Shown: positions 1 to 51,473 of the stretch, piece after piece | Layout: every line of letters starts with the position of its first letter | Numbering within the stretch: the first letter of the stretch is position 1 | IMG/VR virus record: IMGVR_UViG_3300046007_014013 | Coordinates: 1-51,473 of that record | Source: a virus | Reading direction: 5' to 3' (one strand) | Length of the DNA: 51,473 nucleotides | The notes under the pieces: generated by a model | Databases searched by the model: none | What the model was told of the DNA's origin: nothing | The model's input: the letters and a program-made list of their open reading frames with translations, nothing else | Translations under genes and position numbers: made by a program

Positions 1-3000
1 GGGGCGTATTCAATATGTAGGTGTGCAGCGTCGGCATCCCTCGCAGTACCAGGGTTTCGAGTCCCGAATTGCGTACCTCTTCCGCCTGCCTCACCCACAG
101 TACCTAGTAGATCACCCGTCTTAACCTTTTGTCCCACCTGTACATTTCTGTCTAGCAGATGTCTCATGTTTAAGTGAGTGATTTTCTTGCCTTCAAATTC
201 TATAGGCATATCTAGCTTGATGATCACAAGCTGTTGGGGTTGATACCCAGGAACTAATGGGTTTGCATCGTCTGTATTCTTAGTTCCGCCTACTCGACTT
301 TGCACCACAGTACCAGCGAGAGGGCTAAAAATCTTAGAACCTATTGGCGCGAAGATATCATCACCAATGTGACCCCTCGCAGAGTCTATTGACGAACTAC
401 TATTTTCAACAAAACCAACCTTCCCTTTTGCTTTTAACCGCGTACTAGGCGTTGAATTATTATCTACTCCATAAAATTGCTTTAAAGCTCCAATCGGATT
501 ACTAACAAACTCTTTAGCACCCTGCTCTAACTGTTGCCCAGCTTTTTCCCCAAACACCGTGCTAACCGCCGATTGAACACCACCCGCTAAATTTTGTAAC
601 AAGCCTTGTCCGGTAGCCAGGGAAGCTAACCAGTTGGAGGTTTTTATTCCCATATCAGTGATCGCAGTCCCCACGCGATCAAAGCCGTTCTCAAAAGACT
701 TAACTAAATCTGCAAACTTAGTACCAAGACCTTCTATCCATGAGTTGCTAGTTTTACTTAAGTCTTTAATACTATCTTCAGCTTTTTTAGTTGCGTCTAC
801 AACACTGTTAGATAAGTTATTTATATTCTTATTAATTTCATCAACCGTCCTGTTTACGTTTTCAAGACTGAGATTAAAGTTATCGGCAATACTAGAATCT
901 ATCGAGATAATTTTTCCTGGTAAACTCCGTTGTAGTTCTATAGCTTGTAGCTGAATATCTTGGACGTTATTCTGGTAGTCAATCCTCTGTTTTCTTGCTT
1001 CTAGTCGTTGTTTCTCTATTTCGGTTGTTTGGGAAATTACATTAATAATCCCCTCAATAAACTGAGTGTAGATATTGTCCCCAGCACCAATTAAAGCCTC
1101 TCTAAGTTTATTCTGTACTTTAGAGTTTTCAAAGGTCTTTTGTGCTTTCTCAAATTCAATACCCACAGCTTGAGATTCTCGAACGGCTGCGCGATAATAG
1201 TCGGTGACTTGCTTTGTTTGTTGGTAGAGGCTTTGGATTAAGTTATATTTCTGCTCTGCAATTTGTTGTTGCATATCAACAGTTTGGATTTGCATTTCCT
1301 TAACTTTTATAAAGCCACTTAAAATCTCTTTTTCTTTACTTCCATCAATACTTCTTTCTTGTGCAGCCTTTAAGGTGTCTATACCGCTTCTTTTATTTAA
1401 ATTAAGGGCGTTTAAGACTCCATCTAAATCATTAACTTCCAATTGAGCGGACATCTCTTGGATTTGTTTTAAATTATCGGCAATTTTACCAGTCAGAGTG
1501 GCTTGAGTTTTTAAGTTGTTCGTATATTCCAGTTGCCCTGGTAAAACGTCCCCACTGCTGCCAAGATTAAATAAATTAGTTTTCTCTAAACTTAATGCCG
1601 TATCTCTATATTGTCTTAGATCGTTAAACTTAGCTTCTAAGTTCCTTATTTCAATTGCAAATTTTTGCATTTCTGTTAAGGAATTTTTAATAGCCTTAGT
1701 CATCTTGTCTTGTTTTTGAATAACTGTGGCTAAATCTTGTTCAGTTACCTTAATTATTTTATTAATTTGTTCAATTTCACTTTGATAAAGTTTGGGATTT
1801 TTCTTTAGTTCTTCCCAATACTCCAAATAAGTTTTTAAAGTTTCTACTTGTTTGTCTAAATTAGCTTTAGTTCCGCCAAACAATTCTAAGGGCTTTTCTC
1901 TTCTTTGACTTAATTCTTTTTCTTGTTCTTGCAGTTCTCTTAATTGTTGAATGTCGCCAGGATTGTTAGCAATAACAGCCCGACGCTTCATTTTAATATC
2001 ATCCAAAGATTTATCAATGGCTTGAATTTCTTGGATAGCATCTTGTATAGCAGGAGAGTTACTATCTTTCAAAATATCGAAAGTGTTTTGTTGCCCAATA
2101 GTTGTTTGTTTGGCACTATCCTCCATTTGTTTTATTAGTTTTTTTGTATCGTTATCAAATGGGTTAAGCGTAAATCTTTCTCTAAATGCTGAAAAGTCAT
2201 CACGGCTAACTTTAGAGGATGGATTTAATAATTTTCTTTGTTCATTAATAGACTGAGTAACGTTTCTAGTCTGTTCGCCAATTGCGCCGCTGTTATCCTT
2301 GAATTTCATCATTATTTCATCAATAGCTTTCATCGCCATTGATAAAACAAACATCTGAGCGGCTAAAGTTGCAATACTTTGACCCATCCCCAGCAATGCA
2401 CCCTTAGCCCCTCCCGCAGAAGAGGAAATTCCTTTTAAATACGTCGCAAACATTAACCAAACAGGACTTCCTAATTTAATTAAGGTAATCAGTAAGACAC
2501 TTTTTAAGAGTTGGAAATTCTTAGTTACTAAATCTATACCAGACGCAAAAACACTTAAAGAAAAGTTTCTGAAAGGCAGTAAAGTTTTACCAATACTTTC
2601 CTGTAACTCAATTAAGGAATTATTGAATTTATTAGTTATCGCCACTGAAGAATTAACGGCATCTCCTACACCTGATGAAGTTTGCGCTTTTAATTGTTGA
2701 GCAAATTTTGGCAAAAAGTCCTCAGCTAAAACCCTGCCTGTACTTAATAATTGGTTCATGGACTGGGTGGTTGTTCCGTAAGCGTTTGCGGCGATTTGCG
2801 AAGCGTTGGGGATTGCTTCAGCGAGTTGTTGTCTTAATTCCTCTTGAGATACAACCGTTTTTCCAGACATTTGCTCAAGCGCGGTAAAAGTCCTTTGCTG
2901 CTTGTCTAAATCTAAACCATAGACAGCCGAAGCTTGAGTGACTGCGCTAACGATCTGGCGAGATTGATAGCCTTCTATGGGAGTATCCTTAGTTGCCTGG

Positions 3001-6000
3001 AAGAATTTACTGCCACTTTCTAAAGTTTGGCTTAAGTCAACGTTGAGTCTTTTTGCTTCCGATCTTAAAAATGCAATATTTTTAGCACCCTCTGAAATGC
3101 TTCCAGAAGTGAACTTAATCCGTCTCTCTAAATTCTCAAAGTTAGCGGCGACTTCTATGCTTGCGGGAGCTAAATCTAAGATAATTTTCCCTACGGCCAA
3201 CAAAGCTAGGACTTTAACAACATTACCTATAGAAGATTTAACAAAGTCCATCATCTCGCCAAATTTCTGGACTTTACTCATTCCCTCTACAAAACTATCA
3301 AAAGCCACCTTAGCCTGGATGAACCCTTCCTTAATTTTTTCTGGCATCTTAAGGAAATCTACAAATAATTCCTTAGCTGCAACAATACCGTTAGCTAACC
3401 CCTCGCCTAATGCTGCCGATACGTTAGGATTGGCGATTTCCTTAAGGAAATCTAAATAACCCTTAAATCTTTCCTTAGCTTCCTTAAATCCTGGGATACT
3501 TCCTAATCCTTTACTAAAGCCTCGGCTTAATCTTTCTTTATCTTTTTCTACGTCAGATGTAATTGTGCCATTTTCTACAGATTCTTTAATTCTGTTTATT
3601 TGTCTAATGAGCGATGGAATTATGCCATTGTTACCACCTTCTAAGAATTGCAGACCCTTAGTGAAACCTTCACCTACATATTTGCCCAACATTATGCCAA
3701 GTCTTACAAATGACTGGGAATTTTTCTTTACGCCATTTTCTATCGTAGATTGTGGAACTTGGGGAATACCATTTGGTAGGAATGGGGGTAGTTGGGGCGC
3801 AATACCCCTTGGTGTTGTATTAGATATTGGGAAGGATATGGATTGAGGAACTTGGGGGGGTAAATAAGCTGGGGGAATAGAAGAAGTGTTTGGAAGTCCA
3901 GGGCTTGTGCCGCTTCTTGTTGTGCCAGGGATGGTATAGGATAATGGTGGGTTTTGATGAGATTGTGGTGAACTCCAAGGATCGGGAGTTATGGGAAAAA
4001 CTCTCTTTTGGTTTGTACTTACAATGTTGGGGAGTCCGTGACCCGCAGGAGTGTTCCAAGGATCGGGTATGCCATTTATCATTCCCGCAGCGCGTCTTCT
4101 TTTGCGCTCATTCTCTATTGCTGCACGTATTACGGCACTTGAGATTGTTCTAGTAGAAGGTTCGTAAGAAGTAGGAAGAATTGGAAAGGAGCTAGTGCTA
4201 GGGAATGGCTTAGGTAAAGTAGCGTAATTAAATTTAGTTGGAGAAATACCCTCTATCCCCTTCCTCATTTCGCTTATTTTCGAGGCGATGATTGTTTTAA
4301 ATCTATTTAAGGATTCGTCCGCACCCGTCCCCATAGCATTGCCTATATTTTGACCAGTTCTAATAGCCCATCTTGAGGGTGATTTAATTTCTAATTTTTC
4401 TTCTACTGTATCTATTACTGTATTTGCTAATTTTTCAGAAGATGTACGTAAATCTTTTAATGAACTTTCCAAACCTTCGGTCATGCCCGCACCTACATTT
4501 TCGCCATACCCCTCCATTACTTTAGATGGAGATTGCATTTTTAATTTTTCTGTAACTACGTCAGGTACTATATCTGCTAATTTTTCAGCCGCAGTGCGTA
4601 AATCACCTATGCTATTTTTTACACCTTCACTTACGCCCGCTCCTATATTTTCGCCAATTCTAACTCCTCCATGCAACGCACTTATTCTCGCTGCTTTATT
4701 TTGAACAGAAGTTATTTGTGATAAAGAATTGCTTAGTTGTGAACTCTCTCTGCTTTTTGCAAAATTAGGATCTATTCCTGCACTATTTCTTAATTTTGTT
4801 ATATCAGCTTTGGCTTTATCTCCATACTGCTTAATCGCCGCAGATAACTCAATAACTGGAGCGAAGTTACCAGTTGTTTCTGCATCTTTTAACAGGGATC
4901 TTAGTTTAGCGAAATTAGCATTAAATTTAGCGGCTAATTCTTGCGCTGATTTTACCGCAAGTTTGGCTTTTTCTGACACCTCAATATCTTTACCGGATGT
5001 AGATTGAGTAACTGGGTTAACTCTAGTTACTTGATATCCGTTGGGGGTTGCGCTTACGGATGTAGATTGAGTAACTGGGTTAACTTTAATTACTTGATAT
5101 CCCTTGGGGATTGTGCTTACTGGAGTTGGAGTATAAGATTTTTCAACAGTATAAGTTGGTAAAATGGCCGTTGGTTTAAATTGTGGTAAATCCCCAACAG
5201 TTTCTTGCAGTAACGATTTGCCCGAATAACCTATCGGTATTTCTTTAGCAGGATTTAGCGGTATAAGTAACGAAGGATCTATTTGCCTAGCTTCGGGTAT
5301 GGGCAGGGCTTTTTTGTACCCTTTCTTTATACTGTTCCTTATTTTGTTAGCATCTAATATTCCCCACAATGAAATGTCTATTAAAGCTCTTTGAATAGTT
5401 GTCGCCTCATCCTCAGCTTTCTGCTTGGCAGAGGGCATAGTTGTGGACATACCTAAATCAATTGCTGATATTTTCCCAGGATCTACTTTGTTTGTTACTG
5501 GATCGATTTTATAGTCTTTAAAAAATACATTGGCGGAAGCTAGATCGTTATGAACAACACCCATGTCTTGCATAGCCCTACCCAAACTTCCGACATAACG
5601 ATAGAACTGTGAAAATATTTCATTAAATTGCTTTATATCCTTTCGGATTTGTCTGTCTAATAATTTGTTGGCGTTTTCTAAATCCTCTATAGCTTTTTTT
5701 ATTTCTTTCCTTCTCTCAGGGTTTTTTTCGTTTTCTAATTCATTTTCTAATTTCGCTATCCTTGGTTTTGTCTCTTTCTTTAACTTTGCTTGTTCTTCTT
5801 TCGAGGCTCTTATGGGTGCTGCATAGTCCTCCATAATTTTCTTCAAGTCCCTCCCTTCTATTTTTTCTACAATCATAGATTCTTTTTCGTTCGCCGCATA
5901 AAGTAACGGGGCGTATCTGCCCTGTAGTCTTTCATAAGCTTTAACTTCCTGTTTTGATGCTATTTTTTTTGCACCTTCAGGATCTAAATCAGTTTTGTAA

Positions 6001-8987
6001 ACCAATTTATCGGTTATCAAAGCCATAGCTCCAGACCATCCATGACCTACAGCTTTAATTTCTTTAGCGTCCGGCATCATCGGAGCTATAGTTTTAAGCA
6101 TTTTATTAAACCCTAAAATTGACGCTGGGTGTTCTCTCATAGCATCCGAAATCGGTAGTTTTTTTAAGTTTAAATTTTCTTCAAAGTATTCCGATAAATT
6201 GCGAAACTCAGGACTTTGCTCAGAAGCATACTTTGGTATTTTTTCTGACCCTGGAATTGTCGGTAAATACTCAATTTTATCTAAAAAGTCGGGCGATATA
6301 TTTCCTTTGGTTTTAATAAATTCTTCTTGTAACGACAGAATTACTTTAAATCCTTGAACGATTTTTTTTCCGTACTCTTCAAACTGTTTTTGTGATTCAA
6401 ACCAAGGAATTGTTGCTATAGACAAATCTCGCTTGCGTTCCGCAACTTTGCCAACGTTCAGTCCGCCAGCCCACCAACCCTTATCAGGGATTGCTTTATT
6501 TTCTTTAAAAGTTTGAATAGACTCATTAATGCCACTAACTTCATCCACATACCTCATAAATCCGGGATCGGTAACATTATCCGGGAACTTAATCTTTTCC
6601 ATAACGTCGGTTTTGAGATTTTCGGTAGGCAAATAATCAATCTTGTCTAAAAATTTTGGCGATATATTGCCGTGAGTTCTAACAAACTCTTCTTGCAGTT
6701 TTGCAACAATTTCAAGCCCTTTAATTATTTCTCTTCCGTATTCCTCGAACTGTTTTTGTGATTTAAACCAAGGGATAGTTTTTTGTGAAAGTTCTTGGTT
6801 TCTTGCAGCAACATCTTCTCTTTTCAAACCACCTGCGAAGTAAGCTCCTGGTACAACCGTTCTAGTTTTAAAAGATTCAATAGATTGATTGATAACCGAT
6901 GCCACTTGTTTATATCTTTGATATCCAGGATGAGATTCATCATTGGGCAAATCTTTCAATTGCCCTGTAGGACGTTCTGTTTTTTCTGCATTTGATAGCA
7001 TTAATGTGCCAGCGTCCACAGCCTGACCTCGAAGTATGGTTGCCATTGATCTCACCTGTTCCGGCATCCGTTCGTTGGATAATTGTCCAAAAAGGTATTT
7101 AGAATCAAATAAGTTTTTTATTACACCTTGACTGTATTGCCCCTTAGAGGCTAAATCCTTAGCGTGCATCGTAGAAATGACTACTTGGTGAACCTGCAAC
7201 ATGAGTCTTTGCAAGTCAGACATAGTATCTCTTGATGTCTTGTCTGTAGGTAAACTACTACCTACAGTGTCATTAAATTTTTCGACAAAACCAGGAGATC
7301 GAAATAAGTGATGTGTCGCATGAACGTTTGCCCCTGACGATCTTAGACCTGAATCATCAAGGATGTTCATTGCACTGCTCGGATTATAAACACCTATTTT
7401 AAACGGGAAAGTTAAGGGATCTTTTTCTAAAATTGCAGATGCAAAACCTTTAGGTGTTGCATTTGATAAATTTGAAAAAGGATAAGCCATAGCTAGTGCT
7501 TTTGTCTTAGTCCCTTCATACTCCGCCGCTTTTGCATACCTGTAAGCACTTGCGCCACCAAGAGAGAAGCTGATAGCCGAAGCGTCGTTTCCTTGTTCTC
7601 TAGCCAGCCTTGTGTGAGCTAAAGCTTGAGCGGCGGCTACGTCCGATCCTAGAGGATTTAGCGAATAGGCGATCTGTCTTACCGCATTCTTTATAGTTGG
7701 AGATAACGATCCCATCCCAGGGAGAAGTTTTTTTATTAATACGTCATCAGTCCACTTATCTATTTCAGCAGTCCTTTTGCTAACATCTGTGTCCAAATTT
7801 TCCACTGGTAACAATTTTATATTCTTCCCAACAATAGGTTCTAAGGAAGTAGCGAGTGCGCGGCCACCCTGTCCGAACTTATCCTCAGCACCCCCGATTA
7901 CAGAAACCACCTTTTGTCCAGGCTCTAGTATAGGGAAGGTTGCTTTTCTTGCTTGGTAGTGAGATTCGGACAGCTTGCTTGTATGATAGGACTGCATTCC
8001 CTGTATAAAATTAAGAATTGGCTGAACTTCTTTCATCAAAGGGAGAATAACTTTGTTCGACAAGTCAGTGGGTTGAGCTTCTTTTATGATTGTCGGAATA
8101 AATCTCCTCTTGTGTTCATCCAACGACAAGCTTGATTTTTTGGAAGAAATTGCTTCAAACTTTTTCTTTAATTCAGGCTCTTCGGACAAAATTCGGTCAA
8201 CAGCTTCAATAGAGGATGGAGTGTTTTTATTAGATTTATACTCTTCCTCAAGATTTGCGATTACTTGTAAATCTCCTAGCCTATTAAGCTGTTTTTGCAT
8301 TTTAGTTCTTTTTCCGGCAGCAAATTTAGCTTTATCGAAACTACCGCTACTGATTAATTCTGCAAAAAAAGTTTCATAGACCTGGGACTTTCCTATAATT
8401 TCTTCATCAACTAGCCTAAATCCATCTTGAATTTTTTTAGCAAACTGTTTTGTACTTTTCCCTGTTAATTTAATAGACATCGATCTACCGATTTCTTCAG
8501 TAAATCCAACTGCAATATTATCAATACCTTTACCTATGGCATCAGCTACTTTTCCTACAGCCCTAAACGGCGACATGGCTATATTCGCAGCCATATTCAC
8601 AGGTGACATAATTACACCCTTTACGACATCTCCTACAGTATTGTTTTTATTTCCACTGCCGTTATTGTTAACGCTAACATTAGCTGTAACCTTTCTTTGC
8701 CCTAATTTATCTAATTCCTTATTTAAGTTAGTTAATTCCCCGTCATCAACAAAAACTTTTAAAGGATTGTTTTTAAAATAAGTTTGTGTTTGCTTAAAGT
8801 GAGTTACCTTTAAGTCAAAATGTTTATTAAGGTTTTTTAGCGAGTCATCATTAACGCCTATGGTTAAATTAAGATCTTTCTCTAGAAATTGAGCTTGTTT
8901 AATAGCCTCGACCCTAGCCTTTTTTATATCTTCCATTAGCTTGGAGTAATCACCAACTAACTCAACAACTAATTGTGGTAATTCCAT
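1..8987 (-). CDS. Tape measure protein with kinase-like and M23 peptidase domains (3' end outside window)
   Basis: I read one uninterrupted minus-strand frame from ATG at 8987 to the window edge (2995 codons, no stop). Approximate residues: 1-200 helical N-terminus. 380-520 contains SFSLGG, like a serine-hydrolase nucleophile elbow (candidate Ser475). 680-905 is a tandemly duplicated ~100-residue unit centred on IPWF.SQKQFEEYG. 992-1190 is protein-kinase-like: VYK (Lys998), VHNDLASAN (Asp1148, Asn1153), IDLG (Asp1177). 1440-1570 has three SPS...G repeats typical of tape measures. 1600-1750 is proline-rich. 1930-2150 is a tape-measure domain, 2160-2225 hydrophobic, 2330-2675 coiled coil. From 2866 there is an M23/LytM domain with HIGDD (His2873, Asp2877) and HLH (2989-2991). 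As a tape measure it should set tail length and enter the cell at infection, with M23 cutting peptidoglycan. The kinase and hydrolase roles are inference. It starts 6 bp after the tail-chaperone stop; AGAAGAG lies upstream. Confidence 0.88.
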   Translation of the reverse strand, partial: MELPQLVVELVGDYSKLMEDIKKARVEAIKQAQFLEKDLNLTIGVNDDSLKNLNKHFDLKVTHFKQTQTYFKNNPLKVFVDDGELTNLNKELDKLGQRKVTANVSVNNNGSGNKNNTVGDVVKGVIMSPVNMAANIAMSPFRAVGKVADAIGKGIDNIAVGFTEEIGRSMSIKLTGKSTKQFAKKIQDGFRLVDEEIIGKSQVYETFFAELISSGSFDKAKFAAGKRTKMQKQLNRLGDLQVIANLEEEYKSNKNTPSSIEAVDRILSEEPELKKKFEAISSKKSSLSLDEHKRRFIPTIIKEAQPTDLSNKVILPLMKEVQPILNFIQGMQSYHTSKLSESHYQARKATFPILEPGQKVVSVIGGAEDKFGQGGRALATSLEPIVGKNIKLLPVENLDTDVSKRTAEIDKWTDDVLIKKLLPGMGSLSPTIKNAVRQIAYSLNPLGSDVAAAQALAHTRLAREQGNDASAISFSLGGASAYRYAKAAEYEGTKTKALAMAYPFSNLSNATPKGFASAILEKDPLTFPFKIGVYNPSSAMNILDDSGLRSSGANVHATHHLFRSPGFVEKFNDTVGSSLPTDKTSRDTMSDLQRLMLQVHQVVISTMHAKDLASKGQYSQGVIKNLFDSKYLFGQLSNERMPEQVRSMATILRGQAVDAGTLMLSNAEKTERPTGQLKDLPNDESHPGYQRYKQVASVINQSIESFKTRTVVPGAYFAGGLKREDVAARNQELSQKTIPWFKSQKQFEEYGREIIKGLEIVAKLQEEFVRTHGNISPKFLDKIDYLPTENLKTDVMEKIKFPDNVTDPGFMRYVDEVSGINESIQTFKENKAIPDKGWWAGGLNVGKVAERKRDLSIATIPWFESQKQFEEYGKKIVQGFKVILSLQEEFIKTKGNISPDFLDKIEYLPTIPGSEKIPKYASEQSPEFRNLSEYFEENLNLKKLPISDAMREHPASILGFNKMLKTIAPMMPDAKEIKAVGHGWSGAMALITDKLVYKTDLDPEGAKKIASKQEVKAYERLQGRYAPLLYAANEKESMIVEKIEGRDLKKIMEDYAAPIRASKEEQAKLKKETKPRIAKLENELENEKNPERRKEIKKAIEDLENANKLLDRQIRKDIKQFNEIFSQFYRYVGSLGRAMQDMGVVHNDLASANVFFKDYKIDPVTNKVDPGKISAIDLGMSTTMPSAKQKAEDEATTIQRALIDISLWGILDANKIRNSIKKGYKKALPIPEARQIDPSLLIPLNPAKEIPIGYSGKSLLQETVGDLPQFKPTAILPTYTVEKSYTPTPVSTIPKGYQVIKVNPVTQSTSVSATPNGYQVTRVNPVTQSTSGKDIEVSEKAKLAVKSAQELAAKFNANFAKLRSLLKDAETTGNFAPVIELSAAIKQYGDKAKADITKLRNSAGIDPNFAKSRESSQLSNSLSQITSVQNKAARISALHGGVRIGENIGAGVSEGVKNSIGDLRTAAEKLADIVPDVVTEKLKMQSPSKVMEGYGENVGAGMTEGLESSLKDLRTSSEKLANTVIDTVEEKLEIKSPSRWAIRTGQNIGNAMGTGADESLNRFKTIIASKISEMRKGIEGISPTKFNYATLPKPFPSTSSFPILPTSYEPSTRTISSAVIRAAIENERKRRRAAGMINGIPDPWNTPAGHGLPNIVSTNQKRVFPITPDPWSSPQSHQNPPLSYTIPGTTRSGTSPGLPNTSSIPPAYLPPQVPQSISFPISNTTPRGIAPQLPPFLPNGIPQVPQSTIENGVKKNSQSFVRLGIMLGKYVGEGFTKGLQFLEGGNNGIIPSLIRQINRIKESVENGTITSDVEKDKERLSRGFSKGLGSIPGFKEAKERFKGYLDFLKEIANPNVSAALGEGLANGIVAAKELFVDFLKMPEKIKEGFIQAKVAFDSFVEGMSKVQKFGEMMDFVKSSIGNVVKVLALLAVGKIILDLAPASIEVAANFENLERRIKFTSGSISEGAKNIAFLRSEAKRLNVDLSQTLESGSKFFQATKDTPIEGYQSRQIVSAVTQASAVYGLDLDKQQRTFTALEQMSGKTVVSQEELRQQLAEAIPNASQIAANAYGTTTQSMNQLLSTGRVLAEDFLPKFAQQLKAQTSSGVGDAVNSSVAITNKFNNSLIELQESIGKTLLPFRNFSLSVFASGIDLVTKNFQLLKSVLLITLIKLGSPVWLMFATYLKGISSSAGGAKGALLGMGQSIATLAAQMFVLSMAMKAIDEIMMKFKDNSGAIGEQTRNVTQSINEQRKLLNPSSKVSRDDFSAFRERFTLNPFDNDTKKLIKQMEDSAKQTTIGQQNTFDILKDSNSPAIQDAIQEIQAIDKSLDDIKMKRRAVIANNPGDIQQLRELQEQEKELSQRREKPLELFGGTKANLDKQVETLKTYLEYWEELKKNPKLYQSEIEQINKIIKVTEQDLATVIQKQDKMTKAIKNSLTEMQKFAIEIRNLEAKFNDLRQYRDTALSLEKTNLFNLGSSGDVLPGQLEYTNNLKTQATLTGKIADNLKQIQEMSAQLEVNDLDGVLNALNLNKRSGIDTLKAAQERSIDGSKEKEILSGFIKVKEMQIQTVDMQQQIAEQKYNLIQSLYQQTKQVTDYYRAAVRESQAVGIEFEKAQKTFENSKVQNKLREALIGAGDNIYTQFIEGIINVISQTTEIEKQRLEARKQRIDYQNNVQDIQLQAIELQRSLPGKIISIDSSIADNFNLSLENVNRTVDEINKNINNLSNSVVDATKKAEDSIKDLSKTSNSWIEGLGTKFADLVKSFENGFDRVGTAITDMGIKTSNWLASLATGQGLLQNLAGGVQSAVSTVFGEKAGQQLEQGAKEFVSNPIGALKQFYGVDNNSTPSTRLKAKGKVGFVENSSSSIDSARGHIGDDIFAPIGSKIFSPLAGTVVQSRVGGTKNTDDANPLVPGYQPQQLVIIKLDMPIEFEGKKITHLNMRHLLDRNVQVGQKVKTGDLLGTVGEAGGRGTQFGTRNPGTARDADAAHLHIEYA

Positions 8988-8992
8988 ATAAT

Positions 8993-10215
8993 TTACTCTT
9001 CTAATAATAAACTGATTGAGGCTAGAACTTGAGGACTAACTAAACTATTCTCAAAGGCAAACTTAATACAAGATTTTGTTTCTTCACTAATGCCCGCCTT
9101 GTCGGTTTTAACTTCATTCTTGAACGGTAAAAAATCAGTCCACGAAATATTTTTACCGCCCAAGAACCCATAAACCACTTCCGCCAACCTTGCAGTAGTA
9201 AAGCTTTTTTCGTTAGACTTGACCCTATCAATTTTTTCCAGTCTTGATAGGGTGTCTAAAATTACAAAAGGCGGAAGTTGGAGGAAATTTACCCAGCTAC
9301 TAAATCTACTGTCTTGGATTCCGTGCTTTTGGATCTGGAGGTAGATGGTGTACCAGTCAATGTCGTCTCCGCTTCCACTTCCGTATTCATCTTCTTCACT
9401 TCCTCCAGCGGAGTTAGAGCTTTTTTTTCACCTTCAGGATCTTCTATAATATTGAGGCTTTCGGATTGGTAAAACTCAAAGACGGCTTGGATTAATTCTT
9501 GGGGAAGTCCTGCAATGTCAGCAAAGCTTAAATTCTCGCAACCTAGGACATACTGGCGGTCAAAATTATCGTACAAGAATCCAAGTTCTCCGTCTTTAAT
9601 TTTTCCGGGAGATTTCTCAATCACTACGTCCTGGACTTCAGAATCGTGATTTCCTTTAACTACCAGAATTACATCACCGAATTTAATATTTGTCCCATCA
9701 GGAAGAGGGTATCCTAACTCTTCGATCTTAATTTTTTCACTATTTATTAAGACACTTTCTAGTAGTTCTACATGATAAGCGAGTCGTCCTGGAACAAATA
9801 CGGGTTCGGGATTACCTTCGACGTAAAAACCTCCCATGATGGTTTTGGCGACAAAATTCCAAATTTCTAAAGTTGGAACTTCATTCTTGTTTAATTCGCT
9901 TAATTCTTCTTCGTACTCACTTAATACTGTATCTTGATCACTGGGAAAAACTCTAGTCCCGTCAACTTCCTTACCAAAAATGTATTCCGAAGCTTCTTCC
10001 CTGCTTATATCTTTATCCTTAGCAATACCTTTAATTACGGCATTAATTACGCCAGTAACTTGTTTTTTAGTAGCCGAATATTTTTTAACTTGTAACGACT
10101 CACCGGCTTTTACATAGCCCAATCTTTGCAAATACAAATAGCCGTGATTTTCTGTACCGACAGCGACGATTTCTGCCTTTTTTTTCTTGGAATTGGAAGG
10201 TTTTACTTTTAGCAC
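8993..10215 (-). CDS. Tail assembly chaperone, long form made by -1 frameshift (gpGT-like)
   Basis: Joined product: codons 1-265 of the short form, then a -1 shift on an A8 run, then 142 more codons to TAA at 8993-8995, about 407 residues in all. The -1 frame opens exactly at the slippery run, because a TGA ends it immediately upstream. It then stays open and encodes DIDWYTIYLQIQKHG..., FLQLPPFVILDTLSRLEK and ARLAEVVYGFLGG...WTDFLPF, a helical sequence like the T domain of tail assembly chaperones. The order tail tube, chaperone pair, tape measure is the conserved siphovirus order (lambda G/GT between V and H). The product should bind the tape measure during tail assembly and be absent from the virion. 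The frameshift is inferred from reading frames and family knowledge. Confidence 0.85.
9289..10215 (-). CDS. Tail assembly chaperone, short form (gpG-like, 308 aa)
   Basis: Zero-frame product ending DLVAG at 9289. The N-terminus is basic (KPSNSKKKKAE). The middle is an acidic alpha/beta sequence and the last ~43 residues after the A8 run are low complexity (Ser/Thr/Lys). It is longer than lambda gpG (~140 residues), so it probably carries an extra N-terminal domain. The motif LTPLEEVK just after the slip site also occurs in the scaffold part of the capsid fusion at 13372-15783. Its start overlaps the end of the 76-residue gene at 10209-10439 by 7 bp, so translation is probably coupled. Function is inferred from position and the frameshift arrangement rather than from a recognisable domain. 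Confidence 0.8.
   Translation of the reverse strand: MLKVKPSNSKKKKAEIVAVGTENHGYLYLQRLGYVKAGESLQVKKYSATKKQVTGVINAVIKGIAKDKDISREEASEYIFGKEVDGTRVFPSDQDTVLSEYEEELSELNKNEVPTLEIWNFVAKTIMGGFYVEGNPEPVFVPGRLAYHVELLESVLINSEKIKIEELGYPLPDGTNIKFGDVILVVKGNHDSEVQDVVIEKSPGKIKDGELGFLYDNFDRQYVLGCENLSFADIAGLPQELIQAVFEFYQSESLNIIEDPEGEKKALTPLEEVKKMNTEVEAETTLTGTPSTSRSKSTESKTVDLVAG
9421..9428 (-). promoter_or_regulatory. A8 slippery sequence for -1 ribosomal frameshift
   Basis: On the coding strand this reads GGT GAA AAA AAA GCT, so A AAA AAA fits the X XXY YYZ rule. The -1 frame carries TGA directly before the run and no stop after it for 142 codons. I did not identify a clear downstream pseudoknot by eye. Confidence 0.82.
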
Positions 10216-10439
10216 AATTCTATCTCCAGGTTTGTGTTAATTATGGTTGTGTTGTTGTCTTTAACTTCTGGGGGAATTTTTATCTTAAATTCTTCCCCCG
10301 TTTCTGAGAATAATGAAAGTTCTCCAGATAATCCGCCCCTAAAAAACGCCGCGCCACATAAAATTTTTGTCTCGCTAGAATTAAGTCGGCAGTTAAATAA
10401 CGCAACAATGTTTTTAGATATATCTGCAAGGACTTTCAT
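10209..10439 (-). CDS. Small tail-region protein of unknown function (76 aa)
   Basis: Starts MKVLADISKNIVALFNCRLN and ends TNLEIELC. No recognised domain. It lies between the tail tube and the tail chaperone, overlaps the chaperone start by 7 bp, and has GGA about 14 bases upstream of its ATG. It ends in a short beta-prone segment, which could suit a small virion or assembly factor, but position is the only evidence. A plus-strand open frame over the same bases is a shadow. Confidence 0.6.
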   Translation of the reverse strand: MKVLADISKNIVALFNCRLNSSETKILCGAAFFRGGLSGELSLFSETGEEFKIKIPPEVKDNNTTIINTNLEIELC

Positions 10440-10457
10440 TTAAAATTAGTATCCTGA

Positions 10458-11171
10458 TTATGAGTAAGGGTCGACCCAAGTAAAGGAAGTCCCTTGCAAG
10501 TGAGCGGTAAAGGAATACTTTTTAACTTCGTTGTAACTACCGGGCTGGCTGTAGTCCGTAATTAAAATAGCCGCTTCAATAATTTCGCCGTCTGGATAGA
10601 CAGCGTAGAAATACAATTCGCGTCCAAAATAGCCGCCATTTCTTTGGGTTTGCTTAATAAGCTGTAGCGCAGGATCTCCGCCAACTGGGGAATCGTAATG
10701 GTTTTCTACGCCAGAGAATTGGATGGTTCTATCGCTACGGATGGCCTTTTTCTCAGTTCCAGTGCCACTTAAAGTATTGGTTGTGTCCACTGTGGTTGTT
10801 TGAGCGGCCAAGGGGAACTCTTGAATCCCGTACATGGGGAGCAAATCATCAACAATCCTTGCTGTACTTGCGGTAGCGATCGCGTATTTTGAACTAAAGA
10901 TGGGAATGTCAGTCGCTGTAGTCGCTACGGTCACATCTTCCGAAATGAGGACATAAGTTCGCGCTTTATCCCCATCCTTGAAGAAGGATAGTGCCATACC
11001 TGCTTTTAAGTCTGTCGCTACAGAAGCAGTACAAGTAATTACGGTCGCGCCAACAGCGACGGCTACTGTAGACGTAAGAGTTCTTGCGACTACAGTTCTT
11101 GTGCCTTTGGGCAATAGTAAGATTCCTGCACTAAAACCCTCTAAAGATGTAGTGTTGTAAGCTAAAGGCAT
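10458..11171 (-). CDS. Major tail tube protein (237 aa)
   Basis: The sequence is rich in Ala, Thr, Ser and Val with alternating beta-strand pattern (TVAVAVGATVITCTASVATDL), then a conserved-looking C-terminal part with GGYFGRELYFYAVYPDGEIIEAAILITDYSQPGSYNEVKKYSFTAH. The wording EVKKYSFTA.. near the end is typical of siphovirus tail tube proteins, which make the hexameric rings of the tail. Length is normal for the family. It lies directly before the chaperone and tape measure genes, as expected. The ATG follows an A-rich stretch with AAAGGA upstream. Confidence 0.78.
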   Translation of the reverse strand: MPLAYNTTSLEGFSAGILLLPKGTRTVVARTLTSTVAVAVGATVITCTASVATDLKAGMALSFFKDGDKARTYVLISEDVTVATTATDIPIFSSKYAIATASTARIVDDLLPMYGIQEFPLAAQTTTVDTTNTLSGTGTEKKAIRSDRTIQFSGVENHYDSPVGGDPALQLIKQTQRNGGYFGRELYFYAVYPDGEIIEAAILITDYSQPGSYNEVKKYSFTAHLQGTSFTWVDPYS

Positions 11172-11194
11172 AGTTATTTTTTCCTTTAAAAAAA

Positions 11195-11569
11195 TTAAAT
11201 CATCACCCTGTCGGCAATATAAATTCTTGCCTGTTCAATCACCTTTTCATCTGCCGGGGTATTCGTAAATCTTGAAGTTACATAAGCCCTCCTAATCCTC
11301 TCTACCGCTAAACTTAAATTAGGCGTTGCTGCCCAATTTTTAAGGGTGATTTCCCAAAGTCTAGGGTGATATTTCATCCCAGCAGAAGATGAGCGAGGAT
11401 CGCCAGATGGGACGTGGTTAATCAAAATCTCTAATCCGTTACTACTAGATGGCGGATTTACTCCGCTACCGGATACCCAAATACTAGGAATAGGAACTCC
11501 GCCTTTATATGTCCCCACAAGTCCTGTGAGCAAATTTAAAAGTTCCGTCCTTAGTTCTTTTGAGGTCAT
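11195..11569 (-). CDS. Probable tail terminator/completion protein (124 aa)
   Basis: Starts MTSKELRTELLNLLTGLVGTYKGGVPIPSIWV. The N-terminal helix followed by beta segments (EILINHVP, RLWEITLKNW) and a second helix (LSLAVERIRRAYVTSRF) matches the general pattern of lambda gpU/SPP1 gp17-type tail terminators. It sits between an HK97 gp10-like protein and the tail tube gene, the usual place for the terminator. Stop and next start are close (2 bp to the upstream gene), indicating one operon. Assigned by position and predicted fold, not by a diagnostic motif. Confidence 0.6.
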   Translation of the reverse strand: MTSKELRTELLNLLTGLVGTYKGGVPIPSIWVSGSGVNPPSSSNGLEILINHVPSGDPRSSSAGMKYHPRLWEITLKNWAATPNLSLAVERIRRAYVTSRFTNTPADEKVIEQARIYIADRVMI

Positions 11570-11571
11570 TT

Positions 11572-11988
11572 TTATCTAACGGTAAGGGAGTAAGAGTTAA
11601 TTAAGCCGCCTAAATCTACGATATCTCGTGGACTTCCCACCAAGTCACCACTTTTACGAAGGGTGTATCGTGGCCAGTTCCAAATGGGACTTTTTATGGA
11701 ATCTTGCATCTCGTTGCCGAAATTACTACTAAGTTCAAAAAAAGAGTTTTTAATCGCATCCCCTAATCTCTTACTTTTACTAGAGTTAAGAATTGTTCTT
11801 GAAAATTCTTCCTTAAAATTAAAGCTATCGGCAGTTACCCAAACCCAAGGCCTTGCTGGTGCGGATTCACCACTCTTAAGAGTCCATCCCTCATGCAGTT
11901 TAGCTGCGTAATCAACGTCCCACTTAAAAGTCGCTACCTGAGATTTGGGTAAATTTACAAGTTTTTCCCAATCGTTTGTTTTTACCAT
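11572..11988 (-). CDS. HK97 gp10-like neck/tail completion protein (138 aa)
   Basis: Contains DYAAKLHEGW followed by PARPWVW. The pattern of a Tyr-Ala pair, His-Glu-Gly and Pro-Ala-Arg-Pro-(Phe/Trp) is characteristic of HK97 gp10-type minor tail or neck proteins. The C-terminal half holds a helix (FSRTILNSSKSKRLGDAIKNSFFELSSNF). It should act at the head-tail joint. It is followed after 2 bp by the putative tail terminator and preceded by the head closure gene, in keeping with conserved order. Confidence 0.65.
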   Translation of the reverse strand: MVKTNDWEKLVNLPKSQVATFKWDVDYAAKLHEGWTLKSGESAPARPWVWVTADSFNFKEEFSRTILNSSKSKRLGDAIKNSFFELSSNFGNEMQDSIKSPIWNWPRYTLRKSGDLVGSPRDIVDLGGLINSYSLTVR

Positions 11989-12015
11989 TATATCACAAGG
12001 TATAAAAAATTACAT

Positions 12016-12420
12016 TTAATTTCTCAGGGAAAGGTTTAAATATCCAAAAATAACCTCTCCAAACCTCATAGTTAAAGACGAAAAAATAGGCTGTACTATG
12101 GGTAAGAATTTAAACTTACCTACATATTCTCTATCGCCTAAATCCAAGACAGCGTTAGCCTCAATCTCTAAGTCAAAAACTAGAGGAAGAGTTGAAGGCA
12201 TCCAAATATTATTATTGTTTAAAGTTAAAATATTACCCTTAAGAAAAATATCAGTAATTTGGATACCTGGCATTTGATAATGAATAGGGCTTTTGGATTG
12301 CGCCACCCTAGCAAAAACTTCTACGTTAGTTTTTTCCTCAATGGGGTTGCCGTAATCATCTTCTGTAAAGCTCCCATTACCTGCGAGTAAGTTAATTTTT
12401 AAATTAGGGTTATTTAACAT
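12016..12420 (-). CDS. Probable head-closure/stopper protein (134 aa)
   Basis: I place the start at ATG 12420 (MLNNPNLKINLLAGNG), one base after the stop of the connector gene, rather than at an upstream start that would overlap that gene by 47 bases. The protein is beta-rich (NVEVFARVAQ, IQITDIFLKGNILTL, LPLVFDLEIEANAVLDLGDREYVGKFKFLPI), in line with small beta-barrel head closure proteins such as SPP1 gp16. No diagnostic motif was found; the call rests on position between the adaptor and the gp10-like gene. Confidence 0.55.
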   Translation of the reverse strand: MLNNPNLKINLLAGNGSFTEDDYGNPIEEKTNVEVFARVAQSKSPIHYQMPGIQITDIFLKGNILTLNNNNIWMPSTLPLVFDLEIEANAVLDLGDREYVGKFKFLPIVQPIFSSLTMRFGEVIFGYLNLSLRN

Positions 12421-12421
12421 C

Positions 12422-13057
12422 TTAAGTCCGAGGTCTATATTTATAAAATAACGGCAAAAGATTAGCAAATGGTTTTAAATCATTAAAATCTTGGTAGACT
12501 ATTTTCGCTCCCTGCGAACTCTCTTCTTTAATTATCTTCTGCTCTCTATATAGAACTTCTGCGATAGCTGCAATTACAGATTTAATTTTTAATATCTCTT
12601 GGGATTGGGAAGTTGCGGAAAAATTTAAACCTGCGCTGTAAGTAATTCTTATTTCTTGAGTTACGTTATTGCTACGACTCCTTCGTATACCTCTAATAAT
12701 ATTGGCATTTATATAGTTAAAATTATTAAGTTCTAAACAATCTCCAATTAAAAAGTAATTTTCTGATGGTAAAACTTCCCAATTTTGGCTAACTGGGATA
12801 TCACCAAAACTAACAAATAAATTATTATACCTAACTTCTACTAAATTAATTGCTGTTACGGGTGCATAAACTAAGGCTATTTTATTTAAACCTAAAACCC
12901 TTTCTAATACATAATCCTTAATTACCAATTCCCGATTTGCGCCCAAGGATGATTCGCACAGAGATTGAGATCGCAAAATAAGTCCTTCTAATTCTAGATT
13001 ACCAAGGACGGACAGCGATGGCGAAAAATTTCTCAATTCCTGTACGGTTAAAATCAT
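12422..13057 (-). CDS. Head-tail connector/adaptor protein (HK97 gp6-like, ~211 aa)
   Basis: Most likely start is the ATG at 13057 (MILTVQELRNFSPSL); a longer form from 13084 would overlap the upstream stop. The pattern is that of portal-adaptor proteins: N-terminal helix, a beta region with VYAPVTAINLVEVRYNN, the phrase RITYSAGL before the last helices, then LKIKSVIAAIAEVLYREQKIIKEESSQG. It should bind the portal ring and form the first ring below it. It sits downstream of the capsid gene and directly before the head closure gene. Confidence 0.65.
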   Translation of the reverse strand: MILTVQELRNFSPSLSVLGNLELEGLILRSQSLCESSLGANRELVIKDYVLERVLGLNKIALVYAPVTAINLVEVRYNNLFVSFGDIPVSQNWEVLPSENYFLIGDCLELNNFNYINANIIRGIRRSRSNNVTQEIRITYSAGLNFSATSQSQEILKIKSVIAAIAEVLYREQKIIKEESSQGAKIVYQDFNDLKPFANLLPLFYKYRPRT

Positions 13058-13062
13058 CTTAA

Positions 13063-13308
13063 TTAATTTCCTAGCCTTGGGCAATTATCTTTGGAAAAAT
13101 TTTCTGCACAAACAGGTTCGCCTGTCTGGTTAGTTTGGTATTGCGCCCCACAATTTTGGCAGTAGGGAATTTTGTTTCTTTTGAAGTATTCTGTAGAATA
13201 AACGCCCATTGCTTTTTTTATTACTTTTGCTTCTACCGCTGGCGTTTTAGTTTTGGTTAGAGGTTTTTTAGTTTCCTCAACCGGAATATTTTCGTTTTCT
13301 TCTGGCAC
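13063..13308 (-). CDS. Small zinc-ribbon-like protein (81 aa)
   Basis: N-terminal half is acidic/basic low complexity (EENENIPVEETKKPLTKTKTPAVEAK). The C-terminal half has YCQNCGAQY...PVCAENFSKDNCP, four cysteines that could bind zinc. It lies between the major capsid fusion and the connector gene in the head operon. Proteins at this place sometimes tether or guide head components. No function can be assigned. Confidence 0.6.
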   Translation of the reverse strand: MPEENENIPVEETKKPLTKTKTPAVEAKVIKKAMGVYSTEYFKRNKIPYCQNCGAQYQTNQTGEPVCAENFSKDNCPRLGN

Positions 13309-13340
13309 TTTTATTAATTCCTTAAATTTAATCTTAAAAG

Positions 13341-13366
13341 TTACCCTTAACTTAAGTTAAGGGTAA
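13341..13366. terminator. Perfect 26-bp palindrome after the capsid gene
   Basis: The stretch is self-complementary over 26 bases with core CTTAAG, flanked by a T-run on the minus strand (AACTTTT) and an A-run on the plus strand. On the capsid mRNA it would fold into a 13-bp stem with almost no loop, so a cruciform or RNase site is as likely as a terminator. It may lower transcription from the capsid into the connector genes. Confidence 0.45.
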
Positions 13367-13371
13367 AAAAC

Positions 13372-15783
13372 TTAAACAGCCCTACGCGCAACTCTTAATT
13401 TAGCGCAACGGGTTTGTTGTCCTGCTGGGGAAGCTAAAGCTGCATCCAAGTCAATAACGCCAGTTTGTTCACGGCTAATCCAGATAAAAGATTCTCCCAT
13501 GTTAAATGGAGTTGTACCAGAAGCGCGAACTTCCATTGGTAATGCAATACCGCGACCGACCGCACCGTAGCTAAATACGAAACAGTCTTCAGTAACGGTT
13601 GCGCCCGCGCCAAAAGTAGTTGTGTTTACGGTTGGATCAGATCCACCTGGCGCACCAACACCCCATGTATTGCCTGAGAAAATTTCAAAGCCGCAATATT
13701 GACCGACGTAACCTGAGCTTTGTCCGATTTCAATTCCAGAAGCCGCACGGAGAACGTTAGAAATATTCTGGCGTTGTTCTTCAGTTACAGGAGAGTAAAG
13801 CTTGCCTAAAGATTTCTTTAGATTGTCTAAGGATTTAGGGGGAACTGTCAAAATGTAACTGTTGTTAGGCAAAGTTGGCCATTGGTCGGCGTAAAGCTGG
13901 GAATAAACAGAAGACAGGAAGTCTTCAGTTAAAGTACCGTCATCTGTTGCGGCAACGTTAGCCGGAACGGACGTTACTTCACCCTTATCGTTGTAATAAA
14001 CTTTAGTTGTCTTAAAGTATTCCTTACGCACCATCAAATCTTCAAATTTGAAGTAGTGCTGCATTAATACTTTATCCAACACTGCCATTAAGTCAATTAA
14101 TGACGTAGCTTCAGTAAATTCTGGAATAAATACAGGGCGGTTGCCTACTCCTGTGCTCAAACCTAGACCCCATTGAGCAATAGTTAATGGGACTGTGGTA
14201 ATTTCCAAGCCTTGAGAATCCGTAGAAGTACCACGAGAATAATTAATGCTGGTATAGGTGTCGGTTGTGCTGATCAGGAAGTCGTTAACATCTGTAGGAT
14301 CGGCTAAATTATTAGCGCGAGGAATCAGGATGGATTTATTGGGCGCAGATGTTGAGTCATATATAGTGGAAGCAAACTGCCACCAAATATTATTGGAGTT
14401 GTGAGTTTCTCTCATTAAAGCTGAGAGAACATCCAAGAAAATTGCGCCAATGCTGCCGCTTGATCCAATAGTTGGCCCGGCCGCACGACCAGAAAGAAAT
14501 CCGCCACCCTCAGAAGATTTAAAGTAATTTTCTAATTCTTTAACCAAAGGAGAGTGTTTCCAATTACGCAAACCCTTAGTGGCTTGCTCTTCACGGAAGT
14601 GATCGTGCATGAATCTAGCTAAAACATTATGATTCCGTTGGACTGCAACCATTCCATCGTGGCGAACTTCTGTAGGTTCGGCTTTGGAACTGTTAAATAA
14701 GTCAATAAATTCTTTAGCTAAACCTTGCATGGCAAACTTTGGGGTATTTTTAACGGCGGGGACGACTTCAGATCCGGGGCGGCCAATTAACTGCGAAATA
14801 TCTTTAAGGGTATCAGCTAATTGCTGGGCTTTTAATCTCTCGGCGCGTTCTTGGTCTAATTCTTGTTTTAAGCTTGAATTTTCTGCTAAGGCTTGAGATT
14901 TTTCTTGTTCTAGAACTAAATTCATTTCCCGAACTGGAGTTACTGTTTCAAGAATTAATTTTCTAACGGCTTCTAAATCTAAGCCTTGAGGCTTCAACTC
15001 TGCTACGGCTACAATCTCCCTTTCCTCTAGCGCAGGAACGGGGTCGGGAGTTGAAGATTTAACTTCTTCTAAAGGTGTTAGTGGAGGCATATCTTTACCT
15101 TTAATTTGAATAATTTTAGGCTCATCTTTTCCATTGCGCTGTAGGCTTTTACCTACTCCTACCGTCGGGTCGGCGGGTACGCTTGCATGGGATATCTCAA
15201 ATATTTCCCAATTTTTACTTATCCTGACTGGGTAATAACCCCTGTCTGCGAGTCCGTATTTTTCAATAAGAGCGGCGGCTTCTTTCTTGGGAAGTTCGGT
15301 GTATTCATCCTGTACTTGGTACATGAACGAAACACCTTTACGAGTACCCTTTTGGACTAAGTTATATAAGTCTCTACCCTCTGCGTTGTCGTCGTACTGG
15401 ACATCGCAAATAGCCTTACCTTGGGAGAAATTTACCCCCATTACTAGGCCGCGTTGCAAATCCCAATTATGATTCCAAAGAATTGGGCAGACACCTTCTG
15501 TAACCCTTTGAGTATTGCAACAGCCTGGCTCATGGGAAAGAACTTCGTAATATCTCTCATCTTCCCAGTAATCGTATCTAAGGATTGGATATTCGGAAGA
15601 AAAAACAAAACTTGCGGTTAAGTTTCCTACTACTTCTTCCCCACTCTCCTCTTCCTCCATATCCTTATTTAAATTTAAAGATTTTGAGAAGTTGGGAAGA
15701 ATTTCCAAATTAAAATATCGCGTAGCTTGACCTACGGCAATTTCACCATCCTTAAGTTCTAACCTTGCATTTTTCTCTGACAC
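13372..15783 (-). CDS. Prohead protease-scaffold-major capsid fusion (803 aa)
   Basis: Residues ~1-215: S78-type prohead protease. Candidates for catalysis are His105 (PILWNHN) and Ser152 (GVSFMY); EIFEISHASVPADPTVGV matches the conserved C-terminal protease motif. Residues ~230-350: acidic, coiled-coil scaffold-like (LEQEKSQALAENSSLKQELDQERAERLKAQQ). Residues ~370-803: HK97-fold major capsid protein, with the usual length and an N-arm followed by beta-rich domains. In most siphoviruses these are two or three genes. Here protease, scaffold (delta domain) and shell are one chain, so the protease must cut itself and the scaffold away during maturation. Start is GTG at 15783. Next downstream is the 26-bp palindrome, then the zinc-ribbon gene. 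Confidence 0.85.
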   Translation of the reverse strand: MSEKNARLELKDGEIAVGQATRYFNLEILPNFSKSLNLNKDMEEEESGEEVVGNLTASFVFSSEYPILRYDYWEDERYYEVLSHEPGCCNTQRVTEGVCPILWNHNWDLQRGLVMGVNFSQGKAICDVQYDDNAEGRDLYNLVQKGTRKGVSFMYQVQDEYTELPKKEAAALIEKYGLADRGYYPVRISKNWEIFEISHASVPADPTVGVGKSLQRNGKDEPKIIQIKGKDMPPLTPLEEVKSSTPDPVPALEEREIVAVAELKPQGLDLEAVRKLILETVTPVREMNLVLEQEKSQALAENSSLKQELDQERAERLKAQQLADTLKDISQLIGRPGSEVVPAVKNTPKFAMQGLAKEFIDLFNSSKAEPTEVRHDGMVAVQRNHNVLARFMHDHFREEQATKGLRNWKHSPLVKELENYFKSSEGGGFLSGRAAGPTIGSSGSIGAIFLDVLSALMRETHNSNNIWWQFASTIYDSTSAPNKSILIPRANNLADPTDVNDFLISTTDTYTSINYSRGTSTDSQGLEITTVPLTIAQWGLGLSTGVGNRPVFIPEFTEATSLIDLMAVLDKVLMQHYFKFEDLMVRKEYFKTTKVYYNDKGEVTSVPANVAATDDGTLTEDFLSSVYSQLYADQWPTLPNNSYILTVPPKSLDNLKKSLGKLYSPVTEEQRQNISNVLRAASGIEIGQSSGYVGQYCGFEIFSGNTWGVGAPGGSDPTVNTTTFGAGATVTEDCFVFSYGAVGRGIALPMEVRASGTTPFNMGESFIWISREQTGVIDLDAALASPAGQQTRCAKLRVARRAV

Positions 15784-15822
15784 TTTTTTTAAGGTTAAAA
15801 AAACTGATTAGTGCTTATTATA

Positions 15823-15841
15823 ACATTCTTTATGGGAATGT
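15823..15841. promoter_or_regulatory. Inverted repeat (ACATTC/GAATGT) between capsid and RNR genes
   Basis: Six-base arms separated by seven bases lie in the 95-bp divergent interval between the capsid fusion (-) and the RNR gene (+), just before TATAAA at 15844-15849. Position suggests an operator or promoter element for the RNR gene. No NrdR box was evident. Confidence 0.35.
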
Positions 15842-15878
15842 GCTATAAACAAGTATAAATCTTTACTCCTCTAAGAAA

Positions 15879-18800
15879 ATGTTTAACGAAGTTTATGCTC
15901 CGTCCGCAAAACCTGTGTTTTACCGCACTTATTCAAGAAGTAAAAAAGAGACATGGCAAGATGTTTGTGACCGGACAATTACGGCATTAATTTCTCTGGG
16001 AAAATTAACTAAGGCTGAGGGTGACTTAATTAGGCGATCGCAGGAAGAATTTAAAGTATTAAGTAGTGGAAGATGGCTGTGGTGTGGTGGTACAGATTGG
16101 TTAAAAAAGCCAGAAAACGTTTACGGTGCTTATAATTGCTCATCCACAAACATTACAGACTGGGAAGCATTAAGCTTAATGATGAATTTGGCTATGCAGG
16201 GATGCGGGACTGGCGCAGTGTTGGAAGATAAATATATTAAAAATCTTCCTATTATAAGGAATAATTTAAGCGTAGAGATTGTTAATTTACCTGGCACTGT
16301 AAAAAAAGAAAACAGGCATGATGACACTATCGTTAGCGGCGCGCGCGGACAAGTTAACATTTTTGTTGGAGACAGCCGTAAGGGTTGGGTAGACTCTTAC
16401 CTTACACTTCTAGAGTTGTCTTCAAGGGAAGATTTAGCGAAAAACGTTAAAGTTTTCGTTTGCTTAGGTGCGGTAAGAAATAGTGGGGAAAAACTACGGG
16501 GCTTTGGCGGAACAGCTAATCCCATAGCTTTAGCTGGGATGTATGGAAAATTAGCTAAGATTTTAAACGGGGCTATAGGTCGCCAACTTACCGCTTTAGA
16601 GTTATGCAAGTTAATTGATGAGGCTAGTGTTACAATTGTAGCCGGAAATATAAGAAGGTCGGCGGGCATGAGACAGGGTTCGCCAGAAGATATAGAGTTT
16701 GCAACAGCTAAAGATAACTTGTGGCAACAAGACAATGAGGGTAACTGGAAAATAGATCCTGACAAAGATTGCTTAAGAATGGCTAATCATACGTTAGTTT
16801 ATCACCGTCGCCCAACTTTAGAAGAGGTCAAAAAAAGTGTGCAAAAACAATTCCACAGCGGTGAAGGTGCAATTCAATGGGCTGGCGAAGCGGTAGCTAG
16901 AGCTAACGTGGATTTACTCTCTAATAAGGATTTAAAAAATAAGTTTTTAGACTTATACAATAAGTCCTTAAATGAAGCATTAAATTTTTTAGCTAAGTTA
17001 GGGCTGTTGAGTATTACTGAAGCGGAAGAAAGGATGTCTAGGTACGCTACCAACCCTTGTTTTCGTGGGGATATGAAAATATTAACTAAAGATGGTTACA
17101 GAGCATTCGAGTCGTTGGACGGTCAAGATGTAGAGATAATTAACGCAGAGGGCAATGTTTCTCTATCTCATATATGGTGTTCAGGTGAAAAGGAAACCGT
17201 AAGGGTAGGAATGGGGGCTTATGGAAGTATTCACTGCACTCCAGATCACTCTTTTTTAAATATTGATGGCAAAAGAGTTGACGCATCTGAATTAAGACCG
17301 GGTGACAGATTAATGCCATTCTTAAAAGTGCCAGAGCATAAGAATAAAATATTCGTTTGTTTAGGATTTGTCCAAGGTGATGGTCAATTATCTGATTTAT
17401 CTGATTTGAAAGGCGACAAAAAAGGGCAACTAGGTGTTGCTGTCAACATAGGTAAAAAGGATCAAGAAATCCTAGAATTTTTCCAAGAAACGGAAGGTTT
17501 GAAATGCAAGAAACATGGCGAAAGGCGTATTTATGTTAACGGACTGAATGAGTTAATTGACAAATACGACTTTTCTCTTTACACCCTTCCATTTCGCGCA
17601 CTCCCATCCACTTATAAAGGCTGGGACTTAGACATAAAAGCATCGTTCTTGTCTGGACTTTATTCAGCTAACGGCAGTGTTCTAAAAAACGGCAGAGTGA
17701 CCTTAAAGACGACCTGTAGAGAAATGGGCGAACAGATCGTTGATTCTTTAAAAGCAGACTTTGGCATAGAAGCTTATATAACCGTTAACCGTCCGACGAC
17801 CGTGTCGTTCCCTAATGGTATTTACCAATGTAGAGAAAGTTACGACGTAAATATTCAGCAATACAAAGAGAGACTTTCATTCTTCAACCAAATCAACTTT
17901 ATTCATTCGTACAAGATTGATAAATTTGCCAAAACTCTCTTGGCAACCTCTCCCTCAATATCGGTAGTAGAAAAACAAGGGATTGTAAAAGTTTATGATT
18001 TTTCTGAACCAATAACGCACTGGGGTGTAGTAGAGGGCTTTGTCGCGCATAATTGCGGAGAAATTGTGGGTAACAATTTTTTCTGCGATCTCGCTGAAGT
18101 ACACCTAAACACGCTAGATGGAAAAGACTTAAATAGTTTAAGAGACTCATTTAGGGCTGCGGGTTTAATTGCAGCCGTACTATTAAATGACAAATTCCCT
18201 GACGAGAGATATCAAAAATCTAGGGAGTTAGACCCTATTGTTGGCGTTAGCTTTACTGGCTTATTTGACTTTTTCGTTAATTTATTTGGGGAAAGTTGGT
18301 TGCGCTGGTGGGAAGGCGGCAGGGAGGAATACTCAGACAGAGACTTTATCACATCAAAGGATTTAGAAAATTGGATAGAAACATTCCCAGATGAGGTAGT
18401 TGAAATTATTAACGATTGGAATAAAAGCCAAGGGAAATTTGCTATAAAACACCCCGGCGTTTGCAACGGACTACTTTTTAAAGCCTTGGAAGAATTTTAC
18501 CTGACGCTTTTTAAAGATGAAGCCCATAAAGCAGTTTGGGAATACTGTCATGCACATTCGCTTAAACGCCCCAATAGATGTACTACGGTGCAACCAAGCG
18601 GGACTAAGAGTCTCTTAACTGGCGCGTCTCCTGGCTGGCATCCTCCAAAAGCTGCTAGATTTATCCGTCGGATTACTTTTGGCAGAGACGATGCAGTAGC
18701 TTTAGCTTGTATGGACTATGGCTACAGTATTATTCCTTCCCAATCTTGTAAAGATGCTGAGGGTAATTTATTAAACGATCCATTTGACCCAAGAGTTACG

Positions 18801-19262
18801 GAATGGTTGGTAGAAATTCCCACAAAAACTAGCTGGGCGGATAACATCGGGGAAGATGTAGATATAAGCAAATTTAGCGCAAAAGCCCAATTTGACTTTT
18901 ACCTACAAGTACAAAATTACTACGCAACTCACAATACTTCAGCAACTTTGGAAATACGTCAAGAGGAAATTGGGGAATATGCACAACTCCTTTACCAGAA
19001 CATCCAAAATTGTGGCGGATATAGTTCTGCGGCACTTTTGGCAAGATTTGACGGTGGCGAAACTTTCCCTCGTCTGCCATTTGAGCCAATTTCTAAGGAA
19101 AAATATGAAGATTTATGGGGAGAGGTTTTAGCTCGCCGTAAAAATAGTAGTTTTGATGAACTTTTGCAAATAAGGTTAAGCGCAGCGGAAGTGGAAGATT
19201 CTCAAGTTGGCCCGGCCGGATGCGACTCGGATAAGTGCTTATTTAAGGAAGAGGGCAAATAA
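15879..19262 (+). CDS. nrdJ: Adenosylcobalamin-dependent class II ribonucleotide reductase, intein-containing
   Basis: Reduces ribonucleotides (triphosphates in the monomeric RTPR group) to deoxyribonucleotides for DNA synthesis. Mature extein is ~795 residues (1127 total minus a 332-residue intein). Visible landmarks: first redox Cys in YNCSST (Cys87), thiyl-radical Cys and catalytic Glu in NP-C-GEIVG (Cys726, Glu728 after the intein), FFC (Cys736) nearby, QPSGTKSLLTGASPG phosphate loop, and a C-terminal GCDSDKC pair with the five-residue spacing seen in class II enzymes. It stands alone on the plus strand between minus-strand capsid and tail or portal genes, so it was probably inserted as a module. 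A hairpin terminator follows at 19284. Identity is very secure. Confidence 0.95.
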   Translation: MFNEVYAPSAKPVFYRTYSRSKKETWQDVCDRTITALISLGKLTKAEGDLIRRSQEEFKVLSSGRWLWCGGTDWLKKPENVYGAYNCSSTNITDWEALSLMMNLAMQGCGTGAVLEDKYIKNLPIIRNNLSVEIVNLPGTVKKENRHDDTIVSGARGQVNIFVGDSRKGWVDSYLTLLELSSREDLAKNVKVFVCLGAVRNSGEKLRGFGGTANPIALAGMYGKLAKILNGAIGRQLTALELCKLIDEASVTIVAGNIRRSAGMRQGSPEDIEFATAKDNLWQQDNEGNWKIDPDKDCLRMANHTLVYHRRPTLEEVKKSVQKQFHSGEGAIQWAGEAVARANVDLLSNKDLKNKFLDLYNKSLNEALNFLAKLGLLSITEAEERMSRYATNPCFRGDMKILTKDGYRAFESLDGQDVEIINAEGNVSLSHIWCSGEKETVRVGMGAYGSIHCTPDHSFLNIDGKRVDASELRPGDRLMPFLKVPEHKNKIFVCLGFVQGDGQLSDLSDLKGDKKGQLGVAVNIGKKDQEILEFFQETEGLKCKKHGERRIYVNGLNELIDKYDFSLYTLPFRALPSTYKGWDLDIKASFLSGLYSANGSVLKNGRVTLKTTCREMGEQIVDSLKADFGIEAYITVNRPTTVSFPNGIYQCRESYDVNIQQYKERLSFFNQINFIHSYKIDKFAKTLLATSPSISVVEKQGIVKVYDFSEPITHWGVVEGFVAHNCGEIVGNNFFCDLAEVHLNTLDGKDLNSLRDSFRAAGLIAAVLLNDKFPDERYQKSRELDPIVGVSFTGLFDFFVNLFGESWLRWWEGGREEYSDRDFITSKDLENWIETFPDEVVEIINDWNKSQGKFAIKHPGVCNGLLFKALEEFYLTLFKDEAHKAVWEYCHAHSLKRPNRCTTVQPSGTKSLLTGASPGWHPPKAARFIRRITFGRDDAVALACMDYGYSIIPSQSCKDAEGNLLNDPFDPRVTEWLVEIPTKTSWADNIGEDVDISKFSAKAQFDFYLQVQNYYATHNTSATLEIRQEEIGEYAQLLYQNIQNCGGYSSAALLARFDGGETFPRLPFEPISKEKYEDLWGEVLARRKNSSFDELLQIRLSAAEVEDSQVGPAGCDSDKCLFKEEGK
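17058..18053 (+). other. Intein with LAGLIDADG-type homing endonuclease (332 aa)
   Basis: Begins CFRGDMKILTKDGY (block A, Cys1), has block B IHCTPDHSFL (TxxH), block C-like LGFVQGDGQL and block E-like LSGLYSANGSVL (two LAGLIDADG motifs with Gly-Asp-Gly and Ala-Asn-Gly), block F VKVYDFSEPITHWGVVEGFVAHN. The last intein residue is Asn725 and the +1 residue is Cys726. Thus Cys726 is both splicing nucleophile and the reductase radical cysteine. The second endonuclease motif has Asn instead of Asp, so DNA cleavage may be lost. Confidence 0.93.
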
Positions 19263-19427
19263 ACCCGTCAGGTAAATTACAATAAATCCTCCAAAGTGCT
19301 TTTGTATAAGCCTTTGGAGGATTTTTAACTTTAAGCCCACGTCAGGAGAAATCGTTATTAGAGAAGAAAATGAATGACGCGATTTGTATGACGTTTCCCT
19401 AAAAACTCCATTTTTACTTGACGTTTT
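19263..19427. repeat. TGACG repeat island A, with inverted 55-bp copy at 47531-47585
   Basis: Holds five CGTCA/TGACG motifs (19266, 19340, 19375, 19389, 19419) around a hairpin. Bases 19339-19393 are repeated in inverted orientation and, as far as I can read, without mismatch at 47531-47585. CGTCAGGTAAATTAC before the hairpin recurs in near-identical form, inverted, near 48351-48367. Confidence 0.75.
19284..19326. terminator. Bidirectional hairpin terminator after RNR
   Basis: Thirteen-base arms AAATCCTCCAAAG / CTTTGGAGGATTT around a 15-base loop, followed by TTT. The same hairpin arms occur at 47609-47649 and, slightly changed, at 48309-48349. Confidence 0.75.
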
Positions 19428-19952
19428 TTAGACTATTTCTACCCAACCCTCGCCGTCGTAAACAAAAAATTTAGTCAAGGTTGAGTTAAAATAAATCTGA
19501 TATTGAGCCAAACTTGTAGTTGGCGCAGCACTTAATACTCCTAAAAATCTATAAGTATGTTGGGCAACTGATGATGCGGTAATAACTTGAATTTTATCCG
19601 CCGGCGTAATATTGGCGGAAAAGTTAAATGAATCAATTTGGCTCAATGGCGTAATAAGCTGAATCTCTCCCGAATAGGCAATTGGGATTTGTCCACTCAT
19701 GGCCATAGTTTGCCCCGCGCTAATTACTAAATCTAATTTGCTGCCAGCCGCGGGGATTTTAAATAAGTAATAGCCACTGGGGAATAAACCCAGTCTTTGC
19801 TGTGTGTCGCCTATAAAAATAATTCCCAACGATCCGTAAAACTGTTGGATATTTTGGAGTGTGAATGTAAAAGTGTCACCGGGGCTTATGGTGAGGTTTA
19901 TAAATTCCGCAGATTGGGAAGTTAAATCTATTTGTTTTTGACGCTTAGGCAT
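19428..19952 (-). CDS. Putative virion protein of unknown function (174 aa)
   Basis: A beta-rich sequence (FINLTISPGDTFTFTLQNI, SGYYLFKIPAAGSKLDLVISAGQTMAMSG, KIQVITASSV) ending FVYDGEGWVEIV. The final motif (a state-your-parameter strand then Gly-Trp) resembles C-termini of phage tail or fibre proteins. It lies downstream of portal on the minus strand, in the structural half of the map, but separated from capsid by the RNR gene. I do not recognise the family. Decoration or fibre-associated protein is possible. Confidence 0.6.
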   Translation of the reverse strand: MPKRQKQIDLTSQSAEFINLTISPGDTFTFTLQNIQQFYGSLGIIFIGDTQQRLGLFPSGYYLFKIPAAGSKLDLVISAGQTMAMSGQIPIAYSGEIQLITPLSQIDSFNFSANITPADKIQVITASSVAQHTYRFLGVLSAAPTTSLAQYQIYFNSTLTKFFVYDGEGWVEIV

Positions 19953-20015
19953 ATCTATAAAGTAAGTAATTATTTATATCAGTATATCCTAAATTTATAT
20001 TTTTTAATTTACCTA

Positions 20016-20045
20016 TTGACCGACGATAGAAAGGTGTGGTATAAC
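20016..20045 (+). promoter_or_regulatory. Promoter of the ACGGTAG family (variant ACGATAG)
   Basis: TTGACC at 20016 and TATAAC at 20040, 18-base spacer starting GACGATAG. It precedes the small genes at 20082 and 20281. Confidence 0.65.
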
Positions 20046-20081
20046 CAGAATGAAGTTAAAGAGTAAGAGAGGAATATAAAG

Positions 20082-20189
20082 ATGACTAAAACAGAAGTAA
20101 TTGAATTGATGAAGTCCGCGTCTAGCGAAGAAGATTGGAATAACAAATGCGATCAAGTAAAATCTGCTTGCGGCGGATATCCCGATTAG
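20082..20189 (+). CDS. Short cyanobacterial-type small protein, possibly truncated (35 aa)
   Basis: MTKTEVIELMKSASSEEDWNNKCDQVKSACGGYPD then TAG. AGAGAGG lies about 10 bases before the ATG and a clear promoter lies at 20016. The sequence looks like the N-terminus of a family of small cyanobacterial proteins that, from memory, run on after GGYP with aromatic residues. A premature stop is therefore possible; the next 80 bases give no convincing continuation. Confidence 0.5.
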   Translation: MTKTEVIELMKSASSEEDWNNKCDQVKSACGGYPD

Positions 20190-20280
20190 GGAATGTTCCG
20201 AACAAAGAATGTTGCAAACTTGGACAAGTAATAAAAATTGTCGCGGTAGAAATTTTAGGATAGTCAGGTAATTAAAAAGT

Positions 20281-20517
20281 ATGCCAGAAATAAAATACAT
20301 AAAATGCCCTAGTTGCGGATGGGTTGGGGATTCCAATCCTACGCCAGCAGAAATTTATGGAAGTTTAAAAACTGAAGTTCCGACAGTAATAAAAACTTTA
20401 CAATTAAACAGATCTCTTGGCAATTACGGTTTTAGCGGGAGTTATGCTGAATGTCCAAATTGCGGAAAAGATTTATCGGACGGAAAATTTAACGTAAACC
20501 CCGATTATTTATGCTAA
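20281..20517 (+). CDS. Zinc-ribbon protein (78 aa)
   Basis: Two CxxC pairs, CPSCGW near residue 9 and CPNCGK near residue 60, predict one structural zinc site. The middle is a helix-loop of no recognised type (AEIYGSLKTEVPTVIKTLQLNRSLGNYGFSGSY). It is probably transcribed from the promoter at 20016 and ends before the terminator at 20568. Likely nucleic-acid or protein binding; no specific role. An opposite-strand open frame here is a shadow. Confidence 0.65.
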   Translation: MPEIKYIKCPSCGWVGDSNPTPAEIYGSLKTEVPTVIKTLQLNRSLGNYGFSGSYAECPNCGKDLSDGKFNVNPDYLC

Positions 20518-20567
20518 AATATTATCGTGGTTCTTAGCTTGAGTCACTCCTCACTATTTACTATGGT

Positions 20568-20605
20568 AATCCCTTAACTCAGCACCAGAAGTTAAGGGAT
20601 TTTTT
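20568..20605. terminator. Hairpin terminator between zinc-ribbon gene and portal gene
   Basis: Arms AATCCCTTAAC / GTTAAGGGATT around a 12-base loop followed by T7 on the plus strand. It ends the plus-strand unit and also lies just past the portal stop at 20612 on the minus strand. Confidence 0.75.
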
Positions 20606-20611
20606 TATTAA

Positions 20612-21913
20612 TTATTCCTTCCCTGCGCCCGCACTTAACTGTTGATTTTGGGTTGATTGGTTTTGAGCTTTCATTAAAAACTCTTGTCCGTTAACTGCCC
20701 AAATTCCCCAATCTAATTCAAAGCCACCCCTTTTAATGACATTTTCATAGTACGATTCATACCCGAATTTCATGCAATACTCTAGGCTAATGCACCACTT
20801 AACCTGAGTTCCGACCAACCCTCGCAAAGCTTGGATATTTCTTGAGTACATCAATGCGGGTTGGTTAGCTATATCCTTACCTGAGTTTGATTCCATTCCC
20901 AACCCTGGGAAAAACCATAGCGGTACGCCAGGCGGCACTAACTCTTCCCTAAGCTTCATCCAATAATCAAAAACGCCCTTAAGACTTTCATTACCATTAC
21001 TATAAGCTTTTCTTACGTCAGCTTTATTTAACAAGTAAAGGTTGGAAATTAAGCCTTGTGCTAATTGCGATTTATGCTCAAGCATATAAGCTTCTTTGTA
21101 TTCTTCATCCGCGCCTTCGGGCATGAGATGAAGCCAAGGAGAAATTGCGGCGGCTCGGACAGCTTGGGCGACATCTGGACGGTGTTCTTTTAAGTATTCG
21201 TAAGCTTCAACTGACTGTAAAAATAAGGAGTCGCCATACCTTCCTGAAGCTCCTAATTCTTCATATTTAAAATGCAATATTTTCCAATCAGGAAATACCC
21301 TATCGTCAGGACTTTCGCTAATCATTTTCCTTTGTGAATAAGTTCCTTTTAGTTCCCCTTCACTATTTACATCCACAAACATAGAGAAAGTTGGGAGGTA
21401 TTGGATTTTTTCTATAAAGTAATCTTTCTTATTTTTACTGTCGAAGTTTAATCCTAATTCTGCAAAACTATCGCCAAACCTCAGCATCCTCCTTACGCCT
21501 GGCTCTAAGGCATTACCTCCTAGAACTAAATCTTTTCCAAATTGCCTTGATGCCATTTCTTTACTTACACTAATTAAATTTTTATCTACTTCTACGTCAT
21601 CCATCTTAGGGTTAACTTTCCAACTACGAACTTCGCCATTTTCTCTAATAAAAACATCCCTAGCTAAAATACTACTAGAGTGTCGTACCTCTAGATTCCA
21701 TATTGACATCTCTATCAATTGGTGAGTTAAATAGCCATCCCCCATAATTGTTCTAACGGGAATTTCCGGTAATCCTAAGCTTAAATTCCTCTTAGAAGCT
21801 AGACCTAAGCGTAAAGACTCAGAAGATCCTGTAAATCCTCTGGGTTTTCTTATCCTTGCAAGGATTTGCGTGAAAATGTTTTTTACTCTTTGGAAAAAAT
21901 TAATACTAGGCAT
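20612..21913 (-). CDS. Portal protein (433 aa)
   Basis: Forms the dodecameric portal through which DNA enters the capsid. The wing/stem region reads DWKILHFKYEELGASGRYGDSLFLQSVEAYEYLKEH, the usual portal motif in which a returned beta strand is followed by YG.S.... Other features: GFTGSSESLRLGLASKR near the N-terminus, and a C-terminal helix with YSRNIQALRGLVGTQVKWCISLEY. A longer start at 21961 is in frame, but the extra 16 residues lie over the plus-strand promoter at 21940, so I prefer ATG 21913; neither has a good ribosome site. Portal is separated from the large terminase by a 6.4-kb plus-strand block. Confidence 0.8.
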   Translation of the reverse strand: MPSINFFQRVKNIFTQILARIRKPRGFTGSSESLRLGLASKRNLSLGLPEIPVRTIMGDGYLTHQLIEMSIWNLEVRHSSSILARDVFIRENGEVRSWKVNPKMDDVEVDKNLISVSKEMASRQFGKDLVLGGNALEPGVRRMLRFGDSFAELGLNFDSKNKKDYFIEKIQYLPTFSMFVDVNSEGELKGTYSQRKMISESPDDRVFPDWKILHFKYEELGASGRYGDSLFLQSVEAYEYLKEHRPDVAQAVRAAAISPWLHLMPEGADEEYKEAYMLEHKSQLAQGLISNLYLLNKADVRKAYSNGNESLKGVFDYWMKLREELVPPGVPLWFFPGLGMESNSGKDIANQPALMYSRNIQALRGLVGTQVKWCISLEYCMKFGYESYYENVIKRGGFELDWGIWAVNGQEFLMKAQNQSTQNQQLSAGAGKE

Positions 21914-21939
21914 AATTTTTATTTTTTTACTTTTGGGAC

Positions 21940-21968
21940 TTGACGACGGTATATAAACCATGTATTAT
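21940..21968 (+). promoter_or_regulatory. Promoter of the ACGGTA family for the methylase operon
   Basis: TTGACG at 21940 and TATTAT at 21963 with a 17-base spacer that includes ACGGTA. It lies 36 bases before the ATG at 22005. Confidence 0.7.
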
Positions 21969-22004
21969 ATAATTATACTTTTAAATGTATAAAGAGAGGT
22001 AACT

Positions 22005-22409
22005 ATGGAAGGATTAAAAAAAATAAACATTGGCGACATTTACTGGATGCCTGGCGACATTTACTGGATGCCTTCAAATAAACCTATTGATAAAAAATCA
22101 ATAGATATTAAATTAATAGTTACTAAAGTAGGCACTAAGTTTATCTATGCTAATAATGAAGATACAAATTGGGAGTATAAGTTTACTTTTAAATCTGATG
22201 GTGTACTGGATTTAGTAAATAATATGTGTTCCGGTAAAGCTTATTCTGAGGAGCAATGGGAGAAGCAAAAGCTAATTATCAAGTTGGATAAATTAACTCA
22301 AAAATTCAAACAAGAGTTTTCGCAAATTAATAATTCTACAGACTTTAAAAAATATCAAGAGTTGGTTAGCGAAATGAATGAATTGTCTCAAAAGATTTTA
22401 AATCTATGA
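22005..22409 (+). CDS. Hypothetical protein with in-frame tandem duplication (134 aa)
   Basis: First gene of the methylase operon. The N-terminus contains GDIYWMP twice in a row, encoded by an exact 21-bp tandem repeat (22032-22073). The C-terminal half is a charged coiled coil (EEQWEKQKLIIKLDKLTQKFKQEFSQINN...EMNELSQKILNL). AGAGAGGT gives a good ribosome site. It overlaps the Dam-like gene by ATGA, so the two are translationally coupled. No family recognised. Confidence 0.65.
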   Translation: MEGLKKINIGDIYWMPGDIYWMPSNKPIDKKSIDIKLIVTKVGTKFIYANNEDTNWEYKFTFKSDGVLDLVNNMCSGKAYSEEQWEKQKLIIKLDKLTQKFKQEFSQINNSTDFKKYQELVSEMNELSQKILNL

Positions 22410-23326
22410 AGATCGCATACAACAACCCTCAAGCTATAACCGTCCTTCCCAATAATGCAAAATTAAAATACGAACATGACTTTAATTGTTTAACAGAAAT
22501 AGTTAAAGATAAAAATTTTAAACCATTCCTTAAGTGGGTAGGAGGCAAAACTAGATTAATTCCTCAATACGAAGAATTAGGATTAATCCCCGCCGAATTT
22601 AATACTTATTTTGAGCCATTTTTAGGTGGCGGCGCAATGTTTTTCCATTTACAAAATATAGGATTAATTAACCGCGCACTTTTAAGTGACTTAAATAAAG
22701 ACTTAGTTAATACTTACAAAGAAGTTAAGGATAATTTAAGTAAATTAAAACAAGTTCTTTTAAAGGATTTCGCAGAAGCTCACAATAAAGAGTTTTTTGA
22801 AGAAGTTAGAAATAAGCAATTTAAGAGTGATGTTTATAATGCTGCAAAATTTATCTACTTAAACAAAGCTTGTAGATCGGGAATGTACCGCGTTAATAAA
22901 AGCGGCAGTTTTAATGTTCCTTTCGGACTGCCGGGACAAACTATTTACCAACCTGAACTTTTAACTAACAGTAATTTAGCCTTAAACAGTAATAATGTAG
23001 CGGTAGTTAATACATCTTTCTTTAATATTAGTCATTTGCCTCAACCTGGCGATTTTGTATTTTTAGATCCACCTTATCATGGGACTTTTAATGGTTATAA
23101 CAAAAGCCCGTTTGGGGAAGATGAGCAAGTTAAATTAAGAGACGTATGTAGGGAATACAGTGAAAATAAAATAAAGTTTTTACTTTGCAATTCTCACAAT
23201 AGTTTTATTTTAGATTTGTACAATGGGGATGAATTTAAAATTAATGAAGTTTGGAGAAATGGTACGATAAATAGTAAAGGCGCGGAAAGAGGTAAAGTTA
23301 AGGAGTTAATTATTAGTAATGTATGA
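22406..23326 (+). CDS. DNA adenine methyltransferase, Dam (D12 class) family (306 aa)
   Basis: Transfers methyl from S-adenosylmethionine to N6 of adenine, probably in GATC. Motif X is FLKWVGGKTRLIP (~residues 40-52), motif I is YFEPFLGGGAMFF (~68-80), motif IV is FVFLDPPYHG (~219-228), the DPPY box. Length is normal, with ~35 extra N-terminal residues. ATGA overlap upstream and an 8-bp overlap downstream show one operon with the Dcm-like enzyme. GATC lies in the centre of HIP1, so the enzyme could mark HIP1-rich DNA. Target sequence is inference from the family. Confidence 0.9.
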   Translation: MKIAYNNPQAITVLPNNAKLKYEHDFNCLTEIVKDKNFKPFLKWVGGKTRLIPQYEELGLIPAEFNTYFEPFLGGGAMFFHLQNIGLINRALLSDLNKDLVNTYKEVKDNLSKLKQVLLKDFAEAHNKEFFEEVRNKQFKSDVYNAAKFIYLNKACRSGMYRVNKSGSFNVPFGLPGQTIYQPELLTNSNLALNSNNVAVVNTSFFNISHLPQPGDFVFLDPPYHGTFNGYNKSPFGEDEQVKLRDVCREYSENKIKFLLCNSHNSFILDLYNGDEFKINEVWRNGTINSKGAERGKVKELIISNV

Positions 23327-23543
23327 CCCATTTTTAAACACAATAAAAATACTTCATATAGAGGTATTGTGGCAGATGCTTTATAACATAAAAGAAAGCG
23401 TAGAAATATTGGAAAAACAATCTGTGGCGCAGGAGAAAAGTAAGGATTATAAAAATTATTATAAATCCTTTAAATACCTAAATCAGTGCCGCTGGAAAGT
23501 TTTGGAGATTAGCAAAGAAATAGAAAGTAGGGTTTTGAAATAA
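23319..23543 (+). CDS. Small helical protein between two methylases (74 aa)
   Basis: Charged helical sequence MLYNIKESVEILEKQSVAQEKSKDYKNYYKSFKYLNQCRWKVLEISKEIES. The longer start (23319) overlaps the Dam-like gene by 8 bases; ATG 23376 is an alternative that gives 55 residues. The stop overlaps the Dcm-like start by one base. No family recognised. Confidence 0.55.
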   Translation: MYDPFLNTIKILHIEVLWQMLYNIKESVEILEKQSVAQEKSKDYKNYYKSFKYLNQCRWKVLEISKEIESRVLK

Positions 23544-24559
23544 TGAAAAAGTTTTTATGGTTTTCGCATTTTAGCGGCGGTGGCGGCTCAACTTTGGGAG
23601 CAATCCAAGCTGGGTTTATGCCTTTGCTGGGGATTGAGTGGGATAAGAAAGTGGCGGAATTATATGAGAAGAATTTAGGTAAAGTAATTTGCCAAGATAT
23701 AGGAGAGGTAAGTATCCTAAGTGTTATAAAACATATTCCATTAAAAGAGGCAAGGGAAAAGAATAATGAGATTTTAGTAATCCAAACTTCGCCACCATGT
23801 CAGGAGTATTCCCAATTAAAACTAAATAAAAATCCTAATTCCGAAAGTGCAAAAGTCATTTGGAAGACAAGGAAGTTTTATGCTTTATTTAGACCTGAAT
23901 ATGTAATTTTAGAAAACGTTAGGGCTTATGCTAAAAGCGAGGTTTATATTAAATTTAAAAATTACCTTAAGGAATTAGGCTATGAAATAAGTTTTGAGGA
24001 GATAGTTAACTGTGCTGACTATGGCGTGCCACAAACTCGCCAAAGATTAATTACTATTTTTAACTATAGAAATTTCCCTGCCGTAAGGATTAGTTTTACG
24101 CATAGTAAAAATAATGGTGAATGGGTAGGATGGTACTCAGCAATTGAAGATTTAATCCCTAATTTAAAAGAAGTTAGTTTAACCAGAAAACAACTTAACT
24201 CTCTAAGTTTAAGGAATAAAGGCTTTAGTAATGCCAAGGTAGTCGTAGAAAGAGTTGGCGCAAGAAGTAAGGTGAATAAAATCCGTGAGGAAGATTCACC
24301 AATTTGGACAATAAAAGCATCTTTAGGAAGCGATGGAAAGGGTGCGAATAGGGAAAAGTTAATAGACGTAAGCATAAATGGCGTTGTAAAAAGCTTAAAC
24401 GTGGCGTGTTTGGCCAGATTGCAGACTTTTCCGCCAAGTTATGAATTTTCTGGCAAAAACGCCTTGGATGTTCATGTAATTGGCAATTCTGTACCACCAT
24501 TACTTATTAAAGTAATTTGTGAGGAGATAAAAAATACTTTTAATACTTTTGGGGATTGA
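23543..24559 (+). CDS. DNA cytosine-5 methyltransferase, Dcm family (338 aa)
   Basis: Makes 5-methylcytosine through a covalent Cys intermediate. Motifs in order: I FSHFSGGGGSTLGAIQAGF (~7-25), IV TSPPCQEYS with catalytic Cys (~88), VI ENVRAY (~124), VIII PQTRQRLITIF (~161), a target recognition region (~195-270), IX ACLARLQTFPPSYEF (~286) and X GNSVPPLL (~315). All catalytic motifs are present. No restriction endonuclease gene is next to it, so it is an orphan or protective methylase. Its 3' end overlaps the next promoter at 24556. Confidence 0.93.
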   Translation: MKKFLWFSHFSGGGGSTLGAIQAGFMPLLGIEWDKKVAELYEKNLGKVICQDIGEVSILSVIKHIPLKEAREKNNEILVIQTSPPCQEYSQLKLNKNPNSESAKVIWKTRKFYALFRPEYVILENVRAYAKSEVYIKFKNYLKELGYEISFEEIVNCADYGVPQTRQRLITIFNYRNFPAVRISFTHSKNNGEWVGWYSAIEDLIPNLKEVSLTRKQLNSLSLRNKGFSNAKVVVERVGARSKVNKIREEDSPIWTIKASLGSDGKGANREKLIDVSINGVVKSLNVACLARLQTFPPSYEFSGKNALDVHVIGNSVPPLLIKVICEEIKNTFNTFGD

Positions 24560-24584
24560 CGGCGGTATATAAAAAGTATATAGT
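24556..24584 (+). promoter_or_regulatory. Promoter of the ACGGTAG family (variant GCGGTAT)
   Basis: TTGACG at 24556, TATAGT at 24579, 17-base spacer with GCGGTAT. It overlaps the last codons of the cytosine methylase and is followed by an AAGTTAAAGTTAAAAA leader. Confidence 0.65.
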
Positions 24585-24608
24585 AGGATTAAGTTAAAGT
24601 TAAAAAAA

Positions 24609-24873
24609 ATGCAACTTAAAATCTTTGAGATAACTGGTGAGTATGCTATATGTCACGGCGACGGGCATTTTTTATGATCACCCTGGGGAAATTGTAGAAT
24701 TAAGTTTCGTGGGAGTTAGAGTTTTTCATTTTAGTTTCTTTAGGATATTTTTTAGCCAATTAATTAAGGAATTTTCTTTAGTTGATGTTAAAGATAAATT
24801 GGAGATTACTAATATAACGGGAGACGGTTGGGAAGTTTTACAAGGAGTTTTTAAAATAGAGGCTAATAACTAA
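24609..24873 (+). pseudogene. STAS-like (DUF4325-like) small protein split by one extra T in a T6 run
   Basis: ATG 24609 reads MQLKIFEITGEYAICHGDGHFL then TGA. Removing one T from the run at 24668-24673 gives GDGHFYDHPGEIVELSFVGVRVFHFSFFRIFFSQLIKEFSLVDVKDKLEITNITGDGWEVLQGVFKIEANN, a continuous ~87-residue protein. GEIVELSFVGVRVF.FSFF resembles STAS-like DUF4325 domains (a strand, then helix with SF). GTG 24637 in the second frame would give only the C-terminal 78 residues. The break may be real decay, slippage-dependent expression, or a sequencing error. Confidence 0.55.
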
Positions 24874-24992
24874 AAATACTAGGGAAAGATGAGGAAGATG
24901 AGAATTTAGTAATTAGCTTAGATGATAGGCTAGAAGTCGTAAGTCAATATCCTAATTTAAAAATAGTCGTAAGTGAGAAAGTAAAATGCTAA
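24870..24992 (+). other. Possible small reading frame without a normal start (40 codons)
   Basis: Open frame LKILGKDEEDENLVISLDDRLEVVSQYPNLKIVVSEKVKC that ends with TAA overlapping the next ATG (ATGCTAA), typical of coupling. No ATG, GTG or TTG begins it, so it may be a remnant or may use a rare start. Confidence 0.3.
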
Positions 24993-25408
24993 TACTAAAA
25001 TTTGTGGGGAAAATAACTCCTGAAGTAAATCCTGGGATTTATATAGAACATCGTTACGAAATAACTAAGGACAGCCCGCAAATATTTATTTTGCCAAAAC
25101 CTTCAATATTTGATTCCGTTTGTGTAAGTGATGGCGTTAAATTTAAGCCACTGGCTATGGATTTTTCTTATTATCGTGTGCCGGGTTTTTGGGATAGTGA
25201 TTTATGCGTAAGGACAGATGTTTATCCATTACTTTGGTTATTTTACGCATTTATTGTTTTTTTAGATAGGTGTAACTTAAAGCTCAAAAAAGTAGTCTAT
25301 AAATTTTTACTGTGGACAAAACAAGGTAAAGATTTTCTTCCCGTTGGCGAGAGAGTTAGTTCTTGGAGAGAGTTTTTTAAGTTTTATTTAATTAGTTTAG
25401 GAGGATAA
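24986..25408 (+). CDS. Hypothetical protein (140 aa)
   Basis: Starts MLILKFVGKITPEVNPGIYIEHRYEI. It contains one hydrophobic stretch (YPLLWLFYAFIVFL) that could be membrane-associated, followed by basic residues. Sits in a run of small same-strand genes and is followed 3 bp later by the next ATG, with GGAGGA spanning the junction. No family recognised. Confidence 0.5.
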   Translation: MLILKFVGKITPEVNPGIYIEHRYEITKDSPQIFILPKPSIFDSVCVSDGVKFKPLAMDFSYYRVPGFWDSDLCVRTDVYPLLWLFYAFIVFLDRCNLKLKKVVYKFLLWTKQGKDFLPVGERVSSWREFFKFYLISLGG

Positions 25409-25411
25409 AAA

Positions 25412-25705
25412 ATGTTAATTAATTTACCGAAATGCAGAACCCATATTAAGTTTGAGGAAATGTATGAGTATTTCTTTACAGAGGCTAACTTCCCAGAATT
25501 AGTGGAGCGAAACCTCAATTACGGATGGGAAGGTTTGAACACATATAAGTTTATTAAATTCCTCCAAAATAACAAAATCCAGGGCGTGAATGCAGGGGTA
25601 GACAAGCTTTATAGCGTCGCACAGCTTGAAGAGTTGTATAAACAAATTAAGTCTATCGATCCTGAAGACTGGAAGTCAGGCAATTTAAGTTTTCTAGAAA
25701 GTTAA
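25412..25705 (+). CDS. Hypothetical protein (97 aa)
   Basis: MLINLPKCRTHIKFEEMYEYFFTEANFPELVERNLNYGWEGLNTYKFIKFLQNN. Strong ribosome site GGAGG 8 bases before ATG. Mixed helical sequence with no membrane segment. It belongs to the small-gene run behind the methylases. No family recognised. Confidence 0.6.
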   Translation: MLINLPKCRTHIKFEEMYEYFFTEANFPELVERNLNYGWEGLNTYKFIKFLQNNKIQGVNAGVDKLYSVAQLEELYKQIKSIDPEDWKSGNLSFLES

Positions 25706-25729
25706 AGGTTAAAGTAAAGGTAATTTAAA

Positions 25730-26020
25730 ATGTCTCATGAATTTAGACTCGCTTGCAAAACCTGTAATTTAGAAACAGAAGAAGTTAATCACGCTCAAGA
25801 AAGTATTAAAAATTTCTTGAGTAAGTGGGAGGAAAATAAAAACGCCCTAACTAAAGTATTAGATTTAGGGTTGTTTGATATTGGTGATGTGCGCGAAAGT
25901 TTTAGGTCTAAATCACTTCCTGTAGATATTTATGAATTTATGCTTTTGCATGAAAATCATGAACTAGTAATTAGGTCAGAATACACATCTGTAGCAGATG
26001 AGGTAATAAAGCTAAGGTAA
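25730..26020 (+). CDS. Hypothetical protein with one CxxC (96 aa)
   Basis: Starts MSHEFRLACKTCNLETEEVNHAQESIKNFLSKWEENKNALTKVLDLG. The N-terminal CKTC pair could join a metal or redox site, but no second pair is present. Remaining sequence is acidic and helical. Its stop overlaps the open frame of the DUF1828-like gene. No family recognised. Confidence 0.6.
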   Translation: MSHEFRLACKTCNLETEEVNHAQESIKNFLSKWEENKNALTKVLDLGLFDIGDVRESFRSKSLPVDIYEFMLLHENHELVIRSEYTSVADEVIKLR

Positions 26021-26328
26021 AAAAAGCGTTAATTTTTAAGCTAGAGGAAGAATTTAACAATTTATTTACTGTTAAAGAAAATGGCTATGGGTACATAAAG
26101 TTAAAAACACCATTTACTTTACCGGATGGTGCAATTATAGATGTTTACTTAAAGCTAAATAAAGATGGAGACGTAGAGCATATCACCGACTTAGGATGTA
26201 CATTAGGGTGGGTCTATGTGAACTGCCACGAAGAAGATAGAAGTGCGGATTTTTGGGAGAGGGTAAAAGATTTTGATGTAGGTTTCAAAACCCTCTCCAA
26301 ATACGGGATTAATGCAAGAAGTTTTTAA
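26017..26328 (+). pseudogene. DUF1828-like protein lacking a recognisable start
   Basis: Open frame VKKALIFKLEEEFNNLFTVKENGYGYIKLKTPFTLPDGAIIDVYLKLNKDGDVEHITDLGCTLGWVYVNC...GINARSF. The pattern of N-terminal helix, TPF..PDG..IDVYL and ITDLG.TL matches the DUF1828 domain, often found in small toxin or phage-accessory loci. The frame opens after a TGA near 25995 and no ATG/GTG/TTG precedes the domain. An A7 run sits at its very start, so a slip or indel there may have cut off the true start. Confidence 0.5.
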
Positions 26329-26364
26329 ATTAATTACTGCAATTATTTAACTCCATAATTTTTT

Positions 26365-26393
26365 TTGCATAAAACTTAAAAGCATCGTAAAAT
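26365..26393 (+). promoter_or_regulatory. Promoter for the tail-fibre genes
   Basis: TTGCAT at 26365 and TAAAAT at 26388, 17-base spacer, 36 bases before ATG 26429. It lacks the ACGGTAG core. Confidence 0.5.
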
Positions 26394-26428
26394 GTAAATA
26401 TAGTATATTTTAACACACGCTTTTAAGT

Positions 26429-27148
26429 ATGCCTACGATAAATAAAGGCGACCTGCCTAGATATGAAAATGGCGAATATGGGCAATCTGAATTAACGCAA
26501 GCTGTGGCTAATGCCGAAGTAGCAGCACTCTTAAATCCTAGTAGCGGTGGCGGAGGCTCTACCACGGTTAACTTTGGCACTAAAATAACAGATGCTACTA
26601 TACCTACCGGTGGTGTGGGTAACTTAGGTTGGTTGTCTGCGATTTGGAAACTGATAGGCGATCGCATCCCTCCAAAGTCAGCTTATGAATCCTCAACCAC
26701 AATTACAATTACTCGCGCTGCTACTACAACTTATACTGCTTCTGCACCAAACTTTGATGTTTATGGCAGTCTATTCCAACTTCAAAATATAGGCGAAGCT
26801 GGTAAAGGTATATTCCTATCTTATTTTGAAATATCTCTCAATCTATCTTCTGTACCTACGGGTATGACTTCTTTTTCGGTACAACTGTACCCTACAGAAC
26901 CTACAGCTATCGCAGATAATAGCATTTGGACAATTGGCTCTGATCCGGTTCTAGACCCTGTAGGTTTCAATGTACCTATGAGTTTAGCTAAAGGAGGGGG
27001 TAAGGTTGTTGGCGTTATTAAAGACTTAAATCAATTGTTTATTTTAACCAATTCAAGTTTGTGGGGGTATTTAGTAACAAATGGGGCAATTGTCCCGACT
27101 GCTAACTCAGAAACGGGGACTATTCGTGCTAGGAGCTTTTCGGTATGA
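26429..27148 (+). CDS. Putative tail fibre/baseplate-region structural protein (239 aa)
   Basis: Starts MPTINKGDLPRYENGEYGQSELTQAVANAEVAALL, then a Gly-rich hinge (NPSSGGGGSTT) and a beta-rich domain (SSTTITITRAATTTYTASAPNFDVYGSLFQLQNIG, FSVQLYPTEPT). Ends GTIRARSFSV. Stop overlaps the next start by ATGA. It is read opposite to the head and tail genes and next to a receptor-binding-like gene, so a host-recognition role is likely. Contains one HIP1 site at 26660. Confidence 0.6.
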   Translation: MPTINKGDLPRYENGEYGQSELTQAVANAEVAALLNPSSGGGGSTTVNFGTKITDATIPTGGVGNLGWLSAIWKLIGDRIPPKSAYESSTTITITRAATTTYTASAPNFDVYGSLFQLQNIGEAGKGIFLSYFEISLNLSSVPTGMTSFSVQLYPTEPTAIADNSIWTIGSDPVLDPVGFNVPMSLAKGGGKVVGVIKDLNQLFILTNSSLWGYLVTNGAIVPTANSETGTIRARSFSV

Positions 27149-27990
27149 GAACTTCTACACTTAGAATTGTGGTATTGGGTGGTTTTAAATGTGTTCTTGA
27201 TTTAATTTTTGCTATAGCCTCTGTCGCTTATGGATTAAGACGGCTTTCCAGGTTTTGGACTGGCGCAGCTATAAGAGTAATGAGAACTAGTGATAATGCA
27301 CAGATAGATATTGGTTTTATTGGAGAGGATTTAGATGTAGTTACATTATTAGCATTTGTCGGTTTGGACAACGGTGAGATTGTTATCTGGTATGATCAAT
27401 CTGGCAATGGTCGTCATGCAGTTTCAACGGCGGGGCTGCGGCCGCGCATTGTGAATGCGGGCGTGTTGGAGACGCGAAACGGAAAGCCAGCGTTGCGGCT
27501 GTTGTCGTCAACGCTAAACATCGCTCCAATATCGTTCACAAACGGATATGTCGGCGCTGTTGCGGCTGCCGCGTCGGGCGATGACAACGCCCCCGTGGTT
27601 CTGTACGATCCACCAGTAGGAGGCTACAATGGCTTAATGGGGTTTTCGGGCGGATCTTTTATCCGATTCAGGGTTCACTCCCCGGACTCCCATGGAGCAT
27701 TCCAGTATGCAAATCCCGTGAACACCAACATTCTCATGTCGTACACAGCCAACACAGCCAACGGTGTTGCGAATATCAGATATTTTATCAACGGGACGCA
27801 GAAGGCTACGAACACAGGAGCAGCGATTACGCTGCCACCCGTCATTGGCATCGGCGGGTCTCACGCCAGCCAATGGCTCCGGGACGGGACTGTGCAAGAG
27901 GTTGCGGTATTCAATACCGCCCTATCCACCACCGACCGCCAAACCCTTGAGCGCAATCAGGGATCTTATTACAACATCACAGTAGCTTGA
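27145..27990 (+). CDS. Receptor-binding-like fibre protein with arabinofuranosidase-B-like lectin fold (281 aa)
   Basis: YGLRRLSRFWTGAAIRVMRTSDNAQIDIGFIGEDLDVVTLLAFVG ... VIWYDQSGNGRHAV is the signature found in many phage tip proteins related to the alpha-L-arabinofuranosidase B/LamG jelly-roll group. C-terminal ...VQEVAVFNTALSTTDRQTLERNQGSYY is the closing LamG-type segment. Probably binds surface glycans. From about 27425 to 27985 the DNA is far richer in G+C than the surroundings (includes a GCGGCCGC site), while the first ~280 bases are AT-rich like the neighbours. This points to exchange of the tip domain. The N-terminal ~30 residues are hydrophobic. Confidence 0.72.
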   Translation: MRTSTLRIVVLGGFKCVLDLIFAIASVAYGLRRLSRFWTGAAIRVMRTSDNAQIDIGFIGEDLDVVTLLAFVGLDNGEIVIWYDQSGNGRHAVSTAGLRPRIVNAGVLETRNGKPALRLLSSTLNIAPISFTNGYVGAVAAAASGDDNAPVVLYDPPVGGYNGLMGFSGGSFIRFRVHSPDSHGAFQYANPVNTNILMSYTANTANGVANIRYFINGTQKATNTGAAITLPPVIGIGGSHASQWLRDGTVQEVAVFNTALSTTDRQTLERNQGSYYNITVA

Positions 27991-28021
27991 GGAAAATCAT
28001 ATTAGTGGATAATTAAAAACC

Positions 28022-28459
28022 ATGACAAAACAACAATGGCTGCTTTCTCAAATTGAACAATTCCCTGAACTATCTCCCAGGGAATTAACTTCATACCTCA
28101 ACGATAAAGTATTAGTAGATAATCCAGTGCCAATAGGACAAGTATCTGTTGTACCTACAGTAGAAGAAGTATCTACCATAGTGACAGATAGTGAAGTCTT
28201 AGCTATAGCTGAAAGTCCAGTCTATTTAAGGATATTAGATGCAATTAATCAGAATCGACCTGATTGGATTGTTGGCAACTTAACAACATTAAAACGTGGT
28301 GGCAAACTAACCCAAGCAAGTTTTGATGCAATTTTAGTATTACTTCAAAGGACTCAACTAGACCCTAATTATCAAGAGCAAATAAGTATAAGCCCTGCTG
28401 AATTGGCAGGGCATGGGGTTATTTTAGTTAGTGATGTTGAGGAATTATTAACTCCCTAA
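28022..28459 (+). CDS. Hypothetical protein behind the fibre genes (145 aa)
   Basis: MTKQQWLLSQIEQFPELSPRELTSYLNDKVLVDNP then ESPVYLRILDAINQNRPDWIVGNLTTLKRGGKLTQASFDAILVLLQRTQ. Helical, with a GKLTQASFDAIL hairpin like short phage structural or chaperone proteins. It overlaps the terminase gene tail to tail by 12 bases. Could be a fibre assembly factor. Family not recognised. Confidence 0.6.
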   Translation: MTKQQWLLSQIEQFPELSPRELTSYLNDKVLVDNPVPIGQVSVVPTVEEVSTIVTDSEVLAIAESPVYLRILDAINQNRPDWIVGNLTTLKRGGKLTQASFDAILVLLQRTQLDPNYQEQISISPAELAGHGVILVSDVEELLTP

Positions 28460-29962
28460 ACTTCCCCCAAATACTAAATTCTGGGATAAACAAGAATGTG
28501 CGCCACTTCCCCCGTCTACAACATCATTTGTGGGCGGGGTTTTTCTACTGCCGTCAAAAGCATCCACGTAAGATAAAAAGTCATCATTCCACCAAGCTCT
28601 TAGTATTTTTATCTTCCCGCTCCTAGCATCCATAGCCCAGGGTTTAGCCCGGGTTAATTTATCGCCAAGAGGTTGGACTCCCTTACAATTACACTCAGGC
28701 AAAGCTTTTTTGATTGTCCTAATTAAGCTTTGTTCATGTCTCCTTGACGCTGAACCGCCCTCTAACTCCCACCGTTGCTTAACTTTTTTACCATCCGCCA
28801 CGGCCATCGTTACGATTTGGTTATCGCCCTCTTCTGCTCCTAACTGTTCCCAGTAAACATCTAAGATGTAATATTCATACTCTCCCGTAAATTTATTTTT
28901 AACTTTCATCCATTTCTGGGATGCACTAAAGCATGAGGATGAAGAGGCAACTTCTTTAGCTGTACTGGCCAAATCCCAAAACCTTAAAAATTGGGCAGAA
29001 GTTAAATCCATGCTGCTTAACTGTTCTTGATCTATTATCTCAAACCACGAACGGTTAAAGACTAATCCTGCCGACCATTTAATCTTCCAATTACCTTTAA
29101 GCAATCGCTCCATGTCAACATTAAGTAATGAAAGTAAATTAGCTTTGTAATCAGGGTTTTGGCTTAAGAGAATCTTATTGTCGTCTAAGGTTGCACTAAT
29201 AAAAGTTAAGGATTTTGGCGGCGCAATTTTAGCTAATTCTGGGAATTTAAGCATTAATTCTTCTGCGGAATCTCCCCAGTGAATAACGTTATTTAAGCGG
29301 TAAAAGTATCTTAAAACGCCTGACCTTTCTTCGATAGGGTATCCCGTCGTAGGGTTAATATACCAATCAATTAATTTAGCTACCCACGAATCTGCGTCAG
29401 GGTTACAGGTTGCATCAATCCTTGGCTTAACTCCGCACGTACTTCTATTTCTTGAAAATAAGAACCAAAATTGTTTTTCGGTAAATTTATTTAACTCATC
29501 AAAGCCAATATAGGCTATTTGCGCTCCGGGGAATTTATTCTCTACGTCTTTTTCATGTTGAGCGTGACCAAAGCTAATAGCTGCGCCGCTGGGAAATTTC
29601 CAATCTAATTTACCCTCTCTTGGAATTGCACCAGGGACTAAGCCAAATAATTTCTTAGACTCATCCCATAAACCACCCTCTGTTGTTATTTCAGGCGAAG
29701 TCCGGCGGAAGATTACCGCACCATAATTAGGGTTATCAATATTAATTAAAGACTTCCTTAACAATGCCCACGACTTCCCGCCTCCGCCGGCTCCTCCATA
29801 TATGCACACATCAGCGCGCGTATTTACAAAGCTTGTTTGCTTTCCAGGCTGTGGATCTGGAAGGGTAAAAGTTACCGCATTATTCTTAGCTTTTTCGTTA
29901 ACCTTGGACTTTAATAAAGTTGTTGGTGCGCCACTTAAAAAATCTTTTCTTTTGCTTCCCAT
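28448..29962 (-). CDS. terL: Terminase large subunit (504 aa)
   Basis: Packaging motor ATPase and headful/cos nuclease. Walker A GGAGGGGKS (~56-64), Walker B IAYIGFDE with Asp155-Glu156, coupling region RIDATCNP (~181-188), nuclease motif FLRFWDLAST with Asp330, and late acidic/His region DVVDGGSGAHS. Length is normal. Start ATG 29962 follows AAGGA. The large terminase is separated from the candidate small subunit (33908-34549) by 4 kb of plus-strand genes and from portal by 6.4 kb, whereas these genes are usually adjacent. Confidence 0.93.
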   Translation of the reverse strand: MGSKRKDFLSGAPTTLLKSKVNEKAKNNAVTFTLPDPQPGKQTSFVNTRADVCIYGGAGGGGKSWALLRKSLINIDNPNYGAVIFRRTSPEITTEGGLWDESKKLFGLVPGAIPREGKLDWKFPSGAAISFGHAQHEKDVENKFPGAQIAYIGFDELNKFTEKQFWFLFSRNRSTCGVKPRIDATCNPDADSWVAKLIDWYINPTTGYPIEERSGVLRYFYRLNNVIHWGDSAEELMLKFPELAKIAPPKSLTFISATLDDNKILLSQNPDYKANLLSLLNVDMERLLKGNWKIKWSAGLVFNRSWFEIIDQEQLSSMDLTSAQFLRFWDLASTAKEVASSSSCFSASQKWMKVKNKFTGEYEYYILDVYWEQLGAEEGDNQIVTMAVADGKKVKQRWELEGGSASRRHEQSLIRTIKKALPECNCKGVQPLGDKLTRAKPWAMDARSGKIKILRAWWNDDFLSYVDAFDGSRKTPPTNDVVDGGSGAHSCLSQNLVFGGSLGS

Positions 29963-29978
29963 TTCCTTTAAGACTGTG

Positions 29979-30007
29979 CTATAATTTATATATAAGTTAA
30001 ATTATAG
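29979..30007. promoter_or_regulatory. AT-rich inverted repeat upstream of terminase
   Basis: CTATAATTT and AAATTATAG form 9-base arms 11 bases apart. Both strands contain TATAAT-like -10 elements, so the site may drive terminase (-) and a short plus-strand RNA ending at 30074. Confidence 0.4.
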
Positions 30008-30038
30008 ATTTAAAAATTGCATAGGCGACACAAAGTAT

Positions 30039-30074
30039 TATCCCAGATGAAGAATAGTCTGGGATATTTTTTTT
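30039..30074 (+). terminator. Orphan hairpin terminator, possible end of a short ncRNA
   Basis: Arms TATCCCAGA / TCTGGGATA, loop of 10, then T8. No plus-strand gene precedes it; the nearest possible promoter is the inverted repeat at 29979. A transcript of about 60-90 nt is conceivable. Confidence 0.5.
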
Positions 30075-30152
30075 GGATTTTTTTCGTAGATGAAGTGTGT
30101 CTAGAGTACCCGCCCACTCTCGCCTTACCCCCGCCTTAATCTCGACCCCCCC

Positions 30153-30217
30153 TTAAATAAATTAATTAAAGTCCCGGCACTAAATTTAAAATATTTAAGG
30201 ATTAAATTAGCGATCGC
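30153..30217. repeat. 65-bp direct repeat, copy 1
   Basis: As far as I can read identical to 30827-30891. Begins TTAAATAAATTAATTAAAGT, contains TCCCGGCAC, and ends with a HIP1 octamer. Lies in the 500-bp interval between terminase and the gene at 30469. Confidence 0.85.
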
Positions 30218-30218
30218 A

Positions 30219-30281
30219 AGATAAGAGATAAGAGATAAGAGATAAGAGATAAGAGATAAGAGATAAGAGATAAGAGATAAG
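30219..30281. repeat. STRR-type tandem heptamer, (AGATAAG) x 9
   Basis: Nine exact 7-bp units directly after a HIP1 site. Short tandemly repeated repetitive heptanucleotides of this kind are known from heterocystous cyanobacteria. Confidence 0.95.
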
Positions 30282-30362
30282 CCTTAAATTAAATTAGTGC
30301 ATAGTGCAGACAAGTTTCGACGCTAAATTAATCTAGCGATCGCAGAATGTTTTTAACTCATG

Positions 30363-30396
30363 TATAAAATATAACATAAAATTAATTTAAAATACT
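30363..30396. repeat. 34-bp AT-rich module upstream of promoter, copy 1
   Basis: Same sequence at 34652-34685. Both copies end at the -35 region of an ACGGTAG-type promoter, like a duplicated UP-element plus promoter cassette. A shortened version occurs near 30931-30957. Confidence 0.8.
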
Positions 30397-30397
30397 G

Positions 30398-30426
30398 TTG
30401 CACGACGGTAGAGGGTAAGTTATATT
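30398..30426 (+). promoter_or_regulatory. Promoter of the ACGGTAG family
   Basis: TTGCAC at 30398, TATATT at 30421, 17-base spacer GACGGTAGAGGG.... A GTTAAAAAGTAA leader follows, before ATG 30469. Confidence 0.7.
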
Positions 30427-30468
30427 AGTTATATTAAAAGTTAAAAAGTAAAGAAAGGGAATTAAGAC

Positions 30469-30735
30469 ATGAAAACCGTACAGACCATATCTGGAGACAA
30501 TTTCGTATTAGTTACTGACGAAAAGGAGATCCCTATCTCCAGACCTTATCTAAATCATTGCGATATAGAGTATAGAAAAAAGAAGGAGGAACACTGTGCA
30601 AACTATAACCTTCAGGCACACCATCAAGAACGTTATGGCGAAGGTCTTTTTCAAGGATACGATTACGGCCACGATTTGGGGATAAACGATCCCTTTGCTG
30701 AAGAGATATTAGGGTCGGATATCTTGTTAAGATAA
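30469..30735 (+). CDS. Hypothetical protein (88 aa)
   Basis: MKTVQTISGDNFVLVTDEKEIPISRPYLNHCDIEYRKKKEEHCANYNLQAHHQERYGEGLFQGYDYGHDLGINDPFAEEILG. Several His, Cys and acidic residues but no clear motif. Own promoter and terminator make it a single-gene unit. AAAGAAAGGGA provides the ribosome site. Confidence 0.65.
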   Translation: MKTVQTISGDNFVLVTDEKEIPISRPYLNHCDIEYRKKKEEHCANYNLQAHHQERYGEGLFQGYDYGHDLGINDPFAEEILGSDILLR

Positions 30736-30751
30736 TACCAAAATACTCTTA

Positions 30752-30793
30752 AAATAAACCTCTTAAAACTTAATTTAAGAGGTTTATTTTTTT
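30752..30793 (+). terminator. Hairpin terminator
   Basis: AAATAAACCTCTTAAA / TTTAAGAGGTTTATTT arms with a short loop, then T-run. Ends the 30469 transcript. Confidence 0.8.
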
Positions 30794-30826
30794 AATTCAT
30801 ACATTATTCTTGACCCGCGATCGCTA

Positions 30827-30891
30827 TTAAATAAATTAATTAAAGTCCCGGCACTAAATTTAAAATATTTAAGGATTAAATTAGCGATCGC
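30827..30891. repeat. 65-bp direct repeat, copy 2
   Basis: Second copy of 30153-30217, again ending in HIP1 and preceded by another HIP1 at 30818. Confidence 0.85.
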
Positions 30892-31025
30892 TAAGGAAAT
30901 ATTTAAGAGTTAAATTACTTAGTCCTAGCTTATACATAAAATTAATTTTAAAATACTGTAGCGTTATTTTTAAGAGTGCGCTATTATAAAGAGAGTTAAG
31001 GAAGTTAGAAAAAGAGGTAAGGAAA

Positions 31026-31262
31026 ATGAAAAATAAAATAGCAGAAATTAAAGAACTAGTTAAAGAAGTATTCCCTGATTTTAATCAGGAAAACGACAAA
31101 GATATAACGCCACAATTAGTTAGGCAATATATCAAAAACAAGTTACCAGAAAACATTCTTTACGAAACCGCCGTTTTAATCCCTAGCACTGGCAATTGTT
31201 GGATAAGGATAGAGAAATTATGCAACTACTTAAAAACAGTTAAGTATTGGTATTCCCTGTAA
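31026..31262 (+). CDS. Hypothetical protein (78 aa)
   Basis: MKNKIAEIKELVKEVFPDFNQENDKDITPQLVRQYIKNKLPENILYETAVLIPSTGNCWIRIEKLCNYLKTVKYWYSL. Helical N-terminal half, strand-turn-helix C-terminal half. GAGGTAAGGAAA gives a ribosome site. No family recognised. Confidence 0.6.
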   Translation: MKNKIAEIKELVKEVFPDFNQENDKDITPQLVRQYIKNKLPENILYETAVLIPSTGNCWIRIEKLCNYLKTVKYWYSL

Positions 31263-31321
31263 AATAAGCGGTCGAGTGAGTTATGACTCCCGACTTAGGT
31301 TTAATGCCTAAGCGATCGCAT

Positions 31322-31358
31322 TCTTAATCCTAAGAAGTAGTTAAGCTTAGGATTAAGA
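31322..31358. promoter_or_regulatory. 13-bp inverted repeat before the 621-residue gene
   Basis: TCTTAATCCTAAG / CTTAGGATTAAGA around 11 bases. It follows a smaller CTTAGG...CCTAAG hairpin and a HIP1 site. No T-run follows, so operator or leader structure is more likely than terminator. Confidence 0.5.
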
Positions 31359-31401
31359 GTTAACAAAAAGTAAAAAAGTAAAAAAGTAAGGACATAGGAA
31401 A

Positions 31402-33267
31402 ATGGCTAATACATTCGTAACCGGCAACTACTACAAAAATAGCTCTAGAGAGATCATTATTCTCATTACGTCCAGAACAAAATGCTTTGTAGTTTACAAA
31501 GAGTTTTGGATTAGTGACTTAAACAACTGCTATCAAGACGGTAAGGTTAAGGTAAGAGTTAATGAAAATAACGACGAGTTTGTTTTAATCGATGGATTTA
31601 GTAAATACTCGTCCGTTGACGAGTATGTGAAGTATGTAAAGGAGGAGGTTAATGTTAAGGTGGAGGTTAATGTAAAGGAGGAGGTTAATGTTAAGGAGGA
31701 GGTTTATAGCGCAGTACACAGAAACTTTTTACAAGTTGGTAAAAAGTTTAAATACGTAGATTTAAAAAATGACATCTTGCAAGATGTCATTTTTGAAGAC
31801 ACTAACGGTAATGGTACGATTTTAAACTTTAGAGCCATCAATAAAGATGGCAATCCAATTTACTGTCACGGCAGTTTGTTTGTGGTTACTTTAAGTAACC
31901 GCGATTGTTTAAAACCTTTTAATTATTTAACTGTTGAGGATAGTGATTTACCTTTAACTAATGCGATCGCAACAGATGTAAAGGAAGAGGAAGTTAAGGA
32001 AACTCTTGAGGATAGCAACCTACCTTTACCTACTAATGCAACAGTTAATAATGTAAAGGAAGAGGAAGTTAAGGAAGAGGTTGAATTTACCTTAACAGAT
32101 GACAACAAAGCCGCTATTCAGGCGATTGTCAAATTAGATCCCGTAAGGTGTAATTGGAGCAATTTAGAGCGGACTGCATACAGTAAACTAACGGCATGGG
32201 TAAGCTATCCCCATGACTCTAGAGATATTAGAGGCGTTTACGAGGGCGCACTACTGGTTTTAAATACCATTAGTAAGGAAGATAAAGCACGGGTTAAGGA
32301 ATTGGTGGTTGAGGGCAAAAAAAAAATAACTCTTGAGGATAGTGATTTACCTTTACCTACTAATGCAACAGTTAATAATGTAAAGGAAGAGGAAATTAAG
32401 GAAACTCTTGAGGATAGTGTGTTACCTTTACCTACTAATGCAACAGTTAATAATGTAAAGGAAGAGGAAATTAAGGAAACTCTTGAGGATAGTGTGTTAC
32501 CTTTACCTACTAATGCGATCGCATTAGTAGGTAAGGTTACAAAGGTTAAAATATTAACCAAAATGGTAGCGGTTAACCCCGCTGTACACCACGAGGTTAA
32601 ACTAATCCATGATCCTATCTTTGGATGGCAGCTAATGGGCGCGGACTCGCAATTATTAAGAGAACCTCTTAATGAGGATAAAACACAACCTACCATTAGG
32701 TTTAAAACCCGAGAGGGTGCTTCAACTTTTGCCGTAAAGCTTATGGCAAAGGTTAAGGAATTAGTTGAGAAAAAAGAATTGACCTTCAAGGAGGTACAGA
32801 AATATGCAGAAAATGCGGGTTATGAACTGACAGAACTCACCAATGAGTATTGTAATTTTAGCGTAAGTTCCCTCTTCTGTCGGAAAGGGAAGTTTACCAA
32901 ATTGATAGATGTCGTTGAGGTAATTAAGGAGGGTAGGCTGCTAAATGGTGAGTTTAGCAACCTACCCTTACCTACTGATAATAACGCGATCGCAACAGAT
33001 GTAAAGGAAGAGGAAAAGGAGGAAAATATGCTGACTAAAGAAAGTTACGCGGCTATAAAACTTTTAGTTAAGATGGATTTTACTTCGCGGGGTTTAACCC
33101 AATTTGAGGTTATGGCTCTGAATAGTCTTAGGAAGTACATAGAAAACGGAATAGAACCAAAACTAATCAAAACTTTTGCGGAAGTTTTGATTAAAAAACT
33201 CACGCCGGAGGAGAGACTTATCTTAAGAGATAAGTCTCTTGAAAAAGTTTTTAAGGGTCGCAAGTGA
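31402..33267 (+). CDS. Modular protein with repeated acidic linkers (621 aa)
   Basis: Folded-looking blocks are joined by linkers of the type LEDSDLPLPTNATVNNVKEEEVKET, which recur six times (about residues 176, 200, 309, 334, 358, 512). Blocks: 1-75 (small beta domain, TGNYYKNSSREIIILITSR), 103-172 (beta, VGKKFKYVDLKNDILQDVIF), 225-305 and 547-618 (two related helical domains with LT....AAI..(I/L)VK(L/M)D..........L...), 375-500 (WQLMGADSQLLREPLN; AVKLMAKVKELVEKKELTFKEVQKYAENAGYELTELTNEYCNF). Two linkers encode NAIA from HIP1 octamers. Near residue 80, VNVKEEV is repeated three times. Function unknown; architecture suggests a scaffold holding several binding domains. Confidence 0.75.
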   Translation: MANTFVTGNYYKNSSREIIILITSRTKCFVVYKEFWISDLNNCYQDGKVKVRVNENNDEFVLIDGFSKYSSVDEYVKYVKEEVNVKVEVNVKEEVNVKEEVYSAVHRNFLQVGKKFKYVDLKNDILQDVIFEDTNGNGTILNFRAINKDGNPIYCHGSLFVVTLSNRDCLKPFNYLTVEDSDLPLTNAIATDVKEEEVKETLEDSNLPLPTNATVNNVKEEEVKEEVEFTLTDDNKAAIQAIVKLDPVRCNWSNLERTAYSKLTAWVSYPHDSRDIRGVYEGALLVLNTISKEDKARVKELVVEGKKKITLEDSDLPLPTNATVNNVKEEEIKETLEDSVLPLPTNATVNNVKEEEIKETLEDSVLPLPTNAIALVGKVTKVKILTKMVAVNPAVHHEVKLIHDPIFGWQLMGADSQLLREPLNEDKTQPTIRFKTREGASTFAVKLMAKVKELVEKKELTFKEVQKYAENAGYELTELTNEYCNFSVSSLFCRKGKFTKLIDVVEVIKEGRLLNGEFSNLPLPTDNNAIATDVKEEEKEENMLTKESYAAIKLLVKMDFTSRGLTQFEVMALNSLRKYIENGIEPKLIKTFAEVLIKKLTPEERLILRDKSLEKVFKGRK

Positions 33268-33400
33268 AGGGATAAAAAAAGATAACACCCATGAAATATC
33301 CTTAAAATGGCTAGAGTTTATTGATTCTGTGTCCGTAGATTGTGAATCATGGGAAGAATCATGGGAAGAGTTTAAAAAAATGTGGGATTTAAGGAATTAA
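33239..33400 (+). CDS. Possible small acidic protein (53 aa, TTG start)
   Basis: Frame reads (M)KKFLRVASEGIKKDNTHEISLKWLEFIDSVSVDCESWEESWEEFKKMWDLRN, overlapping the end of the previous gene by 29 bases. Good codon pattern and a Trp/Glu-rich repeat (CESWEESWEEF) favour reality; the TTG start and overlap are weak points. A short decoy ATG in another frame follows ACACCC at 33285, similar to the start region at 33475. Confidence 0.35.
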   Translation: MKKFLRVASEGIKKDNTHEISLKWLEFIDSVSVDCESWEESWEEFKKMWDLRN

Positions 33401-33480
33401 AAGCCTCGTCCTAAAACTATTAAGAATCATGTCCTAAGCTATGACATTAAACCAGCTTAGTTAAAAAATAAAAAACACCC

Positions 33481-33774
33481 ATGAATAATCTTTGTATTGT
33501 ATGCAGTAAAAAACTAAGGAAAGACTCTTCACGCGCCCCACATTGTTCAAGATGTTGGCTGAAGACAGAAGAGGGACGGGCTTTTAACGCCGCCAAGACT
33601 AAAAAGTTTTATATTCCCAGGACTAATTTAAAACCCCGGTGTTTAGCTTGCAACAAAAGCATTAATACTGCTAAAAACCAGGGCTACTGTAGAGTCTGTT
33701 GGGAACAATGGACAGAAGAGGGTAGAGAATATAGATCGCAAAAAGTTAAGCGATCGCAATCGGCAAAACCTTAG
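33481..33774 (+). CDS. Protein with two zinc-finger-like repeats (97 aa)
   Basis: Two matching halves: CIVCSKKLR...PHCSRCWLKTEEGRAF and CLACNKSI...GYCRVCWEQWTEEGREY. Each has CxxC...CxxC, typical of small phage treble-clef or HNH-associated zinc modules, but no HNH nuclease signature is present. A basic tail (SQKVKRSQSAKP) suggests nucleic-acid binding. HIP1 at 33748 lies in the 3' end. Confidence 0.7.
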   Translation: MNNLCIVCSKKLRKDSSRAPHCSRCWLKTEEGRAFNAAKTKKFYIPRTNLKPRCLACNKSINTAKNQGYCRVCWEQWTEEGREYRSQKVKRSQSAKP

Positions 33775-33865
33775 CCCAAAGTTAATTAAAACCCCTGATG
33801 AATGGGGGAAAAATAACCGCAAACAAAGCGCGGAAGAGGCGAAATGGTAAAGTTAATTAATTAAA

Positions 33866-33909
33866 AATATCCCTAACCTTATTTAATTTAAGGTTAGGGA
33901 TATTTTTTT
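33866..33909. terminator. Bidirectional hairpin terminator
   Basis: AATATCCCTAACCTTA / TAAGGTTAGGGATATT arms with A-run before and T7 after. Serves the plus-strand zinc-finger gene and the minus-strand gene at 33908. Confidence 0.8.
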
Positions 33910-34549
33910 AGCCATAGTTAATGTCAGTTAAAGTTATATCTGTAATCTCTTCACTGTTTACAGTAATGGTATTGTCTAAAGTTTCCAAAAGTCTTGCAAC
34001 GTCCAAAGCTTCATTTAAATTACGTAAAGATTGCTCGCCACAAGCATTGCCAGCGGCTACGATATTTCTCAAATCTTGCGATCGCATATTCTCTAATAAG
34101 TCTGGATTATTCTCATAATTTTCCAAAACTTTCTTAGCAATATCCAAACACTTTTGAGATACATCTAAATTAGACCAGCCTAGAATCTCACTTCTTTCTC
34201 TATAACGCTGTAATTTATCTATATGGGAAGAAATTTCTAATGCTTCTGCGTGCTTACGCTTTTCTAATTCTATATATCTGTCATACTCTCTAAGTCTTTC
34301 TTGCCAGAAACTTTTCGTACTCCAATCATTCATCTGTTGGGAATAGCTTTTGATAGATTTTTTAAAAGCGATCGCTACTTTCTCAAAAGTTCTTCTTATA
34401 CCCATATCACGGTAGCACATAAATGCTTCATAGCTCTTGCTGGTGTCTATTCCGGGCAAATAGTCCCACACATTCACATTCAATTCTAAAGCTACTGCGT
34501 GACATCCTTTAGCTAAAGCTTCTTTATTGTAAGTAATATGAGCGGGCAT
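33908..34549 (-). CDS. Probable terminase small subunit (213 aa)
   Basis: YEAFMCYRDMGIRRTFEKVAIAFKKSIKSYSQQMNDWSTKSFWQERLREYDRYIE matches the helix-turn-helix plus W..R...YDR pattern of phage small terminase-like proteins. The C-terminal half is helical and acidic, as in oligomerising TerS. AGGAGAAGGAG upstream of ATG 34549 is a strong ribosome site. It is on the same strand as TerL and upstream of it, but 4 kb of plus-strand genes lie between. It should recognise the packaging start site. Confidence 0.68.
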   Translation of the reverse strand: MPAHITYNKEALAKGCHAVALELNVNVWDYLPGIDTSKSYEAFMCYRDMGIRRTFEKVAIAFKKSIKSYSQQMNDWSTKSFWQERLREYDRYIELEKRKHAEALEISSHIDKLQRYRERSEILGWSNLDVSQKCLDIAKKVLENYENNPDLLENMRSQDLRNIVAAGNACGEQSLRNLNEALDVARLLETLDNTITVNSEEITDITLTDINYG

Positions 34550-34651
34550 AATCTTTTATCTCCTTCTCCTAATTAATTTAATTTAAGTTATTTTTTAATA
34601 ATAATAAATTTAATCCTTAGTATAACACAATACTAAGAAATATTTAATTAG

Positions 34652-34685
34652 TATAAAATATAACATAAAATTAATTTAAAATACT
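34652..34685. repeat. 34-bp AT-rich module upstream of promoter, copy 2
   Basis: Second copy of 30363-30396, directly before the promoter at 34687. Confidence 0.8.
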
Positions 34686-34686
34686 A

Positions 34687-34716
34687 TTGACCGACGGTAG
34701 ATAAGTGTGGGATATT
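34687..34716 (+). promoter_or_regulatory. Promoter of the ACGGTAG family
   Basis: TTGACC at 34687, GATATT at 34711, 18-base spacer GACGGTAGATAAG.... Drives the gene at 34745. Confidence 0.7.
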
Positions 34717-34744
34717 GATTTTATGGAAAGTTTAAAAATAAAGG

Positions 34745-34963
34745 ATGAGCAAAATGATAGTGAATGTAAAAAATGTATCAATCAAGATAGAAGAATTAGC
34801 AGAATACGACCTAAGAAGGCCGAATTGGGACGAAAACGGAAAAAGAGGAGAAGATTATGAATATACATGGCATCATGTATCAGGATTTTGGTTATTAAAT
34901 CCAAGTTTTGGGGTTGGGCATTCGGTGGAGGATTGTATTGCTCAGGTAGAATCCCAGTTTTAA
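34745..34963 (+). CDS. Hypothetical protein (72 aa)
   Basis: MSKMIVNVKNVSIKIEELAEYDLRRPNWDENGKRGEDYEYTWHHVSGFWLLNPSFGVGHSVEDCIAQVESQF. Short strand, acidic middle, then helix. A second ATG nine bases in (MIVNVKN) is also possible. It has its own promoter and two terminators behind it. No family recognised. Confidence 0.6.
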   Translation: MSKMIVNVKNVSIKIEELAEYDLRRPNWDENGKRGEDYEYTWHHVSGFWLLNPSFGVGHSVEDCIAQVESQF

Positions 34964-34977
34964 TCTATTTCCGCAAG

Positions 34978-35010
34978 AGCGATCGTTTAACCACAGCGAT
35001 CGCTTTTTTT
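34978..35010 (+). terminator. Terminator hairpin built from two HIP1-like sites
   Basis: AGCGATCG and CGATCGCT pair across an 11-base loop and are followed by T7. The HIP1 palindrome has been used as a terminator stem. Confidence 0.65.
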
Positions 35011-35053
35011 ATAGGGGGAATTTTCAGGCTGGCACACTTAACTAAATATTTTT

Positions 35054-35093
35054 AAACCCCTCTTAAAATTTATTTTTAAGAGGGGTTTTTTTT
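35054..35093. terminator. Second hairpin terminator
   Basis: AAACCCCTCTTAAAA / TTTTAAGAGGGGTTT arms with T8. Closes the unit before the noncoding region. Confidence 0.8.
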
Positions 35094-36024
35094 GTATTCC
35101 GACGGTAGATAAAATAAAAAGTCATAAATTTCAAATGACAATTATTCCTGATAACGCAAAAAAAACAGCCAAAAAACGCACTTTTTTTAAAACGTTAAAA
35201 CCCTTACACCGAGTTAGTTTTAAGCGTTTTTTAAGGGTTTTTTAGCTGTTTTTAAAAACTCTCTTGAGAATAATTAGCAACAAGACTAAAAAACCTTACG
35301 ACTCTCTCTATATAAGGGTTACAGAGATTTTTTATAAGCCTTATTCCTATTAAAAAGTTTGTTTTTTTAATGCAAAAACTCTGCGTATACTACTGCGTAA
35401 GGGTTTTAGACATTGAGAATAAGTTATTTTTTTTAAAGCTTAAACGCGCTTAAGATAGGGGAAAATGCCCAGGACTTAGGCGGACTAAGAGTTTCAGGGA
35501 TTTTTATTAAAAAAGTCGTTTTTTACCTGGCGGCGCGTCAGGTAAAAATGGTAAATAGCTAAAAGCCTTATAGGATAAAGGTTTTGCGCTGTCAATGTTA
35601 AGAACGTCAGGTAAAATCCTTATTATTAATAAGAAAAAAAGAATAAATAGACTGACGGCGTTAGATAACCTTACTAAATTATGTAACTAACAGCCTACTT
35701 ATCCAAAACCCTTGCAGCGCGTGGCTTTTGGATTTTAAAAATTTTAAAAAACGCCTCTTTTTAATTGACGTTTTTGTATGACGCGGTAAAAACGTCAGTC
35801 AAAATCCCTATACTATAGTAAAGAAAACTATCTGACCCCATTGCATGACGTTTTTACAAAAACTTCCACTACTTTTACCTGACGTTTTTAGGGTATGCGT
35901 TTTAATAATATAGATTTACCTGACGTTTCCGCTAATTCCATTTAAACGCGCTTAATAATGTATTTTTAATTTAATAAATAGCGGGTAAGATTTTTTACCT
36001 TGTAAAGTTCCGTATATTAGCCAC
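35094..36024. repeat. Noncoding TGACG repeat island B with hairpins (candidate replication/partition region)
   Basis: No convincing gene in ~930 bases. 35098-35106 has a CCGACGGTAGA promoter core. 35140-35280 contains a long imperfect inverted repeat (AATTATTC..AAAAACAGC against GCTGTTTTT..GAATAATT) enclosing AAAACCCTT/AAGGGTTTT. 35520-35548 is TTTTTACCTG / CAGGTAAAAA. 35701-35733 is an ATCCAAAA/TTTTGGAT hairpin. TGACG/CGTCA occurs at about 35536, 35604, 35653, 35766, 35779, 35793, 35846, 35880 and 35921. 35794-35836 is repeated, inverted, at 48246-48283. Confidence 0.7.
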
Positions 36025-36053
36025 TTGCTATCGGTAGAGTAGTAGTGTTAAAA
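36025..36053 (+). promoter_or_regulatory. Promoter of the ACGGTAG family (variant TCGGTAG)
   Basis: TTGCTA at 36025, TTAAAA at 36048, spacer starting TCGGTAGAG. Precedes the gene at 36092. Confidence 0.55.
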
Positions 36054-36091
36054 TTTAAGGAAATAAATTAGGATTAAAAGGCAAAAAAAAT

Positions 36092-37105
36092 ATGCTTAAT
36101 ATCATGGACTTAGAACAACAACTCATCAATGAGATTGAAGAGCGTCAAGCCAAGCTAGACAAAGTGCGGGGCGTGTCGCCAAAATTACAAGCACTGGAAA
36201 TACTCCTAAAAGACTGTAGGGATAGTTGCAATGAGTTTGGTATGCAAGAATTATTTATAAGCCTTGTGGAAAATTTTACAGGCACGATACAAGCTACCCC
36301 CACACCCCAGCCACAACCACAACCTCAAAATAATCAAAATAATAATGCTGTATTAACAGACAAGGAAATAAAAGTTATCAGACTAGAATTAAAAACTTTC
36401 CTTGAGTACGACGGACAGCGACTAAATGACAAAACCGCTAAAGAACTTTTAATTAAGAAATTAGAGGAATTGGGCAAACAAGAACTTTTATCTGAAGTTA
36501 ATTTGGATGATAAAGATAATTTCCTTACAGAGTCTAAAAAATTAATTAATTTACTCACTCTAGCTACGGTAGCTAAGGAAGATTTAACGGTAGCTAAGGA
36601 AGATTTAACGGTAGCTAAGGAAGAATTAACGGTAGCTAAGGAAGAAACTTTAACACCCACCGTTAATAACCCCGCACCATTGGAAGAGATTAGGGAAGTA
36701 GAAGGGTTGAGCAGTAAGGATGTAATTGAAAGTGCCTTAGTACAAAACTCCATAACAGGCTTTTATGGCGCTGTTGAACGGGACGGTGTTTTAAACGGTG
36801 GTGCATTAGTGAGATATCCAAATAGTACGGATTTAACGCCCCTTAGTGAATTAACTTTAATTCAACCTGCAATTATTAAACCCACTCCCAAAGTAGAAGA
36901 GGAAGGGGTAAGTGATATGACCCCACAGGAGTTGGCTATGTGGGATGCACTTCTAGCGGCGGGTTTTACCGCCACGGAATTAAGTGCGATGGCTACGGAC
37001 AAAGATACCCTAGATGGTTTCAATTCAATTAACGGAACTAGTTTAACGGCTCTTCCTATCCCTGAACTATATGAATACACGATGGGTGTAGGTCGCATTG
37101 AGTAA
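36092..37105 (+). CDS. Hypothetical protein with TVAKEDL tandem repeats (337 aa)
   Basis: Residues 1-65 helical (LEQQLINEIEERQAKLDKVRG). ~70-85 Pro/Gln linker (TPTPQPQPQPQNNQNNN). ~88-155 helical domain with LNDKTAKELLIKKLEELGKQ. ~159-187 four TVAKE(D/E)(L/T) repeats from an exact-to-near 21-bp tandem repeat (36566-36649). ~210-265 small beta domain (GFYGAVERDGVLNGGALVRYP). C-terminal helical part. An alternative ATG five codons in (MDLEQQL) exists. It is followed by a terminator and then the methylase-helicase, so it may be a partner of that protein. No family recognised. Confidence 0.65.
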   Translation: MLNIMDLEQQLINEIEERQAKLDKVRGVSPKLQALEILLKDCRDSCNEFGMQELFISLVENFTGTIQATPTPQPQPQPQNNQNNNAVLTDKEIKVIRLELKTFLEYDGQRLNDKTAKELLIKKLEELGKQELLSEVNLDDKDNFLTESKKLINLLTLATVAKEDLTVAKEDLTVAKEELTVAKEETLTPTVNNPAPLEEIREVEGLSSKDVIESALVQNSITGFYGAVERDGVLNGGALVRYPNSTDLTPLSELTLIQPAIIKPTPKVEEEGVSDMTPQELAMWDALLAAGFTATELSAMATDKDTLDGFNSINGTSLTALPIPELYEYTMGVGRIE

Positions 37106-37125
37106 CTAACACCCTCTTAACTCCT

Positions 37126-37178
37126 AAAACTAACTTAAGCACTCTTACCTAAACATTTTTAAAGAGTGCTAGTTTTTT
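37126..37178 (+). terminator. Hairpin terminator before the methylase-helicase gene
   Basis: AAAACTA..GCACTCTT and AAGAGTGC.TAGTTTT arms followed by a T-rich end. Confidence 0.6.
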
Positions 37179-37230
37179 CCTAAAAAAATTTTTCCCACAC
37201 TACACAACTACAAAATAAGGAATTAAAATC

Positions 37231-40200
37231 ATGTACGCTAACTTAAATTTAGAAGCAATTAAAAGTCTAAAATCATCTAACCCTGACTTAAGTTTATTAA
37301 GTGAGTTTAAGGGCTGGGGATCTCTTAAAGATTGTTTTGCCGAAGGGCATAAAGATTACCAGGAATTAAAAGACCTGTTAACTGCCGATGAGTATGAACT
37401 TGCAAAAAGTAGCATTCTAAACGCCTATTACACAAGTAATGAGGTAATAAGCGGTTTATGGGATAAGTTAATTACCGCAGGTTTTACCGGCGGGAAAGTT
37501 TTAGAGCCGTCCTGCGGGACTGGTAAATTCTTAAGTTTATGCCCTTTAAAAAATAATGTTGAGTTTACAGGAGTAGAATTAGATCCTATTCCCGCGCAAA
37601 TAGCGGGGTTACTTAACCCAAATAGTAAGATTTATAACAGTCCTTTTGAGGAAGTTTCATTCCCTGACAATTATTTTGATTTGGTTATAGGTAACGTGCC
37701 CTTCGGGGCATATAAGGTACATGACCCGCGCTACAATGCTTTGGATTTAAGTATACACAATTACTTCATTGCTAAATCTCTAGATTTAGTTAAGGAAGGC
37801 GGCGTGATATGTCTTATAACTTCGCCATATACCCTAGACTCAAAAAATACTAATTTTAGAGAACGGTTAAGTAAACGCAGTGAGTTAATCACGGCTTTTA
37901 GACTTCCCAGTGAAGCATTTAAAACTAGCAGTAATACAGAAGTTAGCGCAGATGTACTAATCCTAAGAAAAAATAATAATGGCGATGAGTTAAAAAACTG
38001 GATTAATACTTCAGAGTACCCTTACTCTGAAGTACAATTTTTTCCCAATACTACATACAGGTGTGACATAACTTGCAACGAGTATTGGATAAACGAACTG
38101 CAAGGCCGCGCTAGGGAACAGTTTTCGTTTAATCCTAAATACCTACCTCCCTGGAAATTATTAGGACTGCCAACTGTAAATAAATTGTATGGACATGGTT
38201 TATCATGTTCGGACAATAAGGGTAGTTATAACTTTTTAGAGGGTATTAAAAATGTACCTGTTCCCTCAAATTTATTTAATTTATTAGAAATTAAAAAAGA
38301 TGAGGTAATCTTAATTCCCTCTGAGTTACAAAACTCCAAACTTAATTCCTTTGTAATTCATAATGATTTAGTTTACGTCCGTGAACAGGATGTTTTAGTA
38401 AAATCCCAAATTAACATAGACAAGGTAAAGGCTTTTAAATCCCTACATACCCTTACTTTAGACGTAATAAATGCCCAAAAACATCTTGTAGATAACGAAT
38501 TAAGTCACATCCAAAATCACCTTAAAAATAGTTATGATAACTTTAAATGTGCGTATGGTGAGTTAAATTCTCAGAAAAACGTCAAAGAACTGGGTAATGA
38601 CCCTGATTTTTACTTAGTTAGAACTTTAGAAAAAACTAAGGGAAAGAAGGTAATAGGATTAGCTGATATTTTCTCACGTCGCGTTATAGCTAAATTCTCT
38701 AATGATGCAGCACCTAAAACGGTAGAAGATGCTATTATTCTTAGCTTAAATAAGTTTGGGAATTATAACTATAAGTTCATGGCAACTTCCTTAAATATCA
38801 ATAAGGAAGAATTAACTACTTTAATGGTAGATAAAGGTTTAATTTACTTTAACCCCAGTATAGAGGTTAACGACTATGAAGAGAAAGACAAATACCTTAG
38901 CGGTAACGTTTACGCTAAGTTGGTTGATGCGATTAAATATGACTTAAAAAATAATGTAGAGGCACTTAAAAAAGTACAGCCTCTTCCTATGCTTCCAACC
39001 ACAAATGAAGATATTAAATTTAAATGTCTTTTGGAATTGGGTATTAACTGGGAAGAGTTACCGACTGAAGTACAAAACCGCATATTCTCAAAGAGAATTG
39101 ATGCGAAAATAGGCGCAAGTTGGATACCGCCGCATATTTATTCTCAATTTTGTTATGAACGGTTAAACGCACAAGGTATGGTTAGTGTTTCATACATAAC
39201 CTCACCCGTGGCTACTTGGTACGTTGAACCAAAGCGTAGTAGTGATTACTCAGAATTTGGTACGAAACATCTAAGTTCGTATGAAATACTTGAAAAAGTC
39301 CTGAATAATCAGAATATATTTGTCGGTATATATAGCGACAAAGAAGTAAACAGAGAGGCCTCAGTAGTAGCCACAGAAGAGGCACGGGCTAAAGCTTCCC
39401 TTATAAAGCAAGAATGGAAAGACTGGTTGTGGTCTTCTGAAGAAAGATGTGTCTTACTTTGCAAGATTTACAACACAGAAGTTAACGTTTACACTGCAAG
39501 AAAATATGATGGTTCGTGGCTAGAATTGCCAGGACTTAACCCAAAAATTAAGCTGAGACCTTGGCAGTTAAACGCGATCGCAAGAATAATTGAAAACCGC
39601 GCCACATATTTAGCGCACGACGTAGGGCTAGGTAAATCCCTAGTAATGATCTGCGGAATTATGGAGTTAAGAAGGCTGGGAATATGCCATAAGCCGATGT
39701 TAGTTTGCCTTAATGGCACGGAGCAACAACTCTATAATGACTTCAAAGACGCATATCCATTAGCTAATATCCTTATCTCAAAAGGATTAAGTAGTAAAGA
39801 AGATAAGAAACTCTTTACTGCCAGTATAAAAACTGGTGATTTTGATTGCGTACTCCTTACGCATTCCCAATTCTTCCAACTTTCACTTGGTAAAGAGTAC
39901 CAAGTACAATTCCTGGAACAAGAAAGGGAACTTTTGCTTAATTTCATTAATTCTGATAGGGAATTACAAAACCCTAAATCAGTAGGTGGCAAAATCTTAA
40001 AAAAACGGCTAGAAAGTGTGGAAATGAGCATTTTTGATGCTGAAAATCCAGAACTTAATAATTTAACTGTAGTAAGTGCTGATAGTGGGAAAAATGCTAA
40101 GGGTAAAAAACTCACCCGCGCCCAAAAAGAGGAAATAAGGAAAGGTAAGAGTATTGACGCGCTTAATTTAAAGATTTTAGAGTCAAAAAGAAAATATGAT

Positions 40201-42957
40201 CACGTTACATTTGAGGGCATAACTGATTGCCTAGTCATTGACGAGGTACATCAATTTAAAAACCTCGCAGTTATAACCAAGTTAATGAACGTGCGCGGTA
40301 TTCCTACCTCGCACTCACAGCGGGCTACCGATACTTACACTAAAATCCTTTACACTTTAGACAATTTACTTAATAAAGCGGTTAAAAACAGTGTAGGAAA
40401 CGGCAGGGTTATTGGTGCAACCGGTACGATATTTTCTAACACCCTAGCTGAAATTTATAACTGGCAGCGTATGTTCCAATTGCCCTTACTTAAGGAACTG
40501 GGCATAGATGCCTTTGATGCTTGGGTTAGTCAATTTGCGGAAGTTGTATCTTCGGCAGAAATTAGCCCGGAAGGCATTTACAAAAGCAAAACGCGGCTCA
40601 AAAAATTCTCAAATCTAAGTGTTCTACATAACACTATGTCGCAATTTGTAGATATTGTGACTTTTGATATGATTGGAGCTAAGGCTGGCCGTGAACACGG
40701 TTTAATTAGACCAGAGGGTAAATTCATAGACATAATTGCCGCGCCCTCAAATAGACAGCTAGAATTTTTAAGCGGGGCATTAAAACGAGCCGAGGCTATT
40801 CAGAATGGCGATGTAGATCCTACTGAGGATAATTTCCTTAAGTTAACCACAGACTTAACAAAAGCCGCTTTATCTATGCGGTTGTTAGGCGATAAATCAG
40901 AAGCGCGTGAAAGTAAGCTACATGACGTAGCTTATAATATCCATAAAATTTGGTTAGAAACCAAAGAATTTAACGGAGTACAGTTAGCTTTCTGTGACTT
41001 TTCTACCCCAAAAAACACAGTTAAGACCAGCGCAAAAATTAAGAATTTATTAATTAATAACGGAGCTAATAAAGAGGACGTTAAGGAATTAATGAAGAGT
41101 GGGGACATTGAAGCGTTAAGTTATGCTTTACCAGAAGAATTACCTTTACTTACGGAAGAGTTAATACTTAAGTTAAAATTAAGTAAATTTTTAATTCCCC
41201 AAATTTCCTCAATTATTGAGGCGGGTAAGAAAATCTCATATAACGTTTACGAATACATCAAAAGTTTATTACTTTTGCTTGGCATACCAGAACATGAAAT
41301 AGAGTTCATTCATGCTCACAACGGTGCGAAAAGAAGTAAATTATTTGACAAAGTTAATAATGGTGAAGTTCGTGTACTGTTAGGATCAACCTCAAAACTA
41401 GGAACAGGCTGCAACGTCCATAAAGGTGGTTTGTGGGCATTACATCACATCGATGCGCCCTGGCGGCCATCAGATATCGAGCAACGGGAGGGGCGAGGTA
41501 TTCGCCAATTAAATGGCGAAAATTTAGGGAAAACTCTCGGCGCGGTATTAGTCTTTAGATACATCACAGAACGCTTAGACGCATTAAGATGGCAAACACT
41601 CCAGTGGAAGCAGGAAGCTACAAAAAGCTTCCTTAATGGCGCGATTGACAGTCTAGAAGATGTTGACGATGTTTGCGTAACATTCGCACAGGTCAAAAGT
41701 TTAGCTACTGGCAATAAGCTTTTAATTGAGGAAGCTAATTTACAAAATGAGTTAAATTCCTTACTCATACAAGAAAGAAGTCACTCCCAACAACAACTAG
41801 GTATAACTGGCGAAATTTCCCGCGCCTCTAATAAAATTAAGTCCATTTTAGAAAAAATGGACGCGGTAGAAATTGACATTAAATCCCTAGCGGAAACCGA
41901 AAGATTAACCCGCAGGATTAGTGAGGAAGAAGAGGAACTACAAGCAAAAATACAAGGTGATGAAAACGACTTAAATGGACTAAAAGCTTTATTAGAAAAA
42001 GCTACTACTGCAAAAGATGAAAAGTATGTAGAAATTTACTCCAATGCAATTAATGAGAGTAAATTAAGAATCAAAGAATTAAAAACTAAGGTTAAAGAGT
42101 TTTTAACAGAAGAGGATAAGGTACAAGAAGCAAAACTAAAACAAGAAAGTAATGCTATATCTGCCCAATTCTCTTTATTAAGTAAGGATGCCGGGATAGC
42201 TCACGGCACTACTAGGTTGGCAGGGTCATATCGTGGACTAGAAATTTACGCTACCAACTTTGGCAGCAGTTTAAATTACGCGATTGAGAGTACGTATAGT
42301 AAAAAGAGTTATGGATTCCCATTTAGAGTTTCACAAGATAGGTTAATTACCCTTAACCGCACTAATCCCCTACAAAGTTTAGATAAGTGGGTAGATGAGT
42401 TACCCCACTACTTAAAAAGGCTAGAAAACGAGCTAGAGGGAGCAAAAGTCGAGCTTAACCGCTCGGAAAGCATCAAGGGCAAAATCTTTTACGGTTTGGG
42501 AAAACTGAATGAAGTGCAAGTTAGGCTAATGGAAATTAGAGAAATAATGGCTGACAATAAGAATGTTTTAAATGTTAATCATGGCGATCGTGAGGGGGAA
42601 AATGAAAATAGCGCGGAAGAGTATTTAGAAGATGATTTATCATCAACCGAGGTTGGGGTAAATTTGGAAATAGTGGAGGAATTAAAAAACCTCACTTTTG
42701 AAGATTACTGTAGTGAGAAAAATATTCCCGATTATGTTAGTAACATAATCGCGCCACAACTAAAAGAGTTAAGAATTATTAAACTTACCCGCAGCCTAGA
42801 GGTGAGTTGTCAAGAGAACAACCTAATGAGGGTTGCCTTAATTTACAAGTCTTGTAAGGACTATCCAGAACACTGGATAAAGGCGTTAAAAGCCTTAAGC
42901 TTAGACAATAAAAAGATCTGCATTAAGACTTTGGCAAAATTAAAAGCTGTGGCTTAA
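37231..42957 (+). CDS. DarB-like N6-adenine methyltransferase-SNF2 helicase (1908 aa)
   Basis: Residues ~40-260: methylase with motif I KVLEPSCGTGKFL (~90) and motif IV-like GNVPFG (~155, in place of NPPF/Y). Residues ~770-1450: superfamily 2 helicase with ATP loop HDVGLGKSL (~797), motif II VIDEVHQF (~1000), motif III GATGTI, motif V LGSTSKLGTGCNVH (~1387) and motif VI QREGRGIRQ (~1416). Residues ~1470-1720: coiled coils. C-terminus helical. Such very long fused methylase-helicases occur on plasmids and phages; P1 DarB, carried in the virion, protects DNA against type I restriction. An antirestriction role is inference. ATG follows AAGGA. Bidirectional terminator downstream. Confidence 0.82.
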   Translation: MYANLNLEAIKSLKSSNPDLSLLSEFKGWGSLKDCFAEGHKDYQELKDLLTADEYELAKSSILNAYYTSNEVISGLWDKLITAGFTGGKVLEPSCGTGKFLSLCPLKNNVEFTGVELDPIPAQIAGLLNPNSKIYNSPFEEVSFPDNYFDLVIGNVPFGAYKVHDPRYNALDLSIHNYFIAKSLDLVKEGGVICLITSPYTLDSKNTNFRERLSKRSELITAFRLPSEAFKTSSNTEVSADVLILRKNNNGDELKNWINTSEYPYSEVQFFPNTTYRCDITCNEYWINELQGRAREQFSFNPKYLPPWKLLGLPTVNKLYGHGLSCSDNKGSYNFLEGIKNVPVPSNLFNLLEIKKDEVILIPSELQNSKLNSFVIHNDLVYVREQDVLVKSQINIDKVKAFKSLHTLTLDVINAQKHLVDNELSHIQNHLKNSYDNFKCAYGELNSQKNVKELGNDPDFYLVRTLEKTKGKKVIGLADIFSRRVIAKFSNDAAPKTVEDAIILSLNKFGNYNYKFMATSLNINKEELTTLMVDKGLIYFNPSIEVNDYEEKDKYLSGNVYAKLVDAIKYDLKNNVEALKKVQPLPMLPTTNEDIKFKCLLELGINWEELPTEVQNRIFSKRIDAKIGASWIPPHIYSQFCYERLNAQGMVSVSYITSPVATWYVEPKRSSDYSEFGTKHLSSYEILEKVLNNQNIFVGIYSDKEVNREASVVATEEARAKASLIKQEWKDWLWSSEERCVLLCKIYNTEVNVYTARKYDGSWLELPGLNPKIKLRPWQLNAIARIIENRATYLAHDVGLGKSLVMICGIMELRRLGICHKPMLVCLNGTEQQLYNDFKDAYPLANILISKGLSSKEDKKLFTASIKTGDFDCVLLTHSQFFQLSLGKEYQVQFLEQERELLLNFINSDRELQNPKSVGGKILKKRLESVEMSIFDAENPELNNLTVVSADSGKNAKGKKLTRAQKEEIRKGKSIDALNLKILESKRKYDHVTFEGITDCLVIDEVHQFKNLAVITKLMNVRGIPTSHSQRATDTYTKILYTLDNLLNKAVKNSVGNGRVIGATGTIFSNTLAEIYNWQRMFQLPLLKELGIDAFDAWVSQFAEVVSSAEISPEGIYKSKTRLKKFSNLSVLHNTMSQFVDIVTFDMIGAKAGREHGLIRPEGKFIDIIAAPSNRQLEFLSGALKRAEAIQNGDVDPTEDNFLKLTTDLTKAALSMRLLGDKSEARESKLHDVAYNIHKIWLETKEFNGVQLAFCDFSTPKNTVKTSAKIKNLLINNGANKEDVKELMKSGDIEALSYALPEELPLLTEELILKLKLSKFLIPQISSIIEAGKKISYNVYEYIKSLLLLLGIPEHEIEFIHAHNGAKRSKLFDKVNNGEVRVLLGSTSKLGTGCNVHKGGLWALHHIDAPWRPSDIEQREGRGIRQLNGENLGKTLGAVLVFRYITERLDALRWQTLQWKQEATKSFLNGAIDSLEDVDDVCVTFAQVKSLATGNKLLIEEANLQNELNSLLIQERSHSQQQLGITGEISRASNKIKSILEKMDAVEIDIKSLAETERLTRRISEEEEELQAKIQGDENDLNGLKALLEKATTAKDEKYVEIYSNAINESKLRIKELKTKVKEFLTEEDKVQEAKLKQESNAISAQFSLLSKDAGIAHGTTRLAGSYRGLEIYATNFGSSLNYAIESTYSKKSYGFPFRVSQDRLITLNRTNPLQSLDKWVDELPHYLKRLENELEGAKVELNRSESIKGKIFYGLGKLNEVQVRLMEIREIMADNKNVLNVNHGDREGENENSAEEYLEDDLSSTEVGVNLEIVEELKNLTFEDYCSEKNIPDYVSNIIAPQLKELRIIKLTRSLEVSCQENNLMRVALIYKSCKDYPEHWIKALKALSLDNKKICIKTLAKLKAVA

Positions 42958-42966
42958 GTAATTAAT

Positions 42967-43012
42967 AAAAAACCCCTAGACTTATTTAACTTTTAAGTCT
43001 AGGGGTTTTTTT
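42967..43012. terminator. Bidirectional terminator between helicase and ATPase genes
   Basis: AAAACCCCTAGACTTA / TAAGTCTAGGGGTTTT arms, A-run and T-run on the outer sides; serves both convergent genes. Confidence 0.85.
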
Positions 43013-43023
43013 ATGGGTAAAAA

Positions 43024-44436
43024 TTAAAAGTTTATAGGTTTACCATTAAAATGTTCTTGAATAGTATGGGGATTAAACCATGCTGGTAAAGTTTTTTCTA
43101 CGTCTTCTAAATTATTTCCGTCGCTATCTACCAACCCATATCTAATAACTACTCTTTGTAATGGGGTTTCACCATTTGCTGAGAATTTTTGAACTAAGAT
43201 CATGCCCGCTTTGCGAGTATCTTTAGTTCCTTCTGCGAAACTGCTGTTGGTGTCGTTATGGGTTATCCCTAGTAAAAAACATTTAGCTTTTCTTGTGTCC
43301 GTTAAGCTTAACTTAAACCATTTATCTGCTAATTCTCCAATCAGTCCGCGCAGGTTTGTAAACTCATCTACAATAACTTGTAATTTATCTTGGGGTTTTT
43401 GCTTAATTCTGTCACCCCAAAATAAAATATTATCTTGCATGGTTATAGCAATATCTTCTTCTATTTCCGCTATGTTTTTAGGCTGTAAATATTTCCAAAC
43501 ATCGGCATTATCTCCGGTCGCGTGTCTGTCTATTAAATATTCAATTGGTGCATCTAGGCAATATTTTCTAACTAAGGAAATAGTGCAAGCCGTGTAAGTT
43601 TTCCCACTTCCCTGGTTTCCTATTAGCCATAGTGGCTTTAAACTGCTAATAATTGTCCATAGCCATCCGTCTTCATGAGATTTTAAAGCATCTATTAAAT
43701 CTAACTTTTTATTTTCTTTGGGATTTTCCTCAGTTTTATTTTTGCCCTTATCCTTACTTAATTCTTTGGTTTTTTTATTTAACTCTAATATTTCCAAGTT
43801 ATTCTTAGCGGTTTCTTTTTCTAGCTCTGATAATTGGAGTTGGTGATTTTTTAAAGCTAGTTGTCCCTCTAAGTTACCTCTTAAATTATCCAGTTCTAAT
43901 TCCCTTCCTGATTTTAAAGAGCTTAGGGTAGATTGTGCATCCCTACTGATTACATTTTTAGTAACTTCGGCTTGTGCATTTTTACTAAACTCATAAAGAC
44001 TTATATGAGTTTGCTCTAAAATGTCATTCTCTATTGCCTTAATTTTAAGGATTTTAAATTTTGAGTGTATCGCCTCTTCCTGAACGTTAGTTAAAGTCCT
44101 ACTAACACAAAAACTTAAAAACAAGCTAACGCTGCTTAACAACCCTAAACTAATACCCAGCCCATCTTCCGGTGCAAGGACTTTTAAAACCTTAATATTG
44201 TCGTCAAATATTTTATTTCTTCTTTCACGATCTACTAAAAAGCTAATTCCACGCTTTACGTTATATCCATAACAATTTACGCCCTTAGTGCAATATAAAG
44301 TTTCTTCATGCTTAATTGAATCAGAAAACATGGGAACGCTAAACATTAAACCCGCCGCTAAAAATCCTCCTATTAATAGTGTGTTAGTCTTACGCTGTTT
44401 ATTTAAGTTTTCTGTAAAATCTTTTATTTCTTGCAT
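43024..44436 (-). CDS. Membrane-anchored P-loop ATPase (470 aa)
   Basis: Two N-terminal membrane segments (LLIGGFLAAGLMFSVPMF ~20-37; GISLGLLSSVSLFLSFCVS ~93-111) flank a ~50-residue segment with two Cys (YCTKGVNCYGYNV). Residues ~120-250 are coiled coil, then an ATPase with Walker A LIGNQGSGKTYTA (~273) and Walker B LQVIVDEFTNL (~353), followed by LLGITHNDTN (sensor-like). The core resembles the FtsK/HerA/VirD4 and Zot groups of motor ATPases, but the arrangement fits none exactly. It ends a seven-gene cluster with three other membrane proteins, so it may power a membrane complex for DNA transfer, secretion or virion release. Confidence 0.72.
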   Translation of the reverse strand: MQEIKDFTENLNKQRKTNTLLIGGFLAAGLMFSVPMFSDSIKHEETLYCTKGVNCYGYNVKRGISFLVDRERRNKIFDDNIKVLKVLAPEDGLGISLGLLSSVSLFLSFCVSRTLTNVQEEAIHSKFKILKIKAIENDILEQTHISLYEFSKNAQAEVTKNVISRDAQSTLSSLKSGRELELDNLRGNLEGQLALKNHQLQLSELEKETAKNNLEILELNKKTKELSKDKGKNKTEENPKENKKLDLIDALKSHEDGWLWTIISSLKPLWLIGNQGSGKTYTACTISLVRKYCLDAPIEYLIDRHATGDNADVWKYLQPKNIAEIEEDIAITMQDNILFWGDRIKQKPQDKLQVIVDEFTNLRGLIGELADKWFKLSLTDTRKAKCFLLGITHNDTNSSFAEGTKDTRKAGMILVQKFSANGETPLQRVVIRYGLVDSDGNNLEDVEKTLPAWFNPHTIQEHFNGKPINF

Positions 44437-44441
44437 ACTAA

Positions 44442-44594
44442 TTACTTTAAAACTCCTGTTTGCTTAAGCCACATTAAAAAACTATTAATTGAATATACAA
44501 TATCCGAAAACTCCATCACTAGATAATGGATAAAAATAGCAGTAACTAGACCGCTAATAAATAATTCAATAAACCCCTTAATTAATTTAATCAT
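44442..44594 (-). CDS. Small membrane protein (50 aa)
   Basis: MIKLIKGFIELFISGLVTAIFIHYLVMEFSDIVYSINSFLMWLKQTGVLK: one clear membrane helix and a second amphipathic helix. It overlaps the stop of the upstream 195-residue gene (ATGATTAA) and lies 6 bases before the ATPase start, so translational coupling is likely. Size and topology resemble small phage-type or secretion accessory membrane proteins. Confidence 0.6.
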   Translation of the reverse strand: MIKLIKGFIELFISGLVTAIFIHYLVMEFSDIVYSINSFLMWLKQTGVLK

Positions 44595-45174
44595 TATCTC
44601 TACTTGTGCCTCCAAAACTTTTCTTAATTATTCCTAATGCAACGATGCCAATTAAAGCAATTAGAATACTTATGCCTATTTCGGGCATAGGTAATTGAAA
44701 ACTTAACCCTTCTTTGTCCCTAATCTCTTGATAGGTTAAGTTAATATTTTTTTTAGTTTCTACCACTTCCTTAGTTATTTTACTCGTTCCTTGCCATGTT
44801 GTGATTCCGCCAATAGCTAATTTTACAATTCCCACTAAAGGCTTTTCTCCTAAGCTAAACTCCCATGACTCTGAGTTAATGGAAAAATTAAAGCTATCAC
44901 CAACGTCAATTAGTCCTGGTAAAAGACTTAATACGGCGGAAAAAACTTGTATTACACTTAAGGTAATTTGTAACTGGAACAAAACCCACGACAAAGAACA
45001 TGAAGAAATTTGGCAAGCTAAAAATAATAACCCTGCATCAATCCTCTTTCTTTTTAAGATATCTTCATAAAGTTTTTGTTCAATGTGTGTTAAATATCTA
45101 GAGGTTTCTTTAGGTAAATTTTCCCCTTCTAAACCGTCTTCTTCCTCGTTAAAATCTGGCGGATATGCTAACAT
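44587..45174 (-). CDS. Multi-span membrane protein (195 aa)
   Basis: Acidic cytoplasmic N-terminus (NEEEDGLEGENLPKE), helices at ~47-66 and ~70-90 (LLFLACQISSCSLSWVLFQLQ, LSVIQVFSAVLSLLPGLI), a ~70-residue loop, and a C-terminal helix (IGISILIALIGIVALGII) followed by basic residues. Probably a membrane partner of the ATPase. No family recognised. Confidence 0.65.
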   Translation of the reverse strand: MLAYPPDFNEEEDGLEGENLPKETSRYLTHIEQKLYEDILKRKRIDAGLLFLACQISSCSLSWVLFQLQITLSVIQVFSAVLSLLPGLIDVGDSFNFSINSESWEFSLGEKPLVGIVKLAIGGITTWQGTSKITKEVVETKKNINLTYQEIRDKEGLSFQLPMPEIGISILIALIGIVALGIIKKSFGGTSRDND

Positions 45175-45202
45175 TGTCCTAAGTCCTAAAAAATTATATT
45201 TT

Positions 45203-45247
45203 TAATTCCCCAAATTAACTACTAATTAATTTGGGGAATTTTTTTAA
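45203..45247. terminator. Hairpin inside the membrane-ATPase gene cluster
   Basis: AATTCCCCAAATTAA / TTAATTTGGGGAATT arms followed by T7 on the plus strand and no T-run on the minus strand. It lies between the 224- and 195-residue genes and may stabilise or partly end the minus transcript. Confidence 0.55.
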
Positions 45248-45922
45248 TTAAAATCCTAACGCACCCATAAATTCTTTAAGCCGTCCCTTAATGCCTTGTC
45301 CTGTATACTCCTTATGGGAGATTAAATCCACTCGCGCATCATTACCTTTCGTTAAATATTCATCCACTAATTTGCCCTTATATCTCTTTTCTTCTTGGAC
45401 TTGTTTAACTTCGGGGCGTAAGGTTTGGTTTAATACAGCGTCATTCCTATCAACGTCCACTAAAAAAGCATCCATATAACCCTTAACTTGTTGGTAATTA
45501 AGCGTATAGGCATGGCGAGATACTTCCGTACTTTTATCAGTTAAATATTGCTTGGCTTGCTCTACTCTACCATTAACGAATTTTCTGTCAGCCAGTGCCG
45601 TCCCGTCCATAGCTTTAGTTATTTTTAAAGATGCGCTACCACTAGCCTTTAAAATGTCCGCTAAGGCTAAATTATAAGTTTCCGTGCCTTCAATTATTGT
45701 GAGGTAAGCTTCTTTTAATTTAGGAGCATACTCCCTCATGAAATTTGCTTGCTTGTTTAATTCTCCTATTCTTTGGATATGGGGGAGACTGCCCATACAA
45801 GCTTTTTCAAAATCAGCTATGGTTATGCCGAACTTACTGGACATTTGGGCATTTAAAGCTTTTCCCTTAGAGCTAACATGGTTTTTTATCTTAACGTCTC
45901 TTGCTGGGCGTAAATTAGTCAT
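45248..45922 (-). CDS. Helical protein of the membrane-ATPase cluster (224 aa)
   Basis: Starts MTNLRPARDVKIKNHVSSKGKALNAQMSSKFG. Nearly all helical, basic overall, no membrane segment, with regular heptad-like runs (AEQAKQYLTDKSTEVSRHAYTLNYQQVKGYMDAFLVDVDRN). Similar in shape to structural or scaffold proteins of secretion or virion systems. No family recognised. ATG start lies 7 bases after the previous stop. Confidence 0.6.
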   Translation of the reverse strand: MTNLRPARDVKIKNHVSSKGKALNAQMSSKFGITIADFEKACMGSLPHIQRIGELNKQANFMREYAPKLKEAYLTIIEGTETYNLALADILKASGSASLKITKAMDGTALADRKFVNGRVEQAKQYLTDKSTEVSRHAYTLNYQQVKGYMDAFLVDVDRNDAVLNQTLRPEVKQVQEEKRYKGKLVDEYLTKGNDARVDLISHKEYTGQGIKGRLKEFMGALGF

Positions 45923-45928
45923 GGTTGA

Positions 45929-46135
45929 TTATTTAACCTCTATGTAAATATTGGGGTCTGAGTAAAACCTATAGACAGGCTTAATTATTTTTTTATTAGA
46001 AATTAAGCCGAGAGAGTTTAGTAAAGCTGCACCTATTATTAAAGTTAAAATTAACGTGGGGTTAATTTTAAAGCTTAGGTTTTTATGCTGGGGTCTTAAA
46101 AGCTTGGGATATTCTTTTAAAGTCCATCGCACCAC
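45929..46135 (-). CDS. Small single-span membrane protein (68 aa)
   Basis: One membrane helix (LILTLIIGAALLNSLGLI) and a short outer tail (KPVYRFYSDPNIYIEVK). The only usable starts are GTG codons at 46135/46132, giving a 53-base overlap with the upstream gene, which is unusual. The coding nature of the membrane part is supported by tight spacing to the next gene. Confidence 0.5.
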   Translation of the reverse strand: MVRWTLKEYPKLLRPQHKNLSFKINPTLILTLIIGAALLNSLGLISNKKIIKPVYRFYSDPNIYIEVK

Positions 46136-46775
46136 CCTTTAAAATCTCGTTAACTTTATTTAAGCCGCTTTTTAACTCTTGAGAATTTTTATTAAGTCCA
46201 GATGTGGCCACTTGGGTAATTTCCTCCATCGCGGAGGCTATTTTTTGGGAATTAGCTTGAACTTTATAATTAATAAAGTTAATGACTGCGGTTTTAATCT
46301 CATCTAAAGTTTCCTCAAGGTTATCGGAAGATGTGTTAATTTCTTGGGCAACTAAATAAACCTCTTCCGGCGTTAAAGTTACGCCCATTTCCTGCGCCGC
46401 ACTTTTTATTAATTCCCCCTTATTTTCTTCCTCTTCTTTACTTTCTTGGTTAATTAGCTTGTAAATTTCCTCCCGAATTTCATCTTCTGAGGTTAACGCC
46501 TCTAGTGCATTTAATTGGATGGGGGTTAAGTCTAAGAAATACGTCTTGCTAATTTCTAAGGCTTTTTCTCTAGCGTTAAAAATTACCAATTCTCCCCCGC
46601 TAAAAAAATTAAAAGCCGCATCCATATCTTCCTTAGAAAATTCTTCTTTCTCTAAATCCAGGGAATTAAAAAAATCCCTAATTTCCGGCAAATCCTTCTT
46701 AATGGATTTTTTATTAAGCCTCGATTGAACTCTTTTCGCAGCTACGTCCGATGTGACCTTAACATTACTTGCCAT
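46083..46775 (-). CDS. Acidic coiled-coil protein (230 aa)
   Basis: MASNVKVTSDVAAKRVQSRLNKKSIKKDLPEIRDFFNSLDLEKEEFSKEDMDAAFNFF. Helical throughout, very acidic middle (EDEIREEIYKLINQESKEEEENKGE), and a C-terminal amphipathic repeat region (LNKNSQELKSGLNKVNEILKGG). Overlaps the upstream HTH gene by 11 bases. No family recognised; likely a soluble part of the same machine. Confidence 0.6.
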   Translation of the reverse strand: MASNVKVTSDVAAKRVQSRLNKKSIKKDLPEIRDFFNSLDLEKEEFSKEDMDAAFNFFSGGELVIFNAREKALEISKTYFLDLTPIQLNALEALTSEDEIREEIYKLINQESKEEEENKGELIKSAAQEMGVTLTPEEVYLVAQEINTSSDNLEETLDEIKTAVINFINYKVQANSQKIASAMEEITQVATSGLNKNSQELKSGLNKVNEILKGGAMDFKRISQAFKTPA

Positions 46776-47214
46776 TTACTTTTAATTCCTCTGTTTGTTT
46801 AGCTTTATAAATTAAAGCCACAGCCACTAGGGGCAATACTGTGGATTTGTCGTAAAATTTCCCCTTCCTGAACCCTCCGATATTTTTAAACCACCTGCTT
46901 ACCGTACTTTGGTTGGGGTAAATTTCATAGTCCTTTATTAATGTTAAAAACTCCCCTCCCGTCATGCCCTTAAACTCTTTCAGATTGGGGATGGTTTCCC
47001 GTCCCATAGCCTGTAATTTTTCCTTAATTTCAGCGTATTTGCGGAAATATCTAGGACTTACTTTTCTTAAATTAATTAAAATTACAAACCCTTCTTTAGT
47101 TAAGGGTAATTCACAAGCTTTCAAAGTCTTTTTAGTCTTAGACCAATGCGAATCCGAACACCTCCCGTTTAATAAAGTTTCGTAAATTGCTCTTTCTGTA
47201 TCAAGTTTTTGCAT
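46765..47214 (-). CDS. Helix-turn-helix regulator-like protein (~149 aa)
   Basis: Preferred start ATG 47214 (MQKLDTERAIYETLL). An upstream in-frame ATG at 47250 lies inside an inverted repeat and is less likely. Residues near 100-118 read YEIYPNQSTVSRWFKNIGGF, a helix-turn-helix-like segment with the second helix STVSRWFK. First gene of the membrane-ATPase cluster. The inverted repeats at its 5' side fit autoregulation. Confidence 0.6.
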   Translation of the reverse strand: MQKLDTERAIYETLLNGRCSDSHWSKTKKTLKACELPLTKEGFVILINLRKVSPRYFRKYAEIKEKLQAMGRETIPNLKEFKGMTGGEFLTLIKDYEIYPNQSTVSRWFKNIGGFRKGKFYDKSTVLPLVAVALIYKAKQTEELKVNGK

Positions 47215-47345
47215 AAAATACGGCGCACCCCCCTTATTTAGTAGTCGCATCCTGCATAAAAAGGGTGCAAGGTTTAAATTTGAAAAATTTTATGCAGGAT
47301 ATAAGACCCTTAATTTAAGGTCGCACCCATGTAAAGACCTTTAAA
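47215..47345. promoter_or_regulatory. Operator-like repeats upstream of the membrane-ATPase cluster
   Basis: A perfect 13-bp inverted repeat ATCCTGCATAAAA / TTTTATGCAGGAT spans 47249-47300. TTTTATGCA recurs at the start codon (47214). GGGTGC/GCACCC occurs three times (47225, 47263, 47333). These are likely binding sites of the HTH protein. Confidence 0.6.
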
Positions 47346-47422
47346 ATTAAGGGATATTTTAATGCGTTGGCTCTGCATTTATCATAGCATTAAAATCACT
47401 AAATAGTGTTATTTAACTAAAA

Positions 47423-47459
47423 AATCCCTAAACTTTAAATTAAAAAAGTTTAGGGATTA
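47423..47459. terminator. Hairpin (AATCCCTAAACTT / AAGTTTAGGGATT)
   Basis: Thirteen-base arms around 11 bases, A-run before and T-poor end. Lies in the ~400-base gene-free stretch between the HTH gene and the repeat island. Confidence 0.6.
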
Positions 47460-47499
47460 TTAAAAATTTAAGCAGATGATTACAAGCTAAAGTCGGTGG

Positions 47500-47658
47500 C
47501 TATAAAACTTTGGAAGGTAAAAAACGCCGCCGTCATACAAATCGCGTCATTCATTTTCTTCTCTAATAACGATTTCTCCTGACGTTTTTGGCTGCGTGTT
47601 TTATAGAAAAATCCTCCAAAGTCCCTTTATGTAAGACTTTGGAGGATTTAGTGGGATT
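47500..47658. repeat. TGACG repeat island C1 (inverted copy of island A)
   Basis: 47531-47585 is the inverted copy of 19339-19393. The hairpin AAATCCTCCAAAG / CTTTGGAGGATTT lies at 47609-47649 in the same relative place, with a different loop and spacer. The 47460-47500 stretch before it holds nothing I recognise. Confidence 0.75.
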
Positions 47659-48109
47659 TTAGTTTCCGATCCCAACCTCTCTATTGGCTATTTCAGAAAA
47701 ATAAATAACTGAGGCGATCGCTAACCATCTTCCAAAGATTAGTCGCTGACTTCGGTTATGTGTCAGTTCTATTGGGATTTTAACGCCGATAAGATACCCT
47801 ATCAAGGGCTGAAAAATTGGATACATTATTTTTGCCAAAAGACTTGGCTTTTCTGCTGCCAATAAATCAAATGTAGTATCCCAGTCGAGATCTAGCTCTC
47901 TGATATCTAGCGGTAAACCAGTAATTACCGCTGACTGGATTAGTTCATTGCCTGGATTGGTTCTTGCAAGTGTGGCAAGGACTCTTCTTCGTGCAATATC
48001 TAGCACAAAGTTCTCACTACTCTTGGATTTTTTTGCACTTTTGGATTATTTTCCGAACCGTTGCTTGAGCAGGTGTTGGTAACTCTGAATATATTTCGTT
48101 GAGTTTCAT
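47659..48109 (-). pseudogene. Hypothetical protein split by one extra A in an A7 run
   Basis: ATG 48109 reads MKLNEIYSELPTPAQATVRKIIQKCKKIQE then TAG. Dropping one A from the run at 48028-48034 gives ...KCKKSKSSENFVLDIARRRVLATLARTNPGNELIQSAVITGLPLDIRELDLDWDTTFDLLAAEKPSLLAKIMYPIFQPLIGYLIGVKIPIELTHNRSQ..., a continuous 149-residue protein. The C-terminal part may be translated alone from GTG 48006. Own ACGGTAG promoter and GGGAAAG ribosome site. Family not recognised; the C-terminal half has one hydrophobic segment. Confidence 0.6.
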
Positions 48110-48142
48110 TTTACTTTCCCCGTTACTTTTTAACTTACTCCC

Positions 48143-48171
48143 ACTATACATTATCCCTCTACCGTTGTTAA
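48143..48171 (-). promoter_or_regulatory. Promoter of the ACGGTAG family (minus)
   Basis: On the minus strand TTAACA, 17-base spacer ACGGTAGAGGGATAATG, TATAGT, then GGGAGTAAGTTAAAAAGTAA. Nearly identical over ~50 bases to those at 49245 and 50153. Confidence 0.75.
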
Positions 48172-48179
48172 GTACCTAT

Positions 48180-48375
48180 TGGGAAAATAAAACGTCAGAC
48201 AAAACTACCAAAAACGCGATCGCAAAAAAGTAATTTGGGCAGCACGTCAGATAGTTTTCTTTACTATAGGGATTTTGTCTGACGCTTCATATAACTTTAC
48301 ATAATCAAAAATCCTCCAAATCTTTATACAGTAAGATTTTGGAGGATTTAGTGTAATTTACTTGACGATTGGGAC
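48180..48375. repeat. TGACG repeat island C2
   Basis: CGTCA/TGACG at 48193, 48245, 48280 and 48363, a HIP1 site at ~48216, and hairpin AAATCCTCCAAA / TTTGGAGGATTT at 48309-48349. 48246-48283 (GTCAGA...TCTGAC) is the inverted relative of 35794-35836. 48351-48367 matches the left part of island A. Confidence 0.7.
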
Positions 48376-48409
48376 TTATAGTCATCAGTTTTGACAAACT
48401 TATAAGACC

Positions 48410-49210
48410 TTAAAAAGATGTAATTTGCTGTTGTAAATGTCGTAAATTGTCCCAAACCGTTATTGTATTAGGGTGATTAGCTCCTAGCGTTCGTTCAGAC
48501 ATAGCTAAAGCATCAAGGTAGAGAGGTTCTGCTTCACTGTATCTTCCTTGACCTTTGTAAAGACCTGCTAAATTGTTTAAACTAGTAGCAAGATCAGGAT
48601 GGTCGCCTGTAAATAGCCGACTTCTCATTTCTAAAGCATCAACGTAGAGAGGTTCTGCTTCACTGTATTTTCCTTGGTTTTTGTAAAGAAATGCTAAATT
48701 GTTTAAAATAGTAGCAACATCAGGATGGTCGCCTGTAAATAGCCGCTTTGTCATTTCTAAAGCTTCAAGGTAGAGAGGTTCAGCTTCACTGCATCTTCCT
48801 TGACTATGGTAAAGACCTGCTAAATTGTTTAAAATAGTAGCAACATTAGGATGGTCACTTGTAAATAACCGCTTTCCCGTTTCTAAAGCATCAAGGTAGA
48901 GAAGTTCAGCTTCACTGTATTTTCCTTGGCTTTCGTAAAGACTTGCTAAATTGTTTAAGCTAGTAGCAAGATCTAGTTTTTGAAATTTAGTTTGTAAAAC
49001 TATTGCTTTCTCAAGATATTCTTGAGCTAAAGTTAATTCTTTTTGTCTATCTGTAGATTTTGCTGATTTTACTCGTTTAGCATACAAAGTACCTAACTGA
49101 CTGTAGAGAACTTCTGTTTTACTACTATCTGCTCCCCATTGCTGAATAGCTTCTGCTAAAGATGCTTCTAATTGTTCTGGTGAAAAAACAGAACCTTCTT
49201 GATACGTCAT
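48410..49210 (-). CDS. TPR-repeat protein (266 aa)
   Basis: Four to five 42-residue tetratricopeptide repeats of the kinesin-light-chain type (SLNNLAGLY.SQG.YSEAEPLYLDALE..KRLF..DHP.VAT) at ~80-260 after a helical N-terminus. Acts as protein-binding scaffold. In Nostocales such repeats usually belong to larger NB-ARC or CHAT proteins; here no enzymatic domain is attached, so it may be a fragment captured from the host. Repeats are close at DNA level, which allows copy-number change. Own ACGGTAG promoter. Confidence 0.85.
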   Translation of the reverse strand: MTYQEGSVFSPEQLEASLAEAIQQWGADSSKTEVLYSQLGTLYAKRVKSAKSTDRQKELTLAQEYLEKAIVLQTKFQKLDLATSLNNLASLYESQGKYSEAELLYLDALETGKRLFTSDHPNVATILNNLAGLYHSQGRCSEAEPLYLEALEMTKRLFTGDHPDVATILNNLAFLYKNQGKYSEAEPLYVDALEMRSRLFTGDHPDLATSLNNLAGLYKGQGRYSEAEPLYLDALAMSERTLGANHPNTITVWDNLRHLQQQITSF

Positions 49211-49244
49211 TACCTTCTCTCCCGTTACTTTTTAACTTACTCCC

Positions 49245-49273
49245 ACTATACATTATCCCTCTACCGTTGTCAA
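49245..49273 (-). promoter_or_regulatory. Promoter of the ACGGTAG family (minus)
   Basis: TTGACA, spacer ACGGTAGAGGGATAATG (17), TATAGT, then the GTTAAAAAGTAA leader. Drives the TPR gene. Confidence 0.8.
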
Positions 49274-49336
49274 GTAGTTTAATTTAAATTTAATTTAAAT
49301 AACAGTATTTAAGGCATAATTAAAATTTAAAGTGAT

Positions 49337-49577
49337 ATGTCAGGACAGAAAAATAGAATTACTGTGCAAATTAGTGAGAGAAATAAAGATTTACTTGAGA
49401 TAGACGCTTGGCTTTCGGGAAGGACTGTATCGTTGTGTGCTGGGGTTATGTTAAGTGAAAAAATACAAGAGGAAGAGCTAAGGATTAAGGAAGATTTAGA
49501 ATATTTGGCAAAAAAAAAGAGGCTTAACACCAGAAGAATTAACTAAATTAATCCTTAATGATGAAATAAGCCTCTAG
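49337..49577 (+). pseudogene. Small protein split by one extra A in an A9 run
   Basis: ATG 49337 reads MSGQKNRITVQISERNKDLLEIDAWLSGRTVSLCAGVMLSEKIQEEELRIKEDLEYLAKKKRLNTRRIN to a stop at 49546. Dropping one A from the run at 49510-49518 gives ...DLEYLAKKRGLTPEELTKLILNDEISL to TAG 49575, a more typical acidic C-terminus. The first part (ITVQISERNKDLLEIDAWLSGRTVSLCAGVMLSEKI) fits a ribbon-helix-helix DNA-binding fold as in plasmid copy or antitoxin proteins. Confidence 0.55.
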
Positions 49578-49696
49578 CTCGAAGGGTAAAAACCCGCGCT
49601 TAAATTCTCTCCATTAATTTTTCTGCGAAGCGTGCAAGCGATTCTTTTAATACTCCGCAGGAGCTTATTTGAATTTGAACCATATAGGGGAATAGC

Positions 49697-50119
49697 TTAT
49701 CCTCTTATAGGTTTAGGCAATAGCTTTTTCTCTTGCATCAATTTCTCTATTTGCCGAAAAACTAAATACTGCAATTCTGCTAAACAACTCTCTTCACAAC
49801 CATATTTGTCTTCATAATTAACTTCTGGGAACTCCAAACACCTACCCACCCATATACAGCCTTCTTTTTTTACAATATACGAATAAGAGAGATGGTTGTG
49901 AAACTCAAGGTTTTCTATTTCTGGGTTTGGGGATATTTCTTCCCAGTCTTTGTTCGTACATATAGGTGACTCTCCCCACACCGGTTCGTTATAAAGAGAG
50001 CAAAACCACATCGCTTCAGATGGATCATTTTGTATTTGGTGGTATTCATCCCAACTATTTGCTAGTGTTGCAAATCTACAATAGCTATCATAACCAGCGC
50101 ACGCTACAGGTCTTTCCAT
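49697..50119 (-). CDS. HicB-antitoxin-like protein (140 aa)
   Basis: Start ATG 50119 (MERPVACAGYDS), with AAGAGGA upstream. Residues ~75-140 (SYSYIVKKEGCIWVGRCLEFPEVNYEDKYGCEESCLAELQYLVFRQIEKLMQEKKLLPKP) follow the HicB partial RNase H pattern: strand, C/V..P, G.....A/C..L, helix, LP.P. The first 70 residues are unrelated and Trp/Cys-rich. No HicA toxin gene is next to it, so the antitoxin role is doubtful. Confidence 0.5.
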   Translation of the reverse strand: MERPVACAGYDSYCRFATLANSWDEYHQIQNDPSEAMWFCSLYNEPVWGESPICTNKDWEEISPNPEIENLEFHNHLSYSYIVKKEGCIWVGRCLEFPEVNYEDKYGCEESCLAELQYLVFRQIEKLMQEKKLLPKPIRG

Positions 50120-50152
50120 CAGCAAATCCTCTTACTTTTTTAACTTACTCCC

Positions 50153-50181
50153 ACTATACATTATCCCTCTACCGTTGTCAA
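50153..50181 (-). promoter_or_regulatory. Promoter of the ACGGTAG family (minus)
   Basis: TTGACA, spacer ACGGTAGAGGGATAATG (17), TATAGT and the GTTAAAAAAGTAA leader; drives the HicB-like gene. Confidence 0.8.
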
Positions 50182-50187
50182 GTACCT

Positions 50188-50262
50188 TTCCTAAATTTCC
50201 CAAATTTAGCCAACTCCTTAAAAATAAATTTTTGCCAAATTTAGCCAAATTTTTTAATTTGC
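50188..50262. repeat. parC-like iterons upstream of parM
   Basis: Short direct repeats based on CCAAATTTAG: CCTAAATTT (50190), CCAAATTTAGCCAA (50200 and 50235), CCAAATTT (50245), ending near the parM promoter. In ParMRC systems the ParR-binding centromere lies in this place. Confidence 0.6.
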
Positions 50263-50265
50263 CCC

Positions 50266-50295
50266 TTGACCGACGGTATGGATGTATGGTATAAC
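50266..50295 (+). promoter_or_regulatory. parM promoter, ACGGTAG family
   Basis: TTGACC at 50266, TATAAC at 50290, 18-base spacer GACGGTATGG.... The leader contains AAAAAGTAAGTTAAAAAGTAA. Confidence 0.75.
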
Positions 50296-50322
50296 TTAAA
50301 AAGTAAGTTAAAAAGTAAGGCA

Positions 50323-51405
50323 ATGAAGACATATATAGGACTGGACGCAGGACACAATAATTTAAAATTAGTCTTGCAAGATGAAGGTCAGGAAAATATA
50401 GAGAAGGTAATTATGCCGTCCTATATACTTTTGCAAGAAAGTTTATTCTCAAAAAGTTCATTAAAAACTCCAGGACTAGTCCGTTATTTAGATGGGACTA
50501 GGGAAGATTTAAAAAATAAAGCTTGGTTAATGGGTGCGGCTGCAATTGAAGCTAACGAAAAAGCTTCCGTCCCACTCGCGGCCGTAGCAGACGGAAATGG
50601 AAAAGTCGAATATTGCCTTCACAGTCTTTTAAGTTTGTTGAGTAATTTTCCCCCGCGAGAAGGTTGGGATATTATTTTAAGTTGTTCCAACCACCGAGCC
50701 GATGTCTACGGCAAGGTAATTAAAAAATCCTTAGAGGGATGGCACAAAGTGTCCTTAGCAGGAAAAGAAACTTTAGTCAACGTTACTGTGGCGGACGTTG
50801 TAGATGAGGCAACTCACTATAAGCCTAAAAATAGTGGAGGGGACGTTGTGCTTTTAGACTTTGGTGGAGGTACATCCATATTCGTTAAGTACAGTGCCCA
50901 AGGAATTAACGTCGCCAGGGAAGTCGTTGATGTGGGAGTAGACGACTTAATTAACTTAATTTACGATGACAAAGAAACATACTCATTACTCCACAAGGAC
51001 AGGTCAAGGCACGAAATTAGGAAAGGTCTGGAAAACTCCAAAGGGGATAGAGTTTTCTATGGACTAGAAGGTAGGGGAGGCATAGAAATTACGCCAATTT
51101 ACATCCGTAATTTAAAAACTTGGTTAAGTGCATATATGAAAGATATCCTTAGCCTTACGAGTAAATCTTTACGCGCTGGCGCAACATTGCAGCTAATTGG
51201 TGGAGGATCACTTCTCCCTAATTTAGAAGATATCCTTACGGCAATTCTTACGCGGGGCGGTAAAGAAGCCCATACGATTAATAAAGTTACGAAAATAGCC
51301 TTATGGGCTAATTCTTTAGCTTTATTAGAGTTAAGCAAAGCCTACAAAATTAAAAACTTTAGCAAGAGCAAGATTTCATTAGTTAGCGTGAGGGTAGCTG
51401 AATAA
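50323..51405 (+). CDS. parM: ParM-like plasmid-segregation actin ATPase (360 aa)
   Basis: Polymerises to push sister plasmids apart. Actin-fold motifs: phosphate 1 YIGLDAGHNNLKL (~4-16), connect/phosphate 2 VVLLDFGGGTSIFVKY (~184-199), adenosine motif LQLIGGGSLLPNLEDI (~287-302). An in-frame upstream start would begin inside the -35 box, so ATG 50323 is the true start. Stop TAATG overlaps the next ATG. Length is typical for ParM and related Alp proteins. It marks the element as a low-copy plasmid at least in part of its life. Confidence 0.85.
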   Translation: MKTYIGLDAGHNNLKLVLQDEGQENIEKVIMPSYILLQESLFSKSSLKTPGLVRYLDGTREDLKNKAWLMGAAAIEANEKASVPLAAVADGNGKVEYCLHSLLSLLSNFPPREGWDIILSCSNHRADVYGKVIKKSLEGWHKVSLAGKETLVNVTVADVVDEATHYKPKNSGGDVVLLDFGGGTSIFVKYSAQGINVAREVVDVGVDDLINLIYDDKETYSLLHKDRSRHEIRKGLENSKGDRVFYGLEGRGGIEITPIYIRNLKTWLSAYMKDILSLTSKSLRAGATLQLIGGGSLLPNLEDILTAILTRGGKEAHTINKVTKIALWANSLALLELSKAYKIKNFSKSKISLVSVRVAE

Positions 51406-51473
51406 TGAAAGATTACGACAGAGTAAGTTTACCCCCCGCACTAGCTAAAGCTCTCCACACCCACATCCAAAGT
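51405..51473 (+). CDS. Start of a ParR-like gene (partial, 23 codons)
   Basis: MKDYDRVSLPPALAKALHTHIQS, cut by the window edge. It overlaps the parM stop by one base, as adaptor genes do in ParMR operons. The VSLPPALAKAL.. pattern would fit a ribbon-helix-helix N-terminus, but too little is visible to confirm. Confidence 0.5.
   Translation, partial: MKDYDRVSLPPALAKALHTHIQS

Follow-up and report, generated by a model that had tools for sequence, protein, structure and literature searches.

A short asymmetric element of about 54 bp, built around two or three copies of one box, is dispersed through the intergenic DNA of a likely cyanobacterial phage. Its boxes are conserved, several copies follow terminators with an invariant stem, the terminator and element together stand behind different genes, and alleles have been replaced between close relatives. 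We propose, with a probability of about 0.45, that it is an operator or boundary site with several boxes, dispersed over the genome and bound by one putative DNA-binding protein, and that its copies would be kept alike by recombination between them. The DNA analysed (the window) is the whole 51,473-base IMG/VR virus record IMGVR_UViG_3300046007_014013, to which coordinates refer unless another record is named (Table 1).

The window encodes both terminase subunits, a prohead protease and a weak portal match, together with DNA methylases, a DarB-like helicase-methylase of 1,908 aa, a ribonucleotide reductase (RNR) and a ParM-like partition protein. An essentially identical terminase is encoded by 25 IMG/VR loci. 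The longest of these relatives, G001 (72.7 kb), overlaps the window over about 33 kb and looks to supply the remainder of a circularly permuted map; its genes beyond the window include DNA polymerase III alpha, RecJ, thymidylate synthase and a CyRepA1-family plasmid replication protein. Next to the last of these, inspection of the sequence shows an IS200/IS605-type tnpB and tnpA pair (G001 22652-24422). All the records are metagenomic fragments, with no complete genome among them. A cyanobacterial host is likely, since the HIP1 sequence GCGATCGC occurs 18 times in the window and the plasmid relatives of the ParM-like and replication proteins are found mainly in Nostoc, Calothrix, Tolypothrix and related genera; a terminase-based host search of GTDB genomes gave no relative. 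A tailed phage with CyRepA1-type and ParM-like genes is likely to be a cyanobacterial phage-plasmid. An earlier sequence-only reading had described a phage- or plasmid-like cyanobacterial replicon with one repeat family common to three islands, and this description holds.

The repeated element

There are 61 TGACG/CGTCA sites in the whole window, at densities of 2.66/kb in non-coding and 0.92/kb in coding DNA. All 21 non-coding sites fall within 19266-19423, 35536-35925 and 47531-48367, with none elsewhere in 7.9 kb of non-coding DNA, where first-order Markov simulation leads one to expect 3.6 ± 1.9 (largest value 10 in 1,000). The stretch 35515-35940 holds nine sites, the simulated maximum per 426 bp being four, and CCTGACGTTTTT with up to two mismatches was observed 21 times against 6.7 ± 2.6 expected. 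The motif density in the three islands noticed in the sequence-only reading is therefore far above chance. The same reading held that genes lack such clusters; isolated TGACG sites do occur in genes at background density.

Three repeats pointed out earlier were recovered. The 55-bp block at 19339-19393 is identical to 47531-47585 at 55/55 positions in inverted orientation, and the identity stops exactly at the CGTCA and TGACG ends, the 30-bp flanks being unrelated (20% identity). The unit bounded by GTCAG/CTGAC, placed at 35794 and 48246, is shared over 24/24 bp (35813-35836 and 48246-48269); a further 33 bp match at 85%, the 35.8-kb copy carrying an insertion of 5 bp. The hairpin that occurs three times, at 19284, 47609 and 48309, has arms of 13, 13 and 12 bp.

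The repeated unit is asymmetric, and ten distinct sequences of it align as CGTCAG-nn-AAAATCC-yTATnA-n-AAGAAAA-n-TGAC(G)-N8-9-TGACG. CGTCA, AAATC, TAT and TGAC are invariant or nearly so; the boxes and the blocks between them are conserved while the rest of the element varies. The putative binding box has a consensus of approximately TTTTrCCTGACGyTTTT. In the preferred geometry box 1 is inverted, box 2 lies about 35 bp further on and box 3 a further 13-14 bp, with conserved A-tracts between them; two-box and three-box forms both occur. A profile search seeded with nine copies, in which the hits after the true copies were at noise level, gave five copies in the window (19340+, 35605+, 35793+, 47584-, 48284-) and four in G001 (4276-, 10837-, 28549+, 57405+), about nine in total, with more alleles in relatives.

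These repeats had been taken for hairpins. The unit folds no further than the 5-bp CGTCA/TGACG pair, and the only hairpins are the neighbouring terminators. Because single copies fold weakly or variably, and the consensus structure amounts to no more than the pairing of the boxes themselves, we read the boxes as probable protein sites rather than as a hairpin. A structured RNA or DNA hairpin was rejected on these grounds, and the element has no match in Rfam.

Exact-pattern scans found no copy of the element in GTDB genomes (85k), plasmids or GenBank phages, and more distant relatives would be missed since the patterns were exact. In IMG/VR the pattern matched 21 stretches: 20 belong to close relatives of the window, and the remaining one (contig L104) is only partly homologous. 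The carriers of the element are close relatives of one cyanophage. A looser pattern, CTGACGTTTTT-N5-35-TGACGTTTTT, matched nine unrelated contigs (L033-L041) that share no homology with the window; these matches were taken as chance. As far as the exact-pattern scans show, the repeat is confined to this replicon and is not scattered over host chromosomes.

Table 1. Genes, repeats, hairpins and predicted promoters discussed in the text (window coordinates unless G001 or L078 is named).
Feature	Position	Strand	Remarks
Class II-type RNR gene	15879-19262		with intein and LAGLIDADG domain
Large terminase (TerL) gene	28448-29962		
Small terminase (TerS) gene	33908-34549		
ParM-like actin/partition protein gene	50266-51405		
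CyRepA1-family replication gene	L078:5034-8543		= G001 24834-28343
CGTCA box	19266..19270	-	right after RNR stop; start of terminator-element module
Hairpin, 13-bp arms AAATCCTCCAAAG/CTTTGGAGGATTT then TT	19284..19324	+	probable RNR terminator; loop inverted in relatives
Element copy 1, 54 bp	19340..19393	+	behind RNR gene; CGTCA 19340, TGACG 19375, TGACG 19389
Single TGACG box	19419..19423	+	TTTTTACT upstream
Single box	35536..35540	-	within inverted pair TTTTTACCTGGCGGCGCGTCAGGTAAAAA
Element copy 2	35605..35657	+	box 2 degenerate; conserved in G004 and G007
Hairpin, 8-bp arms, 17-nt loop	35701..35733	.	loop inverted in G004
Two TGACG boxes	35766..35783	+	35766 and 35779, 13-bp spacing
Element copy 3, three boxes	35793..35850	+	5-bp insertion TATAC; L014 allele shorter, two-box
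Two more boxes ACCTGACGTTT	35880..35925	+	35880 and 35921
TTGACnnCGGTAGA-type phage promoter, predicted	36025..36054	+	consensus match only; upstream of gene at 36092
Element copy 4	47531..47584	-	exactly as copy 1
Terminator-type module hairpin	47609..47649	-	behind ORF 47659-48006 (-)
Repeated promoter segment TTrACAACGGTAGAGGGATAATGTATAGT	48119..48174	-	more copies 49221-49276, 50129-50184
Single box	48193..48197	-	between element copy 5 and next promoter
Element copy 5, two-box form	48245..48284	-	
Terminator-type module hairpin	48309..48349	-	behind TPR gene 48410-49210 (-); loop inverted relative to homologous G001 module
TGACG box	48363..48367	+	between TPR gene stop and TPR terminator
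Inverted loops, window	19284-19324, 30751-30790, 35054-35088, 35701-35733, 48309-48349		
Inverted loop, G001	24856-24885		
Predicted TTGACnACGGTAGA promoters, window	20024, 30406, 34695, 36032, 48164, 49266, 50174		
Predicted TTGACnACGGTAGA promoters, G001	7956, 24531, 24959, 28638, 58089, 68553		

Position and variation among relatives

At the 3' end of four genes, a copy comes after a terminator whose stem, AAATCCTCCAAA/TTTGGAGGATTT, is invariant, the loops and linkers being variable. The order of stem terminator, linker and element is found behind the RNR gene, ORF 47659-48006, the TPR gene and the DNA polymerase III alpha gene of G001 (4.3 kb), and a CGTCARG box precedes the terminator in three of these four modules. 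In G001 the module that follows the polymerase gene shares 87% identity with that behind the TPR gene in the window; either the module has been copied or the genes upstream of it have been exchanged. Homology between L104 and G001 begins inside the terminator hairpin of the polymerase module.

A separate promoter repeat whose spacer is unusually conserved, TTGACnACGGTAGA-n-TATAAT-like, occurs across the genome; the promoter calls are consensus matches and are little above shuffles. The element lies upstream of a promoter-like site at 28.5 and 10.8 kb of G001 and at 35.5 kb of the window, where the predicted promoter is downstream of the island. It stands between a terminator and a promoter at 48.2 and 35.5 kb of the window and at 28.5 kb of G001. 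The 19.3-kb copy is flanked by genes that converge on it, and no promoter match is close by; the orientation of the element with respect to genes is not uniform (35.6 and 35.8 kb, and 10.8 kb of G001).

The element is present at every comparable site: at the 19.3-kb gap in 18 locus records, a number that overstates the independent contigs since records of one contig can overlap; at the 35.5-kb gap in G004 and G007; and at the 28.5-kb gap in G001, G005, L092 and L107. No relative is comparable over the 47-50 kb region, so occupied and empty sites cannot be set side by side there. Window-type and G001-type records agree at about 99% of positions to either side of the 19.3-kb element, while the elements of the window and G001 differ by 7/54 substitutions, compared with about 8/950 outside (P ~4e-6). 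G001 has an extra 31-bp CGTCA-bounded unit here; of the two alleles, that of the window matches the 47.5-kb copy exactly. In the 35.8-kb element L014 shows two small deletions and a single substitution relative to the window, with about one SNP in the surrounding 700 bp; the variation includes a 13-bp deletion between TGAC repeats. The simplest account would be copy-by-copy replacement through recombination confined to the common element, with gene conversion as the putative copying mechanism.

In six cases the loop of a strong palindrome is reverse-complemented between relatives with the flanks unchanged; among size-matched random segments the figure was 1 in 2,242. Chloroplast genomes provide documented cases of minute inversions in stem-loops (for example PMC6824564); a limited literature search found no report of them from phages. 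Small palindrome-driven inversions, known from chloroplast genomes, also recur in a cyanophage population.

The relatives also differ elsewhere. A DNA methylase gene is present or absent at one site (G005 3886-6386; L092; L107), the G005 copy having an apparent intein with an HNH-like insertion and the L092 and L107 copies none. An exact 65-bp direct repeat (30153-30217 and 30827-30891) flanks ORF 30469-30735, and the segment between its two copies is missing in L008, L025 and L029, which suggests deletion between the repeats. The coding, repeat-rich stretch 31928-33025 (75-bp units) varies strongly.

Candidate functions

The copies are dispersed, intergenic, multi-box and always occupied where they can be compared, which fits binding sites of one phage protein at transcription-unit borders. 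On this hypothesis each element would display two or three copies of its box to one phage-encoded DNA-binding protein, usually after a terminator and before the next promoter (the convergent 19.3-kb gap being an exception), and the bound complex may control or insulate neighbouring promoters, as an operator or a boundary. Because all copies share sequence, recombination between them would exchange one for another and move the terminator-element module behind different genes, so that the copies would evolve together. Both the protein and the regulatory effect are putative. The only clear small DNA-binding candidate found is a Myb/HTH protein (G001 32859-33254), which is not linked to the element. 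An HTH-looking protein adjoining the 47.5-kb island (46765-47250) had no meaningful match in PDB or PHROGs, the search method used found no relative of ORF 46083-46775 in IMG/VR, and no phage repressor was identified. The readings as origin, ParM partition site, packaging site and attC fit less well, and each fails at least one test.

It is rather unlikely that the boxes are maintenance sites of the phage-plasmid, either origin iterons or dispersed centromere-like partition sites as in N15. The phage-plasmid look of the genome favours such a role: there is a ParM-like gene, and in G001 an element lies about 206 bp behind the stop of the CyRepA1-family gene. Several copies adjoin replication genes (Pol III alpha, CyRepA1, RNR), and the arrangement of three boxes around A-tracts is reminiscent of partition sites or origins. 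The phage-plasmids N15, with dispersed centromeres, and P1, with parS, similarly have several dispersed or multi-box asymmetric sites; unlike these, no ParB was found here, and the partition gene is ParM-like. Its upstream region contains no box, there being no TGACG in the non-coding DNA of 48367-51473, whereas parC sites are arrays of repeats within the parM operon's promoter region; a different repeat, AAATTTAGCCAA, is present upstream of the ParM-like gene. The partition site suggested earlier is thus not supported. Neither are the suggested iterons of one origin, which would be direct repeats of one orientation in one cluster beside rep: the boxes have both orientations and occupy at least seven intergenic gaps over the two genomes. 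Upstream of the CyRepA1-type gene there is a single TGACG, which is a promoter -35. The CyRepA1 origin region of pSYSA maps upstream of the gene (PMC9978351). Two Nostocales CyRepA1 plasmids have no comparable cluster beside the rep gene. GC skew, proposed as a check for the origin, gave no origin signal and is uninformative because it follows the gene strand. A packaging function, also raised in the sequence-only reading, would call for one pac/cos site at or near TerS; just one island lies near that gene, about 1 kb away, and other copies are found at 19.3, 47.5 and 48.2 kb, as well as in additional G001 gaps.

It is distinctly unlikely that an enzyme moves the element as a small, non-autonomous repeat of MITE/REPIN type with CGTCA/TGACG borders. 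The borders of the copied unit fall exactly at the terminal boxes, the module is found behind different genes, and G001 has the tnpA-tnpB pair. However, gene conversion between copies likewise yields exact borders, since the element alone is shared; every comparable locus is occupied, no target-site duplication was seen, and the exact-pattern scans place no copy in GTDB genomes, plasmids or GenBank phages. Of the mobile palindromic repeat envisaged earlier there remains a 54-bp unit copied and swapped from island to island; neither an empty site nor a transposase or recombinase family that would move it was found.

Quite improbable is a new DNA-organising or boundary system, in which one protein would bridge the roughly nine dispersed three-box elements behind terminators and insulate units or anchor the plasmid form, the sites doubling as module-exchange hubs. 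That the copies are degenerate intergenic leftovers without present function, spread by recombination, is very unlikely: box 2 is lost at 35605 and two-box forms exist at 48284 and in L014, but the boxes and inter-box blocks keep their sequence where the remainder of the element has diverged, and all comparable sites carry a copy. Crossover sites of an integron attC-like cassette exchange that shuffles accessory genes are hardly credible: the element does lie at gene 3' ends, as attC does in cassettes, and box-to-box units are gained and lost (the 31-bp unit at 19.3 kb, the 13-bp deletion at 35.8 kb), but ten records, all possibly incomplete, contain no tyrosine or serine recombinase (PF00589, and so an IntI-type enzyme, is absent), no integrase or resolvase was found, the boxes are CGTCA/TGACG with only a 5-bp pair folding in place of RYYYAAC/GTTRRRY with a bulged hairpin, and the best-resolved gain/loss junction, that of the methylase gene at 28.6 kb of G001, is in the promoter repeat, 30 bp from one element and not within it.

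Relation to known phage repeats

T4-like myoviruses reportedly carry PeSL cassettes, each an early promoter with a stem-loop, said to have been described by Arbiol in 2010 and Comeau in 2014. Such promoter/stem-loop cassettes are cited in PMC4503421. Like them, the modules described here are short regulatory stem-loop modules at gene borders, behind different genes and shuffled at repeats. They differ in that a PeSL combines promoter and stem-loop in one repeated unit, whereas here the unit is a terminator with a TGACG-box element, the promoter repeat is a separate family and the phage is not T4-like. The class I intergenic repeats of halovirus HF2 are 58 bp long, virus-specific and shown to carry promoters, according to PMC8707807. 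Our element is similarly virus-specific and of about that size, with conserved blocks, intergenic gaps and a position kept among relatives, a likeness in kind with no kinship of sequence; unlike the repeats of this archaeal virus, it has no recognisable promoter of its own and is tied to terminators. The stoperators of Cluster A mycobacteriophages, as described in PMC6550527, are solitary sites of 13 bp, most of which point the same way with respect to transcription, and their repressor is known. In both systems one binding motif, putative in the case of the element, recurs along a phage genome away from promoters, but the elements have two or three boxes each, with box 1 inverted, in mixed orientation.

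By the tests made, the element is not a PeSL or a stoperator. It belongs with the phage intergenic regulatory repeats, an already known kind of which it is a variant, if its function is as proposed. It provides a clear case of intragenomic copy replacement at a putative regulatory site. If one phage protein does bind it, the element would give a handle on the control of transcription or maintenance in a little-studied type of cyanobacterial phage.

Follow-up and report, generated by a model that had tools for sequence, protein, structure and literature searches.

Genes of the window

The window, i.e., the whole stretch of DNA analysed here, is IMG/VR virus record IMGVR_UViG_3300046007_014013 at its full length of 51,473 bases. 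It encodes the structural and packaging proteins of a tailed phage, one of the marks by which a phage-plasmid is recognised, and has a ParM-family gene at its right end. That terminase, portal, capsid and tape measure lie on the same molecule as ParM had been stated in an earlier note on this DNA, and the junction is backed by shared repeats. The minus strand encodes a tape measure protein (3..8987), recognised by size, position and make-up, which is cut by the record and measures 4255 aa in an overlapping contig (G011); a major tail protein (10458..11171; PHROG 820, weak); a fused head-maturation protease and major capsid protein (13372..15783; family search); a portal protein (20612..21961; weak family match, 39% identity to the Cr-LKS4 portal); a terminase large subunit (28448..29962; family search); and a terminase small subunit (33908..34549; PHROG 6299). 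The plus strand encodes a DarB-like methyltransferase-helicase of 1908 aa (37231..42957), with an 88% match on IMG/VR contig 3300042897_001672. Two DNA methylases are encoded in the window. The siphovirus type of the phage is predicted from the great length of the tape measure and from a tail tip protein resembling lambda J that an overlapping contig encodes (PHROG 31, E 2.5e-120).

The phage encodes replisome proteins (DnaE, RecJ) and nucleotide-synthesis enzymes (thymidylate synthase, dCMP deaminase, ribonucleotide reductase). The reductase gene (15879-19262) is of class II (B12-dependent) and is split by an intein with a LAGLIDADG domain. A protein gene at 31402-33267 contains internal 75-nt repeats and is rearranged between records at 32-33 kb, near which several assemblies break. 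A TPR protein (48410-49210) is built of similar 126-nt repeats. The small ORF at 49337-49546 looks ribbon-helix-helix-like by eye, gave no Pfam match above cut-off and contains an A run, after which another frame continues.

Related records and genome extent

Neither the window nor any of the eight records joined to it has end repeats that would mark circularity; the tape measure gene is cut on the left and the gene after parM on the right, and the window is therefore most likely a fragment of a larger phage genome. A query with the portal protein yielded 13 further IMG/VR loci that were 99-100% identical over the best segment. Eight of these 13 records were fetched and aligned to the window, with 97.4-99.2% mean DNA identity (pieces of at least 500 bp). 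The longest, G011 (72,697 bases), extends 37,752 bases beyond the left end of the window and brings the known part of the phage to about 89.2 kb. All eight aligned records end on the right by window position 34.2 kb; a query with the small terminase subunit yielded four more records, which continue the right side.

One record from another sample (L053) tracks the window to 43,013 at 86% identity and then carries a different gene where a block of plasmid-like genes begins in the window; the arm with ParM may therefore be accessory in the phage population, and position 43013 is likely a cargo-swap site between phage variants. L053 (near its left end) and the window (at 43013) have a common terminator hairpin after the DarB-like gene, followed by unrelated genes. 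Pattern searches of limited reach found no other IMG/VR record with ParM or the five-gene block.

Partition genes and candidate parC

The gene at 50323..51405 (plus strand; ATG at 50323, stop at 51405) encodes an actin-like ATPase of 360 aa. It matches Pfam ALP_N (E 3.2e-5; 24.6 bits, just under the cut-off of 26.3) and PHROG 691, 'partition protein' (E 7.7e-8), and a profile made of this protein and eight plasmid homologues, run against solved structures, matched ParM/Alp proteins (3js6, 5e-10; pCBH ParM, 6e-7; Alp12, 9e-7). The protein carries GLDAGHNNLK, LLDFGGGTS and LIGGGS, which we take to be the phosphate-1, phosphate-2 and adenosine motifs. A structure prediction of the protein alone reached a pLDDT of only 34 and was not used. 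The actin-like component of a ParMRC system is present: by Pfam, PHROG and the solved-structure profile, the ParM actin of the earlier note is a real ParM-family gene.

Relatives of this ParM were found on 35 plasmid records at 27-30% identity. The 30 ParM-bearing plasmid records listed are all cyanobacterial and nearly all from Nostocales, and the hosts among the matches listed are mostly Nostoc, Scytonema, Tolypothrix and Calothrix. A tblastn search of 50,697 phage records gave no ParM match, even at E 0.01.

A second gene, of which the record end leaves only the start (51405..51473, plus strand; 23 residues within the window), begins with an ATG at 51405 that overlaps the ParM stop codon (TAATG). 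In type II partition systems, ParR is a ribbon-helix-helix protein whose gene comes directly after parM. The 23 residues can be aligned, weakly (22-35%), to the beginning of the post-ParM gene of each of the eight plasmids compared; six of these eight plasmid genes gave no Pfam match when scanned. The coupled downstream gene that had been claimed is thus borne out by the TAATG overlap and by a start that resembles, weakly, the ParR-position genes of Nostocales plasmids, and we infer from this that it is a candidate ParR. The plasmid partition system expected of a phage-plasmid is represented by ParM, with the 23-residue start at the ParR position.

Upstream of the parM promoter a 14-bp sequence, CCAAATTTAGCCAA, occurs twice without mismatch and in the same orientation, at 50200 and 50235 (50200..50248), 35 bp apart. 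Shuffling produced as much in 4 of 2000 trials for 50185-50265 and in 1 of 2000 for 50185-50322, and neither the rest of the window nor the left arm of G011 has a further copy. Classical parC sites are arrays and larger than a single CCAAATTTAGCCAA pair. The TTAAAAAG repeats are not parC-specific, since they also occur in the leaders of other phage promoters. Of the parC-like repeats of the earlier note, one specific 14-bp CCAAATTTAGCCAA pair stands as a weak candidate for parC, whereas the others belong to a phage-wide promoter leader.

Replication protein on overlapping contigs

The search for rep genes outside the window that had been proposed was positive. On overlapping contigs of the same phage, in the left arm of G011 and 9.4-12.9 kb left of the window, a gene encodes a replication protein (Rep) of 1169 aa that carries an N-terminal DUF3854 (2e-31) and exceeds the cut-off of the CyRepA1 family NF042913 (353 bits; cut-off 200). 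The gene is intact in two records, G011 and G012 (99.3% in the latter); the plasmid-type Rep expected of a phage-plasmid is found outside the window, on these overlapping records. No contig has both Rep and ParM, and the two are linked only via a shared core of 97-98% identity. Genes of the IS605-type TnpB and TnpA-like kinds were seen just upstream of the CyRepA1 gene (G011 22652-24422, L027).

The Rep matches 234 plasmid records; in 67 of them the match covers 80% or more of the protein (best E among the matches listed, 3e-146). It is colinear with a plasmid Rep of Tolypothrix PCC 7601 over about 1050 residues (32%). By tblastn against the 50,697 phage records it matches 46, none over at least 80% of its length. 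In Synechocystis, according to the available part of the report, pSYSA depends on CyRepA1 to persist as a replicon of its own (PMC9978351).

A control scan included two cyanophage helicases and one plasmid Rep. The helicase of Leptolyngbya phage Lbo402-yong5 (L136) passes the CyRepA1 cut-off at 292 bits, so that the CyRepA1 domain alone is no proof of a plasmid; that of a Nodularia phage stays below at 131 bits. Among the three controls, DUF3854 was found in the plasmid Rep only, both phage helicases being without it. It is the full architecture of DUF3854 and CyRepA1, not the CyRepA1 domain, that points to a plasmid. The name 'plasmid replication protein CyRepA1' can fall on phage proteins without DUF3854.

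Five-gene block

To the right of the DarB-like gene, five minus-strand genes (43024-47250) encode proteins of 161 aa (46765..47250), 230 aa (46083..46775), 224 aa (45248..45922), 195 aa (a membrane protein, 44587..45174) and 470 aa (43024..44436; membrane segment, coiled coil and P-loop, assigned by eye). Homologues of the five stand in conserved order on small Nostocales plasmids, e.g., pANA03 and pANACY.03. The 470-, 195- and 224-aa proteins occur at 12 of 12 block-bearing loci, the 230-aa protein at nine and the 161-aa protein at seven (tblastn). On plasmids, the block often has a gene of primase type (DUF3987, VapE or PriCT-2) in divergent orientation beside it. The 470-aa protein is 63% identical to its counterpart on pANACY.03 and 71% to that in Anabaena sp. 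UHCC 0204; its profile gave no match better than E 0.05, all being to signal-recognition-particle and coiled-coil proteins, and a structure prediction from a 5-sequence alignment (pLDDT only 42) was not used. In PADLOC the only defence match of the block is a weak one of the 230-aa protein to ZorA. We take the block as a putative plasmid backbone module.

Promoter family and origin of the right arm

A family of phage promoters has the consensus TTGAC(N0-2)ACGGTA, an extended -35 element. Sites were noted, e.g., at window positions 21940, 30400, 34690, 48160, 49262, 50170 and 50268, and also in G011; a regulator of the phage may act at these sites. The member of the family at 50266..50322 (plus strand) is the parM promoter, with TAAGTTAAAAAG leader repeats downstream, as they are found downstream of other members. 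A copy of a shared promoter/leader element (repeat family D7) lies at 50129..50184 on the minus strand, with further copies at 48119-48174 and 49221-49276. A terminator/intergenic element at 48246..48370 is 87% identical over 126 bp to G011:4238-4362.

Since a contig of another sample departs from the window exactly at 43.0 kb, since the block there is plasmid-like and since the 43.0-kb junction is confirmed by no second record, an assembly chimera has to be considered, with phage sequence to about 43.0 kb and a cyanobacterial plasmid from 43.0 to 51.5 kb. The repeats of the ParM arm argue against it, being shared with the phage and not with hosts or plasmids. Two family promoters were counted in window 1-43013, three in the 8.5-kb right arm, one of which precedes parM, and five in the G011 left arm; the controls had two in 403 kb (20 plasmid or plasmid-like loci) and none in 426 kb (seven host contigs). 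With a -10-like hexamer downstream the counts are one in window 1-43013, three in the right arm, five in G011 and none in plasmids or hosts. Window 19999-20067 matches the promoter region of parM at 77% identity. The stretch around 48246-48370, with its 87% counterpart in the phage left arm, gave only six matches in 388 host-order genomes, all of 37 bp or less. The tetranucleotide profile of the right arm is nearer most phage parts (0.61-0.67; DarB region 0.48) than plasmids (0.40-0.57). Given the promoter counts and the absence of the 48246-48370 element at length from host genomes, it is very probable that the ParM arm is phage DNA and not a chance join with a plasmid; the chimera that the earlier note had named as a counter-explanation appears very improbable.

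Integrase search, relatives and host

No tyrosine or serine recombinase (PF00589 or PF00239) was found in any of 18 phage records, which together hold about 89 kb of distinct phage sequence from an incomplete genome. This extends the earlier observation that no integrase is visible, and the integrase that would have spoken against a plasmid prophage was absent from these records. Of the proteins scanned, none could be assigned to a repressor family, and a single Myb/HTH protein has a weak excisionase/regulator match.

Relatives of the portal protein occur in 7 of 388 genomes, all distant, and relatives of the large terminase in 6 of 217. The portal search of the 388 genomes found no host isolate carrying the phage; a scan of genome contigs with two portal patterns had given no match. 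On plasmids, no portal relative was found in PLSDB. Judged by eye, phage genes give way to chromosomal housekeeping genes in two distant relatives (G341:C42 and G042:C75); these contigs were rejected as phage-plasmids because host genes follow the phage genes. One chromosomal large-terminase relative adjoins a serine-recombinase-like ORF (named by eye), and a phage contig (G274:C186) has an integrase match below cut-off. ParM was found in none of the seven portal-bearing genomes, in a search without a positive control of its own; a single-sequence ParM search was positive in 5 of 6 other genomes. The CyRepA1 genes of the relatives lie on contigs other than the prophage contig. ParM and Rep thus set the phage apart from its integrating kin, which are without ParM and have CyRepA1 elsewhere.

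Nostocales (Anabaena-like) are the best-supported host group, given the plasmid homologues of ParM and the 71% identity of the 470-aa block protein to that of Anabaena sp. UHCC 0204.

Proposed lifestyle

Partition, plasmid-type Rep, plasmid block and lack of an integrase, taken together, favour plasmid lysogeny: the phage is, on balance, probably a siphovirus of Nostocales, no smaller than 89 kb, that persists as a low-copy plasmid when a prophage. The presence of Rep and ParM in one genome, and the plasmid state itself, we infer from the sequences. CyRepA1, with its primase-like DUF3854 and its helicase, would start replication of the extrachromosomal form; ParR, translationally coupled to ParM, would bind the repeats upstream of parM, and ParM filaments would push sister copies apart at cell division. 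An integrase would not be needed in the plasmid state. On induction, the DnaE polymerase, the nucleotide-synthesis genes and the terminase would serve lytic growth and packaging. The P1-like plasmid prophage of the earlier note is in this way strengthened by the Rep on overlapping contigs, the lack of an integrase and the negative chimera test.

An obligately lytic phage with captured plasmid genes, in which CyRepA1 would act as replicative primase-helicase and ParM would space or move replicating DNA within the long filament or would itself be accessory cargo, would suit the virulent-style set of DnaE, RecJ, thymidylate synthase, dCMP deaminase and ribonucleotide reductase, the CyRepA1-domain helicases of other cyanophages, the lack of a recognised repressor among the proteins scanned and the many near-identical metagenome contigs. 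We nevertheless consider it rather unlikely, as the Rep has a DUF3854 that the two phage comparators lack and matches plasmid Reps over its length, as ParM and its coupled gene form a segregation module of no obvious lytic use, and as the five-gene block is of plasmid origin. Still less probable is an ordinary integrating temperate phage with ParM as a passenger and an integrase beyond the 89 kb seen: the phage genome is incomplete, two distant relatives run into chromosomal genes, and large-terminase relatives are chromosomal, one beside a serine-recombinase-like ORF, but recombinases are absent from all 18 records, and the relatives have their CyRepA1 off the prophage contigs and ParM in none of seven genomes.

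A bolder form of the plasmid-prophage reading, possible though on the whole doubtful, is that of a Nostocales siphovirus lineage that is a true plasmid prophage, copied by a captured CyRepA1 and segregated by ParM along the multicellular filaments. The ParM arm and the block would then be an accessory 'plasmid life' island, read from the promoter family of the phage and exchanged where the DarB gene ends, and members of one phage population would differ in their ability to persist in cells.

Comparison with known systems

P1 and N15 are tailed phages with partition and plasmid replication genes, without integration and with proven lysogeny. The phage resembles them in carrying both kinds of plasmid gene and in probably not integrating; they differ in their ParA/SopA-type partition, other Reps and proven lysogeny, which here is proposed, with no repressor recognised. 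With type II ParMRC systems it shares a ParM-family actin, and the coupled downstream gene and the repeats upstream of parM are candidates for their ParR and parC; it has one 14-bp repeat pair, an incomplete candidate ParR gene and only about 30% identity to Nostocales plasmid ParMs. The CyRepA1 plasmids (pSYSA, Tolypothrix, Nostoc), as far as the available parts of the reports describe them, likewise have a Rep of DUF3854 and helicase, colinear at about 32% (PMC9978351, PMC10079941); here a Rep of this kind is encoded by a phage, alongside capsid, tail and DnaE.

The nearest precedent is Microcystis phage Mic1, a siphovirus of 92.6 kb with ParABS for which, in the text available, P1/N15-like lysogeny was proposed (PMC7156551). 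Both are freshwater cyanobacterial siphoviruses of similar size with a plasmid partition system. Mic1 differs in its ParABS and Microcystis host, and the available text (PMC7156551) mentions no CyRepA1 Rep, whereas here the partition protein is an actin-type ParM and the best-supported host group Nostocales. The statement of the earlier note that such elements are little known in Nostocales has to be weighed against Mic1, which already has ParABS; literature searches listed no report of a cyanophage with ParM. A phage-like plasmid of Microcystis NIES-298 is also a cyanobacterial plasmid with phage gene content, but is described with one putative tail gene, and the main text mentions no terminase (PMC12510456). 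More widely, phage-plasmids with ParA/ParB were reported from glacier viromes (PMC4490671), and 5,712 IMG/VR records were classed as phage-plasmid-like (PMC13221032), as given in the accessible parts of these sources.

Phage persistence in bloom-forming filamentous cyanobacteria is poorly known, and a Rep combined with actin-type partition offers a concrete, testable case. In this phage a kind of cyanobacterial plasmid Rep whose function has been studied probably goes together with actin-type partition, and its genes show gene flow between Nostocales plasmids and phages; plasmid genes beside capsid genes suggest life in the host as a plasmid, not killing only. The Rep, the ParMRC genes and the promoter family are parts usable for trial in Anabaena sp. 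PCC 7120.

Regarding other cyanophages, kinship of the large terminase with that of Cylindrospermopsis phage Cr-LKS4 was rejected, the two giving no BLASTP match. Cr-LKS4 and RM-2018a differ from the present phage in that neither has a ParM match; they resemble it in the portal protein, at 39% identity.
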